64,000 bases of DNA from Tachypleus tridentatus (taxonomy: Eukaryota > Arthropoda > Merostomata > Xiphosura > Limulidae), in the NCBI RefSeq assembly GCF_004210375.1, contig NC_134829.1, forward strand, positions 57,776,107 through 57,840,106, given 5' to 3'. Shown here piece after piece: positions 1 to 64,000 of the stretch (its first letter is position 1; every line of letters starts with the position of its first letter). A program made the translations under genes and the position numbers. The notes beneath the pieces were generated by a model. The model ran no database searches. It had not been told where the DNA came from and saw nothing but the letters and a program-made list of their open reading frames with translations.

Positions 1-938
1 CTACAACATCATTCACCACCAACTATTTGATGTACTTAATTTTACCGAACAGTGAAATTGTCGGTCATATCCTAGCTCCTCCTACGTCTGAAAATGCTTA
101 CATGGTATTTCATTTGAATTGCGAATACACGCCCCTCAGAGAGCGACTCAAATGTCCTTACCACCATGTCTAGCCAGTCTGAAGAAAAGAAGTATCGTCC
201 TCCTATAGACAGCATTGTTTTCTTAAAGACTCCTTGTTCTGTTTATCCCTTTTGTCTGATTTCTTTATTTTTATAACATTTCTTCACTTAGTAAAGATAT
301 TTTACGATGCTTAATGTCTTCTCGTCATGATCGAATCTCCTGTTTTAAGTACTTATTAAAAATTGTAATTAGTTCACTTCAATATAGTACAGACTAGACA
401 GGTAAAATGAAATTACGATGCCAAGACCGGAGAATATTTGTTATTCTGAAGTGTTTCCTCCTTCTTGGTGCAGCTGGTTCATGTAAACGTTTTTCTTAAA
501 CAAGAATTCTTTGTTTTGGTTATGGAATTTTGTCGTGAAGAACGATGTGTAACGTAGAGAGAGGACGGTAGTCTCGAAGAGTAGATGGTTTTCGAAAATA
601 GATGTTGCATAACAGATAAGACATCTTCTGTACATTGGGCTTTATTCCACCGCTGTGATCTCCTACAACCCACAACTGTCAACGTACTATTACAACTTAA
701 GCGTGTTTGGACAAGGTTATCATTTTAGGAGTTTGAGAGTCACCATGCAACTTTGTCGTATTGAACACCTTAAACAAGTTTTGTGTGACAAGAAAACATC
801 GGCTAGAGTGAAATCCCAGAATTGGTCACAAAATAACGAATATTAAATATTATTTAAGACGATCCCTAATTTTGTTAAGGGAATTTAATAGACGTATAAA
901 ATCGCTTATTACGTTATCGTTTAATAATTCTGGTAAAA
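1..938 (+). repeat. tRNA-Val array unit a (partial, 3' half)
   Basis: This stretch matches the second half of the roughly 1.94-kb tandem unit seen complete at 42105-44041; position 1 corresponds to about 42778. The window therefore opens inside the array, which must extend further upstream. Homology stops near 938, where the unit is broken by the truncated LINE copy 1. The tRNA part of this unit and the end of its spacer are missing at the junction. No gene is supported; short open frames here recur in the other units. Confidence 0.85.
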
Positions 939-949
939 GAATACGTATC

Positions 950-2495
950 TGCTACAAGATACGTGGCAGGGTGTATTGCGCAGGGTATCTCGTGTCTTGG
1001 TGTCGTGGCGATTTCGTTCTTTGTCGCTACAGGGTAAATCTCTTGTGGTGAACTCCTTGGTGGCATCGGTGTTATGGTACCCGTTGAATATACTCTCGTA
1101 GCCAAGACAGTTTGAGGCTCGATTTCGCAAATGTATACTGGATTTTATTTGGCGGGGAGGTATACATAAAGTGGCATACGGTATTCTGATCCGGAGTTAT
1201 GATTGTGGAGGTATCAACTTGGTTGATGTTAACACTCGTAAACTCGCATTCCGTTTGAAGTTGTTGCAGCGTTGTTTGGATGCTTCTTGTCCTTCCACCT
1301 TGCGACAACTTCTTTCTGGATTTTTTCTTGTTATGGCAATCTCTCTTTGGGCTTTCGGATTCTTCAATGCCGTATTTTGCCACGTTTTGTGAAATCGTTA
1401 CCTTTCTATATTCAGGAAATGTTTCATGCCTGGAAGGTTCTTCTTGGGGATAAAGGGATTGTCCCAGCTACTGTTTCTCCACAAATTTTGATGAACCTTT
1501 GTTTTCAATCCGGCTATTGTTGATTTTCGCCACCGAACATTTCATTTTCCTGAATTTATTAACGCAGGTTTGGTTCAGGTCCGCCATTTATTGTACGAGG
1601 TGCTCCCTGCTTTTCTTCCGGTGGGGGCAGTGATTGAAATGTGTACGGACGCTGACCCGTTGGCCAATGTCCGCACAATTTTTTCACATTTTCATATGCT
1701 CAAAGAGGCGTTGCCTGTGGACTGGTTGCCGGTTTTGTCCAACCAGCCGGCTCCTCTCCCATCGTCCACACGTGTTGTGGATTTATATTTTCTGGACCAC
1801 TCTGATAATCGAGTTCATTTTCAGGGTTTATCTGTGAAGCAACTGGTGGAACATTTACAGTTTTCACTCGCTACTATTTTCCCTGCTCCATTCTACTGGG
1901 GGGATATTGTTCCTCCTGGAGACTGGAAACGCATTCGTAAATACGCTTATTCTTCTTTTGTGGGTTTTATGTTTGTGATGTGGATTATTTACTGTGGTTG
2001 CGGGCGATTACCACTAATGTCAAGCTGATACATATGGACAGACATCCCACAGGGTTGTGTACTTTCTGTTCCCAGGCGCCGGAAACCATAGACCATCTGT
2101 TTTTCCAATGTCCTTTTGTACAGCCCTTGCGGTCATATGTATATAAATTATTGGCATTTTATTTTGGATGTCCCATATCAAACTGGGTATGGAGGAGATG
2201 CCTCTTAGTGGGATCTCATCCTTCGTTACCCAGGAGATGCTGGAACATATTCCGTTTGTTTACTAGTTTGGCACGTCAGGTTATATGTTCTGCTCGTTCA
2301 GTTTCTTTGGCACGAAATCGCGTAATTTATTTAATTTCCATGTTTAAAGTGCGTGTACGTAGACATATATATCTTCATTATCATAGATCTTTGTTACATA
2401 ACTCATTAAAGGTTTTTTATTTTGTGTATTCTTATGTTGGTTGCTTGGTAACCCAAGGTGCCCAAGGTTATTTCTTGTGTACGTTGTTAAGATAA
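950..2495 (+). pseudogene. ORF2 C-terminal fragment of LINE copy 1
   Basis: Encodes the region after the reverse transcriptase core. It includes the stretch with VAYGILIRSYDCGGINL and, near the end, the Cys/His motif CTFCSQAPETIDHLFFQC (C-X2-C-X8-H-X4-C), which is common at the C-terminus of non-LTR polymerases. The reading is split over several frames (1171-1392, 1570-2028, 1980-2495). One break at the T-run near 1320 is shared with copy 3, while copy 2 has one more T there. There is no endonuclease or catalytic RT domain, so this piece cannot mobilise itself. The stop at 2495 matches the ORF2 stop in the other copies. Confidence 0.82.
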
Positions 2496-2721
2496 GTTGT
2501 TATTTCATTACATTTTTGTTACAATGAAAGATCCATTGATTTCTTGTTTGTTAATGTTCACTATAATATTTGTTGGATTACCTGCTGTTCCAATTACCTC
2601 TTTTATTTCTTTTTCCTTAATTTTATTAACTTTGTGGTAATTTTCAGCATGGTAATCTATAGAGTTATTGTTATATGCTAATTCATTAACTTGTGTTTTA
2701 TTTGTTGTATTTCTGTGTATA

Positions 2722-2766
2722 CCCCCTCGTTGAGGTGGGATAAATAAAGAGAAAAAAAAAAAAAAA
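2722..2766 (+). terminator. LINE 3' stem-loop, poly(A) signal and tail (copy 1)
   Basis: The 3' UTR ends with CCCCCTC-GTT-GAGGTGGG, which folds into seven base pairs with one bulged T and a three-base loop. AATAAA and the A tract follow directly. The same structure lies at 8311-8329 and 40141-40159. I infer it helps the polymerase recognise its own RNA; that is known for other LINEs with 3' hairpins but is not shown here. Confidence 0.6.
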
Positions 2767-2818
2767 CATCCGCCTAACACGCGGATGGTCCCAGGTTCGA
2801 TCCCTGGCAGGCACATTT
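2767..2818 (+). pseudogene. tRNA-Val 3' stub between LINE copies 1 and 2 (52 bp)
   Basis: Contains the tRNA-Val(AAC) sequence from the anticodon arm to the discriminator A, followed by TTT. The 5' acceptor strand and D arm are absent. It is followed directly by the first base of LINE copy 2 at 2819. It keeps the B box (GGTTCGATCCC) but has no A box, so it should not be expressed as a tRNA. It represents both the 3' target flank of copy 1 and the 5' target flank of copy 2. Confidence 0.9.
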
Positions 2819-2958
2819 GGAAAGCGCCGGTTTTCGTCATCGAGTGCAGACGTGTTTTTCGAGCTCCTGATTGCCTTAGTGTAAATTTAACAGCTAAGCC
2901 TAGTGAGCGTGTACTTCTTTTTTTTTGCTAGATTTTGCATTTTTCAAGTTGTTTGACG

Positions 2959-4055
2959 ATGTCTTCATCAACCAAGAAGGTCATGGAAGTTATGCGTCGT
3001 ACTGTTTTCGTGGAAACGACAACTTCAAGCCATGGGGACGTTATCCATTCTGTTATTTCTACGTTTGGTGCTGCTTCGGTCACTGCTGTTGTTCCTCGCC
3101 CGGGTGGTTATGAGGTAACTTTTGTTCTTCCCGCAGATGTGGACCTGGCTATAGATGTTGGTCTAGTTGTCAATGGTGTACTTTGTTCGACTAATGGCGT
3201 CACTAAACGCACTATTACTGTGTCATTTATGGACGTCCCAGAATATATCGACGATGATATTATACTAAATAAACTTAAAGATTATGATTGTGAAGTGAAA
3301 AGCCCTATTGTGTGGAAGAGGGACCAGGGCATATACTTAGGTATACGCCATGTTCGTGTGTGTTTTAGTGAGAAGTGTATCTCTTTGCCGTACGTAGTGA
3401 AAGTTTTTTATCCTTTGGGCAAGGCAATAATGTTAAAAGTGAAGCATGATCGCCAGTCAAAAGTGTGTAATTTATGTTTGGGGGCGGATCATCTATATCG
3501 CGATTGCACCCAGTTTATATGCCGACATTGTCATATGCAGGGACACGTCCGTCAACGTTGTCCCAAGCTTGTTGTTCCTCGAACTTCCTCTAGTGACGAC
3601 GCTGAAGTGGCCACGCCTACTACTTCTCGTGACGCTGCTGAAGTAGTCACGGCTGCTCCCTCTCGTGCAGTGCCTCATGATGTTGACACCATTTCTGTTT
3701 GTCCACGCGTTGATTCGGAGGTTCCCCTTTCAAAGAAGGCTGCAGCTACCCATCGGGTGGTGGACGATGTTTCTGCCCGACGATCGACGGTTTCTGGTGG
3801 GGCCAGGGAACGGGCAAGTAGTTACCCCCCTGCTGGAGGACGCATTTTGATCGTCACTTCCCGCCACTTCCGGTTAGTGGTGAGAGTTCCGCCGGCGATG
3901 TGGAGGTGCCTCTTCCTCGTCGTTGGAGGTATGCTAGTGTGGTGGCAATGTCTCCTGGTGACACTTCTGAGAAGGGCAGTGGACGAAAACGGGTGTCGGA
4001 CGTGCCAATACTACGGATATCTTGGGCGAATGCGAAGGCGGTGTCGCAGCCTTAA
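2959..4055 (+). pseudogene. LINE ORF1 protein, copy 2 (two CCHC zinc knuckles)
   Basis: The start at 2959 (MSSSTKKVMEVMRRTV) is preferred over the in-frame ATG at 2935 because the same ATG is conserved at 34800 in copy 3. The N-terminal half resembles the basic nucleic-acid-binding ORF1 region of Tx1-type LINEs. Then come two zinc knuckles, CNLCLGADHLYRDC and CRHCHMQGHVRQRC, both C-X2-C-X4-H-X4-C, at about residues 180-220. A Ser/Thr/Asp-rich linker and a basic tail follow. Copy 2 has one extra G near 3805, so the tail is read in the wrong frame and the open frame runs on to 4140. The homologous stop is at 4053-4055. The expected role is binding element RNA in the ribonucleoprotein. Confidence 0.85.
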
Positions 4056-4218
4056 ATGTGTTTTTCGTGACAGTTTGTTTGTTTCAGTTCGTGTAAGACT
4101 GTCATTTATTGTTATTTTAACTTTGTGCATATTTGCTTAGATCTTTACATTTATTCTTGTTATTTTTGTGTTTGTGACAGTTTCCTTTCAATTCTTGTAC
4201 CTTTACTTTCTCTTTAGC

Positions 4219-7200
4219 ATGGTATATTTACTAGGGTGGGAGTTTTGAATTGTAATGGGTTGCGTAATGTTAGTAAGCTGGCTTATTACCTGGATTACTT
4301 TGTTACTAATTTTGATGTTGTTTGTTTACAGGAAACGTTTTTCACTGATAACTTTTATGATGTCGTTCTGAAATTTTGGCCAGGTGTAGTTTTTTTTTAA
4401 TATTTCTACTTCTGGCCGACAAGGGGTTGCCATCTTGGTACAGCAGTTTTTGTGTGATAATGTTACATTCGTTTCTTCTGATGGGGTGGGTAGGGTTCTG
4501 ACAGTCAAATTCAGTTTCGAGTCTTTGTCTTATCTGTTATCATCTGTGTACGCTCCTCGCGATATCTCCGAGCGACGGGAATTTTCCAAAACTTGGAGTA
4601 TTGTTTGGATGGTTGCACGGGATTGCTTGTTGTGGGAGATTTTAATTGTGTGGTGGATGTGGCACGCGATCGATTTCCGGTCCGTTTCTACCGTGACGCC
4701 AGCCGTTCGGCTTTTGTACAGTTTCTTAATAGGTTTGACTTACTTGATGCGCATTCACTCATATCTCCGACTACACCTGGTTTCATATGGAAGCGTTTTG
4801 TTAATGGTGAGATGATGTCGTCTCGTATTGATAGGGTTTTGCTTTCTTCTACCTTGCAGGGGACTGTCCAACGTTTCCGTACGTTGTGGTTTCCTGCTAC
4901 AGATCACGCTTTATTGGGCTTCGACCTTACTCTGCGACCAATTGTCAGAGGACCTAATTTCTGGCACTTCAATAACCAGTTATTGAGGGATGCCGAATAT
5001 GTGAAAGCCATTAAGCTGTTGATCGCCAGAAGTCGTAGTTGGTCAGTCTATGGGACTGATAAAATTAAGTGGTATGAACAATTGAAATGCGCGTTCCGTT
5101 TACTTACCGAGCGTTATTCGATTCTTCGTGCGCGGGCATCCCGTTCTCGCAAATGTCAGCTTGAGTCGTCCATCAATCGTGAGCTTCGAAAACTGTCCCG
5201 TTTCCCTGGTAGGTCTAAGGTCAAATTGTATGAACTTGAAGATGCATTGGAGACTTTGGATCACGATACCATAGAGGGGGCGAGGATTCGATCTCATGTT
5301 CGTTGGTTTGAGGAGGGTGAGAGATCTACGTCTTACTTTCTTCGTATGGAAAAGGTCCGTCAAAGCAGAATTGAGTTTCGATCCATGCTCACTGATAGGG
5401 TGTGGAGATGTCCGGTGTGGAAGATATAGCTGCTGTTTTACATCAGTATTATTCCGCACTGTACTCTAAGGATATCGTTCTGCAGGCAGACATAGATTTA
5501 GTTCTCTCATTTGTTGATCGAACTCTTTCCAGTGAACAAGCTAATATTTGTGATGCTCCATTCACGGTTCCGGAAGTTCTCGCTGCTCTAGACAGTTTAC
5601 CGCTGGGCAAATCTCCTGGTTTGGATGGTTTAACCTCCGAATTTTACAAATATTTTCTCCCTCTTTTGTTGACGACTTTTATCTGTCTTGTCTCAACTGT
5701 TCCACTCTCCACAGTTGCTCCGTACAATGTGTTCTGGGGTAATTGTTCCTATCCCGAAAGGCGGGGATCGACGGTTGGCGGCTAACAGCCGGCCTTTGAC
5801 ATTGCTTTGTACTGACTATAAGCTTTTGGCCAAAGTGCTGGCTCGTCGCCTTTCGTCTGTGATCTCCAGTTTAGTTTCAGATGACCAATCCGGGTGTATA
5901 CCTGGACGGGACGTTGCTGATACTCCGTTAACACTCGTTTTGCTATTGCAGTCTTTAGCACGTACCGGCCAGGGTGGAATCTTTTTGAAGCTCGATCAGA
6001 TGCAAGCCTTTGATCGGGTGGCCTATGACTATCTATTTCAACTTCTTCTGCGTATGGGTTTTGGTTCTACTTTTGTTCATTGGGTTCGTCTTTGCTATAC
6101 TTCTATTTCTAGTTGTGTAAAGTTTAATGGATTTCTCACTAATGATTTTGCTATTACTCGGGGTATTCGTCAAGGATGCCCTATGTCTGCTCTCCTTTAC
6201 GTTCTCAGTGTCGAACCGTTACGAAATATGTTAGTTCTTAATGTTCATATTACTGGTATTGGTGGTGATGTGTTACTCACCACGCCTTCACTTACTTATC
6301 AGCATGCTGATGATACCACCTTAACCTTACGAGACGCCGAATCTTTGCCGCATGTGTTGGATGTCTGCCAAACTTTTGGCAAAGCTACTGGTGGGAAGAT
6401 CAACTGGACCAAGAGTCAGGGTTTGTGGGTTGGGTGTTTGGCCTCTTCTGCAGACTTCGTCCTTGGTGAGTTGAGAATTTCCCAGGATCCTATTCGGATT
6501 TTGGGAATAGTTTTCCACTCTAATTTCGATGTCATGCTGCAAGATACGTGGCAGGGTGTATTGCGCAGGGTATCTCGTGTCTTGGTGTCGTGGCGATTTC
6601 GTTCTTTGTCGCTAAAGGGTAAATCTCTTGTGGTGAACTCCTTGGTGGCATCGGTGTTATGGTACCCGTTGAATATACTCCCGTTGGCAAGACAGTTTGA
6701 GGCTCGATTTCGCAAATGTATACTGGATTTTATTTGGCGGGGAGGTATACATAAAGTGGCATACGGTATTCTGATTCGGAGTTATGATTGTGGAGGTATC
6801 AACTTGGTTGATGTTAATACTCGTAAACTCGCATTCCGTTTGAAGTTGTTCAGCGTTGTTTGGATGCTTCTTGTCCTTCCACCTTGCGACAACTTCTTTC
6901 TGGATTTTTTTCTTGTTATGGTAATCTCTCTTTGGGCTTTCGGATTCTTCAATGCCGTATTTTGCCACGTTTTGTGAAATCGTTACCTTTCTATATTCAG
7001 GAAATGTTTCATGCCTGGAAGGTTCTTCTTGGGGATAAAGGGATTGTCCCAGCTCCTCTTTCCCCACAAATTTTTGATGAACCTTTGTTTTTCAATCCGG
7101 CTATTGTTGATGTTCGCCACCGAACATTTCATTTTCCTGAATTTATTAACACAGGTTTGGTTCAGGTCCGCCATTTAATGTACGAAGTGCTCCCTGCTTT

Positions 7201-8082
7201 TCTTCCGGTGGGGCAGTGATTGAAATGTGTACGGACGCTGACCCGTTGGCCAATGCCCGCACAATTTTTTCACATTTTCATATGCTCAAGGAGGCGTTGC
7301 CTGTGGAGTGGTTGCCGATTTTGTCTACCCAGCCGGCTCCTCTTCCGTCGTCCACATGTGTTGTGGATTTATATTTTCTGGACCACTCCGATAATCGAGT
7401 TCATTTTCAAGGTTTATCTGTGCGGCATCTGGAGGGACATTTACAGTTTTCACTCGCTACTAATTTCCCTGCTCCATTCTACTGGATGGATATTGTTCCT
7501 CCTGGAGACTGGAAACCCATTCGTAAAAACGCTTATTCTTCTTTTGTGGGTTTTTTTGTTTGCGATGTGGATTATTTACTCTGGTTGCGGGCGTTTACCA
7601 CTAATGTCAAGCTGATACACATGGACAGACATCCCACAGGGTTGTGCATTTTCTGTTCCCAGGCGCCGGAAACCATAGACCATCTGTTTTTCCAATGTTC
7701 TTTTGTACAGCCCTTGTGGTCATATGTATATAAATTATTGGCATTTTATCTTGGATGTCCCATATCAAACTGGGTATGGAGGAGATGCCTCTTAGTGGGA
7801 TCTCATCCTTCGTTACTCAGGACATGCTGGAACATATTCCGTATGATTACTAGTTTGTCACGTCAGGTTATATGTTCTACTCGTTCAGTTTCTTTGGCAC
7901 GAAATCGCGTCATTCATTTAATTTCCATGTTTAAAGTGCGTGTACGTAGACATATTCATCTCCATCATCAGCGATCATTGTTACATGACTTATTAAATGT
8001 GTTTTATTCTGTGTATTCTTATGTTGGTAGCTTGGTAACCCAAGGTGCCCAAGGTTATTTCTTGTGTACGTTGCTAAGATAA
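4219..8082 (+). pseudogene. LINE ORF2 (APE endonuclease - RT), copy 2
   Basis: The ATG at 4219 matches the copy 3 start. The order is APE endonuclease (GDFNCVVDVARDR, SRIDRVLLS, PATDHALLGFD), linker, RT (GKSPGLDGLTSEF; SRPLTLLCTDYKLLAKVL; FLKLDQMQAFDRVAYDYL; GIRQGCPMSALLYVLS; YQHADDTTLT), thumb region and the C-terminal Cys/His motif. The RT active-site pair is kept, but the usual Tyr/Phe of YADD is His. The reading is split into blocks at 4593-5429, 5402-5785, 5688-6977, 6860-7219 and 7216-8082. Differences from copy 3 include a lost A near 4235, a lost base near 6850 and a shorter G-run near 7210. As assembled it is not translatable as one protein. Expected length is close to 1285 residues. 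Confidence 0.88.
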
Positions 8083-8360
8083 GTTGTTATTTCGTTATAT
8101 TTTTGTTACCAATGAAAGGTCCATTGGTTTCTTGTTTTGTTAATGTTCACTATAATGTTTGTTGGATTGCCTGCTGTTCCAATTTCCTCTTTTATTTATT
8201 TTTCCTTAATTTTATTAACTTTGTGGTAATTTTCAGCATGGTAATCTTTAGAGTTATTGTTACATGCTAATTCATTAACTTGTGTTTTATTTGTTGTATT
8301 TCTGTGTATACCCCCTCGTTGAGGTGGGATAAATAAAGAGAAAAAAAACAACAACAACAA

Positions 8361-8408
8361 CATCCGCTAACACGCGGAATGTCCCAGGTTCGATCCCTGG
8401 CAGGAACA
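8361..8408 (+). pseudogene. tRNA-Val 3' stub downstream of LINE copy 2
   Basis: The tRNA-Val 3' part resumes after the A/CAA tail and continues into array-unit spacer. One C of the anticodon stem is missing (CATCCGCTAAC instead of CATCCGCCTAAC) and the acceptor strand is altered. This is the 3' side of the target duplication for copy 2. Confidence 0.88.
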
Positions 8409-10240
8409 TTTTATTATTTTAAACCATTCGTTTTCTTTCAAATCGGATGGTGAGAAAGTGGATCGATATTTTCTTCATAATATCTGGGTCAGAGCGTGAG
8501 ACGGATGAGAGATATCACAGAAGTTACCGAGTTTCCCCTACACTTGTAACCACTTTTAGAAATACGTGTGACTGTTGTGTGATAAATCAAAACAGGAACG
8601 TTATTACTTTTGAATATAATGCGTGCACTGCTGCGACATTTGATGTGCTGAAACGACCTTCGCGTAATCATGTCACGTTCGACGAAGTATCTGACCAGCA
8701 GGTTACAACTCTTGGATAGAATGGGTTTATGAGTTTTATTTTTCTTAAACGCGTGAATAGTTAGAAACGTCGATGCACGCGACCTTATTTCAAGATAAGT
8801 TAACGTACTTGCCAGGTTGTACAGGTAATATCTAGAGATCACGACTCCGTCAGTGTGTGTTGAGAACAACTCTTCATGCTGTGACAACTAATCACACTAC
8901 ATGTTTCATTCTTTAACCTATTCTTTTAAATTCCGGTCAGAACTATTGGATGGTTATGTGCGTTATCATCTCCAACTTATCAGTGACGGAAAAGAGGAAA
9001 GGCAATTCTACAACATCATTCACCACCAACTATTTGATGTACTTAATTTTTACCGAACAATGAAATTTTCGATCATATCCTAACTCCTTCTACGTCTGAA
9101 AATGATTACATGTTACTTCATTTGAATTGGGAATACACGCCCCTCAGAGAGCGACTCAAATGTCCTTACCACCATGTCTAGCCAATCTGAAGAAGAGAAG
9201 TAGCGTCCTCCTATAGACAGCATTGTTTTCTTCAAGACTCCTTGTTCTATTTATCCATTTTTGTCTGATTTCTTTATTTTTATAACATTTCTTCACTTAG
9301 TAAAGATGTTTTACGATGCTTAATGTCTTCTGGTCATGATCGATTCTCCTGTTTTACGTACTTATTAAAAAAATTGTATTTAGTTCACTTGAATATAGTA
9401 CAGACTAGACAGGTAAAATGAAATTACGATGCCAAGACCGGAGAATATTTGTTATTCTGAAGTGTTTTTAGGTGCAGCTGGTTCATGTAAACGTTTTTCT
9501 TAAACAAGAATTCTTTGTTTTGGTAATGGCATTTTGAACGTGAAGAACGATGTGTTACATAGAGAGAGGACGATAGTCTCGAAGAGTAGATGGTTTTCGA
9601 AAAGAGATGTGGCATAACAGATAAGACATCTTCTGTACATTGGGCTTTATTCCACCGCTGTGATCTCCTCAAACCACAACTGTCAACGTACTATTACAAC
9701 TAAAGCGTGTTTGGACAAGGTTATCATTTTAGGAGTTTGAGAGTCACCATGCAACTTCGTCGTATTGAACACCTTAAACAAGTTGTGTGTGACAAGAAAA
9801 CATCGGCTATAGTGGAATCCCAGAATTGGTCACAAAATAACGAATATTAAATATTTTTTAAGACGACCCCTAATTTTGTTAATGGATTTATTAGACGTAT
9901 AAAATCGCTTATTACGTTATCGTTTAATAATTCTGATAAAAAAATTAATGCTATGAAAATGTTCTGTTCAGTTTTTGACAGAGAGAGAAAAGACTGAGGA
10001 AAGAAAACTTTGCGTTTTGCACGTTTAAAAGCAATTAAACGAGGTGTGAAAACGTTTGATACTGTGGGCTCGATAAAGTCGTTGAAAGACACGTTAGCAC
10101 ATTAAAAAAATACTTTTGGCTTTGGTAGACAAGGAGAGTGTTATTTTTTCTTACTGTTAGACGTTAAGCTGTCATTGTATTTTTTGTTTGTTTAGAGTGC
10201 GAAATATATATTTTGAAACGAGAATACCAATGTGTAACTT
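8361..10240 (+). repeat. tRNA-Val array unit b (spacer)
   Basis: Nearly the whole spacer of the 1.94-kb unit, collinear with 42153-44035, with scattered substitutions and small indels. Homology fades near 10190-10240, just short of where the next tRNA gene should be. The next tRNA is missing and Penelope-like sequence is found instead. An open frame on the minus strand (8489-8887) recurs in the other units, but most of its differences between units change the amino acid, so I do not call it a gene. Confidence 0.85.
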
Positions 10241-10601
10241 TGTTTTGCCATAAAACTATGCTCACCAGATAAAATTAACGATGAATTAGACAAAATAAAA
10301 CAATACTTCATCAACATCAATAAGTTTCCTCCACAAACCGTAGAAAACATTATACGCACACACCTAGACAGAAAGCAAAATCAACCAACTAAAGTAAATA
10401 TAGCTCACGAATCAAAAAACCACGAAACCATATACTCCTGTATACCATACATTCCTGACATCAGCAAACAAATAACCAACATTTGGCAAAAAATTAGTAA
10501 CAAAATATGACATTCCAATTAATACCAAATTTATTCAAAAACCCGGCACAAAACTGAGGTCTATACTATGTAAAAACTACACTGACAAACACCACACCAA
10601 C

Positions 10602-10874
10602 ATTATTTATAAAATACAATGTGATAACTGCCACGACTTCTATATTGGAGAAACAAGTAGAAAAATGGAAACCAGATTCAAAGAACATAAAAAGTCACCT
10701 TCACACGTTTTGAAAAACTGCAAGTCAAATAAACACAACATAACCATAGAAAACACTCAAATACTAAATAAAGAAACAAACATAAACAAACGCAAAATTA
10801 AAGAAGCCTTACTTATACAACAACTTAAACCCAAAATAAACCAATATAAAGGAACGCCTTTATACCTATATTAA
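10602..10874 (+). pseudogene. GIY-YIG endonuclease domain of Penelope-like element
   Basis: About 90 codons from NIIYKIQCDNC to the stop at 10874. The domain shows the YIG tripeptide with following Glu-Thr, an Arg in METRFKEH, and the family's conserved tail LKPKINQYKG. In intact Penelope-like elements this domain nicks target DNA. Here it is separated from any polymerase, so it is a remnant. Confidence 0.75.
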
Positions 10875-10996
10875 TAAAATAAATAAAATTATATATTCAA
10901 ACATCTAATACCGCCCTCTACATTTCGACACACAATTACACAACCCCTTTCAAACATGTGGTCAGCTTCCGGTCAGTTACCTCTTTCTTTGTGAAC

Positions 10997-11023
10997 CTGA
11001 CGATGACCGAAGAAGGTCGAAAC
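10997..11023 (+). ncRNA. hammerhead-ribozyme-like core in Penelope-like 3' region
   Basis: CTGACGA (10997-11003) is followed by one T, a GACC/GGTC stem with a GAAGAA loop, then GAAAC (11019-11023). This is the order of the hammerhead core. Penelope-like elements are known to carry hammerhead motifs in their terminal repeats. The extra T before stem II and the unverified stems I and III keep confidence low. Confidence 0.35.
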
Positions 11024-11117
11024 GTTGTTCGCTCTTCTATGTAAAAGTGTTTTCTCAGCCCAAACGAGCCGTTTTTGCATATAAATTTCTCAACAAGTGG
11101 GTTTCTTGTCATCACCG

Positions 11118-11990
11118 AGTTTCTCCTATACTTGTAACCACCTTCAGAAATTCGTGTGACTGTAGTTTAATAAACCAAAAAAGGATTAGCATTTAATACA
11201 ATGCATACACTGCCTCGATATGGGTTGTGCTCTAAAGGTATTCGAGTAATCATGGTACGTTTGACGAACTACCTGATATGTAATTTTAATCGTGTTTCGA
11301 TAGTGTTTCTGAGCTATTTTTTTTTAAACGCGTGAATAAGTTGAATCGTTGTTACAAGAACCTTGTTTGAGGTTATGATAATGTCCTCACCTGGTTGTTT
11401 AGGAAATATATAGAGATCACGACCTCTTCAGTGTTTATTGAGAATTACCAGTCATGCTGTATCAACTAATCACATGAGATAAATATAGGATGTATCGTTC
11501 TTTCACCCATACGTGTTTCTTTGAAATCACTTTCAGATCTACTAGTTTGCAATATGCGTTATCATCTCCAACTTACAAGTGATGGATATGAGCAAAGGCA
11601 ACTATTCAACATCATTCACCACTAACTATTTGATCTTCTTTATTTTTACCTAACGGTGGAATGGCCAATCACATCATAACTCTCCCCACGTCTGAGAAGG
11701 CTTATATTTTCGTTTATTTGAATTGGAAATAAACGACCTACAGATAGCGAATAAAATGTCTTTACAAACAGGATATGAAAGTCTAACGTGGTAGAGAAGC
11801 GACTGCCTCTTAAACAGCAATGTTTTCTTGAAGATTATTTGTTATGTTTATCAATTTTTGTCTGATTTCTTTACTTTTATAAAACTTCTTCATTCAGTAA
11901 AGTTGGTGTGTGATGCTTCGTGACTTATTGTCATGATCGAATCTTCTGTGTCACGTACAAAAAAGCTAAGTATGCAAAAAACAACATCAT
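11118..11990 (+). repeat. tRNA-Val array unit c (diverged, truncated)
   Basis: Collinear with 42296-43130 of the unit but much more diverged than the other units. Recognisable blocks include the starts CACCGAGTTTC and GTAACCACCTTCAG and the later CATGATCGAATC. It ends mid-unit near 11990. It looks like the decayed edge of the array, outside current homogenisation. Confidence 0.7.
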
Positions 11991-12311
11991 TTAACAGAAT
12001 GTCCGAAGTATCTGCACATCACGTGACATCAAAGAGGTAATACACAGTTACGAGCACGAGTTGCAAGTTATGAAAAAATCAAGTTTTCAAATTCATTATA
12101 AATTATTATTTTTTCTTATTACATTTTATTAGTTTTTTTACATTTTAATATGAAAATAGTAATTACGAAACGCTAATTTACTTATAAATTATTTATTTCG
12201 CTTAAATTTTTAGTGATTTAAATAATTTATTGTCTATATATTAAATTATATTAAAGTTCCAATTTTGCGTGTATTTTAAAATGAGATGAATTGGGACTTC
12301 TTCCTTTATAC
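11991..12311. other. AT-rich sequence without recognised content
   Basis: I see nothing here beyond very AT-rich runs; no coding signal and no clear repeat. The last eight bases (12304-12311) are the left target duplication of the following hAT element. Confidence 0.5.
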
Positions 12312-12495
12312 CAGTGATTCCCATCAGGGATGCTCGCACCCCTTGAGGGTGAGAGATAGCGTTCCAGAGGTAGTGAAATAATATTTGTTTTGTCCACCTT
12401 CACCTTTATTGTTAAATAAATAATTATTGTGAGGGGTGCGAGAACATATTAAATTTTTTAGGGATGCGAGGCATAAAAAAGGTTGGGAACTACTG
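12312..12495 (+). mobile_element. 184-bp non-autonomous hAT-type element
   Basis: Starts CAGTGATTCCC and ends GGTTGGGAACTACTG, giving imperfect inverted ends that begin and end with CAGTG/ACTG. It is flanked by near-identical 8-bp duplications, CTTTATAC at 12304-12311 and CTTTATGC at 12496-12503. The 8-bp duplication and CAGTG-type ends are typical of hAT. No coding capacity. Confidence 0.75.
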
Positions 12496-12503
12496 CTTTA
12501 TGC

Positions 12504-12764
12504 CATGAAAGAGGTCAACGTAACATTCAAGATTTTTTTTTTAATACTATTATACATATAACATTTATTATTCAGAAAATTTCTCATGTAAGAAATACTT
12601 ATGGTTTAAAGGCTATATTATGTAACAAAATGTTTTTAGTTAGTAATAAAGCTTTTTTTAGTAGGGAAAAAGCGAAAATCAACTCTTAGAAAGGAAACAC
12701 TTTGATTATGTACGATATATTAGACTGCTTCCGTATGAATTAATTGCAAGCTCATGATTTCATA
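12504..12764. other. AT-rich sequence without recognised content
   Basis: No gene or repeat recognised; the 68-codon open frame here is low-complexity and unsupported. Confidence 0.4.
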
Positions 12765-13030
12765 GGCCCAGCTTGGCCAGGTGGTTAAGGCGCTCGATTC
12801 GTAATTTGAATGTCGCGGTTTCAAATTCCCATTGCACCAAATATGCTCGCCCTTTCAGCCGTGGGGGCATAATAATATGGCGGTCAATTCCACTGTTCGT
12901 TGGTAAAAGAGTAGCCCACAAATTGGCGGTGGGTGGTGACGACTAGCTGCCTTCCCTCTACTCTCTAATTAGGAACGGCTAGCGCAGATAGCCCTCGTGC
13001 AGCTTTGCGCGCAATTCAAAAAAGAAACAA
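12765..13030 (+). mobile_element. tRNA-headed SINE (family 1)
   Basis: The head is tRNA-like, with GGCCAGGTGGTTAAGGCG and a B-box-like segment. A conserved body follows, containing CGCCCTTTCAGCCGTGGGGG, AAAAGAGTAGCCCA and GACGGCTAGCGCAGATAGCC-like blocks. The tail is A-rich (GCGCAATTCAAAAA). The anticodon-loop position reads CGT in better-preserved copies, suggesting a tRNA-Thr-like ancestor. About 260 bp, moderately diverged. Confidence 0.85.
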
Positions 13031-13225
13031 ATTGACGTCATACTTAGCTGATAGAAAAATACTAAATGTTCTTTCAACATATATTGTAGAAACATGGCTT
13101 CCATTTCTTATATGGACAATACTCCTTTGTTGTTAACTTGAAATGTTTATTTAAGGACATGGGTTTGTTTTGTGGTAGAACTAGAGATTTAGGACCAGGC
13201 AGGACGAACTATAATACAGGTAATT

Positions 13226-13427
13226 GTTTTTGTTTTTTGTTTTTCACGCAAAGCTACTCGAGGGCTATCTGTGCTAGCCGTCCCCAATTTAAAAGTGTAA
13301 GACTAGAGGAAAGGCAGCTAGTCATCACCAACTCTTTGGCTACTCTTTTACCAGTGGACAGTGAGATTGACCATCACATTATAATGACCCCACGGCTGAA
13401 AGGGCGAGCATGTTTGGCAAATGCTTT
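13226..13427 (-). mobile_element. SINE family 1, lacking tRNA head
   Basis: Minus-strand copy of the SINE body and tail (TTTCACGCAAAGCTACTCGA through GGGCGAGCATGTTTGG); the tRNA-like head is missing. The open frame over it is only the SINE read in sense. Confidence 0.8.
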
Positions 13428-13510
13428 TGGTACTTAATAAATATTTCCATATTTGGGATTAAGTAAGAAAAGAAATTTTTAATGGAAACCATTAATAAAA
13501 TCACTATACA

Positions 13511-13832
13511 TATATATGTAGCTAAGCCTGCCACACAATATTTATAATGTAGCTAAGCCTGCCACACAAGATTTATATATGTAGCTAAGCCTTCCACACA
13601 AGATTTATATATGTAGCTAAGCCTTCCACACAAGATTTATATATGTAGCTAAGCCTGCCACACAAGATTTATATATGTAGCTAAGCCTCTCACACAAAAT
13701 TTATATATGTAGCTAAGCCTCCACAAAAAATTTATATATGTAGCTAAGCCTTCCACACTATATTTATATATGTAGATAAGCCTGACACACAATATTTATA
13801 TATGTAGCTAAGTCTGCTACACAATATTTTAT
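13511..13832. repeat. 32-bp minisatellite, about 10 copies
   Basis: Tandem units of 31-33 bp built around GTAGCTAAGCCTGCCACACA followed by an AT-rich stretch. Units differ by a few substitutions (GCC/TTCC, CAAGA/CAATA). Confidence 0.92.
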
Positions 13833-13964
13833 CTTCTTTACAGATGTTAAATTTCTAAGTGCATTCACTTCTTTCCCAATATTTTTATTGAATTTTCATT
13901 TTAGGCTTTTTTCAGAGTCAGATACTGATTTTTGTGGCTGTGTTTTAACTCAATAAAACTAGAA

Positions 13965-14105
13965 ATAACCTAAACTGTTGTGCAAAGCTACATAAGGGTT
14001 ATGTACAGATAGCCATCCCTAATTGTTAACTGGTATACAAGAAGTGACAACTTTTGGGTTTCTTTTATCTGACCAAGTAAAGAAATTTATCCATCATTCT
14101 TACAA
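13965..14105 (-). mobile_element. degenerate SINE fragment (family 1 tail)
   Basis: TGTGCAAAGCTACATAAGGG, then CAGATAGCCATCCCTAATTG, matches the SINE tail and body on the minus strand with many changes; no head. Confidence 0.5.
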
Positions 14106-16397
14106 TGCATCTACAACTTGAAAGTGTGAGGGGTATTTTTGTGATAATGAGTTACAAACTATGAATCCCTAAAGTTACAGTCTGTGTACATTAACCACTA
14201 GGATGATGCTTTTACAAAGACTTTTTTGTACTTCCCTGTTCTTTGGATTGTACAATACCTAAAACCCAAAACTAAACCCAACTAAAAGTAGTACAGCAGA
14301 ACCCTTTAACTACACTATTTTCAAACTGTTTAAAAACTAATATCATAGCACTTGTCCTAACATGTAGTTGGTCAAGTAAAAGGTTGGTTTGAATTTTAAT
14401 AGAGTTGGTAGTTTTAAGGGAAGTTATTTTTAATATTAGAATACATTTATTAACCATTAAAGAGATACCAAAATGATTTAAATTAGTTGATATTAAATAA
14501 GTGAGGAAAATTTTCATTCACCCAAAAGAACTCCTGTGTTACCACGCATTTGTACAGGAATACAGTTAAACTAGTTTCACTCATGATTTGACAGGTACAC
14601 TACAGAATCTGTACATTTAATGAAAAAAAGATTCTTTGTTTACAAGTAGAAATGTATCTGAAAACTGAAATCAGCATATATTCCTTCACAAAGAGTGCAA
14701 TACTATTCACTGCATGTGAAAGTGTGAAGGGGTTATCTGTATATGAAAAACTGTGTTTTAACATTCGACCTTTCAATTTGTGTATGCTATTTAATAAAAC
14801 AAATTAATTTTAAACAAATATGTACAAACAACAAGTGATGTCCAAAGTTCAGTGTGACACATATGATGTGTTATACCTGTCACATCAAGTTATTTCGAAA
14901 ATTATGTGGCACGTGTGTTACACTCTATTATGTCCATCTTAGCTGGGTCGCAAACAAACACAATACAGAATTATTCTTATGCTTATTTATAGTGAATTTC
15001 ATTTTTTATGCAGCTACTAGGTTTTTAAGTCTTGTGTGATTAAATGGATATCTTTCTAAAGTCATTATTATTATAATCACTGTTTTAGAATGTTTCTGTT
15101 AGTATTATTTAATTATAAAAAATACTGTTAAACAACTGTTCAGATCTTTAATTTGCTTACATTAAATATACTACTTAAGTGTATATATACATTTATATAT
15201 ATAGATACACACACTTGTTTGTATTGTTTGTTCACAGTTAGCCATGATCCAATTCTCAAACTTATTTTTTTATTACTCTAACACAGAACACGATGTTTGG
15301 CTGACAATGAGAAACAAATCTATATTACTGGGAAGGCAAGGCCAGGAAGCTGAAACTTTTAAGTACTTGTTCTGTTATATGTATTTGAGGACATATAATA
15401 TGTGGTAATTATTTATAAGTGCACATATAGAATTATGAGAATTTGATAAACTTCCTAAAAAAGTTACAGATGCTATATTCCTTAAAAAGGTTCTTAATTC
15501 TGAGCTCATATGCTGTCACCTCATTGAGCTTGCAAATGAGACAACCACACAGACAAAGTTCCAACTGTGGAAAGGATATATGGAATGAAAATATGAAGAG
15601 CTATATCTCAAGAGCTGACAGGTCTGAAAGAAGAAATTGATGGATTACCTTTGTCATGTCTGTACACTCACAGACAAAAACACACAACATTATTTTTTAC
15701 AACAATGGAATGCAAACCACGGACTCTCAAATTCACAATCCTGCATAATAACCACTAGGTCTAGTCTAGCCTAAAGAATAACAGTTAACAGGTTAGACAG
15801 TGAATCTGAGGATCCATGGTTTGCATCTCATTGCTGCAAAGAAACTTATTAAAAATTCACAGAAATATACCATTTGAATGTGTTTTTTTGTTTTACAGAT
15901 ATAGCTACAGCTAGAGAAAATGTTAAGAAAAGCTTAAATCATTTATGCATGCAAAATTATTTAGTATTTAGCACAATAAATAATGTAAAACAAACTGGTA
16001 AACTTTAGAAAATAAATTTCAAAACTTGTTTACCTGCAGCTTCTTCAGATTCAAGTTGTCTAGTGGAGTGGCCTGTCTTTACTTAGTTCAAATAAAGGCA
16101 TTTTCTCACTGGATATTGAAAACTGTTAGAAAAGGAATGATAAAAACGGTCTTCCTGGGATGGTGTTTGAAGTATATATATAGATTTTTTTGTGACTTAA
16201 GTTTGTAAGTGGATAAATTCTTTTTACATGTATTTAAAATAAGTTATGGCTCATTTACATAAGCACGTGGAATGCAAAAGAATATATGGAAAGAAACTGA
16301 AGCTTATAAAAATTAAAAATAGTTTTTTGTACTGTTTAGGTTAACTGTACTATATTAAAAACAGTGTTCAAAATGCAACTCGAGTGATTATGTTCTA
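14106..16397. other. non-genic sequence; possible tRNA-like SINE pieces near 15690-15850
   Basis: No coding region is supported. Two oppositely oriented tRNA-like pieces lie at about 15690-15770 (minus) and 15793-15850 (plus). They share the ATGGTTTGCATCTCATTG-type segment and may be a third, short SINE family. Otherwise AT-rich and unremarkable. Confidence 0.4.
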
Positions 16398-16637
16398 CAG
16401 GGTGTTTGGAAAGTCACCGTGAAGTTTTGTAACCATAGTTTATTCAGTCTATTTCAAGCCAGCAACTGATAGCGGTGTTTACAAACAAAATAAGAAGGAT
16501 CCAGGCCTGTATTGATACCAACGAGGGATACTTTCAACATTGTTTATGATTGTCATTCATATTTACCTCCTGTATTCTATATTTAAACACGTCTGTTAAT
16601 AAATATATATGTGCACAGTGACTTTCCAAACACCCTG
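16398..16637. mobile_element. 240-bp mariner-type MITE
   Basis: Terminal inverted repeats of about 24 bp (CAGGGTGTTTGGAAAGTC...) match with one difference, and the element is flanked by TA on both sides (16396-16397 and 16638-16639). TA duplication and CAGGGTG ends are typical of mariner/Tc1 transposons. No transposase is present, so it would need one in trans. Confidence 0.85.
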
Positions 16638-16639
16638 TA

Positions 16640-17308
16640 TTATTCAACACTATTTCCACAACATGTTAAGATTCTGTAATAAATGGTGGGGTCAATCACA
16701 GCCCAAGCATCTTGATGGATTTTCCAATACCACATATGAAGTTTGGCTATCAAGACCATCTTTAAGTAAAACAAAGGCCCACAAGTCTATTGAGTTGCAC
16801 CTTAGGATGTGATAAGCATGTGTTGAACAGTTTTACTGCAATTTCAATTTCTTTGGCCATCTTTCTCCAAGAAACAGTATCAATTTCAGAGCATAACTGG
16901 AAACATGTTAACTCGTAGCTTATAAGCCTTCATCAGCCTCAAATCCTTAATTATTATATTGTCAACAGTACTAGGAAATGCATGCATCATGATAGCTTTT
17001 TCTGTATGTCAAAGCATTCTCTATTCTCTTTTGTAGCAATCACCTTCATTTCATGTATGAAGACACTGCTGTTGTTACAAAATAAGTAACATCCAATAAT
17101 AATTTATTCAACGTCACTCAAATAGTATTTAAATTGGTTTTTGCAATAACATTTTTATAGCTAAATATTTAACTCTGTAAACGACATGAAAACAGAAATC
17201 AAATTCATAGAAAATTATAATAAAGAAAAAAGCAAAGTTGGAGTCAGTACTTACCTAATAAACAAGGTTACACTACATATCAAAATCTGCTTCATTTCAA
17301 AAGTAGAA
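16640..17308. other. non-genic AT-rich sequence
   Basis: Nothing recognised; the short open frame at 16609-16812 begins inside the MITE and has no family signature. Confidence 0.4.
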
Positions 17309-18075
17309 ACACTAAATTCAGAACATAATAAATTGTACAATATTATACTGTAAGATTAGACTAACACTAAATTCAGAACATAATAAATTGTACAATATTA
17401 TACTGTAAGATTAGACTAACACTAAATTCAGAACATAATAAATTGTACCATATTATACTGTAAGATTAGACTAACACTAAATTCAGAACATAATAAATTG
17501 TACAATATTATACTGTAAGATTAGACTAACACTAAATTCAGAACATAATAAATTGTACCATATTATACTGTAAGATTAGACTAACACTACATTCAGAACA
17601 AAATAAATTGTACAATATTATACTGTAAGATTAGACTAACACTAAATTCAGAACAAAATAAATTGTACCATATTATACTGTAAGATTAGACTAACACTAA
17701 ATTCAGAACAAAATAAATTGTACAATATTATACTGTAAGATTAGACTAACACTAAATTCAGAACAAAATAAATTGTACAATATTACACTGTAAGATTAGA
17801 CTAACACTAAATTCAGACATAATAAATTGTACCATATTATACTGTAAGATTAGACTAACACTAAATTCAGAACAAACTAAATTGTACAATATTATACTGT
17901 AAGATTAGACTAGCACTAAATTCAGAACAAACTAAATTGTACAATATTATACTGTAAGATTAGACTAACACTAAATTCAGAACAAAATAAATTGTACAAT
18001 ATTATACAGCAAGATAAGACTCACACTAAATTCAGAACAAAATAAATTGCACAATATTATATAGAAAGATTAAAC
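17309..18075. repeat. 55-bp minisatellite, about 14 copies
   Basis: Regular 55-bp period, e.g. TATTATACTGTAAGATTAGA starting at 17341, 17396 and 17451. The copies are very similar, with alternating A/C and T/A variants (TACAA/TACCA, CATAA/CAAAA), so variant units seem interspersed. The last two copies are more diverged. Confidence 0.95.
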
Positions 18076-20089
18076 TTTTGGTGATTATTTTACAGAAAAT
18101 TTTAGTAGAACATGTATAAATAAACGTAACTGAATACAAAAAATATTTCAATAAATAATCAAGAATAGGATACTTTAAAGGAAATAATAACACTGTGTAT
18201 ACATATTAGTACCTACAAATGAGAGAGTTAGCAACACAGGATCACACAAAAAAGATGCAATAGATTATAAAAAAAATAGTAATCAAGGCTGGAGCACTTT
18301 CAGATACTTGACTATTCTTTTCTATGAGAATAAAACAAAATGAAGAAAAGACAACGATTCGAAAATGTTCCAGTAGTTGGTGTTTCGTTTTTCAAATCGG
18401 TATCAGCATCTCAACCATTCTTACTGCATATCTATAGATATTTATTCAGTTGTTTCTCAATTTAAATAAAAAGGAAAAAAAAACTATTTTAATGGATTTG
18501 TCCAAGTCCAAGAAAGAATTTACAAACTAAAAACACAAACCATACAACTAAAGCTAATAACTAGTCAAACTAACATGTTAAAACAAGTAAAGAAAACTTT
18601 ACAAAAAACCAAGTAAATGTAGGGATATTAGTCCTTCACAAACAATCTAAACACAATGATTTTTAAATGATACCCAAAACTGGAGACTTTTGAATAGTTC
18701 ACTATTCTTCTATAGAAGTATAAAGTGTTATGTTTAAAGACTGTAATGAAATGTATAGACAGGAATGTCGATATCACGTAAACTGGATGTCCAATACAAG
18801 TTAGCCTTGAGAACTAGCAAATCATAATTTAGAGTCATTGGTAACACATTCAGCTTGTACCAAAAAGTTGTGTACAGTACATAAGGGTTAAATGTGATAA
18901 CATTTATAAGAAATGTTAACCTCTTGGAGTTGTATGCATTTCCTTGCAATTCCTGTTATGAACCACTACCATAGTCCGTGATTCAAATAACCTTGGTATG
19001 AAAATGTAGTTAATAAAACAAATTTTAACTTTAAAAGGAAATATTTAAAACAATCCTCAATCTCCACAAGTAAGAAAATTATGACATTTGTTCTGTCAGT
19101 ATCTTTTCTAATTTATTTACCAAGAAATATGGAATTCATACTGTAAATATTACTCAAGTAAAGCAATTTTTATAACCTTCAATATTATTTGTTTAGAAAA
19201 CCATAAACATCCTCTCTTTCATAAATAGCCAAGTTTTCTTTGACATTGCATATTATCTATTACAACTAGAAAAACGAAACTTATAATCTATTAAATGACA
19301 TACTATATTATGCTGTTTTCTTAAGAGAGAATTGTCTATTTCATCAACCAGTTTTAACTTCCTCTCATGGGAATCACCTAAATGATTTTAACGGCTCCTA
19401 CTGTACTATTAGAAAGCAAGACAAATAACAATAGTTATGTGGCATTGTGTGCTTTTTGCAAGTTATTATTGTGTGTTCTTGGGCACAGTATTTAATTAAA
19501 TAAATTATTTAATGTAGTAGAACCATTAGTATAAAAAGTAGGTTTATATTTCATCAACAGTAAACAGCAAGATGAAACCAACGTATAGAGAACTGATGCT
19601 TTTAAAACTGTTTCTTTGTTTCATTTAAAAAGTATAAAATAGAGTGCTTTAAAAAACAAAACGTACCAATGTAATGAAAGGATTCAATTCAGTGAAATTC
19701 ATCCTACTAGTATAACAACAGTGGTAACTCTCAATGTCAGGAGAATCAACACTAAGAACAGTTGTTGGTTGGGTCAAGAAACACTAATTCATCTCTTATA
19801 TGATAAACATCATCTTTATAAGGAATAAGCAACATAAACAGTTAAGAACAAAACTCATACAGTCAGCTTTTTAAGTAGTTGATTAGGTGGTATGTGAAAA
19901 GCTACACAAAGAACTATATGGTCCAAACCAAAGGAGATTCAACTAATTGACAGAAATCACCATTATGTCTTGAGTTATTCTGTTCAGAAAATAAGATCAG
20001 AGTTGTTACTTTTATAATTCACACACAATCCAAAAGCACAAAGAATGATTTTACACAGTTTGATGCAAACTATGGACTCAAGTTATAGT
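18076..20089. other. non-genic AT-rich sequence
   Basis: No coding signal, RNA gene or clear repeat seen in this 2-kb stretch. A tRNA-like SINE remnant may lie near 20045-20100. Confidence 0.4.
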
Positions 20090-21640
20090 ATGGTAAGCTA
20101 ATGACTAGGCCAAGCCCAGCATTTGAGAATTAATCCTTTTAATAATTTACTGAAGTGTAGCTTAGATGGAGATAAGAATATAACTAAATCTCTCACTAAT
20201 ATAAGAACATAGCTGTTTGATATGATGAATGAAAGAAAGTTATGGTCAAAAATAAACATCAAGAATTTTGCCTTAAGGACCATGGGAAGAACAATATCAC
20301 CGATATAGAGCTCAAGATTGAAGAAGACAGAAACAAGGTGATCTCTCATTGTTGAAGTCTTCTGTGATCGTCACTGTTTCAAGTGGAATCAGGTGGTCCA
20401 AGATGGAGTGCTATCAATGGAACCCATACTTGGTGGCCAATAAAAAAGCTGTTTGATTCAAGGAACCAAACAAGACAAGCATTAACAATCCTCTCTAAGA
20501 TCTTACAGAGACAGGTTATCAAAGCTACTGGATGATAATTAGAAGGAATTTTGAATACTTCCCAGGCTTTGGAAAAGATAGATTAGCACCAGGCATCAAG
20601 AAAAATGTTCTTCCTTCCAAAACTGGTAAAAAAAACAACCATAAGAAGAGCAAGAAAGAAAGATGGTGCATCATCTCATAGTGAACGTCATCTGGTCTGA
20701 CTCATGCACTGCCAGACAAATGAAGAGCAAGCTGGAGTTCCATCAGTGTTTAGGGGCAATTACAGTCATTGACATAATTGGCCCAATAGGAAAGAGGCAA
20801 TCACTTTGTCCAAGACATGATGGCCAAGAAAACAGAGGAACAGATGGAAGTGTTGTAAAAATAAGTTTTGATGAGGGTATTGGAAATATTTTATACAGCG
20901 ACTTCCTGGTCATATGACTTGAATTTCCAGTAGAAGAGTTGCTAGCGGTATACTTAATCCAAGTTTCCTTTCGGCTTCAATACCTGATCTGTCAAATATG
21001 AAAAGGGGTCTGCTGGAAAGCAATGTAGTTAGAAAGTGTGGGATGTCTGTAATAGGTATCTTAAGTCCATTTCTGAGCCTCCTATGCCTGCCGGCAGGCT
21101 TGAAACCACTATGGACAAGGATATAGTGAGAAATATGTCAAAGTTTTAGGTACAAAATGAATATTTGCTTGAATGATGAATCAGTTGGTCTGTTACAACT
21201 TCCACTGTAGCATTTGAGTCGGAGTGCATCAACCATGGCTAATTTCCCTCAAAACTATAGGAAAATTATCACTGCACCATGAGTTACAATAACCCTCCAA
21301 GAAAAATGAAGGAAAACAAACAGATCATTAGAAGTAAGATATTGAGTAGGTGCCTAAAAATATGTACAAGAATAGCATCAGATACAGTTCATGAACTGAG
21401 AGCATATAGTCCACAGAAAGACCCTTCCTATCAATATCAGCACACCAGAGGGGATTGCATCCTTTAACATCTCCCAAAATATACATTTAATAAATGTGGG
21501 GATACAGCAAATGTTCAAGAAGAATGTCAAGGTCTGACTGATCAGAAGTCTCCCAGTATAAATAGACACTTAGATGTCAAGCGGTGGGTAAGATAATGCA
21601 AAATGAAAATCTCAAGAATAAATACTTAATGTCAAGTACT
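20090..21640 (-). mobile_element. decayed Jockey-type LINE (endonuclease and RT remnants)
   Basis: Read on the minus strand, GDVKGCNPLWCADIDRKGL near 21475-21420 corresponds to the GDFNxxxPLWG region of an APE endonuclease. Near 20550-20450, SNYHPVALITCLCKILERIV matches the first RT blocks of Jockey-like elements (YRPI-LTS-LCK-LER). At 20345-20100, HLVSVFFNLELY matches the catalytic block in which the usual Asp of FDLEKAYD is Asn. The order and spacing fit one element. There are several stops, frame changes and a missing catalytic residue, so it is an old dead copy. I saw no 3' end or target duplication. Confidence 0.7.
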
Positions 21641-22164
21641 TCGCAATGTTATGAAGAATATAGATATGGATGTCATACAGTTAAAGGTAGGTGGAAAATA
21701 AAGATCTGAATGCCATATTTTTATAATATGAAGAATATATATATGAATTTCAAATAGCAAGACGAGAACAATACATGTACGGGTGGAAGTGGTGGATTGT
21801 ACATTGAAGAATAGATATTTGGGTGTTAGATATATAGAATGGCAAGAATAGAGATTTGAGTGTCAACTAGTTAGGAAGACGTTCAATAACTTAGACCTGG
21901 ATGTCAAGCGGTGGGAAAGATAATGCAAAATGGAGATCTGAGGAATAAATACTTAGAAAATGGTATGAATAAAGATTTTGACCTGAAACAATTAGCAAGG
22001 CAATGAAAGATAGAGATATGGATGTCAAACAGTTAAAATGAAGGTGAAAAATAAAGATTTGGATGCCAGATTTCTACAAAAATATTAAGAATATTTAAAA
22101 GTATTTCAAATAGCAAGACAAAGAAGAATCGAGATGTTGGTGGAAGTTTGTGGAAAAACAAGAA
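21573..22164. repeat. ~328-bp imperfect tandem duplication
   Basis: The block starting GATGTCAAGCGGTGGGTAAG near 21573 is repeated from about 21900 (ATGTCAAGCGGTGGGAAAG), with matching internal landmarks (GATAATGCAAAATG, GGATGTCA, CAAATAGCAAGAC). Both blocks appear to be built from older versions of the 37-bp unit that follows. Confidence 0.65.
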
Positions 22165-22425
22165 AGAATAACGATTTGGGTGTTAGACATATAGAAGGAC
22201 AAGAATAGAGATTTGGGTGTTAGACATATAGAAGAACAAGAATAACAATTTGGGTGTTAGATATATAGAAGGACAAGAATAGAGATTTGGGTGTTAGGTA
22301 TATAGAAGGACAAGAATAGAGATTTGGGTGTTAGATATATAGAAGGAGAAGAATAACGATTTGGGTGTTAGATATATAGAAGAACAAGAATAGAGATTTG
22401 GTTGTCAATTCGTTAGCAAGACTAT
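22165..22425. repeat. 37-bp minisatellite, about 7 copies
   Basis: Unit AGAATAGAGATTTGGGTGTT plus AGATATATAGAAGGACA, repeated with a 37-bp period and variants in the first ten bases (TAGAG/TAACG). Confidence 0.88.
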
Positions 22426-24034
22426 GAAGAATAGACAATAATTTCTTTTCTATTCATTGAATTTGAATGTTATTGATCAAAACAAATGGTTTTTAAGGTT
22501 TTGCGAAAGGGATTTTTTAAAGTAAAATGTATGAGTAGGAATTTAATTCGTTGTTTTAGGCCCATCTAACCTTTCTGTTAATAGAGGTCTTGCACTTTCC
22601 TAAGAGCGGTGTTTCTTCAATTGTAAAATAAAGGTTTATTTTGTACTTGTAGAAGAAAGTTCGTTAATTCTAAACTTGTTTTGTAGACACATATAAAATA
22701 ATATTACACTGTCTTAACAAAATGTATAGCACATAAGTGGATAAAGATAAGGCTGATTATGTTATTCCTATAAGTGAACACTACGCTCTTTGTTCCTCGG
22801 TGGTTTAACTAAATGTTTACTGACCTACATTTTCAAATTACAAGATAAATTAGGGGCGGCTAGCGCAGATAGCCCTCATGTACCTTTGCGCGAAATTCAA
22901 AACAAACAATTACAGTGAAATATATCGAAGCAGTTTAATTGTTTATTAGCTAACAGAGGAAGTTGTTAATACATATAGAGAACTCGGTGAAACAAACATC
23001 AGAATACCTCAGGATATCGTCTGTAGTTTGTGATTTGTTTTTATTTATCTCTGCCATTTTTGTTTCTCTTTTATATTTGGTTGGGTTTATACAAAGTTTC
23101 GTCTAAAGTATGATGATATAGTTTGCGTTTACTGGTGTGAGCCCGTAGACATACCGCTGTACAGCTGGGTCTCACTGACTGGATAATACATCAGAAACCT
23201 TTTGACGTATTAACTATATTGCTAGTGTTTGACGAGAGGCATCTTTAACGCCTGAGATCACATATGTAATGTGACTAACATATAACACATTCTCCTTTGC
23301 TTTCAATTATGCCTTTATAATTACCATAACATGAAAAGTATTTAAATGTTAATATACTAACTGGAAATAACCAGTCTCAGGATATAAGAAATTCTATTAA
23401 CAGATTTCCCAGTTTTGTTAAAATGAAATAAGTTTTTCAGAATTTAAAATTTATTATTTTAACTTGCTATTTTTATTTTTCATGTAAAATTTTGTTATAT
23501 TGTTACTGTGTCCATAACTATATAAACATTGATGTCTAGAGATAGAGGTTGTTAAACAGCATGTTAACAAGTGTTTGTGTATAGGTGTTTATTATATATC
23601 AGTTCCAAGAAAACACTATTTTAGCTTCACAAAGTTAACATTTTACAAAACTATTATACATGTCTGCCATTTTTAAAATAAAATGTATAAATTACTAAGC
23701 GTTTTATATAAAACCTTATATTTTTATAAATATTTTAAATCCACCAAACGTTTATTTTGTCGTGTTTTCAGCTTTAAGGTAACAGAGTATCTGTGCCCAT
23801 AAAGATGGTACAAGTTGAAGTATTCTGCGGTAACATAAAATTAGTTACTAAATCAATCGCGGTTCTCAACTGCCTGTGATTTGTATGATTGGTCAGTAAC
23901 AATAAGATTATACAAACAATGTATTTTATTGGCTGATTCACTGTGATAGTTACCTGCCTCTAATATTATTGTATATGTATTTTTTACCATTCAACACAAA
24001 GGAAACCAAACAATACATGAAGTAAATTATATAT
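22426..24034. other. non-genic sequence with two SINE remnants
   Basis: No gene seen. A family-1 SINE tail lies at about 22849-22909 (plus; GGGGCGGCTAGCGCAGATAG). A minus-strand remnant of the short family-2 SINE head lies near 23135-23190 (its complement reads ACAGCGGTATGTCTACGG). The rest is AT-rich without structure I can name. Confidence 0.5.
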
Positions 24035-24910
24035 GTAAAAACAGCTGGTTTGTGTTGAGAAAATATTTATGTATAGGAGCGAACAACTTTTCGACATTCT
24101 TCACTCATCGTCAGGTTCACAAAGAAAGAGGTAACTAACCGATAGCTGACCACATGTTTAAAGGGGGCTGTATAATTGAGTATAGGAATGTAGAGAACGT
24201 GCTTGATGTTTGATTATATTTATTAATATAGATATAAAGGTGTTCTTTGTACTGGTTTATTTTGGGCTTGAGTTGTTGTAGAAGTAAGGCTTCTTTAATT
24301 TTGCGTTTGTTTATGTTTGTTTCTTTATTTAGTATTTGTGAATTTTTGTGTTCTTTTAATCTGGTTTCCATTTTTCTACTTGTTTCTCCAATATAGAAGT
24401 CGTGGCAGTTATCACATTGTATTTTATAAATAATGTTGGTGTTGTGTTTGTCAATGTAGTTTTTACATAGTATAGACCTTAGTTTTGTGCCTGGTTTTTG
24501 AATAAATTTGGTATTAATTGGAATGTCATATTTTGTTACTAATTTTGCCAAATGTTGGTTATTTGTTTGCTGATGTCAGGAATATATGGTATGCAGCAGT
24601 ATATGGTTTCGTGGTTTTTTGATTCGTGAGCTGTATTTACTTTAGTTGGTGGTTGATTTTGCTCTTTGTCTAGGTGTGTGCGTATAATGTTTTCTACAGT
24701 TTGTGGAGGAAACTTATTGATGTTGATGAAGTATTGTTTTATTTTGTCTAATTCATCGTTAATTTTATCTGGTGAACATAGTTTATGACTGTGTTTATTT
24801 GGTTTCCTAGATTGTTGAGTTTTTGTTTTGTTTCATTAATTGAATTTAACTGATCTCCATTTATAAGAACCCTGTGATTAATTCCATTTTGTCTGCTGAA
24901 AAGACCACAT
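24035..24910 (-). mobile_element. Penelope-like element, 3' fragment (second copy)
   Basis: Inverted relative to the copy at 10246-11117 and extending slightly further 5'. It encodes a linker (LINGDQLNSINETKQKL), KYDIPINTKFIQKPGTK, GIY-YIG (IIYKIQCDNC, FYIGETSRKMETR) and LKPKINQYK, then the non-coding 3' end with a weaker hammerhead-like core near 24088-24114. It is a broken 3' piece with no RT domain. Within the endonuclease it is shorter than the first copy. Confidence 0.78.
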
Positions 24911-26338
24911 GTCTATAGCTTTTGTTTTACCAGTACTTGCGATCCAATGGTTGTTTCGTCCTTTTGGTGTAGTGTTCTCTTCCAAGTTCACTGAGATTGG
25001 TTACTTCGTAGTAATGTGTACCTTACTGTTTTGTAGGAACAATTAAACCTTTAGTTTCATCAAAATTCATGACAAGATATTAACTCTGCTATTGTCTCTA
25101 TGTAAAGAATATAGCCTAAGAAATTTAAGACGTCTTTTGTATATCAACTGCTTCTGTTGTTAACAGTGTCAGTTTCACTTACATCATAGGTGTCTACCAT
25201 ACGACCCTATTGGATCATAAAAGGTTAGACTAGCCTATCACATTGAATAACCTTCGATGACCACAATTTTCATTTTCTACACGTTTGATATTTGTCTTTT
25301 CTCTTCTGGGAGACACACTACTACTGGAAATAGTAAGGTTGTCTGTAAACACAGCTTGATATGGTGAGTGAAACCATTCACATTAGTAAACAATCAACAT
25401 GAGACTGACATGAATACACCTCCTTCTAGATGATTTAAACATGTTAAAGAAAGACAGATAACACAAAATAACATTAAGTCTTTTTCCATAATAGGATTCA
25501 TTAGAGACTGATAAAAGACGCGAGACTCGAAAACGTACAGTTAACTCTGAGATGGTCATCGCTATTAACAAGATAAAGTGATTAGATAATTTTATAACAA
25601 AGAGGAAGAACTGTAAACATGTTTATTTGGTTATAAACCGACAGATCTAACTGTTTTATCTTATGATGTAGATAAAATGAATATCGTCCTGTACTATTAG
25701 TAACAACACTGTTAACTTTACATCGTTACTACAGTACACAAGGAACATATAACCGGTAGTATTATATACCAGATTGTTTTATATACTAGTTGAGGTGATT
25801 GTTTACCATATTTCTTTTGAGAAGTTCTAGATAATAAATAATATGTTTCTAAACATTTGAACACTGATAAATTAATCGAAATACGTTACGTTGTACTTAT
25901 TTCTCTGACTAATCAGTGTAATTGTATGATTTGATTGTAATAAAGTGTAATATCTAATGTATTTATCCAAGTCTCTGTTTGTCTCCCTTTATTTATCAAT
26001 CAAATTTTAAAAAATGCTCAGCTAAACGGATTTCTTGTATTGAAATTCTACCATTTCTACTTTGAAAGCGTTAAAAATGTGTAAAAATCAGTAAACAAAC
26101 CACCTGTTAATAACCCATGATGTATTCATGGTAGAAAATTTGAAAGTTTCTAGTTATACTTTACTTTGTTTAATGGATTTAAAGCAAAACAAAAACAAAT
26201 GTTCAAAAAATGATTCATTGGTAAAAGACTATTTCGGAATCAATAAGCATGTGTTTAATTAATATTATTTTTAACGTAACCACTTCGAAATTAATAAAAC
26301 TATAACAGTGACCCCATCTACCGTTAAGTGTTTAAATT
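24911..26338. other. non-genic AT-rich sequence
   Basis: No coding or repeat signal that I can support; the first part may still belong to the 5' side of the Penelope-like copy. Confidence 0.4.
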
Positions 26339-26660
26339 AAAGCCAATGTGACTGTTGTGAGACTATGATGAGCGTCAGTACAACTAGGGTTGATTATATT
26401 ATTTATCTCAGTATAACTGGTGTGAGACGATTTGAGTGTCACAATGACAGTTGATAAAATATTATAGGAGTCAGTGTGACTGACACTGTTATATTTGTCA
26501 GTGTAACTGATTTAACTATTTTTATGGGTAACAATTACTAGTGCGAGACCGTTATAAATGTCAACATTACTGAAACTGTTATAGATGTCACTGTGACTGA
26601 TTTGAGTCTACATGTAGGTGTCAGAATAACGTGTACGAGATCGTTATAAAGGTTATGCAC
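26339..26660. repeat. degenerate satellite based on GTCAGTGTGACTG-like units
   Basis: Recurring phrases such as GTGTCA, AGTGTGACTG, GTGAGAC and GTTATAAATGTCA appear at irregular 40-65 bp spacing. It reads as an old, decayed tandem repeat. A short related piece lies near 28385-28450. Confidence 0.5.
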
Positions 26661-26761
26661 GTGACTTCATGCACCTGGTCGGCTTTGTTTATTCCGCCAT
26701 ATTGGACCCAACAATAAGTAAATGAAGTAACAATGACCCTATTTTCAGTTAAATACAATCG

Positions 26762-26871
26762 TACCAGTTGGTTGTGATGCTGTTGGTTTAAAACATGGAG
26801 ACACCAACAAAGATAACCAAAGGTCAGCCCTGTATGTTTTAAACCAACAGCATCATAACCAACTGGTTGTT
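26762..26871. repeat. 33-bp inverted repeat (long hairpin)
   Basis: The left arm starts ACCAGTTGGTTGTGATGCTG. The right arm, ending CATAACCAACTGGT, is its reverse complement with one mismatch over about 33 bp. The arms are separated by roughly 43 bp. No target duplication was recognised. Confidence 0.85.
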
Positions 26872-27547
26872 ATTCATATTCCTGTTATACACGTGAAACG
26901 TACAGTCTAGACCTGGCCCTCTAGTTGAACTATAACCCATACAAAATGCTCTAGGACAGTAGTTGTGACTGACGTAGTTACAAACATAATTGTAATGTAT
27001 TGAAAGTATTTTCTTTCGGAGAATGTAATTATCATGAATATTGGACATTATGTTGTGTCTACCGAGAGGAATCGAAACACTGATTTTAGAGATGTACATC
27101 TGAAGATGCACCACTGTTTCATCGGAGGACTATCACGAATATTAATATTAGAATCACAAAAGCTTCAAAAACAGACATTTTTTGATACAGACCCAACTAA
27201 AAAAACATACTCCATCCTAGCTCACAGTTATGATTACATGTACAGGGTAGCATGTAGTTCCCCAATATGAAGATATAACTTTTGTTATAACTTGTAAGTG
27301 TTGAGTCATTTTAAGAAATTAATTACACATGTATCATCAACACATTATATTATCTCAGAAACTGTAAGTATATTTAGCAGTCTGTAGGTGGTGCTTCTTT
27401 CAGGCGAAATGTGAATATTTGGATCGAATCACACATTGAAAACTTTACTAGCATATGGTTTGTAAATTAAAAATGTACATGTAGCGTAACGTTAAAATAC
27501 AAGCGTTGTGTAGATAAGCAGTTAGATCTAAATTCCAGGTCAAACGT
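26872..27547. other. non-genic sequence
   Basis: Nothing recognised; open frames of 78 and 91 codons on opposite strands have no family signature. Confidence 0.4.
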
Positions 27548-27813
27548 TCCGACATAGTCAGGAGGTTAGGGTACTTGACTTGAAATCTGAAGACAACAGG
27601 TTCGAATCCCTGTTACAACAGGTATGCTCGTGTTTCCAGTTGGGGCGTTATAAAACGAGTCAATCCCCGTACTCGTTCATGAAATAGTAGCCCAAGAGTT
27701 GGCGGTGGGTGATGATGACCAGCTGCCTTCCTCGTTTCTTAAACTACTCAATTAGGGACGGCTAGTTCAGATAGTCTTTGTGTAGCTTTGCGAGAAATTT
27801 CAAAAAACAAACA
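27548..27813 (+). mobile_element. tRNA-headed SINE (family 1), diverged
   Basis: The tRNA-like head keeps the B-box-like GGTTCGAATCCC. The body has TAGTAGCCCAAGAGTTGGCG and GGGACGGCTAG, and the tail ends in AAAAAACAAACAA. More diverged than most other copies. Confidence 0.8.
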
Positions 27814-28599
27814 ATATAGGTCTAACACTAATAGATGTGGTAAACGTTATCCAACAACTTAACAAACAAGTTGACTCCCTTTAGGTAAAGAAAGATATCA
27901 CCCATCAGCACACATGAAATACTGCTTAGTAAGTAAAGGTGATTATATAGAACACATCTAGGTCCAGTTTAACAATATTTATACCAGTTCTTTACTTTCG
28001 ACTATATTACCAAAACGAACGTGTCTGACACTGTACATCTAGCCTATTACAAGACATCTAAACTTTGTATACCTTCAATATGAGGCAATGAACCCTAAGT
28101 AACTGAAAACATCTAGGCATTCTGTGTCTGGAATGTACATAACTGTGTCTCTCTGAACAAGTGAACAAAACTAATGAATCGGTACATAAGTCTGTGGTTA
28201 TTGTTTCAAGGTTGGAATAGGAGTTTGTGATATACATTCCAAATTACTAACATTTTACCTTATGTAAATCATCAGTCAAAACTGTAAACACAAAGTTTTC
28301 CTGTGTGTAATGAACGTTACAGAAACTCGTCATATTTACACACAAAATGTCAGATAGTAAAACTAGCTCCGCTTTCAGTTACCTCTACAAGTGTCACTGT
28401 GACTTCTGAGACATCAACATGGGGGTCACTGTGACTAAAGCGAAGCTGTTATTGGTGTGAATATCGTGAAAATGGTATTAATAAAGTAGCTTATAGTAAA
28501 CACCCACTTCAACGAAACAACATCGAAATAAAAGTCGAATATATCTCTTACATAATAAAGTATACCAGTGATATTGTATTAATTGGTTTGGTGTAGCTT
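27814..28599. other. non-genic sequence
   Basis: No gene or clear repeat seen, apart from a short GTGTCACTGTGACTT-type satellite echo near 28385-28450. Confidence 0.4.
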
Positions 28600-28813
28600 G
28601 AACTTTGCTCAAAGTTACACGACAGTTATCTCCGCTAACCGTTCCTAATTTAGCAGTGAAAGGCCGCCAACTCTTCAGCTAGTCTTTTAGTCATCAAGAG
28701 TGGGATTGACCGTCACTTGGCTGAAAGGGCAAGCATGTTTGGTGGGACACGGATTCGGACCCGTCACCCTCAAATTGGTAATCAAGCGACCACTCATCTG
28801 GCCATACAGGACT
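28600..28813 (-). mobile_element. SINE family 1, internally shortened
   Basis: Minus-strand copy with tail, body and head (GGATTCGGACCCGTCACCCT, CATCTGGCCATACAGGAC). Part of the middle is missing. The head half was later included in the 453-bp duplication. Confidence 0.75.
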
Positions 28814-29617
28814 AATATAGTGTTAATGAAGGTATACCAATAATATAGTGTTAGTGAAAGTTGTTGAAAATGTTGATGTATGTTGCCTTGTTTCTCAATT
28901 CAACTAAGTTTAAGGACTATCTCCATCTTGAAAAGTCCTTTATCTAAACACATCTTCATAATCCACCTACTTGATTATTTTTTATGATCATCACATACTT
29001 TCCCAAATGTGACAAAGTCTTAGTGACGTCTAACTACATACTAAATACCAAATAATGTTGCTACTGTACCACTGGAACCTTTAATTCAAGATGTTGATTT
29101 GGTTATTCAACATTATATTAATATAACATTCTGAACCCTGTGCATACTACTAAAAATATAAAATTTCACTTGGCTGAAAGGGCAAGCATGTTTGGTGGGA
29201 CACGGATTCGAACCCGTCACCCTCAAATTGGTAGTCAAGCGACCACTCATCTGGCCATACAGGACTAATATAGTGTTAATGAAGATATACCAATAATATA
29301 GTGTTAGTGAAAGTTGTTGAAAATGTTGATGTATGTTGCCTTGTTTCTCAATTCAACTAAGTTTAAGGACTATCTCCATCTTGAAAAGTCCTTTATCTAA
29401 ACACATCTTCATAATCCACCAACTTGATTATTTTTTATGATCATCACATACTTTCCCAAATGTGACAAAGTCTTAGTGACGTCTAACTACATACTAAATA
29501 CCAAATAATGTTGCTACTGTACCACTGGAACCTTTAATTCAAGATGTTGATTTGGTTATTCAACATTATATTAATATAACATTCTGAACCCTGTGCATAC
29601 TACTAAAAATATAAAAT
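28714..29617. repeat. 453-bp tandem duplication (two copies)
   Basis: 28714-29166 and 29167-29617 are nearly identical from CACTTGGCTGAAAGGGCAAG through AAAAATATAAAAT. The left boundary falls inside a SINE, so the second copy carries only the SINE head. Only a handful of differences are visible (e.g. CGGACCC/CGAACCC, GGTATACC/GATATACC), which suggests a recent event or an assembly duplicate. Confidence 0.92.
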
Positions 29618-31749
29618 GTGATCGTGTTAAATCATCACACATGAACAATTTCAATATTTCATTAAATATAGAAATGTTTTCTTGATCAGTTTCTGTTAAA
29701 TAATAATTTAGTATTGAATGAATCAGGTAGGATCGAACATGTTATGAAGATTTAAAACTGGTTTGTTAGAATCTTTTAAACAAGCCTATCTAATAACAGT
29801 AGAACTATACAAAGATACGATCAAATGTAAACTAGTTAGTACTTTATACTTTTAGTATATGGTTGTATTGAAATTAACAAATGTAAAGACATTCATCATG
29901 TTGGTCAAGAACCAATGTAATAAAAATATATCAGACAAACTGTCTGTTCACTGTTTAAGGAATTGAGACTTTAGTTGTTGTTTTTTATAATTTTATTTAT
30001 ACAGCATACCTACAGTTTTGATAAAGTCTTATTGTAAAACATATACATGATTTCAATTATTTGTATCAATAAATAATCTGAACATGTGGACATAGTCTCT
30101 TTGAATCTATTCCGAGTAAAATGTTTCAACAATATCCTTACCATAATTGATGTTTTGGACTACATGGAATCAGATATTACTGTTATACCATTTAAATGTG
30201 TCATTTATATCTGTGATCTGCCTTTACAGGTTAAACATACTGATAAGTTATGATGGTAAATATTTTGTATAAAGAAAGTCAAATAATTCTAATTTTGATC
30301 TTACAAACAGAAGGACCAGTAAATACGTTTATTTATAGTTATTTATATATACGTTAGATTACACACATAAAATTTGAATACAGTTTGGTAATGTTGATTT
30401 TCAGATTTGTTTTACATGTGTAGTGTCTAAATTTGTTTAAACAAAAAGTTATAGTACGTTGATTGTGAATTTATGAAAACTTAATATTTATCATACACCG
30501 CAAATATATTTCCGATAAATACTACTTCTCATAAGATGGCTTTACCGTTCAGTTTCTGCCGCCATTAGTTCCACCTACCCAAGGTTTCAACAGGAACGTG
30601 ACTACTTCTACTGTTGCAGCTGCTTCCAAGTAAGGAAGCACCAGAAGTGTGAGTCGAGGTATCAGTGTAAGAAATTATCACGATATCTTACCCAAACTCA
30701 CATTGACTTGGTTGAGGAAACAGTGATGAGCACCCTTCGGAAAGTGTTCAAATTCATTTCTATGGAGTGTAACATCTCAACTTAGAGAAATACACATGTG
30801 GGACAACGCTCATAACCAGATACAGTCTTTGCCCATCTTGACAGTATGTTTCACTAAACTGGGTGTTAAAAGAAGATGACCTCCTTAATTGTAGATATGA
30901 TGGTTGGTTCACCCTTACTATGGTAATGTGTGATATCCTAGCCAACACAGTACATCTAGACTAGTCTGTCTCCTTTCTATACCAGACCACCTGGGAATCA
31001 ACCTTTTGAAGAAGATATGACAGGGGTTTCTTAACCAACTAATATTATTTGGTTGGTCCAGTACTTTTATAAAACCAGTTTTACCACGAAATAACCAGCA
31101 GGAGATTGTACAGTTATAACGTTCTCTAGTATACCACAAAGGAAAAATGATATATGGAAATGAAAAGTAAATAAGCTATATGTACAGTTAGTCCATAAGC
31201 CACGTTTGAAACCGGAGAGTGGTGATAGTGGAATGATAATTTGACACCGAGTCTGATGAATGAGTGATATAAATATTCTATTTTTCAAGAATAAGATTAT
31301 GCATTTATATTACGTACCAATAAGAATTGTTCGATGATTCGTAGATCTCTAACAAAGGACGTACCTTTTAGTAAAACGGTAAGTTGTAAAAAGACAGTAT
31401 TACTAGATTTAGATGTATTGACAGTGATAATAGTCCAGGATATGTGAATCAATATGTGAAAATAAAATAATTTTTTTACTCAAAGTTGACACAAATAAGT
31501 AAAATGTATTTGAAAAAATCTATATACTCTGTAATTTTTTAACCTTGGTCTTGTTAATTATAAAATAAACTGTGGTAACAAAATACCAAAGCATCCAATG
31601 TTTATATATTACCATATATTTTTAGAAGGTGTTACGTTCACAAGAAACACCATTACTTAAAGATGACGAAACGAAAAGCCTACAGCCGAGAAATTATTCT
31701 TCTAAACGTAATGAAAACGAAAACAAAACACCAATGACAATAAAATGTT
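29618..31749. other. non-genic sequence; possible short exon at 30520-30784
   Basis: Mostly AT-rich without recognised elements. The exception is a less AT-rich patch at 30540-30760. There one plus frame is open from about 30520 to 30784 and encodes a Cys-rich stretch (YFYCCSCFQVRKHQKC) followed by an amphipathic segment. I cannot assign it. A block at 31545-31680 resembles 34275-34410 and may be an old repeat. Confidence 0.35.
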
Positions 31750-31757
31750 GATAAGAG

Positions 31758-32560
31758 CAGTGGCGGCGCCAGGATATTTTCGTTGGGGTGCTAATAGGGG
31801 CTGAGGTAAACTGTGGAGGGGTTCCCAAAATGCCATCAATATGAAGTATAGATGGTAAATTATAATGATCTAAATACCAAGGTATATATCAGAAAAGTGT
31901 GCTATTTTGAATTGCATTTTTAATGCAGTTTTCGTTGGAAACTTATACTGTGAATCATTATTACAAATTAAAAACAATCTGTTTACGAAAATATGCGTAT
32001 ATGTAAAAGAGGAAGCTCACCTAATTTCCACTCAAGAGTAGCTTAGATTGAACATTTAATATACCATTAAGAGTAAAGCTACAAATCAAAATAAATATAA
32101 CATAAATATATAATTTACATAGCAGAAGCGAATTATCCCATGTGAAGTTAATATACTCTGAGGTCACTATCAGGCTAACTATCTTTCATAATGTTGTATT
32201 TATAGTTAATATTACTTCAAAAGAATGCGCCTGTTCTGTTGAAACTTGAAATAAACGTGGTTGTCTAATCTTCGTCAAAGCTCAAGATAGAATGGCACTA
32301 CACAGGGGAGCGGCAATACAACGCATGAGTTTAAATGCATTCAGTACGTTGCTATGGGACGCATGACACATACTTCCGTCTTAATGAAGACGTTGAGTTC
32401 TACAGATCTAAGTCTTTTTGATGTTAATTGTTAAGCAACAACGACGATTGTGTTTTCCATATTTTATGAATATATGTAGGTAACAATACTGGGGGCTGAG
32501 GGGGGCTTGGTTTATTTTGGGGCCTCAAGCTACCCAAGCCCCCCCCTGGCGCTGCCACTG
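31758..32560. mobile_element. 803-bp non-autonomous hAT element with intact 8-bp duplication
   Basis: The ends CAGTGGCGGCGCCAGG and CCTGGCGCTGCCACTG form imperfect inverted repeats. The flanks are identical 8-bp sequences, GATAAGAG, at 31750-31757 and 32561-32568. The subterminal regions are G-rich and C-rich. No transposase fragment is seen, so it would depend on a partner. The perfect duplication suggests a fairly young insertion. Confidence 0.9.
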
Positions 32561-32568
32561 GATAAGAG

Positions 32569-34444
32569 CACATTTAGGAAATAAGCCCACTATTTCACAA
32601 CGTGCATATCTGCACGACGTATTATGCAAGACTACTACAAAAAGGACTACAGTTGAAGAGCTGAGAAACATAACTCTAGTTAAAAATAAAATTTACATTC
32701 GAGTCAAATACTTTGGCTCAAAATAACTTGAATTATAGATCTGCAGTAAATTAAGAATTAAAGTAAAAATCCTCATGAAAATAATAAAATCTTAAAATTC
32801 TTAGAGCTTAGATTCAAGTCGTGTTTCATCAGAGACCTTTCAAGTGACCTTAACTCTTGATGTTTGAAAACAATTAATACAAATAACGAATGTCAACAAC
32901 AGCACCTGTTAATCGTTATATCCTCAACAGATTACTTATAATTACATCTATACTTGAGATTTAGTTTGAGAAGATTATTTTCATTGTGTTAATGAGCTTT
33001 TTATTTTTGGCCTGAACATCCTGATGGTAAAACGAATTGTGTATTTGTGCAAATGAATATTATTGAAAGTATTCTCGAGAGACGGTTAGTACTATATCAA
33101 ACTGAAAATGGATTAATCTATGTTGGTTCTCTTTTTAGTTTGATAAATGTCATTATATAAATTTTAAATGTTTAATTGATGATTGATAATTATTTACACA
33201 ATTAGCTAGCTAGATACATCAAACATTATGATTCAAAATGTTATTTGCTTTTATAATGTATTTTCAATTTTATCTTTGGACCATCAACAGACTGCCACAA
33301 TCAGATATGTGAACGAGTAATCAATATAAGAAGCTATGGTGTATTTTAAGAATACCATTTGGTAAACTTCAATTAATAAAATATACTGCATGAAACTCTT
33401 GAACAAACATTTTTTTTGGTCAGCAGTAGTCTTCATCTTATAACATCAGAATGTGGAGTTCTATTTTAACGCTACTAAGTTCAGACAGGCTAGCGTGTAG
33501 ATTCTGGTCTTTAAAAAACACCACGGTTTCTTTGTATAACAATTCTTTTTGATCGTCACAGAGGAATCTGAAGTTAGGTGTAAAATATCTAAACTGTCAA
33601 TTTGATAATTGATAGTTATTTGTTATCGTTTGTCTTTTAATTTGTTTTGAATCTCGCGCAAATGTTCATCACGGCTGTCTGCGTTAGCCATTTCTTATTT
33701 AACAGTCAAAAACTAGATAGAATGCAGCTAGTCATCCTCAATTATCGCAAATGTTTGTGGTACAGTTTGACTTGTTATATTATGTTCGTAATTCTGCTTT
33801 TATCCAGTAGCTTATCTGCTCTCACATTATAACTGTTATCCAGGAGGAGGTTAACAGTTGAACTTTTCTTACCAATAAACTGGTTCGTGTCAGACAAATA
33901 TCGTTACATATCTTAAAAATAAGTAAAATTTGATAACTGACCAATACTATCAGAGCAAAGAGGTCATGAGTCAATGCTGTCCTTTGTACTGGGAAAGCAA
34001 GGTGGTACATATATCCAACCCACATATATACACCAAGAAGGTGGTTTTCAAGAGAAAGTATCTTAGTTTATAACTAAAAGGGATTTTAAGACATAAAATA
34101 CAATGTACAGGTATCCTGGCTTTTAACTTTAAAATCAGAAACAACGATGTTAAATATATTTCATAATTTGTTAACTACAAGTTATTAGAGCTGAATCAAA
34201 ATATTTTACAACAACATGTAGACAGTTATTTACATTACATGAAACGATGATTATTAACACGTTGTAATTTGTTGACTTCACACTTATTAATTATAAACTA
34301 AACTGTAACAATAAGCTACCATAGTATTTAATATTATATAATTATCTTATTATATTAGTAAGTGCTTACGTTCGCGAGAAACATCATTACGTAAAGATGA
34401 CTATAGGTTAGAGCTATAGTCTGGATAATGTTTCTTACTTTTAG
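32569..34444. other. non-genic sequence with a SINE remnant
   Basis: No gene recognised. A minus-strand family-1 SINE remnant lies at about 33635-33745 (TTTTGAATCTCGCGCAAATG, then GCAGCTAGTCATCCTCAA). The block 34275-34410 resembles 31545-31680. Confidence 0.4.
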
Positions 34445-34585
34445 GCCTATACAACATGTTTTATATTATTTAAAGTTAAACGTTAAACTGTCATTATACT
34501 TGTGTTTGTTTACACTGCGAAATAAAATTTTGGAACGTTATCGTTTCATTTTAAAAACTTTAACAGCAAAAATTGCGAAAGAGAG
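34445..34585 (+). repeat. end of a tRNA-Val array unit (spacer upstream of tRNA)
   Basis: Matches 43914-44041, the part of the unit just before the tRNA gene (TTATATTATTTAAAGTTAAA, CACTGCGAAATAAAA). Homology begins abruptly near 34445, the left edge of the second array block. Confidence 0.8.
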
Positions 34586-34658
34586 GTGCTTGTGGTGTAG
34601 TGGTTATCACATCCGCCTAACACGCGGAATGTCCCAGGTTCGATCCCTGGCAAGCACA
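34586..34658 (+). tRNA. tRNA-Val(AAC), upstream of LINE copy 3
   Basis: A complete 73-nt cloverleaf. Acceptor GTGCTTG pairs with CAAGCAC (7/7 Watson-Crick). The anticodon stem TCCGC/GCGGA has loop CTAACAC (anticodon AAC, valine). The T stem is CCAGG/CCTGG with loop TTCGATC, and the discriminator is A. A and B boxes are present. Downstream, the normal TTTT is cut to TTT where LINE copy 3 begins at 34662; the next T run is TTTTT at 34698-34702, inside the element. The gene is therefore structurally intact but has an altered terminator. Confidence 0.95.
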
Positions 34659-34702
34659 TTTGGAAAGCGCCGGTTCTCGTCAACGAGTACAGACGTGTTT
34701 TT
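34659..34702 (+). terminator. altered Pol III terminator region at tRNA/LINE junction
   Basis: At uninterrupted loci the tRNA is followed by TTTTAATATTTT. Here only TTT remains before the LINE's GGAAAGCG, and the first run of four or more T's is TTTTT at 34698-34702. Pol III transcripts would be expected to carry about 40 nt of LINE 5' sequence before termination. This is inference from known Pol III oligo-T termination. Confidence 0.6.
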
Positions 34703-34799
34703 CGAGCTCCTCATTGCCTTAGTGTAAATTTAACAGCTAAGCCTGGTGAGTGTGTAGTTTTTTTTTTGCTAGATTTTGTATTTTTCAAGTTGTTTGACG

Positions 34800-35893
34800 A
34801 TGTCTTCATCAACTAAGAAGGTCATGGAAGTTATGCGTCGTACAGTTTTTGTTGAAACGACTAATTCAAGCCATGGGGACGTTATCCATTCTGTTATTTC
34901 TACGTTTGCGCAGCTTCGGTCACTGCTGTAGTTCCTCGCCCGGGTGGATATGAGGTAACTTTTGTTCTTCCCGACGATGTGGACCTGGCTATAGATGCTG
35001 GTCTAACTGTAAATGGTGTGCACTGTTCGGCTAATGGTGTCACTAAACGTACTATTACTGTGTCATTTATGGACGTACCCGAATATATCGACGATGATAT
35101 TATACTAAATAAACTTAAAGATTATGATTGTGAGGTGAAAAGCCCTATTGTGTGGAAGAGGGACCAGGGCATATACTTAGGTATACGCCATGTTCGTGTG
35201 TGTTTTAGTGAGAAGTGTATCTCTTTGCCGTACGTAGTAAAAGTTTTTGATCCTTTGGGCAAGGCGGTAATGGTAAAAGTGAAGCATGATCGCCAGTCAA
35301 AAGTATGTAATTTATGTTTGGGGGCGGATCATCTATATCGAGATAGCACCCAGTTTATATGCCGACATTGTCATATGCAGGGACACGTCCGTCAACGTTG
35401 TCCCAAGCTTGTTGTTCCTCGAACTTCCTCTAGTGACGACGCTGAAGTGGCCACGCCTACTACTTCTCGTGACGCCGCTGAAGTAGACCCGGCTGCTCCC
35501 TCTCGTGCAGTGCCTCATGATGTTGACACCATTTCTGTTTGTCCACGCGTTGATTCGGAGGTTCCCCTTTCAAAGAAGGCTTCAGCTACCCTTCGGGTGG
35601 TGGACGATGTTTCTGCCCGACGATCGACGGTTACTGGTGGGGCCAGGAACGGGCAAGTAGTCACCCCTGCTGCAAGTCGCAATTTTGATCGTCACTTCCC
35701 GCCACTTCCGGTTAGTGGTGTGAGTACCGCCGGCGATGTGGAGGTGCCTCTTCCTCGTCGTTGGAGGTATGCTAGTGTGGTGGCAATGTCTTCTGGTGAC
35801 ACTTCTAAGAAGGGCAGTGGACGAAAACGGGTGTCGGACGTGCCAATACTACGGATATCTCGGGCGAAGGCGAAGGCGGTGTCGCAGCCTTAA
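34800..35893 (+). pseudogene. LINE ORF1 protein, copy 3
   Basis: ATG at 34800 in the same context as copy 2, with the stop at 35891-35893. The region is N-terminal RNA-binding-type sequence, then two zinc knuckles, a Ser/Thr/Asp-rich linker and a basic C-terminus ending RISRAKAKAVSQP. A base is lost near 34908, so the N-terminal 36 or so codons and the rest are in different frames. The first knuckle has its last Cys changed to Ser (HLYRDS); the second is intact (CRHCHMQGHVRQRC). From 34979 the frame is open to the natural end, so this copy shows the true C-terminus that copy 2 has lost. Confidence 0.85.
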
Positions 35894-36056
35894 ATGTGTT
35901 TTTTTGTGACAGTTTGTTTGTTTCAGTTAGTGTAAGACTGTCATTTATTGTTATTTGAACTTTGTGCATGTTTGCTTAGATCTTTACATTTATTCTTGTT
36001 ATTTTTGTGTTTGTGACAGTTTCCTTTCAATTTTGTACCTTTACTTTCTCTTTAGC

Positions 36057-39000
36057 ATGGTACATTTACTAAGGGTGGGAGTTTTGAATTGTAATGGGTT
36101 GCGTAATGTTAGTAAGCTGGCTTATTACCTGGATTACTTTGTTACTAATTTTGATGTTGTTTGTTTACAGGAAACGTTTTTCACTGATAACTTTTATGAT
36201 GTCGTTCTGAAATTTTGGCCAGGTGTAGTTTTTTTTAATAATTCTACTTCTGGCCGACAAGGGGTTGCCATCTTGGTACAGCAGTTTTTGTGTGATAATG
36301 TTACATTCGTTTCTTCTGATGGGGTGGGTAGGGTTCTGACAGTCAAATTCAGTTTCGAGTCTTTGTCTTATCTGTTATCATCTGTGTACGCTCCTCGCGA
36401 TATCTCCGAGCGACGGAATTTTCCAAAACTTGGAGTATTGTTTGGATGGTTGCACAGGATTGCTTGTTGTGGGAGATTTTAATTGTGTGGTGGATGTGGC
36501 ACGCGATCGATTTCCGGTCCGTTTCTACCGAGACGCCAGCCGTTCGGCTTTTGTCCAGTTGCTTAATAGGTTTGATTTGCTTGATGCGCATTCACTCATA
36601 TCGCCGACTACACCTGGTTTCACATGGAAGCGTTTTGTTAATGGTGAGATGATGTCGTCACGTATTGACAGGGTTTTGCTTTCTTATATCTTGCAGGGGA
36701 CTGTCCAACGTTTCCGTACGTTGTGGTTTCCTGCTACAGATCACGCTTTATTGGGCTTCGACCTTACTCTGCGACCAATTGTCAGAGGTCCTAATTTCTG
36801 GCACTTCAATAACCAGTTATTGAGGGATGCCGAATATGTGAAAGCCATTAAGCTGTTGATCGCCAGAAGTCGTAGTTGGTCAGTTTATGGGACTGATAAA
36901 ATTAAATGGTATGAACAATTGAAATGCGCGTTCCGTTTACTTACCGAGCGTTATTCGATTCTTCGTGCGCGGGCATCCCGTTCTCGCAAATGTCAGCTTG
37001 AGTCGTCCATCAATCGTGAGCTTCGAAAACTGACCCGTTTCCCTGGTAGATCTAAGGTCAAATTGTATGAACTTGAAGATGCATTGGAGACTTTGGATCA
37101 CGATACCATAGAGGGGGCGAGGATTCGATCTCATATTCGTTGGTTTGAGGAGGGTGAGAGATCTACGTCTTACTTTCTTCGTATGGAAAAGGTCCGTCAA
37201 AGCAGAATTGAGTTTAGATCCATGCTCACTGATAGGGGTGTGGAGGTGTCCGGTGTGGAAGATATCGCTGCTGTTTTACATCAGTATTATTCCGCACTGT
37301 ACTCTAAGGATATCGTTCTGCAGGCAGACATAGATTTAGTTCTCTCATTTGTTGATCGAACTCTTTCCAGTGAACAAGCTAATATTTGTGATGCTCCATT
37401 CACGGTTCCGGAAGTTATCGCTGCTTTAGACAGTTTACCGCTGGGCAAATCTCCTGGTTTATGTGGTTTTACCTCCGAATTTTTCAAATATTTTCTACCT
37501 CTTTTTGTTGACGACTTTTTATCTGTCTTGTCTCAACTGTTTCACTCTCCACAGTTGCTCCGTACAATGTGTTCTGGGGTAATTGTTCCTATCCCGAAAG
37601 GGGATCGACGGTTGGCGGCTAACAGCCGGCCTTTGACATTGCTTTGTACTGACTATAAGCTTTTGGCCAAAGTGCTGGCTCGTCGCCTTTCGTCTGTGAT
37701 CTCCAGCTTAGTTTCAGATGACCAATCCGGGTGTATACCTGGACGGGACGTTGCTGATACTCCATTAACACTCGTTTTGCTATTGCAATCTTTAGCACGT
37801 ACCGGCCAGGGTGGAATCTTTTTGAAGCTCGATCAGATGCAAGCTTTTGATCGGGTGGCCTATGACTATCTATTTCAACTTCTTCTGCGTATGGGTTTTG
37901 GTTCTACTTTTGTTCATTGGGTTCGTCTTTGCTATACTTCTATTTCTAGTTGTGTAAAGTTTAATGGATTTCTCACTGATGATTTTGCTATTACTCGGGG
38001 TATTCGTCAAGGATGCCCCATGTCTGCTCTACTTTACGTTCTCAGTGTCGAACCGTTACGAAATATGTTAGTCCATAATGTACATATTACTGGTATTGGT
38101 GGTGATGTGCTACTCACCACGCCTTCACTTACTTATCAGCATGCTGATGATACCACCTTAACCTTACGAGACGCCGAATCTTTGCCGCATGTGTTGGATG
38201 TCTGCCAAACTTTGGCAAAGCTACTGGTGGGAAGATCAACTGGACCAAGAGTCAGGGTTTGTGGGTTGGGTGTTTGGCCTCTTCTGCAGACTTCGTCCTT
38301 GGTGAGTTGAGAATTTCCCAGGATCCTATTCGGATTTTGGGAATAGTTTTCCACTCTAATTTCGATGTCATGCTGCAAGATACGTGGCAGGGTGTATTGC
38401 GCAGGGTATCTCGTGTCTTGGTGTCGTGGCGATTTCGTTCTTTGTCGCTAAAGGGTAAATCTCTTGTGGTGAACTCCTTGGTGGCATCGGTGTTATGGTA
38501 CCCGTTGAATATACTCCCGTTGCCAAGACAGTTTGAGGCTAGATTTCGCAAATGTATACTGGATTTTATTTGGCGGGGAGGTATACATAAAGTGGCATAC
38601 GGTATTCTGATTCGGAGTTATGATTGTGGAGGTATCAACTTGGTTGATGTTAACACTCGTAAACTCGCATTCCGTTTGAAGTTGTTGCAGCGTTGTTTGG
38701 ATGCTTCTTGTCCTTCCACCTTGCGACAACTTCTTTCTGGATTTTTTCTTGTTATGGTAATCACTCTTTAAGCTTTCGGATTCTTCAATGCCGTATTTTG
38801 CCACGTTTTGTGAAATCGTTACCTTTCTATATTCAGGAAATGTTTCATGCCTGGAAGGTTCTTCTTGGGGATAAAGGGATTGTCCCAGCTCCTCTTTCCC
38901 CAAATTTTGATGAACCTTTGTTTTTCAATCCGGCTATTGTTGATGTTCGCCACCGAACATTTCATTTTCCTGAATTTATTAACGCAGATTTGGTTCAGGT

Positions 39001-39913
39001 CCGTCATTTAATGTACGAGGTGCTCCCTGCTTTTCTTCCGGTGGGGGCAGTGATTGAAATGTGTACGGACGCTGACCCGTTGGCCAATGCCCGCACAATT
39101 TTTTCACATTTTCATATGCTCAAGGAGGCGTTGCCTGTGGAGTGGTTGCCGATTTTGTCTACCCAGCCGGCTCCTCTTCCGTCGTCCACATGTGTTGTGG
39201 ATTTATATTTTCTGGACCACTCTGATAATCGAGTTCATTTTCAAGGTTTATCTGCGGCAACTGGTGGGATATATACAGTTTTCACTCGCTAATAACTTCC
39301 CTGCTCCATTCTACTGGGGGATATTGTTCCTCCTGGAGACTGGAAACGCATTCGTAAAAACGCTTATTCTTCTTTTGTTGGTTTTTTTTGTTTGTGATGT
39401 GGATTATTTACTCTGGTTGCGGGCGATTACCACAAATGTCAAGCTGATACATATGGACAGACATCCCACAGGGTTGTGCACTTTCTGTTCCCAGGCGCCA
39501 GAAACCATAGACCATCTGTTTTCCAATGTCCTTTTGTACAGCCCTTGTGGTCATATGTATATAAATTATTGGCATTTTATTTTGGATGTCCCATATCAAA
39601 CTGGGTATGGAGGAGATGCCTCTTAGTGGGATCTCATCCTTCGTTACCCAGGAGATGCTGGAACATATTCCGTTTAATTACAAGTTTGGCACGTCAGGTT
39701 ATATGTTCTGCTCGTTCAGTTTCTTTGGCACGAAATCGCATCATTCATTTAATTTCCATGTTTAAAGTGCGTGTACGGAGACATATATATCTTCATTATC
39801 ATAGATCTTTGTTACATAACTCATTAAATGTTTTTTATTCTGTGTATTCTTATGTTGGTAGCTTGGTAACCCAAGGTGCCCAAGGTTATTCCTTGTGTAC
39901 GTTGTTAAGATAA
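36057..39913 (+). pseudogene. LINE ORF2 (APE endonuclease - RT - Cys/His), copy 3
   Basis: The start MVHLLRVGVLNCNGLRN at 36057 is the first Met before the endonuclease; the upstream in-frame part from 35955 is hydrophobic and not conserved. The endonuclease shows LNCNGL, VVCLQET, SGRQGVAILV, GDFNCVVD, SRIDRVLLS and TDHALLGFD. RT shows GKSPGLCGFTSEFF, DYKLLAKVLARRL, DQSGCIPGRDVADT, FLKLDQMQAFDRV, GIRQGCPMSALLY and QHADDTTLTL. The end has CTFCSQAP and the Cys/His motif region. There are frame changes near 36415 and 38213, a stop at about 38769, and later small indels. The longest uninterrupted block (36430-38310, 626 codons) spans late endonuclease through RT. About 1285 residues if uninterrupted. 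Confidence 0.9.
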
Positions 39914-40140
39914 GTTGTTATTTCATTATATTTTTGTTACCAATGCAAGATCCATTGATTTCTTGTTTGTTAATGTTCATTATAATGTTTGTTGGATTAC
40001 CTGCTGTTCCAATTACCTCTTTTATTTCTTTTTCCTTAATTTTATTAACTTTGTGGTAATGTTCAGCATGGTAATCTATAGAGCTATTGTTACATGCTAA
40101 TTCATTAACTAGTGTTTTATTTGTTGTATTTCTGTGTATA

Positions 40141-40186
40141 CCCCCTCGTTGAGGTGGGATAAATAAAGAGAAAAAAAAAAAAAAAA
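40141..40186 (+). terminator. LINE 3' stem-loop, poly(A) signal and tail (copy 3)
   Basis: Same 7-bp stem with bulged T and GTT loop as in copies 1 and 2, followed by AATAAA and 16 A's directly joined to the tRNA-Val sequence at 40187. Confidence 0.6.
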
Positions 40187-40235
40187 CATCCGCCTAACAC
40201 GCGGAAGGTCCCAGGTTCGATCCCTGGCAGGCACA
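40187..40235 (+). pseudogene. tRNA-Val 3' stub downstream of LINE copy 3
   Basis: Starts at CATCCGCC, the end of the tRNA D arm, and runs to the discriminator A. The following TTTTAATATTTT terminator is intact. It lacks the 5' acceptor strand and A box. It is the downstream half of the 52-bp target duplication. Confidence 0.93.
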
Positions 40236-42104
40236 TTTTAATATTTTGAACCATTCTTTTTCTTTCAAATCGGATGGTGAGAACGTGGACCGATATTTTC
40301 TTCATAATATCTGTTTCAGAGGGTGAGACGGCTGAGAGATATCACAGAAGTTACCGAGTTTCCCCCCCTACACTTGTAACCACTTTCAGAAATTCGTGTG
40401 ACTGTTGTGTGATAAATCAAAACAGGAACGTTATTACTTTTGAATATAATGCGTGCACTGCTGCGACATTTGAAGTGATGAAACGACCTTCGCGTAATCA
40501 TGTGACGTTCGACGAAGTATCTGACCAGCAAGTTACAACTTTTGGATAGAATGGGTTTATGAGTTTTGTTTTTCTTAAATGCGTGAACAGTTTGAAACGT
40601 CGATGCACGCGACCTTATTTGAAGATAAGTTAACGTACTTGCCAGGTTGTACAGGTAATATCTAGAGATCACGACTCCGTCAGTTTGTGTTGAGAACAAC
40701 TCTTCATGCTGTGACAACTAATCACACTACATGTTTCATTCTTTAACCTATTCTTTTAAATTCCGGTCAGAACTATTGGATGGTTATGTGCGTTATCATC
40801 TCCAACTTACCAGTGACGGAAAAGAGGATAGGCAATTCTACAACATCATTCACCACCAACTATTTGATGTACTTAATTTTTACCGAACAGTGAAATTTTC
40901 GATCATATCCTAACTCGTCCTACGTCTGAAAATGCTTACATGTTATTTCATTTGAATTGGGAATACACGCCCCTCGGAGAGAGACTCAAATGTCCTTACC
41001 ACCATGTCTAGCCAATCTGAAGAAGAGAAGTATCGTCCTCCTATAGACAGCATTGTTTTCTTATAGACTTCTTGTTCTGTTTATCCCTTTTTGTCTGATT
41101 TCTTTATTTTTATAACATTTCTTCACTTTGTAAAGATATTTTACGATGCTTAATGTCTTCTCGTCATGATCGAATCTCCTGTTTTACGTACTTATTAAAA
41201 AATTGTATTTAGTTCACTTGAATATAGTACAGACTAGACAGGTAAAATGAAATTACGATGCCAAGACCGGAGAATATTTGTTATTCTGAAGTGTTTCCTA
41301 CTTCTTGGTGCAGTTGGTTCATGTAAACGTTTTTCTTAAACAAGAATTCTTTGTGTTGGTTATGTAATTTTGTCGTGAAGAACGATGTGTAACCTAGAGA
41401 GAGGACGATAGTCTCGAAGAGTAGATGGTTTTCGAAAATAGATGTTGTATAACAGATAAGACATCTTCTGTACATTGGGCTTTATTCCACCGCTGTGATC
41501 TCCTACAACCCACAACTGTCAACGTACTATTACAACTAAAGCGTGTTTGGACAAGGTTATCATTTTAGGAGTTTGAGAGTCACCATGCAACTTTGTCGTA
41601 TTGAACACCTTACACAAGTTTTGTGTGACAAGAAAACATCGGCTAGAGGAAATCCAAAATTGGTCACAAAATAACGAATATTAAATATTAATTAAGACGA
41701 TCCCTAATTTTGTTAATGGATTTAATAGACGTATAAAATCGCTTATTGCGTTATCGTTTAATAATTCTGATAGAAAAATTAAAGCCATGAAAATGTTCTG
41801 TTCAGTTTTTGATAGAAAGAGAAAAGACTGAGGAAAGAAAACTTTGCGTTTTGCACGTTTCAAAGCAATTAAACGAGGTGTGAAAACATTTGACACTGTG
41901 GGCTCGATAAATTCGTTGAAAGACACCGTAGCACATTGGAAAAATTCTTTTTGGCATTGGTAGAAAAAGGAGAGTGTTATATTATTTAAAATTAAAGGTT
42001 AAACTGTCATTATACTTTTGTGTTTGTTTACACTGCGAAATAAAAAAATTTTGGAACGTTATCGTTTCATTTAAATCTCTAACAAGAAAAATCGCGAAAC
42101 GCAG
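40187..42104 (+). repeat. tRNA-Val array unit d (after LINE copy 3)
   Basis: Full spacer of the unit, collinear and near-identical with 42153-44041. With copy 3 removed, the tRNA at 34586 and this spacer make one complete unit. Confidence 0.92.
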
Positions 42105-42177
42105 GTGCTTGTGGTGTAGTGGTTATCACATCCGCCTAACACGCGGAAGGTCCCAGGTTCGATCCCTGGCAGGCACA
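42105..42177 (+). tRNA. tRNA-Val(AAC), uninterrupted copy in unit e
   Basis: 73 nt. Acceptor GTGCTTG/CAGGCAC has one T-G wobble; the D arm contains TAGTGGTTATC; anticodon stem TCCGC/GCGGA has loop CTAACAC (AAC, Val); the T arm is CCAGG-TTCGATC-CCTGG; discriminator A. TTTT follows at once (42178-42181). This is the empty target site that shows where the LINE inserts. Confidence 0.97.
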
Positions 42178-44041
42178 TTTTAATATTTTGAACCATTCTT
42201 TTTTCTTTCAAATCGGATGGTGAGAACGTGGACCGATATTTTCTTCATAATATCTGTTTCAGAGGGTGAGACGGCTGAGAGATATCACAGAAGTTACCGA
42301 GTTTCCCCCTACACTTGTAACCACTTTCAGAAATTCGTGTGACTGTTGTGTGATAAATCAAAACAGGAACGTTATTACTTTTGAATATAATGCGTGCACT
42401 GCTGCGACATTTGAAGTGATGAAACGACCTTCGCGTAATCATGTGACGTTCGACGAAGTATCTGACCAGCAAGTTACAACTTTTGGATAGAATGGGTTTA
42501 TGAGTTTTGTTTTTCTTAAATGCGTGAACAGTTTGAAACGTCGATGCACGCGACCTTATTTGAAGATAAGTTAACGTACTTGCCAGGTTGTACAGGTAAT
42601 ATCTAGAGATCACGACTCCGTCAGTTTGTGTTGAGAACAACTCTTCATGCTGTGACAACTAATCACACTACATGTTTCATTCTTTAACCTATTCTTTTAA
42701 ATTCCGGTCAGAACTATTGGATGGTTATGTGCGTTATCATCTCCAACTTACCAGTGACGGAAAAGAGGATAGGCAATTCTACAACATCATTCACCACCAA
42801 CTATTTGATGTACTTAATTTTTACCGAACAGTGAAATTTTCGATCATATCCTAACTCGTCCTACGTCTCAAAATGCTTACATGTTATTTCATTTGAATTG
42901 GGAATACACGCCCCTCGGAGAGAGACTCAAATGTCCTTACCACCATGTCTAGCCAATCTGAAGAAGAGAAGTATCGTCCTCCTATAGACAGCATTGTTTT
43001 CTTATAGACTTCTTGTTCTGTTTATCCCTTTTTGTCTGATTTCTTTATTTTTATAACATTTCTTCACTTTGTAAAGATATTTTACGATGCTTAATGTCTT
43101 CTCGTCATGATCGAATCTCCTGTTTTACGTACTTATTAAAAAAATTGTATTTAGTTCACTTGAATATAGTACAGACTAGACAGGTAAAATGAAATTACGA
43201 TGCCAAGACCGGAGAATATTTGTTATTCTGAAGTGTTTCCTCCTTCTTGGTGCAGCTGGTTCATGTAAACGTTTTTCTTAAACAAGAATTCTTTGTTTTG
43301 GTTATGGAATTTTGTCGTGAAGAACGATGTGTAACCTAGAGAGAGGACAATAGTCTCGAAGAGTAGATGGTTTTCGAAAATAGATGTTGCATAACAGATA
43401 AGACATCTTCTGTGCATTGGACTTTATTCCACCGCTGTGATCTCCTACAACCCACAACTGTCAATGTACTATTACAACTTAAGCGTGTTTGGACAAGGTT
43501 ATCATTTTAGGAGTTTGAGAGTCACCATGCAACTTTTGTGGTATTGAACACCTTAAACAAGTTTTGTGTGACAAGAAAACATCGGCTAGAGTGAAATCGC
43601 AAAATTGGTCACAAAATAACGAATATTAAATATTATTTAAGACGATCCCTAATTTTGTTAATGGATTTAATAGACGTATAAAATCGCTTATTGCGTTATC
43701 GTTTAATAATTCTGATAGAAAAATTAAAGCCATGAAAATGTTCTGTTCAGTTTTTGATAGAAAGAGAAAAGACTGAGGAAAGAAAACTTGCGTTTTGCAC
43801 GTTTCAAAGCAATTAAACGAGGTGTGAAAACATTTGATACTGTGGGCTCGATAAATTCGTTGAAAGACACCGTAGCACATTGGAAAAATTCTTTGGCATT
43901 GGTAGAAAAGGAGAGTGTTATATTATTTAAAATTAAAGGTTAAACTGTCATTATACTTGTGTTTGTTTACACTGCGAAATAAAATTTTTGGAACGTTATC
44001 GTTTCATTTAAATCTCTAACAAGAAAAATCGCGAAACGCAG
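42105..44041 (+). repeat. tRNA-Val array unit e (complete, 1937 bp)
   Basis: The only complete unit free of a LINE: one tRNA-Val gene plus a spacer of about 1.86 kb. The spacer shows no second RNA gene and no believable coding region. Open frames of 60-137 codons recur in the other units, but their differences are mostly amino-acid changing. Confidence 0.93.
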
Positions 44042-44112
44042 GTGCTTGTGGTGTAGTGGTTATCATCCGCCTAACACGCGGAAGGTCCCAGGTTCGATCC
44101 CTGGCAGGCATA
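44042..44112 (+). tRNA. tRNA-Val(AAC)-like gene with 2-nt loss, unit f
   Basis: Same sequence as the gene at 42105 but lacking two bases at the D-arm/anticodon-arm junction (TTATCATCC), and with the last acceptor base changed (CAGGCAT). Both A- and B-box regions are still recognisable. It may be a real pseudogene or a consensus error, since unit f carries many small indels near the assembly gap. Confidence 0.75.
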
Positions 44113-45310
44113 TTTTAATATTTTGAACCATTCTTTTCTTTTAAATCGGATGGTGAGAACGTGGAACGATATTTTCTTCATAATATCTGTTTCAGAGGGT
44201 GAGACGGCTGAGATATCACAGAAGTTACCGAGTTTCCCTACACTTGTAACCACTTTCAGAAATTCATGTGACTGTTGTGTGATAAATCAAAACAGGAACG
44301 TTATTACTTTGAATATAATGCGTGCACTGCTGCGACATTTGAAGTGATGAAACGACCTTCGCGTAATCATGTGACGTTCGACGAAGTATCTGACCAGCAA
44401 GTTACAACTTTTGGATAGAATGGGTTTATGAGTTTTGTTTTTTTCTTAAATGCGTGAACAGTTTGAAACGTCGATGCACGCGACCTTATTTGAAGATAAG
44501 TTAACGTACTTGCCAGGTTGTACAGGTAATATCTAGAGATCACGACTCCGTCAGTTTGTGTTGAGAACAACTCTTCATGCTGTGACAACTAATCACACTA
44601 CATGTTTCATTCTTTAACCTATTCTTTTAAATTCCGGTCAAAACTATTGGATGGTTATGTGCGTTATCATCTCCAACTTACCAGTGACGGAAAGAGGAAA
44701 GGCAATTCTACAACATCATTCACCACCAACTATTTGATGTACTTAATTTTACCGAACAGTGAAATTTTCGATCATATCCCTAACTCGTCCCTACGTCTGA
44801 AAATGCTTACATGTTATTTCATTTGAATTGGGAACACACGCCCCTCGTAGAGAGAGACTCAAAATGTCCCTTACCACCATGTCTAGCCAATCTGAAGAAG
44901 AGAAGTATCGTCCTCCTATAGACAGCATTGTTTTCTTATAGACTTCTTGTTCTGTTTATGATTTCTTTATTTTATAACATTTCTTCCTTAAAGATATTTT
45001 ACGATGATATGTCTTCTCGTCATGATCGAATCTTCTGACGTTACGGTACAAAACTTGTATTTAGTTCACTTGAATATAGTGCTCAGGTATGAACAATTAG
45101 ACCTTGTATGCCCCGAAATAATTCTTCCTTTCTTGGTGCAGCTGGTTCATGTAAACGTTTTTCTAAACAAGAACTTTGTTTTGTTATGGAATTTTGTCGT
45201 GAAGAACGATGTGTAACCTAGAGAGAGGACGATAGTCTGAAGAGTAGATGGTTTTCGAAAATAGATGTTGCATAACAGATAAGACATCTTCTGTACATTG
45301 GCTTTATTCC
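44042..45310 (+). repeat. tRNA-Val array unit f (partial, ends at gap)
   Basis: Collinear with unit e but with an unusually high density of one- and few-base indels, mainly after 44690. It stops at the assembly gap. Confidence 0.9.
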
Positions 45311-45810
45311 NNNNNNNNNNNNNNNNNNNNNNNNNNNNNNNNNNNNNNNNNNNNNNNNNNNNNNNNNNNNNNNNNNNNNNNNNNNNNNNNNNNNNNNNNN
45401 NNNNNNNNNNNNNNNNNNNNNNNNNNNNNNNNNNNNNNNNNNNNNNNNNNNNNNNNNNNNNNNNNNNNNNNNNNNNNNNNNNNNNNNNNNNNNNNNNNNN
45501 NNNNNNNNNNNNNNNNNNNNNNNNNNNNNNNNNNNNNNNNNNNNNNNNNNNNNNNNNNNNNNNNNNNNNNNNNNNNNNNNNNNNNNNNNNNNNNNNNNNN
45601 NNNNNNNNNNNNNNNNNNNNNNNNNNNNNNNNNNNNNNNNNNNNNNNNNNNNNNNNNNNNNNNNNNNNNNNNNNNNNNNNNNNNNNNNNNNNNNNNNNNN
45701 NNNNNNNNNNNNNNNNNNNNNNNNNNNNNNNNNNNNNNNNNNNNNNNNNNNNNNNNNNNNNNNNNNNNNNNNNNNNNNNNNNNNNNNNNNNNNNNNNNNN
45801 NNNNNNNNNN
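45311..45810. other. 500-N assembly gap
   Basis: Exactly 500 N's, probably a placeholder of unknown true size. It lies at the end of the array, so array copy number to the right is not known. The long open frames reported across it are artefacts of the N's. Confidence 0.98.
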
Positions 45811-46442
45811 AACAACACTTAAGTGTTTTTTTAGCAACGTACCTTTTGCTTCTTTAGAAATACAATAAAGTACGCTGTTTAGCTCTGAAACTGTAACGCA
45901 ATTAGTACATTTATTTTTTATCAGTGATGTTAGGTTATATCACTATAAATTCCGAAGGATCGAAACGAAACAGGTAAATAACAGATAACCATAAGAGAGA
46001 GAGACAATAACATGGTTATAACTTATTACACAGTTTCTCTAGTGGCTTTCCCACAATACGAATGTGTTTGTTTGATTTGAACACAACTGAAAAGTTGAAT
46101 ACATTTCATATATTTGTACACAATAACCGAATAAAATAAGTTACACTCACTGAATCAGTGCGGCCTCCCAGTTGGTTAACGACAGGCTGTGATGACTGTT
46201 TAGCTGAAACAACGAATCGAAATGAACATATCAGCGCTTGCGCAAGTAACCTTAGTTACATTATGTTATTAATAATACTGCAAATATACCAAAAATATAA
46301 AAATACAACAATGGGAAGCACTAAGTATAGTAAAATAGTTGAAAATATTAAAGGTTTTGTTTTCAATTTTTTCTGAATAATAGATATCTCAGAGTGATAT
46401 AAATGTCAATAATTTATAGCTTAGTATTCCAACGTCAAGAGG
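45811..46442. other. non-genic AT-rich sequence
   Basis: Not homologous to the array unit; no gene or repeat recognised. Confidence 0.4.
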
Positions 46443-46697
46443 TTTGGTTCGTTTTGAATTTCTCGCACAAAGCTTAATGAGGGCTATCTGCGCTAGCCGT
46501 CCCTAATTTAGCAGAGTAATACTAGAGGGAAGGTAGCTACTTATCATTACTCATCGCCAACTCTTGGACTACCATTTTACTAATCAACAGTGGGATTGAC
46601 TGTAACATTACAACGTCCCTAACGGCTGAAAGGGCGAGTATGTTTGGTGTGAAGGGGATTCGAACCCGCGACCCTCGGATTACGAGTCGAGTACGTC
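46443..46697 (-). mobile_element. tRNA-headed SINE (family 1)
   Basis: Well-preserved minus-strand copy: tail GTTTTGAATTTCTCGCACAA, body GCTATCTGCGCTAGCCGTCC and GGCTGAAAGGGCGAG, head GGGGATTCGAACCCGCGACC and TTACGAGTCGAGTACG. The extreme 5' end of the head is missing. Confidence 0.85.
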
Positions 46698-47842
46698 AAC
46701 AGTATTTAATTATATTTAAGCGAAAACTTTCGTTTGCTTAGCGATATTAAAGCGCATTTTATCAGAACAAAATTCGCTTCACAAAGTATATGAATATACA
46801 CGATATTTTAACAATTCATGTCTGTTCTCGTCTGTTTCTGTTGTTTTCTTTTTCCAATCAAAACTATTCTCGACGAGGAATAAGTAGAATAAAAAATAAA
46901 TACAGAAACGTATTTTGAAAACTCTATTTTCAAGTTTTTTCAATCAAGTTTTATCTAATTATTTTTTATTATATAAGAAAAACAATGATTTCAAGGCGAT
47001 CATCAGAACGAGGCGTTAAATATAGACCTAACCAAAATTATACTTTGCAGCGTATTATATTAGCGTGTGAGTGGATTCCTTAGAGAAAATTGAACGAGAT
47101 AGGGTAAAGACGGAAAACTGTTGTTTTACAGTAGAGTGAAGAATAAAAGCCCGCGAACATTGGTATAAATCAAATTTCAGATAATGTTGTTCATTGTATT
47201 ATCACTGATAAGGTGGATGATGGGAAAAATTAGTGACCATACACAAGGCAGTCTAGGCAACTCTCTGATTTCGAGAGAAATTCTAGCAGCACCAGAGCCC
47301 CCTGTCTGTGTCGATCAATAAGTACAAAGGAAGAAGGCTTATGCATGAGTTCTAGCCAACACGTTTTGTCTTCAGGCCCGTATGCGCATAGTTGTACATC
47401 ATGTTAGTCATATTTGTTCGGTAAAGGTTGACGACCACGGGGTGACCGGGAGTCGAGATGGGTGTCTTCGTCAGCGCTTGCTTCCGCTGTAAACGGGATC
47501 TCTGTGATTCGTGATTTCTCCCATCTCAAGTGTTGTCAGGTGGTGCAAACGCACGAGATTTTGTAAATTCCTTACAAATACGTCGTTCAAAGTTCTGGCT
47601 TTGGCGCCAAGGAGCAAACTTTCTGTAAAAAAAACACTCGAGGTTGAATATTCTTCAATGCAGCTGACACTAATGGACTGCACTGACCCCTTGTTCACGT
47701 GGACAGCAACAGCTTCGCAACGCATTCTCCTCCTTAATCGCTGTATGCAGAACCGACACGACGAAGCGATCAGGAACAACTACTTGGAACAGTTGCGGAA
47801 CTTGTCTTCTTCACCAACGTTTGGAAACACTTTCCATTCTTC
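46698..47842. other. unexplained less AT-rich region with opposing open frames
   Basis: GC content rises after about 47230. On the minus strand 47471-47779 encodes 102 residues (LLLGAKARTLNDVFVRNLQN, HHLTTLEMGEITNHRDP). On the plus strand 47511-47842 is also open, then runs into the minisatellite. I recognise no family and saw no clear splice or start context. It could be a host exon, an unrecognised element or chance. Confidence 0.3.
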
Positions 47843-48745
47843 CTCTGGCACTCGAGGTACATTATTATATTATTTTGGTACTCAACATACATTATTATAT
47901 TCTTCTGGTACTCAAGATACATTATTATATTATTTTGGTACTTAAGATACATTATTATATTCTTCTGGTACTCAAGATACATTATTATATTCTTCTGGTA
48001 CTCAAGATACATTATTATTCTTCTGGTACTCAAGGTACATTATTCTATTCTTCTAGTACTAAAAATACATTATTATATTCTTCTGGCACTCAAGGTACAT
48101 TATTATATTATTTTGGTACTCAAGATACATTATTATATTCTTCTGGTACTCAAGATACATTATTATATTCTTCTGGTACTCAAGATACATTATTATATTC
48201 TTCTGGTACTCAAGATAATTATTATATTCTTTCTTGTACTCAAGATACATTATTCTATTCTTCTAGTAATCAAGATACATTATTATATTCTTCTGGTACT
48301 AAAAAATAATTATTATATTCTTCTTGTACTCAAGATACATTATTCTATTCTTCTAGTAATCAAGATACATTATTATATTCTTCTGGCACTCAAGGTACAT
48401 TATTATATTCTTTCTGGTACTCAAGATACATTATTATATTATTTTGGTACTCAAGATACATTATTATATTCTTCTGGTACTCAAAAATATTATTACTATA
48501 TTCTTTCTCGTACTCAAGATACATTATTCTATTCTTCTGGTACTCAAGATACGTTCTTATATTTTTTTCTGACACTTAAGATACATTATTTTAATCTTGT
48601 GATATTCAAGGCACATTAATATTTTATTGTGATACTAAAGGTGCATTACAACATTCTTCTGATACTCAAGGTACATTATTTTAGTTTTCTGGTAATAAAG
48701 GTACATTATTCAAGTTATTCTGACACTCAAGGTACATTATCACAA
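47843..48745. repeat. 30-bp minisatellite, about 30 copies
   Basis: Unit TACTCAAGATACATTATTAT plus ATTCTTCTGG, 30 bp, with variants at GATA/GGTA, TTCTTC/TATTTT and TACT/CACT. Because 30 is a multiple of three and the unit lacks stops in several frames, it creates long open frames on both strands (e.g. repeats of DTLLYSSGTQ and MYLEYQKNII). The last five units are more diverged. Confidence 0.95.
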
Positions 48746-49940
48746 TATTCTGATCAAGTGAATGATATTTTCTTTTAAATACAATAAGTTTTATTAAAAG
48801 CGTCAAGGACTAAATTGAAACACACTAAACGTACTCAAAAGTATCGTCTTGAAACACACTAAACGTACTCAAAAGTATCGTCTTCTGAGTTTGAAACTAC
48901 TGAGTTAAGAACCACGAAATATCGAAAAATTGTATGTTGTACACAGTTAAAAACACGAAACACAGTTAATGATATCATGAACCCAGTTAAAATATACAAA
49001 TTACTGCGGGGAGTTTTATTCAGTCTACAAATTGTCTTTGACAATATATTTTATTCGATATGATTTTCTTATATTGCAAAACCGTCGTTTTCTTAGATTA
49101 ATTGTTTAAGTTTTTGAACTGGTATCACAGCTGCTTTAAAATAATTTACGTTAACCTTTACTTTTATCTTATACGTTATCACTATTTCCACTCTGTAAAG
49201 GAAATGTAATACATATATATACCGCATACTTTATGTATATATGCCCTACTTTTCATGTAGTATGTACTCTGCGCTCAATGTTATATATACCCTATCTCTG
49301 TGTTATAATGTTGCATATACCCTAGGTTTTATATAGTGTATTTTTTGTGCTTTAGAAGTTGGCACTTTTCAATTATATCTAAACTTCATTTTTTTATATT
49401 TTATTTCGTTTTCCTCCTTCGATATTAGAAACACAAAAGTTATTATTAAGACATCCAATGAATGCACACGAACATGTGTTGATACTCTGTTATAAATGAC
49501 TTAGGTCGTTCCTGAATGCACGAAAACTAAACGTCATGTAAACACTGACATATTCTCTCGTCCTTACAAGTTAACCATAAACTATCTTGTATTTGGTGGT
49601 CTTTGTTTTCCTTCGTGTCTTGTTCTAGTAACGACAACGCGCAGGAATCGTTAGTGTTGTGTTAGAGGTGTCTCTTAACGGTAAAGCTGTGGTCCATGTT
49701 CTCTTTTGTATTTCTCGGAAAAGTAAAGTGTACTTGAACGAGATATACGACTCTCTGCGTGGCCGTGGATGTACTATACTTTGTTGTTTTGTGTTCTAAA
49801 CTAAACCAGCTGTTTGTATTCTGAACTCGAACTTCGATATTTCGCTTAACATAACATTTCTTCAATAATCACGAGGCTATAAACTGTTATTATCTATATC
49901 ATATCCTTGTGCATAAGAGTAACAGCATATGACGTTTATT
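48746..49940. other. non-genic sequence with a 34-bp direct duplication
   Basis: A 34-bp segment containing GAAACACACTAAACGTACTC occurs twice in tandem near 48817-48886. A loose repeat of TATATACCCTA/TATATGCCCTA phrases occurs at 49210-49340. Otherwise nothing recognised. Confidence 0.5.
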
Positions 49941-50172
49941 CTTTGTTTTGTTTTTGAATTTCGCGCAAAGCCACACGATGTCTATCTGCGCTAGCCGTCC
50001 CTAATTTAGCAGTGTAAGACTAGAGGGAAGGCAGATAGTCACAACCACTCACCGCCAAATCTTGGACTACTCTTTTACTAACGAATAGTGGGAGTGGCAG
50101 TCACATTTTAACGCCCTCATGTGACCCTCGGATTACGAGTCGAGCGCCTTAACCATCTGGTCGTACCGGGCC
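49941..50172 (-). mobile_element. tRNA-headed SINE (family 1), internal deletion
   Basis: Tail and body are well preserved (TTTCGCGCAAAGCCACACGA, CTAGCCGTCCCTAATTTAGC). The junction between body and head is shortened: about 50 bp around the CGAGCATGTTTGG block is missing. The head ends GTCGTACCGGGCC. Confidence 0.85.
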
Positions 50173-50279
50173 GATTTTTATTGTTTTCTTTAATAAATAT
50201 ATATTTTTTTTCTTTAATAAAACAAGAATAACTTTTCCATTAACTATCTCTTTTACGGCTTGTAAATCTAGAATTGTGT

Positions 50280-51260
50280 GAGTGTTTATTCGTTATTGGA
50301 TTAGTAATCAGAGCTTTTTGTTAGTTTGGGCTGTCTGTACTATGCCCACAAAGCCTATTGAAGCACGAGTTTTCAGTGCTACAAGTTTTTTACTTGCCGT
50401 TTAGCCACTGGGTAGCCACTATAAACACCTATAGGTTTATGGACTAGTGACATGCTGTTTTCTTTATTTAAGCACTCATTGGTTATTGGATTACTAACTC
50501 TGTATTTTATCTCTTAAATCGTTTATTGGTTATTGGATTACTGATCTGATATTTCTTCTCTTTAAGGAATTAATTTTTTATTTGATTACTGACCTTGTAT
50601 TTTCATTATTAGCACTTGTTGATTATAGAACTACTAACCATTATATTTGCACTCTATGAGCATATATTGATAATTCGCTCACTAGCCTAGTATTTTGTCT
50701 ATATAGGCACTTATTCACTATTGTATTATGAAGCTGGTATACAATGGTTTTAAGCACTGTCTAATTATTAGATTATTACCGTAATATTCTAGAAACATAT
50801 TAATTTGGTTTGTTTTGTTTTAAATTTCGCGCAAAGCTATGAGGGCTACCTGTACTAGCCGTCGTTAATTTAGTAGTGTAAGAGGAGGAAGATAGCACCC
50901 ACCGCCAACTCTTGGGCTACTCTTATATCAACGAATAGTGAGATTGACCGTAACATTATACCGTCCTCACGGCTAAAAAAGGCGAACATATTTGGTGTAA
51001 TGGGGATTCGAATCCGCGATCCACAGATTACGAGTCATGCTTTTAACCACCTGGTCTCGCCGGGCTAAAGACATATTGATTGTTAATTATGAACTTGTTG
51101 TTTTCTGTCTTTAAAGACCTATTAATTAGTGGATTACAAAATTGGTAATCTTAAAGTGCTTGATCATTAACGGATTACAATTATTATTAATTACTGGATT
51201 ATGGTTCTGCTAGTCAGTGCACTTGTTAACAATTGGATTAACAGTTTCTCAGCTAACATA
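50280..51260. repeat. degenerate ~55-bp satellite, interrupted by a SINE
   Basis: Loose repeats of GGTTATTGGATTACTAAC, TGTATTTT and TTTAAGCAC-like phrases run from about 50280 to 50805 and resume from 51068 to 51260, with the SINE at 50807-51067 between them. A minus-strand family-2 SINE-like stretch is embedded at about 50318-50425. Confidence 0.55.
50807..51067 (-). mobile_element. tRNA-headed SINE (family 1) inside degenerate satellite
   Basis: Complete minus-strand copy from GGTTTGTTTTGTTTTAAATT to ACCTGGTCTCGCCGGGC. The flanks carry similar ACATATT phrases that could be a target duplication, but they could equally be satellite units. Confidence 0.87.
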
Positions 51261-52039
51261 TTATAACATTTACTCCTGTTTGTTTTAAAAGCTACATACA
51301 TTGTGGTTGTTTCAGTTTTTTTTCCTTCAGTCTATTCTCTGCTCGATTTTAACTCACTTTAAAACTTTCTTGAATAATTCATTCGGTACCAAAAAAACAC
51401 AAAACAGTTCTCTCACAATTTATGTTAATAGCTGGGTCTGAGGATATTTACCTGGTATAGTAATGGCGCGTGTTGAATATCAACAGTTGGACTGTAAGAC
51501 AGTTCCTTTGGATTTAACATGACCAATAAACCGAAAATATATTAACAATCTAAACTGAGGTTTTATTCAGGAAATCTTAACAGAAGGTTCACCATAAAAT
51601 AATGAAAGCTTGTGCCAAAGTTGTATAGTTAATTCATTTTTAAGCAAAAGCTATTGTCATATGATGGTATGACAGTATTCGCCTCGTTTTGTCCTGTTTC
51701 AAAGAGGGAATCAATGTTATTTATTCAGCCAATGGAAAACTACGGAAAAGAGTTATTTGTCAAGTGCCAGTTTTTCTTGGTAGATTGCTGATGATTTAAC
51801 AAAATCAGTGGCGTTCTTGGTCCTGACTAAACTTTTAACATATACAGTATTTTATATAGTCCTGTCTCTAACTTGGCAATCGACAGTGTTTGAATTGCTT
51901 CACTTACTTTAAGAAAACCATTTGTTTTGTAGTCCTGAACCCCCTTTTATAAAAACAAAACCACTAGAGTTTATAACCTTATTCTACTGTATAGCCACTT
52001 GTGTTTCCAGTAATGCCCAGTAGGGTTTGCAGTTTTAAT
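51261..52039. other. non-genic AT-rich sequence
   Basis: No gene or repeat recognised. Confidence 0.4.
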
Positions 52040-52455
52040 CAGTTGTGTTTTAAGCCCTTGCACTTCAAATCAGTTGTGTTTTAAGCCCTTGCACTTCAAA
52101 TCAGTTGTGCTTTTAGCCCTTGCACTTCAAGTCAGTTGTGTTTCATCCCTTGCACTTCAAATCAGTTGTGTTTAGCCCTTGCACTTCAAATCAGTTGTGT
52201 TTTAGCCCTTGCACTTCAAATCAGTTGTGTTTTAGTCCTTGCACTTCAAATTAGTTGTGTTTCAGCCCTTGTACTTCAAATCAGTTGTATTTCAGCCCTT
52301 GCACTTCAAACCAGTTGTGTTTCAGCCCTTGCACTTCAAATCAGTTGTATTTCAGCCTTTGCACTTCAAACCAGTTGTGTTTCAGCCCTTGCACTTCAAA
52401 TAAGTTGTGTTTTAGCCCTTGCAATTCAAACCAGTTGTGTTTTTAGCCCTTGCAC
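52040..52455. repeat. 30-bp minisatellite, about 14 copies
   Basis: Unit CAGTTGTGTTTTAGCCCTTG plus CACTTCAAAT. Variants (TTAG/TTCAG, GTGT/GTAT, ATCAG/ACCAG) are partly alternating. The 30-bp period again gives stop-free reading (ALALQISCVL, CFSPCTSNQL); this is not evidence of a gene. Confidence 0.95.
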
Positions 52456-53364
52456 CTACTTCAAACAAACAGTTACGTTTCCAGTCCTCTCTCTTCCTTA
52501 AAATACCACTTGTGTTTCCAACACTACCATTTTTATTCAGGTTTTGGACTTCACCTGATATATAATTTTTGAAGTTGTATAAAGGTTGCTGCAATTGAAA
52601 TATATGAGGTTCCTCAACTATTTCGCCTGTGTGGGGAACATCAACGTTAACAGCAGTTTGAATATATTTTGTAATATATCTATTAAGAAATAGAATAACT
52701 ATGGAAGATCGAATTTTTCTGCTTTATTAAACACAAGCAACTGAGAAAGGTCCTTAAAATCTAACGTGTCTTTTGTATAATTAAACAACATACTTTAACA
52801 TTGAATGTTGAATTAGAGCAACCCTGGGTAATATCTACTATTGGTTAACTTAGTCACGTGCTCTTCTAACTTTCGTTATTTGATATCTCATTGAGTAAGC
52901 TATCTGTTTATCTTCTTTTTAGAAGACATCTCATTCAGCCTCTGTAAGTAACAGTAAGATAATTAAATTTTTCGGAACTCGGATTTGGAATTTGTCACTA
53001 CTGTAATCTCAGTGCCAGTATCTTTTTAAAGGAAACGAAGACAGAACTTATTACGGGTATATAGACAATCTTAAAGTAGCCAACGTAAGGAATTTTCTGA
53101 TTAAAGGATTTTCGTAGGACTAAGAAATGATTTATTCTGGTCTTGTGAGTCGTTTCTGTGATCTTAGTGTGCAGTAGAAATAGAGGTACTGGAATCTTCT
53201 GCCCCAGTTAACAGTATTTTTTTTTTTTGCACTGCTGTAGAAAAAAACAAATAGGAGCCCAAAGAGAGTTTAGCAACATTCGCCACAACGTAAATACAAA
53301 ACAAAAATCACAAAATCTCCTAGAATACAACTCGTATACGTTATTCATCAAACATGACCGAAAC
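52456..53364. other. non-genic sequence
   Basis: Nothing recognised apart from homopolymer runs near 53218-53229. Confidence 0.4.
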
Positions 53365-53515
53365 TTAGCATTCTATATTATCTGTCGAAAACTTGACATT
53401 CTATATTTTTAGTTCAAAACTCAACATTCCATATTGTTGGCCCAAAGACTAGCATTCTATTTGTCCAAAACGCAGGATTCTATATTGTTGGTCCAAACTT
53501 CAGCGTTCTTTAAGT
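53365..53515. repeat. degenerate ~32-bp repeat, about 5 copies
   Basis: Repeated phrases AGCATTCTATATT, GTTGGTCCAAA and AACTTGACATTC at roughly 30-33 bp spacing. Confidence 0.6.
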
Positions 53516-54001
53516 GTGACTATAACACAAATACCCCAAAATGGAAATTCTACATTGTCGTTGGGAAGCATGGATGGAAACTTTATGGTTTTAATAAAAC
53601 GATGAATAGTTGGACACAAGTTTTAAAAAAGTTGATACCACTTTATGAGACTTGTGTTCTCAATAATTTTCACTATTTTAAGAATGGTAATTGACCGTTC
53701 AGTTGGAGTAAAATTCGACATTTTTTTAAGAGGTGAAGTTGTATTAACAAGCAAAACTGTCATAACAAGTAATACGATTAACAGTTTTAGCCACTCGTTC
53801 ACTGAACAAATTTGCTACATAGCTCAGGGAAACGCTACAAGCAAAAGCTACACTTGAGTTGTTATCCAATACTTATTTTTCCTGTGTTCCACAATCAATT
53901 CAGTTGAACGATTATATTTGAAATTTTGGGCCTTTTTTATACTATATATAAATATACAACAACTAGAACGTTAATATCCCAGATCGCATTATAACATGTG
54001 T
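53516..54001. other. non-genic sequence
   Basis: Short open frames at 53434-53694 and 53645-53857 overlap here, but neither has a recognisable family signature. Confidence 0.35.
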
Positions 54002-54266
54002 TCGTTTTGTTTGTTTGAATTTCGCGCAGAGCTACACGAGGGCTATCAGCGCTAGCTGTCCCTAATTTAGCAGTATAAGACTAGAGGGAATGCAGCTAGT
54101 CATCACCACCCACTGCCAACTCTTGGGCTACACTTGGGATTGACCGTTACATTATAACGCCCCCACGGCTGAAAGAGCGAGCATGTTTGGTGCGACGGGG
54201 ATTCGAACCCGCGACCCTAAGATTAGAAGTCGAATGCCTTAACCCACCTGGCCATGCCGGGCAGGA
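54002..54266 (-). mobile_element. tRNA-headed SINE (family 1)
   Basis: Near-complete minus-strand copy: tail TTTGAATTTCGCGCAGAGCT, body with GGGCTATCAGCGCTAGCTGT and ACGGCTGAAAGAGCGAGCAT, head GGGGATTCGAACCCGCGACC and CACCTGGCCATGCCGGGC. A short loss occurs in the middle (ACTCTTTTACCAACGAATAG block). Confidence 0.9.
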
Positions 54267-54687
54267 GCGAGTGGATGACTGACTTCTTTTTGGTCAATAG
54301 GTCAGAATCACAGATAGCAAAGCCTGAACCCTAAGATTGTCTCACCTGTCCCGATTAACACATCACCGGATAAGATATCGATTGTGTTTAAAACTCCAAT
54401 AACGTCTCAATTATATAAAACATCAATTATATCGATGTATATATTTATTGTGGTAAAAATATAAAATTAGCAAGCTTATGTTGTATTTTATTTCAATTCA
54501 ATGATAGTATTATTTTACGTAACATAATTAATGAAACAGATTTGTTTAGAAGATTGTTAAAGAAGGCAATAAATTCACGTGCCGAAATCAATCATGATTT
54601 GAAATAATCTGAAATTTTTACAAATGTATGTAAATATGTAGTTTGTTTAAATCAAGATAGAAATACTGATGATACGCGTTAGAGTGG

Positions 54688-54805
54688 CTGGTTCCCAGTT
54701 GGTACAGCAGTAAGTCTACGGATTTACAATGCTAAAATTAGGGGTTCGATTCCACTCGGTGGTCTCAGCAGATAGCCCGATATGGCTTTGCTATAAGAAG
54801 ATACA
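54688..54805 (+). mobile_element. short tRNA-headed SINE (family 2)
   Basis: The tRNA-like head (GGTACAGCAGTAAGTCTACG, GGTTCGATTCC) is followed by a short body (CAGATAGCCCGATATGGCTT) and A-rich tail. It differs from family 1 in head sequence and length (about 120 bp). Related minus-strand copies lie near 58575-58690, 61240-61345 and 63185-63260. Confidence 0.7.
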
Positions 54806-55198
54806 GACACACAGATGGAGTGGCGGAGATCAATAGTTTAAAAAATTAATTAAAAATATTTGAAGCATGTTCGTAGATTTACCCTTCGAAATAATGTGAT
54901 TGTATTTCCTTCTTTCTTTACGCTATTCAGTCAATTTGGTGAAGTGTAGTGTATTACGTTCCCTTAGATTTGTCTGTAGGCGGAGTAACGACGTTCACAA
55001 ATGTGATTCTCACGCGCTGCATAAAGTAATCCGTTCACGCACGGTCACACATTTAGATCTCGAGGAAATTGACATCGTCTACAAGGAGTGAAAGTTGTTG
55101 TAGGCTTACCCTCCCCTCTGGTCCGCTGGCAGCTGTCAGTTCTTACACATGAGAGCCAAAATGGTTGAAATTAATTTTAAAAGTGAATTTGGTTTACC
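54806..55198. other. non-genic sequence
   Basis: No supported gene; a 63-codon open frame at 54900-55091 has no recognised features. Confidence 0.35.
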
Positions 55199-55225
55199 AT
55201 GAAATTGCTATACATTATTCTGATT

Positions 55226-55417
55226 GACTTATGCTTAAACGTAATTAACATGAAGCTTTACGTTTCACCGAATGACTTATGCTTAAACGTAATTAACATG
55301 AAGCTTTACGTTTCACTGAATGACTTATGCTTAAACGTAATTAACAAGAAGCTTTACGTTTCACCGAATGACTTATGCTTAAATGTAATTAACATGAAGC
55401 TTTACGTTTCACACACT
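55226..55417. repeat. 48-bp minisatellite, 4 copies
   Basis: GACTTATGCTTAAACGTAAT recurs at 55226, 55274, 55322 and 55370, an exact 48-bp period. The period is 16 codons, so an ATG at 55199 opens a 79-codon frame with four DLCLNVINMKLYVSPN-like repeats. I regard the frame as a by-product. Confidence 0.93.
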
Positions 55418-55567
55418 GACTTGAAAAGAAGCTTCTAAGCATTTTTAACCCTTTTAATGTAGACGTGCCTTAGACTAACCATAAAAGGGCAGGAACAAAT
55501 GCAATATTCCAATTACATAAAAACAGATTTTAAGATTTGTTGTATTTGTGAGATCACATGTAAACTA

Positions 55568-55695
55568 CTGTGATTAGGATAATATACTGATTAGAATAAT
55601 GTATTTATCAGGATAATATAGTGATTAACATAATTTATTAATTAAGATAATACATAGAATAAGATAATGTATTAGTTCGAATAATATAGTGTTGT
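55568..55695. repeat. degenerate short repeat (GATAATATA-type)
   Basis: Irregular repeats of TGATTAGGATAATATA / AAGATAATGTATT at about 20-bp spacing. Confidence 0.5.
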
Positions 55696-56139
55696 CGTAT
55701 TTATTTACTTTATTTGTTGTCTTAGTCGAGATCTGGACTCGTGGTTTCAAACGGATCTCTGTTGTTGATTTTTTACGGCGCTGACCGTTGGCATTGACTA
55801 ACAACCATACACGTCCAAAAACGGCTAGACTTGCATGTATAGACTGGTCTGTCTGATTAATTAAAAACGTGTTTGTTCTATAGGGAATTATCTTTTTAAA
55901 CCACGCGTACTGGAGCTATTTATACGATAGTCTTACTGATTACTTATTTTAAATAGAGTACTTGCAATGACTTAGTTTCTGCGGTCTGGGATAAGAGTCC
56001 ACTACAACCGTTCAACTTAATACTCCAAGTATTTCTACGAACATTGTGTGTGTTCTTATCGTTGAAACGAAATTTATTCACAGATACAATGAATAATCGT
56101 GCATACATACTAAGAATGTATCTCAGGACGGCTGGTATT
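55696..56139. other. non-genic sequence
   Basis: No gene or repeat recognised. Confidence 0.35.
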
Positions 56140-56416
56140 GGTTTGTTTGTTTTGGAATTTCGCACAAAGCTACTCGAGGGCTATCTGTGCTAGCCGTCCC
56201 TAATTTAGCAGTGTAATACTAGAGGGAAGGCAGCCAGTCATCACCACCCACCGCCAACTTTTGGGCTACTTTTTTACCAACGAATAGTGAGATTGACCGT
56301 CACATTATAACGCCCCCACGGCTGAAAGGGCGAGCATGTTTGGCGCGACCGGGATGCGAACCCACGACCCTCAGATTACGAGTCGCACGCCTTAACACGC
56401 TTGCCCATGCCGGGCC
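56140..56416 (-). mobile_element. tRNA-headed SINE (family 1), full length
   Basis: One of the best preserved copies: tail GTTTGTTTGTTTTGGAATTT, all body blocks, and head to GCTTGCCCATGCCGGGCC. Useful as a family reference. Confidence 0.92.
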
Positions 56417-56439
56417 ATTAGTTTATTGAATCCATTTGG

Positions 56440-57060
56440 ATTTTAACCAACAGTAAAGTATTCGCATGTTTGGTAATAAATTATTTTGAAACCGAATTCT
56501 CCATACGTTTGGTTTTAAATTCTAATGTTTGATTTGTTTTGAATTTCGCGCAAAGCTACTCGAGGGCTATTTTACTAACTTAGCAGTGTAAGGCAGCTAG
56601 TTATCACCACCCACCGCCAACTCCTGGACTACTCTTTTACTAAGGAATACTGGGATTGATCGTCACATTATAATGCCCACACGGCTCAAAGAGCAAGCAT
56701 GTTTGATGTGACAGGGATTCGAACCCGCGACCCTAAAGATTACGAGTAGATTGCCTTAACCACCTGGGGATGCCTTCTGTTTGGTATTCAGATGTACAGT
56801 ATGTAATTCATTTAGTAAAAAGTTCGTATTTTTGGTAACAACTTCTTCGTATGTTTCGTAGTACATTTATATACATTTTATAGTAAATTCTTCGTATGTT
56901 TGTCAGTAAATTATTAACACGTTTCTTAGTAAATTATTTATAAATTTATTTGTAAAATTTTCATGTGTTTGATAATAAATTCTTCATACGTTTGTTGATA
57001 CTTTCTTCATACTGAAGGTAATAATGTATGTTTCATATTTTGTAGTTAAACAATGTATTT
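56440..57060. repeat. degenerate ~32-bp satellite, interrupted by a SINE
   Basis: Loose repeats of TTCGTATGTTTGGTAATAAA / TTCTTCATACGTTTG at 56450-56520 and 56777-57060, split by the SINE at 56523-56775. Confidence 0.6.
56523..56775 (-). mobile_element. tRNA-headed SINE (family 1) inside degenerate satellite
   Basis: Minus-strand copy with a short deletion in the GCTAGCCGTCC block (GGGCTATTTTACTAACTTAG); head GGGATTCGAACCCGCGACCC and CCACCTGGGGATGCC. Confidence 0.87.
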
Positions 57061-58046
57061 TCTTCGCATGTAGCTACTTACATACTTTCTTGTTGATAAA
57101 CTTACCCCTAAAGTGTCGTAATACTTTAAGATCACGTGACAAGGTACACATGAACCCAGTTGCTACTCTCGGTTAGGGCCTTTAAAAGTGAAGTTTCAAA
57201 AATCCAAACCAACCTTGATACCTACCTCTTGTGTCGCACGGTATCCTTGTATAATATAACTGTGTTTAAACGGTGTTTTACTATTAGTTTTCACCTGGTG
57301 ACGTTTTCTCAATTTAAGTAAACATTCTTGTGCACTACCTTTCAAAAGTAGGTAGAACATTGCCTCAAATAACGTAATTTGTCCTTATTATAAGTTTCAC
57401 GCATATCATTGCGTGCCTATAAAATACGTGTGTTTCTGAGTGCTTTTAACTTAATTGTTATAACCATAATGCGTGGCCAGCCCTAAATGTCTCATTAACG
57501 TTTCAGCCTTTGTTCTTTGTCTAGATATGCTTATTCTGACCATTCAAATATAGTTCAAACTGAAAAACAAGGCCCTCTTGAGAAAGGATTATGGTGAAAT
57601 ACCAGTTGAATGTGAGATGAATATTTTCATTAAACTTCCTGTTTCTAAGCGCCCTAATGACGTACATCATGCAGAAATAACAAGGTGGAACCTTCAATAT
57701 TCGCGGAACTTGAAATTATTCTAGGTAGGATTAGAGTAAATTGACGTAGGAGACTTTTTCTCTCCTCTATATTAACTATATTTTGTACCCCAGCAGCACC
57801 AAACGTAAGGCACGCGTATACCCGATTCATTTTTTATACGAGATCTCTGCCAGCCTACCTTCACATTGAAATTTTTTCAGGCATAATTAAAGCAAATTAA
57901 TCCATGAGGGACGTGAGCTAATACATCAATCGAAAGAGTTTGACTTATCGAGTCCAAAACGGTAGATCTCAAATTGGGCCAAGAGATGAAGGAACTTTGA
58001 GCTAAACGCTTGAAAGAAAACAAACAAACAACCAAAGCCATTCTAT
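57061..58046. other. non-genic sequence
   Basis: No coding, RNA or repeat signal that I can support in this kilobase. Confidence 0.4.
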
Positions 58047-58322
58047 GGGCCCGGCATGTCCAGGTGGGTTAAGGCGTTCGACTCGCAATCTGAGGATGGC
58101 GGGTTCGAATTCGGGTCCCACCAAACATGCACGCCCTTTCAGCCCTGGGGGCGTTATAATGTGTCGGTCAATCCCACTATTCGTTGGTAAAAGAGTAGCC
58201 CAAGAGTTGGCGGTGAGTGGTGATGACTAGCTGCCTTCCCTCTAGTTTTACATTGCTAAATTAGGGACGGCTAGCACAGATAGCCCTCGAGTAGCTTTGT
58301 GCGAAATTCAAAATCAAAACAA
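58047..58322 (+). mobile_element. tRNA-headed SINE (family 1), full length, plus strand
   Basis: Head GGGCCCGGCATGTCCAGGTG, anticodon-arm region GTTCGACTCGCAATC, B-box region GGGTTCGAATTCGGG, full body, and tail GCGAAATTCAAAATC followed by AAAACAAAA. The anticodon-loop bases read CGC here rather than CGT. Confidence 0.92.
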
Positions 58323-58574
58323 AACTCTACGTATTGGTCGTGGTTTCTCTCAGCCCACAGCGATGAACTTCGTTACCAGAAGCTGGGAACATACTTGAGT
58401 TCCCGGGCAATCGATGTTAAATCATTAATCAAATTTCTTCTTTATTGATCCCTCTCTGATCTTGTTAAAACCTCAAAAGCCATTTGTAAATCGAATTTTA
58501 TATCGATTTGGTTATTGTAGTTTGGTTATTGTAGAATCTCTCCTTTATTTTCTTTTCAACTTTCTTCACAGTTG

Positions 58575-58690
58575 TTGATTGTTAACACAAAGTGTACATA
58601 ATGTATGCGCGCTTTCCACCGCAGGGGAGCAGACCCCCCGGATTTCAACATTGTAAGTCCGTATAGTTACTGAAGACCTAATTTTGTTTC
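58575..58690 (-). mobile_element. family-2 SINE fragment
   Basis: The minus strand reads ACGGACTTACAATGTTGAAA, then TGCGGTGGAAAGCG, corresponding to the family-2 head at 54688. Confidence 0.55.
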
Positions 58691-58984
58691 TGTGATTAAG
58701 GATACACAAAAGAAATCCTTAACAAAGCAATGATTTTATTATTATTTTTTATTAGAATGACATATGCACTGAGAGCGAAATGCGAAAAAAATCGTGAGAT
58801 TCAGCCGACCTAGTAGATGGGGGCTACTCCTAAATATAAAGCATAGGCAAACAGTATTTATAATAAAACAGTAATTAAGAACGTCAAGTGGAAATGAACG
58901 TAATTACTTTCGATGTACTGACTGATAGAACTAATATTACTGATGAAAGTAGTAACAAATAAAGCTATATAGATTATCATAGAA
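58691..58984. other. non-genic sequence
   Basis: No feature recognised. Confidence 0.35.
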
Positions 58985-59582
58985 CCCACAATCATCATTT
59001 CTTGTCCTGCACCATACCTGTTGATATATACCCACAATCATCATTTCTTGTCCTGCACCATACCTGTTGATATATACCCACAATCATCATTTCTTGTCCT
59101 GCACCATACCTGTTGATATATACCCACAATCATCATTTCTTGTCCTGCACCCTACCTGTTGATATATACCCACAATCATCATTTCTTGTCCTGCACCATA
59201 CCTGTTGATATATACCCACAATCATCATTTCTTGTCCTGCACCATACCTGTTGATATATACCCACAATCATCATTTCTTGTCCTGCACCATACCTGTTGA
59301 TATATACCCACAATCATCATTTCTTGTCCTGCACCATACCTGTTGATATATACCCACAATCATCATTTCTTGTCCTGCACCATACCTGTTGATATATACC
59401 CACAATCATCATTTCTTGTCCTGCACCATACCTGTTGATATATACCCACAATCATCATTTCTTGTCCTGCACCATACCTGTTGATATATACCCACAATCA
59501 TCATTTCTTGTCCTGCACCATACCTGTTGATATATATCCACAATCATCATTTCTTGTCCTGCACCATACCTGTTGATATATA
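58985..59582. repeat. 46-bp minisatellite, 13 nearly perfect copies
   Basis: Unit CCCACAATCATCATTTCTTG plus TCCTGCACCATACCTGTTGATATATA, 46 bp. Only about two substitutions are seen over the whole array (CACCCTACC near 59149; TATATCC near 59536). The near-identity implies recent expansion. Confidence 0.97.
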
Positions 59583-59709
59583 TATACCTTTATACTGTTG
59601 CTCTTTGTAATACCACCTTTACCAGTTATTTTGTATTAAATTTTTATGATAATGTTTGCAACAAGTTGCCTTTTTTCCATGACTTGGAAAGTGTCATACC
59701 ATATCTTTT

Positions 59710-59990
59710 TTTGGTTTGGTTTGTTTTGAATTTCGCCCAAAGCTACTCTAGAGCTATCTGCGCTAGCCGTCCCCAATTTAGCAGTGTAAGACGAGAGGAA
59801 AGGCAACTAGTCACCACCACCCACTGCCAACTCTTGGGCTACTCTTTTACCAACGAATAGTGGGGTTGACTGTAACATTATTTCGTCCCCACAGCTGAAA
59901 GGACGAGCATGTTTGGTGTGATGGGGACTCGAACCCATGCCCCTCGGATTACGAGTCGAGGGCCTTAACCACCTGGCCATAGCGGACCTT
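59710..59990 (-). mobile_element. tRNA-headed SINE (family 1)
   Basis: Full minus-strand copy: tail GGTTTGTTTTGAATTTCGCC, body CTAGCCGTCCCCAATTTAGC, head GGGGACTCGAACCCATGCCC and CACCTGGCCATAGCGGACC. Confidence 0.9.
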
Positions 59991-60204
59991 AAAATATCTT
60001 ATGCAACACAGTAGAAATGCAGTAGCTAAAGCCTTACCAGTGTATCTAGCTTCTTATCATTTTCCACCGATAACTATTTGTACATCTGTGTTTGAAACAA
60101 CCAACAATGAAATTGTTCAATGTGCCTTTACACAGAAATACGTCGCGCATTATTATAAGCGATTTTCGAGACTTTTTGTGTGTGTCTGTATGTGTAATAT
60201 ATTT

Positions 60205-60458
60205 TTGCAAAGATACTTAAGGACTACCTGCGTAAACAGCTCCTAATTTAAACGTGGTAGGACCAGAAGGAAGGTAACTGGTGAACAACATCCTTCGCCC
60301 ATTCTTTGGTGGTTACTTTTAACCAATTAACAATGGGATTGGCCGTTGCAATATGATGGCTCCACAACTAAAAGGGAGAGCATGATTGGTGATGGTATTA
60401 AAATCCTCGGTGCCCCTTTTGTGAATCGAGCGTCCAAACCACCAGGTCATGCCGCTCT
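60205..60458 (-). mobile_element. old, degenerate SINE (family 1)
   Basis: Collinear with the family over its whole length but with many changes (AAGGACTACCTGCGTAAACA; AAAAGGGAGAGCATGATTGG; CACCAGGTCATGCCG). Clearly older than neighbouring copies. Confidence 0.7.
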
Positions 60459-60639
60459 CCACAGTAATGTACAGTGGTTTTTAGATAGAATTCAGTATGT
60501 TGACTATGTATCGGTCTTCTAAATATGCGGACTTACATGGATAATTTAAAGAATGGTAAATGTACTTCAAGCCCAAAATTAATTCATTTTATTCCTGTTT
60601 ACTTTGTTATATTTGGTTCAGGTATACGAAAGAAAATTT

Positions 60640-60960
60640 TCAATTTTATTCACTTACTGTTTTTCAGGTTTTCTCTTTGTCGAGAATCACTGTTCTTTAC
60701 CATGTTCATTTTCAAATCTTCTGCGATTCCATTCTTGTTCAGGTATTGTTTAATCCTTTCTTTAGAACGTTTCAGTGGCTTTCTCCATCTTCTTTTGGTG
60801 GTTTCTGATAGGTCTCGTACTCTCCTTATTGTCTGGCTTTCTCCTCGTTTCTTGACGTGACCAAATCACCTCAGCCTGGCTTCTCTTGCCTTCTCTGTAG
60901 TGTGCTATCTGTGTCTTCTGCATATTTGTTTTGCAAGTTTTTTTTTACGTTTGGGTTTCA
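60640..60960 (-). mobile_element. 3' end of a decayed LINE polymerase ORF
   Basis: The minus strand reads EKAREARLR, a stop, FGHVKKRGESQ, then a basic stretch RRVRDLSETTKRRWRKPLKR. This matches the RLRWFGHV...KRRW signature near the C-terminus of many non-LTR polymerases. The Trp of RWFGHV is now a stop. RT domains are not found nearby, so only the 3' end seems present. I cannot name the clade. Confidence 0.55.
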
Positions 60961-61239
60961 AATCCTGACGGCAACTTTCTTCTTTCTTCAACATGGCAGA
61001 GGATTGGTTGCGGCGGAAGTTTCGATTTTATTTACTGGGAAACAATTATTCCTCACCATTCGCACGTGTCGTAGAATAAACAATAAAAACAATTAAAGTT
61101 GAGGCCATGTACAATAATAGTTTATAAAAGAACATATCAGTCTTTATAAAGTAAGTTTTTTGTATCACGGAAGCCCAATAAATATGGAATTCAACATCTC
61201 GTATTTTAACATCAATAATACTGTATTAAATGTTGTTGT

Positions 61240-61345
61240 TTCCTTTCCTCAGTGCACTGTTGCACTCTGGACTATTTGAGCTCTGTCCACCGCAGGGTAT
61301 CAAACCTTAGAACCTTTAGCGTTGTAACTAAACTTACCGTTGACC
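61240..61345 (-). mobile_element. family-2 SINE fragment
   Basis: The minus strand reads ACGGTAAGTTTAGTTACAAC, GCTAAAGG, then ACCCTGCGGTGGACAGAGC, the family-2 head and the start of its body. Confidence 0.6.
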
Positions 61346-61439
61346 AACCAAGTGACCTGAATTAAAGGAGTCTTTTTGTGAAAACTTGCTCGTTAGTGAA
61401 AAAATTAAAGATATAATACTCGAGCACTATTCATGTGTT

Positions 61440-61660
61440 TCAGAAGGCTGGTATGGGTATTAACACTTTTACTTATGAGCAGAGAACAGCATTTCGACCT
61501 TCCTAGTCAAATCTTTAAATACTGATGAGATAAAAGTAGCCCAAGGATTGGTAGCGAAAACTGTTAACTAATTATCTTCTCTCTGGCCCACCAGTCCAAA
61601 ATCAGGAACGACAATGAGCAGATAGACTTTTTGAAGCTTTGCGCGAAAGTCTGAAAACAA
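61440..61660 (+). mobile_element. degenerate SINE (family 1), plus strand
   Basis: AAAAGTAGCCCAAGGATTGG, CAGGAACGACAATGAGCAGA and GCTTTGCGCGAAAGTCTGAA correspond in order to the family body and tail; the head is unrecognisable. Confidence 0.6.
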
Positions 61661-61743
61661 GATCGTGCTGAATTTTGTACATTAACGTTAGTCAAGAAAT
61701 TGGCATTTAGTTATTAATGCGTGCGTTAAATCCCATCTCTTTT

Positions 61744-62171
61744 CGTCAGATTTTCTAATATAATGTTCTCAAAGCCCATTACAACTTTAGAAGAGAGACG
61801 AATTCGTCAGATTTTCTAATATAATGTTCTCAAAGCCCATTACAACTTTAGAAGAAAGACGAATTCGTCAGATTTTCTAATATAATGTTCTCAAAGCTTA
61901 TTACAACTTTAGAAGAGAAACGAATTCGTCAGATTTTCTAATATAATGTTCTCAAAGCTTATTACAACTTTAGAAGAGAGACGAATTCGTCAGATTTTCT
62001 AATATAATGTTCTCAAAGCTTATTACAACTTTAGAAGAGAGACGAATTCGTCAGATTTTCTAATATAATGTTCTCAAAGCTCATTACAACTTTAGAAGAG
62101 AGACGAATTCGTCAGATTTTCTAATATAATGTTCTCAAAGCTCATTACAACTTTAGAAGAGAGACGAATTC
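61744..62171. repeat. 61-bp minisatellite, 7 copies
   Basis: CGTCAGATTTTCTAATATAA recurs every 61 bp from 61744. Copies differ only at a few sites (GCCCA/GCTTA/GCTCA; GAGAG/GAAAG/GAGAA), each unit containing GAATTC. Confidence 0.96.
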
Positions 62172-63303
62172 GACACAGAATAGATTTTTTTTTTGCATAC
62201 ATTAACGCAGTTTTTCTATCTCGCTCTCGGTAATTGAATCCTCAAACTAACGTGTTTTCTTTTGTTTGTTTTTCAAGAGTGGAGGGTATTATTTTAAACA
62301 CAAAAAAAATATTGTTAAATGAACTTGGTTTGATGTGGATTCACGTCTTTATTCATTCTTTCACGAGAATAATTGAATGTTTAATTTGTTCACAAAGAAT
62401 TCTTTGTTTATAAGAAACCGGCCTTTATTTTTACCTTTCACTAGCACGTAATTTTATATCGATAAAGGAAAGCTTTAAGCTACGTCTAACTTTAACAAAA
62501 AAAAAACGCCTTATCTTGCTTTCTAATCTATTTACTGAGTGACATCTGTTTTGAAATCACGTGAACTTCCTCGTGAACATTGCAAAAAGCAGCTAAAATC
62601 TCGAGAGTTTTCGAGGAAATACAGTTGGTCGTATGCACAGAAATCAACCACCAACTATGTAATAAAACACGTGGACTGGATGTAGCACGTGATAACGTAT
62701 TTTGCGCATAGAATAGTCTATTTCAATGAACGAGAATATCTTTACCAGTGAGTATTATTATTTAACCGCTCTGTAAAAAAGAAAGAGGCATGTACATGTA
62801 CTGTGTGCTACACGTTTTGAGCTAAGCAATGTAATGAAACCTGAAACCAGGTTTCTGAGTACTTCTATGTAATATCTGGAGATGTATTAAAATGTCCAGC
62901 CACATAATTAAACGTAACGTGATGACCCAAGAAATACTTTGCTAAGTTTGTTTGTTTTTTGTAACAGATTTCTTTGTTTAAATAAGTAGTCGAGAAATAC
63001 GAGGGTGTTATGAGGATATATTACGTATGATGACGAATGGTTTAAACAAATATATTTAAATAATTTCTTAGCCTTTTCTTTTTTCTCTCTGTTTCTGTTA
63101 TTTTAAAACGGACTATACATGGTGTTTCTTCATGGTCTTGACGTCAGCAGTTTGGTTTTGATCTAGTGCAAAATCTACGTAACTGTCTTCAGCCGCTCAA
63201 TCTGTGGAAGGGAATTCAGACTTGGATTTTAATATTGTAGTTCCGTAAACATATCATTGAAATATTAGGACTAAATTTTATGTTGTAAGAAAGAATCTGT
63301 TCA
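62172..63303. other. non-genic sequence; family-2 SINE remnant near 63185-63260
   Basis: No gene recognised. At 63185-63260 the minus strand shows a weak family-2 head (TTTACGGAACTACAATATT and TTCCACAGATTGAG). Confidence 0.4.
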
Positions 63304-63565
63304 TTGTTTGTTTTTTTTAATTTCGCGCAAAGCTACACGAGGGCTATCTGCGCTATCCATTTCTAATTTGGCAATGTAAGACTAGAGGGAAGACTGCTAG
63401 TCATCACCACCCACCGCCAACTCTTGGGCTACTCTTTTACCAACGATCGTAACATTATGACGCCCCCACTGCTGAAAGGACGAGCATGTTTGGTGTGACG
63501 GGGATTCGAACCCGCGACCTTCAGGTTACGAGTCGAATGCCTTAACCACCTGGTCATGCCGGGCG
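63304..63565 (-). mobile_element. tRNA-headed SINE (family 1)
   Basis: Well-preserved minus-strand copy from TTTGTTTTTTTTAATTTCGC to CACCTGGTCATGCCGGGCG, with a short deletion where CAACGAATAGTGGGATTGAC is expected. Confidence 0.9.
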
Positions 63566-64000
63566 TATAGGAATGGGATAGCTTTAAAAACACCATAAGA
63601 TAAATCATACAATAATGGTGAGTAAATGCCAACTTATATTAAAGCAAATTAGTTGTGTATATCCAACAGGATTGCGGATACACGTGTAATTAAAGCCTTA
63701 TTGTTTGTACATTACAACACTACTCTTTGTTTTATACGTCACTATGCTTCATATAAAATAACAATTTTTTTTAAATAACTGCTCTGAGATTATATCTGAC
63801 AGCATCTAAGTATAGACCCCTACTATCGCCTTATAAAATAATAAAACACCAAATTTCAAAACAATTCTTCTCACAACCGAGTGAAATGAAATTACACCAA
63901 CTAGAAATACAAATGTTTACCTTTCTAAGCAACAAAATTAATGACTTTGAATATTTGTTCACTTGTTTCGATAAAATTTGATATTTTTGTAGATACAACT
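63566..64000. other. non-genic AT-rich sequence
   Basis: Nothing recognised to the end of the window. Confidence 0.35.

Follow-up and report, generated by a model that had tools for sequence, protein, structure and literature searches.

A LINE found at one nucleotide of tRNA-Val(AAC) genes in a tandem array of Tachypleus tridentatus

Introduction

Tx1L, Keno, Mutsu and Dewa are members of the Tx1 clade of LINEs. According to the accessible part of PMC4640811, an APE-type endonuclease is confined, among target-specific LINEs, to the Tx1 and R1 clades, and those outside the two clades carry a restriction-like one. The element described here shares the APE-type endonuclease with the target-specific LINEs of the Tx1 clade (PMC4640811, same part). 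As presented in the accessible part of PMC3706591, Keno inserts into U2, Mutsu into 5S rRNA genes and Dewa into a tRNA-Leu spacer in zebrafish; none of these targets is the interior of a tRNA gene, unlike the site reported below, and these families were compared with our element by description only.

Non-LTR retrotransposons specific for tRNA genes have also been described, two of them in planaria. The accessible part of PMC4640811 lists the planarian LIN15_SM (tRNA-Arg) and LIN25_SM (tRNA-Glu), as well as NeSL-1_TV, which is specific for tRNA-Pro genes. It groups all three with NeSL relatives, whereas the element studied here has an APE-type endonuclease and a reverse transcriptase (RT) nearer to L1 than to R2. 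The Dictyostelium elements TRE5/TRE3, NLTR-A and NLTR-B are, like ours, L1-type LINEs that target tRNA genes, but they insert at a range of distances outside the gene (PMC5911963, in the part available), in contrast to the one fixed nucleotide inside the gene, nt 25, observed here. A likeness of another kind is offered by Dada-tV, which sits in the anticodon arm of tRNA-Val and other tRNA genes of fish (PMC8869645, as far as accessible). Dada elements are, however, DDE DNA transposons with 6-7 bp duplications (PMC3706591, accessible part), a mechanism unlike that of a LINE. For molluscan Tx1 elements, we found no tRNA target in the accessible part of PMC10294476.

Here, we analyzed a 64-kb stretch of T. 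tridentatus contig NC_134829.1 (64,000 nucleotides; hereafter, the window), in which three LINE copies, A, B and C, lie in an array of tRNA-Val(AAC) genes (Table 1).

Results

The tRNA-Val(AAC) array and its surroundings

The tRNA-Val(AAC) gene is part of a unit of roughly 1.94 kb (1937 bp; reference 42105-44041) that is repeated in tandem. ARAGORN predicted three plus-strand tRNA-Val(AAC) genes in the window, at 34586, 42105 and 44042, and over the whole window these three tRNAs were the only Rfam matches, of any family, to pass the gathering score. By blastn, the unit matched at 1-942, 2766-2818, 8360-10220, 34458-34580, 34586-34661 and 40186-45310, the last as three adjoining pieces, and at 11114-11958 with 72% identity. 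Inside the array there is an assembly gap, a 500-base N run at 45311-45810. We also searched the window for the target motif and obtained five matches at up to three mismatches versus 0.00 expected in shuffles, a count that leaves out the 3' flank of LINE B, which carries a deletion. The CA that is missing from the third tRNA-Val gene (44042-44112) falls exactly at the LINE junction point; its loss could be due to slippage within CACA, or could mark a place where a nick was repaired and no element inserted.

Several other repeats were noted in the window. An element with a GIY-YIG domain occurs as two inverted copies (10253-11054 and 24057-24784) whose arms are 83-97% alike; the Pfam scores of the domain are 9.4e-05 and 0.0044, the latter below the cut-off, and we read the element as Penelope-like. 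Its copy at 10253 begins about 30 bases past a break in the tRNA-Val unit (unit position 1891), just before the next expected tRNA. A sequence resembling a hammerhead core, CTGACGA...GAAA, was seen by eye within this element at 10980-11040, where no Rfam match to a ribozyme was obtained even at E 5. A dispersed repeat of about 180-280 bp occurs in both orientations (46439, 49937, 53998, 56136, 59709, 63299 and others), and its copies (family D8 plus inverted pairs) are 65-85% similar to the one at 49937 that served as reference; it appears tRNA-like at one end by eye and is probably a SINE. It is reminiscent of horseshoe crab sequence, and exact-pattern scans with it gave zero matches. Minisatellites with units of 55, 30, 46 and 61 bp lie at about 17158-18186, 47773-48748, 58846-59719 and 61681-62236, respectively.

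Table 1. Features of the LINE copies and of the tRNA-Val(AAC) array (window coordinates).
Feature	Position	Strand	Evidence
LINE A, without first 3709 bp; joins the unit mid-spacer	950..2754	+	blastn
Single 52-bp tRNA piece serving as 3' flank of A and 5' flank of B	2767..2818	+	blastn, alignment
LINE B, 5'-complete; RT and zf-RVT pieces readable	2819..8343	+	blastn; RVT_1 5e-30, zf-RVT 2.2e-09
Remainder of B tail, A8(CAA)n, up to 8360, followed at 8361-8411 by the 3' target-site duplication, which lacks one C	8344..8411	+	sequence, alignment
Complete tRNA-Val(AAC) upstream of LINE C	34586..34658	+	ARAGORN; Rfam RF00005, 64.9 bits; alignment
LINE C, 5'-complete, 5.5 kb; small indels break its frames	34662..40173	+	blastn, sequence, open frames, indel list
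LINE C ORF1 remnant, two zinc-knuckle patterns	34865..35893	+	by eye
LINE C ORF2, N-terminal piece, APE-type endonuclease	35931..36482	+	phmmer to L1 endonuclease 8.3e-05; Exo_endo_phos 0.00037, below Pfam cut-off
LINE C ORF2, remaining endonuclease and reverse transcriptase with ADD motif	36340..38310	+	RVT_1 2.3e-24; L1 ORF2p 6.2e-45
LINE C 3' end: hairpin CCCCCTC-GTT-GAGGTGGG, then AATAAA and poly(A) start	40118..40173	+	fold
3' target-site duplication of C (tRNA-Val nt 25-73 and TTT, lacking tRNA nt 1-24)	40187..40238	+	motif search, blastn, alignment
Empty tRNA-Val unit, 1.94 kb	42105..44041	+	tRNA 42105-42177 intact, TTTT 42178-42181; ARAGORN, blastn
Second uninserted tRNA-Val, without CA at the junction point	44042..44112	+	ARAGORN, alignment

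The LINE copies share fixed junctions and a 52-bp duplication

Blastn with LINE C (E up to 1e-8) matched three places in the window, including C itself, all at the tRNA-Val site; no LINE copy was detected away from this site in the window, 500 bases of which are N. The 3' tail is joined to tRNA nt 25 in all three copies (A at 2767, B at 8361, C at 40187), and the junction of B at 8361 reads CATCCGCT, with one C lost. At the other end, the two copies with a preserved 5' end (B at 2819, C at 34662) have GGAAAGCG directly after the tRNA and TTT. In unit coordinates obtained by blastn, the flank 3' of B and C starts from 24, the A-B interval corresponds to 24-76 and the sequence upstream of C to 1-76. 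Since unit position 24 is an A and may belong to the tail, the certain 3' start is 25, so that the tail joins at nt 25 or 24. The fixed 3' and 5' junctions thus define a target-site duplication of 52 bp, unit 25-76 (tRNA nt 25-73 plus TTT). The 5' copy of this duplication at LINE C is 34610-34661, and the two copies on either side of C show two differences in the alignment. Those around B are three substitutions and one deletion apart, in an alignment that excludes the first C of B's 3' copy, as it lies outside the aligned stretch. LINEs A and B are stacked, separated by the 52 bp alone.

The copies in the window therefore share the same nucleotide; such sharing by separate insertions is what defines a target-specific LINE. 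The first-pass annotation had proposed that a LINE inserts at one exact position in tRNA-Val genes, and within the window this is well supported by three of three 3' junctions and two of two 5' junctions. Its empty site at 42105-42181 does hold an intact tRNA followed by TTTT, and its 5' end three T's past the tRNA 3' end applies to B and C alike. It had placed the 3' join right after the D arm; the tRNA site is the same in all three copies, but CATCCGCC opens with the last D-stem base (nt 25), so the join falls at the last D-stem base pair. This placement relies on manual folding, with the anticodon at 34 according to ARAGORN. The first-pass annotation made no mention of the 52-bp duplication, of the tRNA restored by it or of the stacking of A and B.

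Because LINE A has lost the first 3709 bp together with the upstream part of the tRNA, it is silent on the 5' end. The simplest reading of this loss is a later deletion; alternatively, it may reflect a 5'-truncated insertion with loss of the target. The tails differ between the copies, with A only in LINEs A and C and A8(CAA)n in LINE B. The reading frames of LINEs B and C are disrupted by indels, so activity is shown for no copy. By manual count, 13 of the 24 gaps between LINEs B and C lie in runs of at least three of one base, and some of the broken frames may therefore be sequencing errors.

The encoded proteins fit the L1 group

ORF1 of Tx1-clade elements carries CCHC knuckles. By eye, both zinc knuckles of LINE B have the form CX2CX4HX4C; the first knuckle of LINE C reads S for its final C, and the second is intact. 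Pfam gave neither a CCHC nor any other significant match for ORF1, and the predicted structure of ORF1 (mean pLDDT 36.1) was too poor for use.

In ORF2, the endonuclease positions N, E, Y, D-N and D-H, motif positions with established roles, align with those of the L1 endonuclease. Pfam detected RVT_1 in both C and B and zf-RVT in B (Table 1), and gave no match for three further C-terminal ORF2 pieces of C. In phmmer searches against PDB chains, the RT matched L1 ORF2p at 1.5e-44 and the best R2 chain at 2.5e-08; some of the matched chains are ones that we take to be L1 or R2-type, and since no other kind of chain was among the RT matches, the nearest relative is judged only coarsely here. The RT is thus nearest to L1 and ORF2 has an APE-type endonuclease at its N terminus, two features that mark the L1 group. 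The APE-type domain speaks against an R2/NeSL element, which would carry a restriction-like endonuclease and no APE domain, as does an RT that matches L1 far better than R2, the one of these groups compared. Judged from its sequence, the element fits the L1 group (L1 and Tx1 clades). Membership in the Tx1 clade, which we assume in preference to the L1 clade, is plausible, with the nearest relative judged among solved structures only.

Scans for ORF2 relatives yielded one pattern match in viral contigs and 10 in genome contigs, none of which was confirmed, and exact-pattern scans with the LINE 3' end and with the tail-target junction gave zero matches. The hairpin at the 3' end of LINE C had a z of -2.7 when 58 nt were folded and of -0.4 in a 116-nt context. 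At the 5' end (34580-34980), the two Rfam matches obtained at E up to 5 included no ribozyme family.

Effects of insertion on the tRNA gene

Because the 52-bp stagger would be filled, insertion should rebuild a complete tRNA upstream of the element. The rebuilt tRNA before C scores as well as the empty gene in Rfam (64.9 versus 64.3 bits) and would presumably be functional. Among the three copies, C alone has a complete tRNA in front today; at the A/B site the 5' part of the tRNA is missing and has gone along with the 5' end of A. The remnant downstream of each element consists of tRNA nt 25-73 only. Given the positions of the A box and B box in tRNA genes, this remnant keeps the B box and lacks the A box.

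The TTTT that follows the empty gene (42178) becomes TTT and then GG at an insertion, and the next run of at least four T's starts at position 13 in LINE B and 37 in LINE C. We infer that the pre-tRNA trailer would be longer after insertion and that Pol III would not transcribe the LINE in full. A transcript of the entire LINE, made by Pol III from the upstream tRNA, was also considered, and was rejected because of these early runs of at least four T's.

A proposed insertion mechanism and its alternatives

We consider it likely that the element is an L1-group LINE, probably of the Tx1 clade, that uses a single nucleotide of tRNA-Val(AAC) genes as its site for target-primed reverse transcription. 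The APE-type endonuclease would nick the bottom strand at tRNA nt 24/25, where the A-rich tail of the LINE RNA would be copied. The top strand would be cut 52 bp downstream, past the third T of the Pol III terminator, and filling of the 52-bp stagger would leave nt 25-73 on both sides. The outcome would be a full tRNA gene upstream of the element and a downstream fragment without its 5' third. The order of the nicks and the enzyme that makes the second cut are presumed in this scheme, as is specificity beyond the window; all three insertions come from one tRNA array in one 64-kb window. Nicks at nt 24/25 and 52 bp downstream would explain the two ends of the element as well as its A-tail, its orientation and the duplication. 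With the second cut beyond the gene, gene and target would be rebuilt in front of the element; the target would stay usable and allow tandem stacking with a 52-bp spacing, which accounts for the A-B stack.

The endonuclease might instead cut wherever it is held, with the element tethered by Pol III factors as proposed for Dictyostelium TRE5. The target is indeed a Pol III gene, and the TRE5-A ORF1 protein interacts with TFIIIB proteins (PMC5911963, accessible part). TRE and NLTR insertions, however, lie outside the gene and are spread out (e.g., 40-54 bp upstream and 40-150 bp downstream, in the same part of PMC5911963), whereas both LINE ends here are fixed to one nucleotide and the 3' junction is within the gene. 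We therefore regard tethering as an unlikely explanation by itself; it could act jointly with sequence recognition.

Since the units form a tandem array, we also asked whether a LINE may have entered a tRNA-Val gene once by chance and been amplified with the array, in which case the common site would reflect duplication and not targeting. An insertion that was duplicated together with its unit is expected to be as diverged as its flank. We counted 166 differences over 5503 aligned bases between LINEs B and C (3.02%) and 99 over 1804 between the spacers 3' of them (5.49%), almost twice as much (Fisher p 3.0e-6), which argues for separate B and C events. Gene conversion could also cause such a low divergence between LINEs B and C. 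For the other pairs, LINE and flank are similarly diverged, as duplication would predict (A/C, 3.39% versus 3.73%, p 0.66; A/B, 4.33% versus 4.61%, p 0.77), so this test separates B from C only.

Over the 1494 codons open in both B and C (250 of ORF1 and 1244 of ORF2, with stop codons in either copy dropped), we counted 62.5 synonymous and 61.5 nonsynonymous differences, giving a dN/dS of 0.30 (p 1.0e-10). Many of the differences thus appear to have arisen while the proteins were under selection, contrary to what amplification of a single insertion predicts. In the 3' part (482-484 codons, with 2-3 stop-bearing codons set aside), pN/pS was 0.53 for A/B (p 0.019), 0.46 for A/C (p 0.009) and 0.43 for B/C (p 0.010). 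The most diverged pair is that of the neighbours A and B (78/1802, 4.33%), versus 61/1798 (3.39%) for A/C and 62/1799 (3.45%) for B/C. Sites that distinguish a single copy number 24 for C, 37 for A and 38 for B; the stacked A and B are therefore not mutual closest copies, which again speaks against duplication. An origin of the A-B stack by unequal crossing-over between 52-bp repeats was rejected for the same reason, A/B being the most diverged pair. Taken together, amplification of one chance insertion seems very unlikely, and separate retrotranspositions of A, B and C are well supported by these comparisons and by the differing tails.

It is very unlikely that an ordinary LINE with a loose preference was sampled here by chance: although there are only three copies from one window, three 3' junctions on one base of a 1937-bp unit would have a probability of about (1/1937)^2 = 2.7e-7 if insertions were uniform and independent, and blastn gave no copy elsewhere in the window.

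Discussion

The first-pass annotation had suggested, subject to a database check, that no standard family is described for Tx1 elements with a fixed position within an animal tRNA gene. The claim of novelty is weakened by published tRNA-gene-specific LINEs, including animal ones, although these come from the NeSL-related lineage; with LIN15_SM and LIN25_SM known, insertion of LINEs into tRNA genes of animals is not new as such (PMC4640811, accessible part). A narrower claim can be kept: among the matches listed from the open-access literature, we found no APE-type LINE inside a tRNA gene, and none with a gene-sparing stagger of 52 bp, although Repbase, which is outside this scope, may well list such a family. 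The combination that looks new is that of an APE-type LINE, a site within a tRNA gene and a 52-bp stagger that spares this gene.

Whether the element represents a lineage of APE-type LINEs by which the targeted gene is spared can be answered only tentatively, and we see this as possible. The nicks of such a lineage would straddle the 3' two-thirds of the tRNA by 52 bp, and each insertion would rebuild both the tRNA and the target, allowing stacking.

Bacterial islands restore the 3' ends of tRNA genes, and a gene-sparing LINE, if true, would be a eukaryotic counterpart of them. LINEs that insert at a defined site attract interest because they might allow genes to be added safely from an RNA template. 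With its single-nucleotide target in a tRNA gene of many copies, and with a complete tRNA left behind, the element would be a distinctive candidate. It would also show how a parasite can colonize a family of essential genes while the copy it strikes survives.
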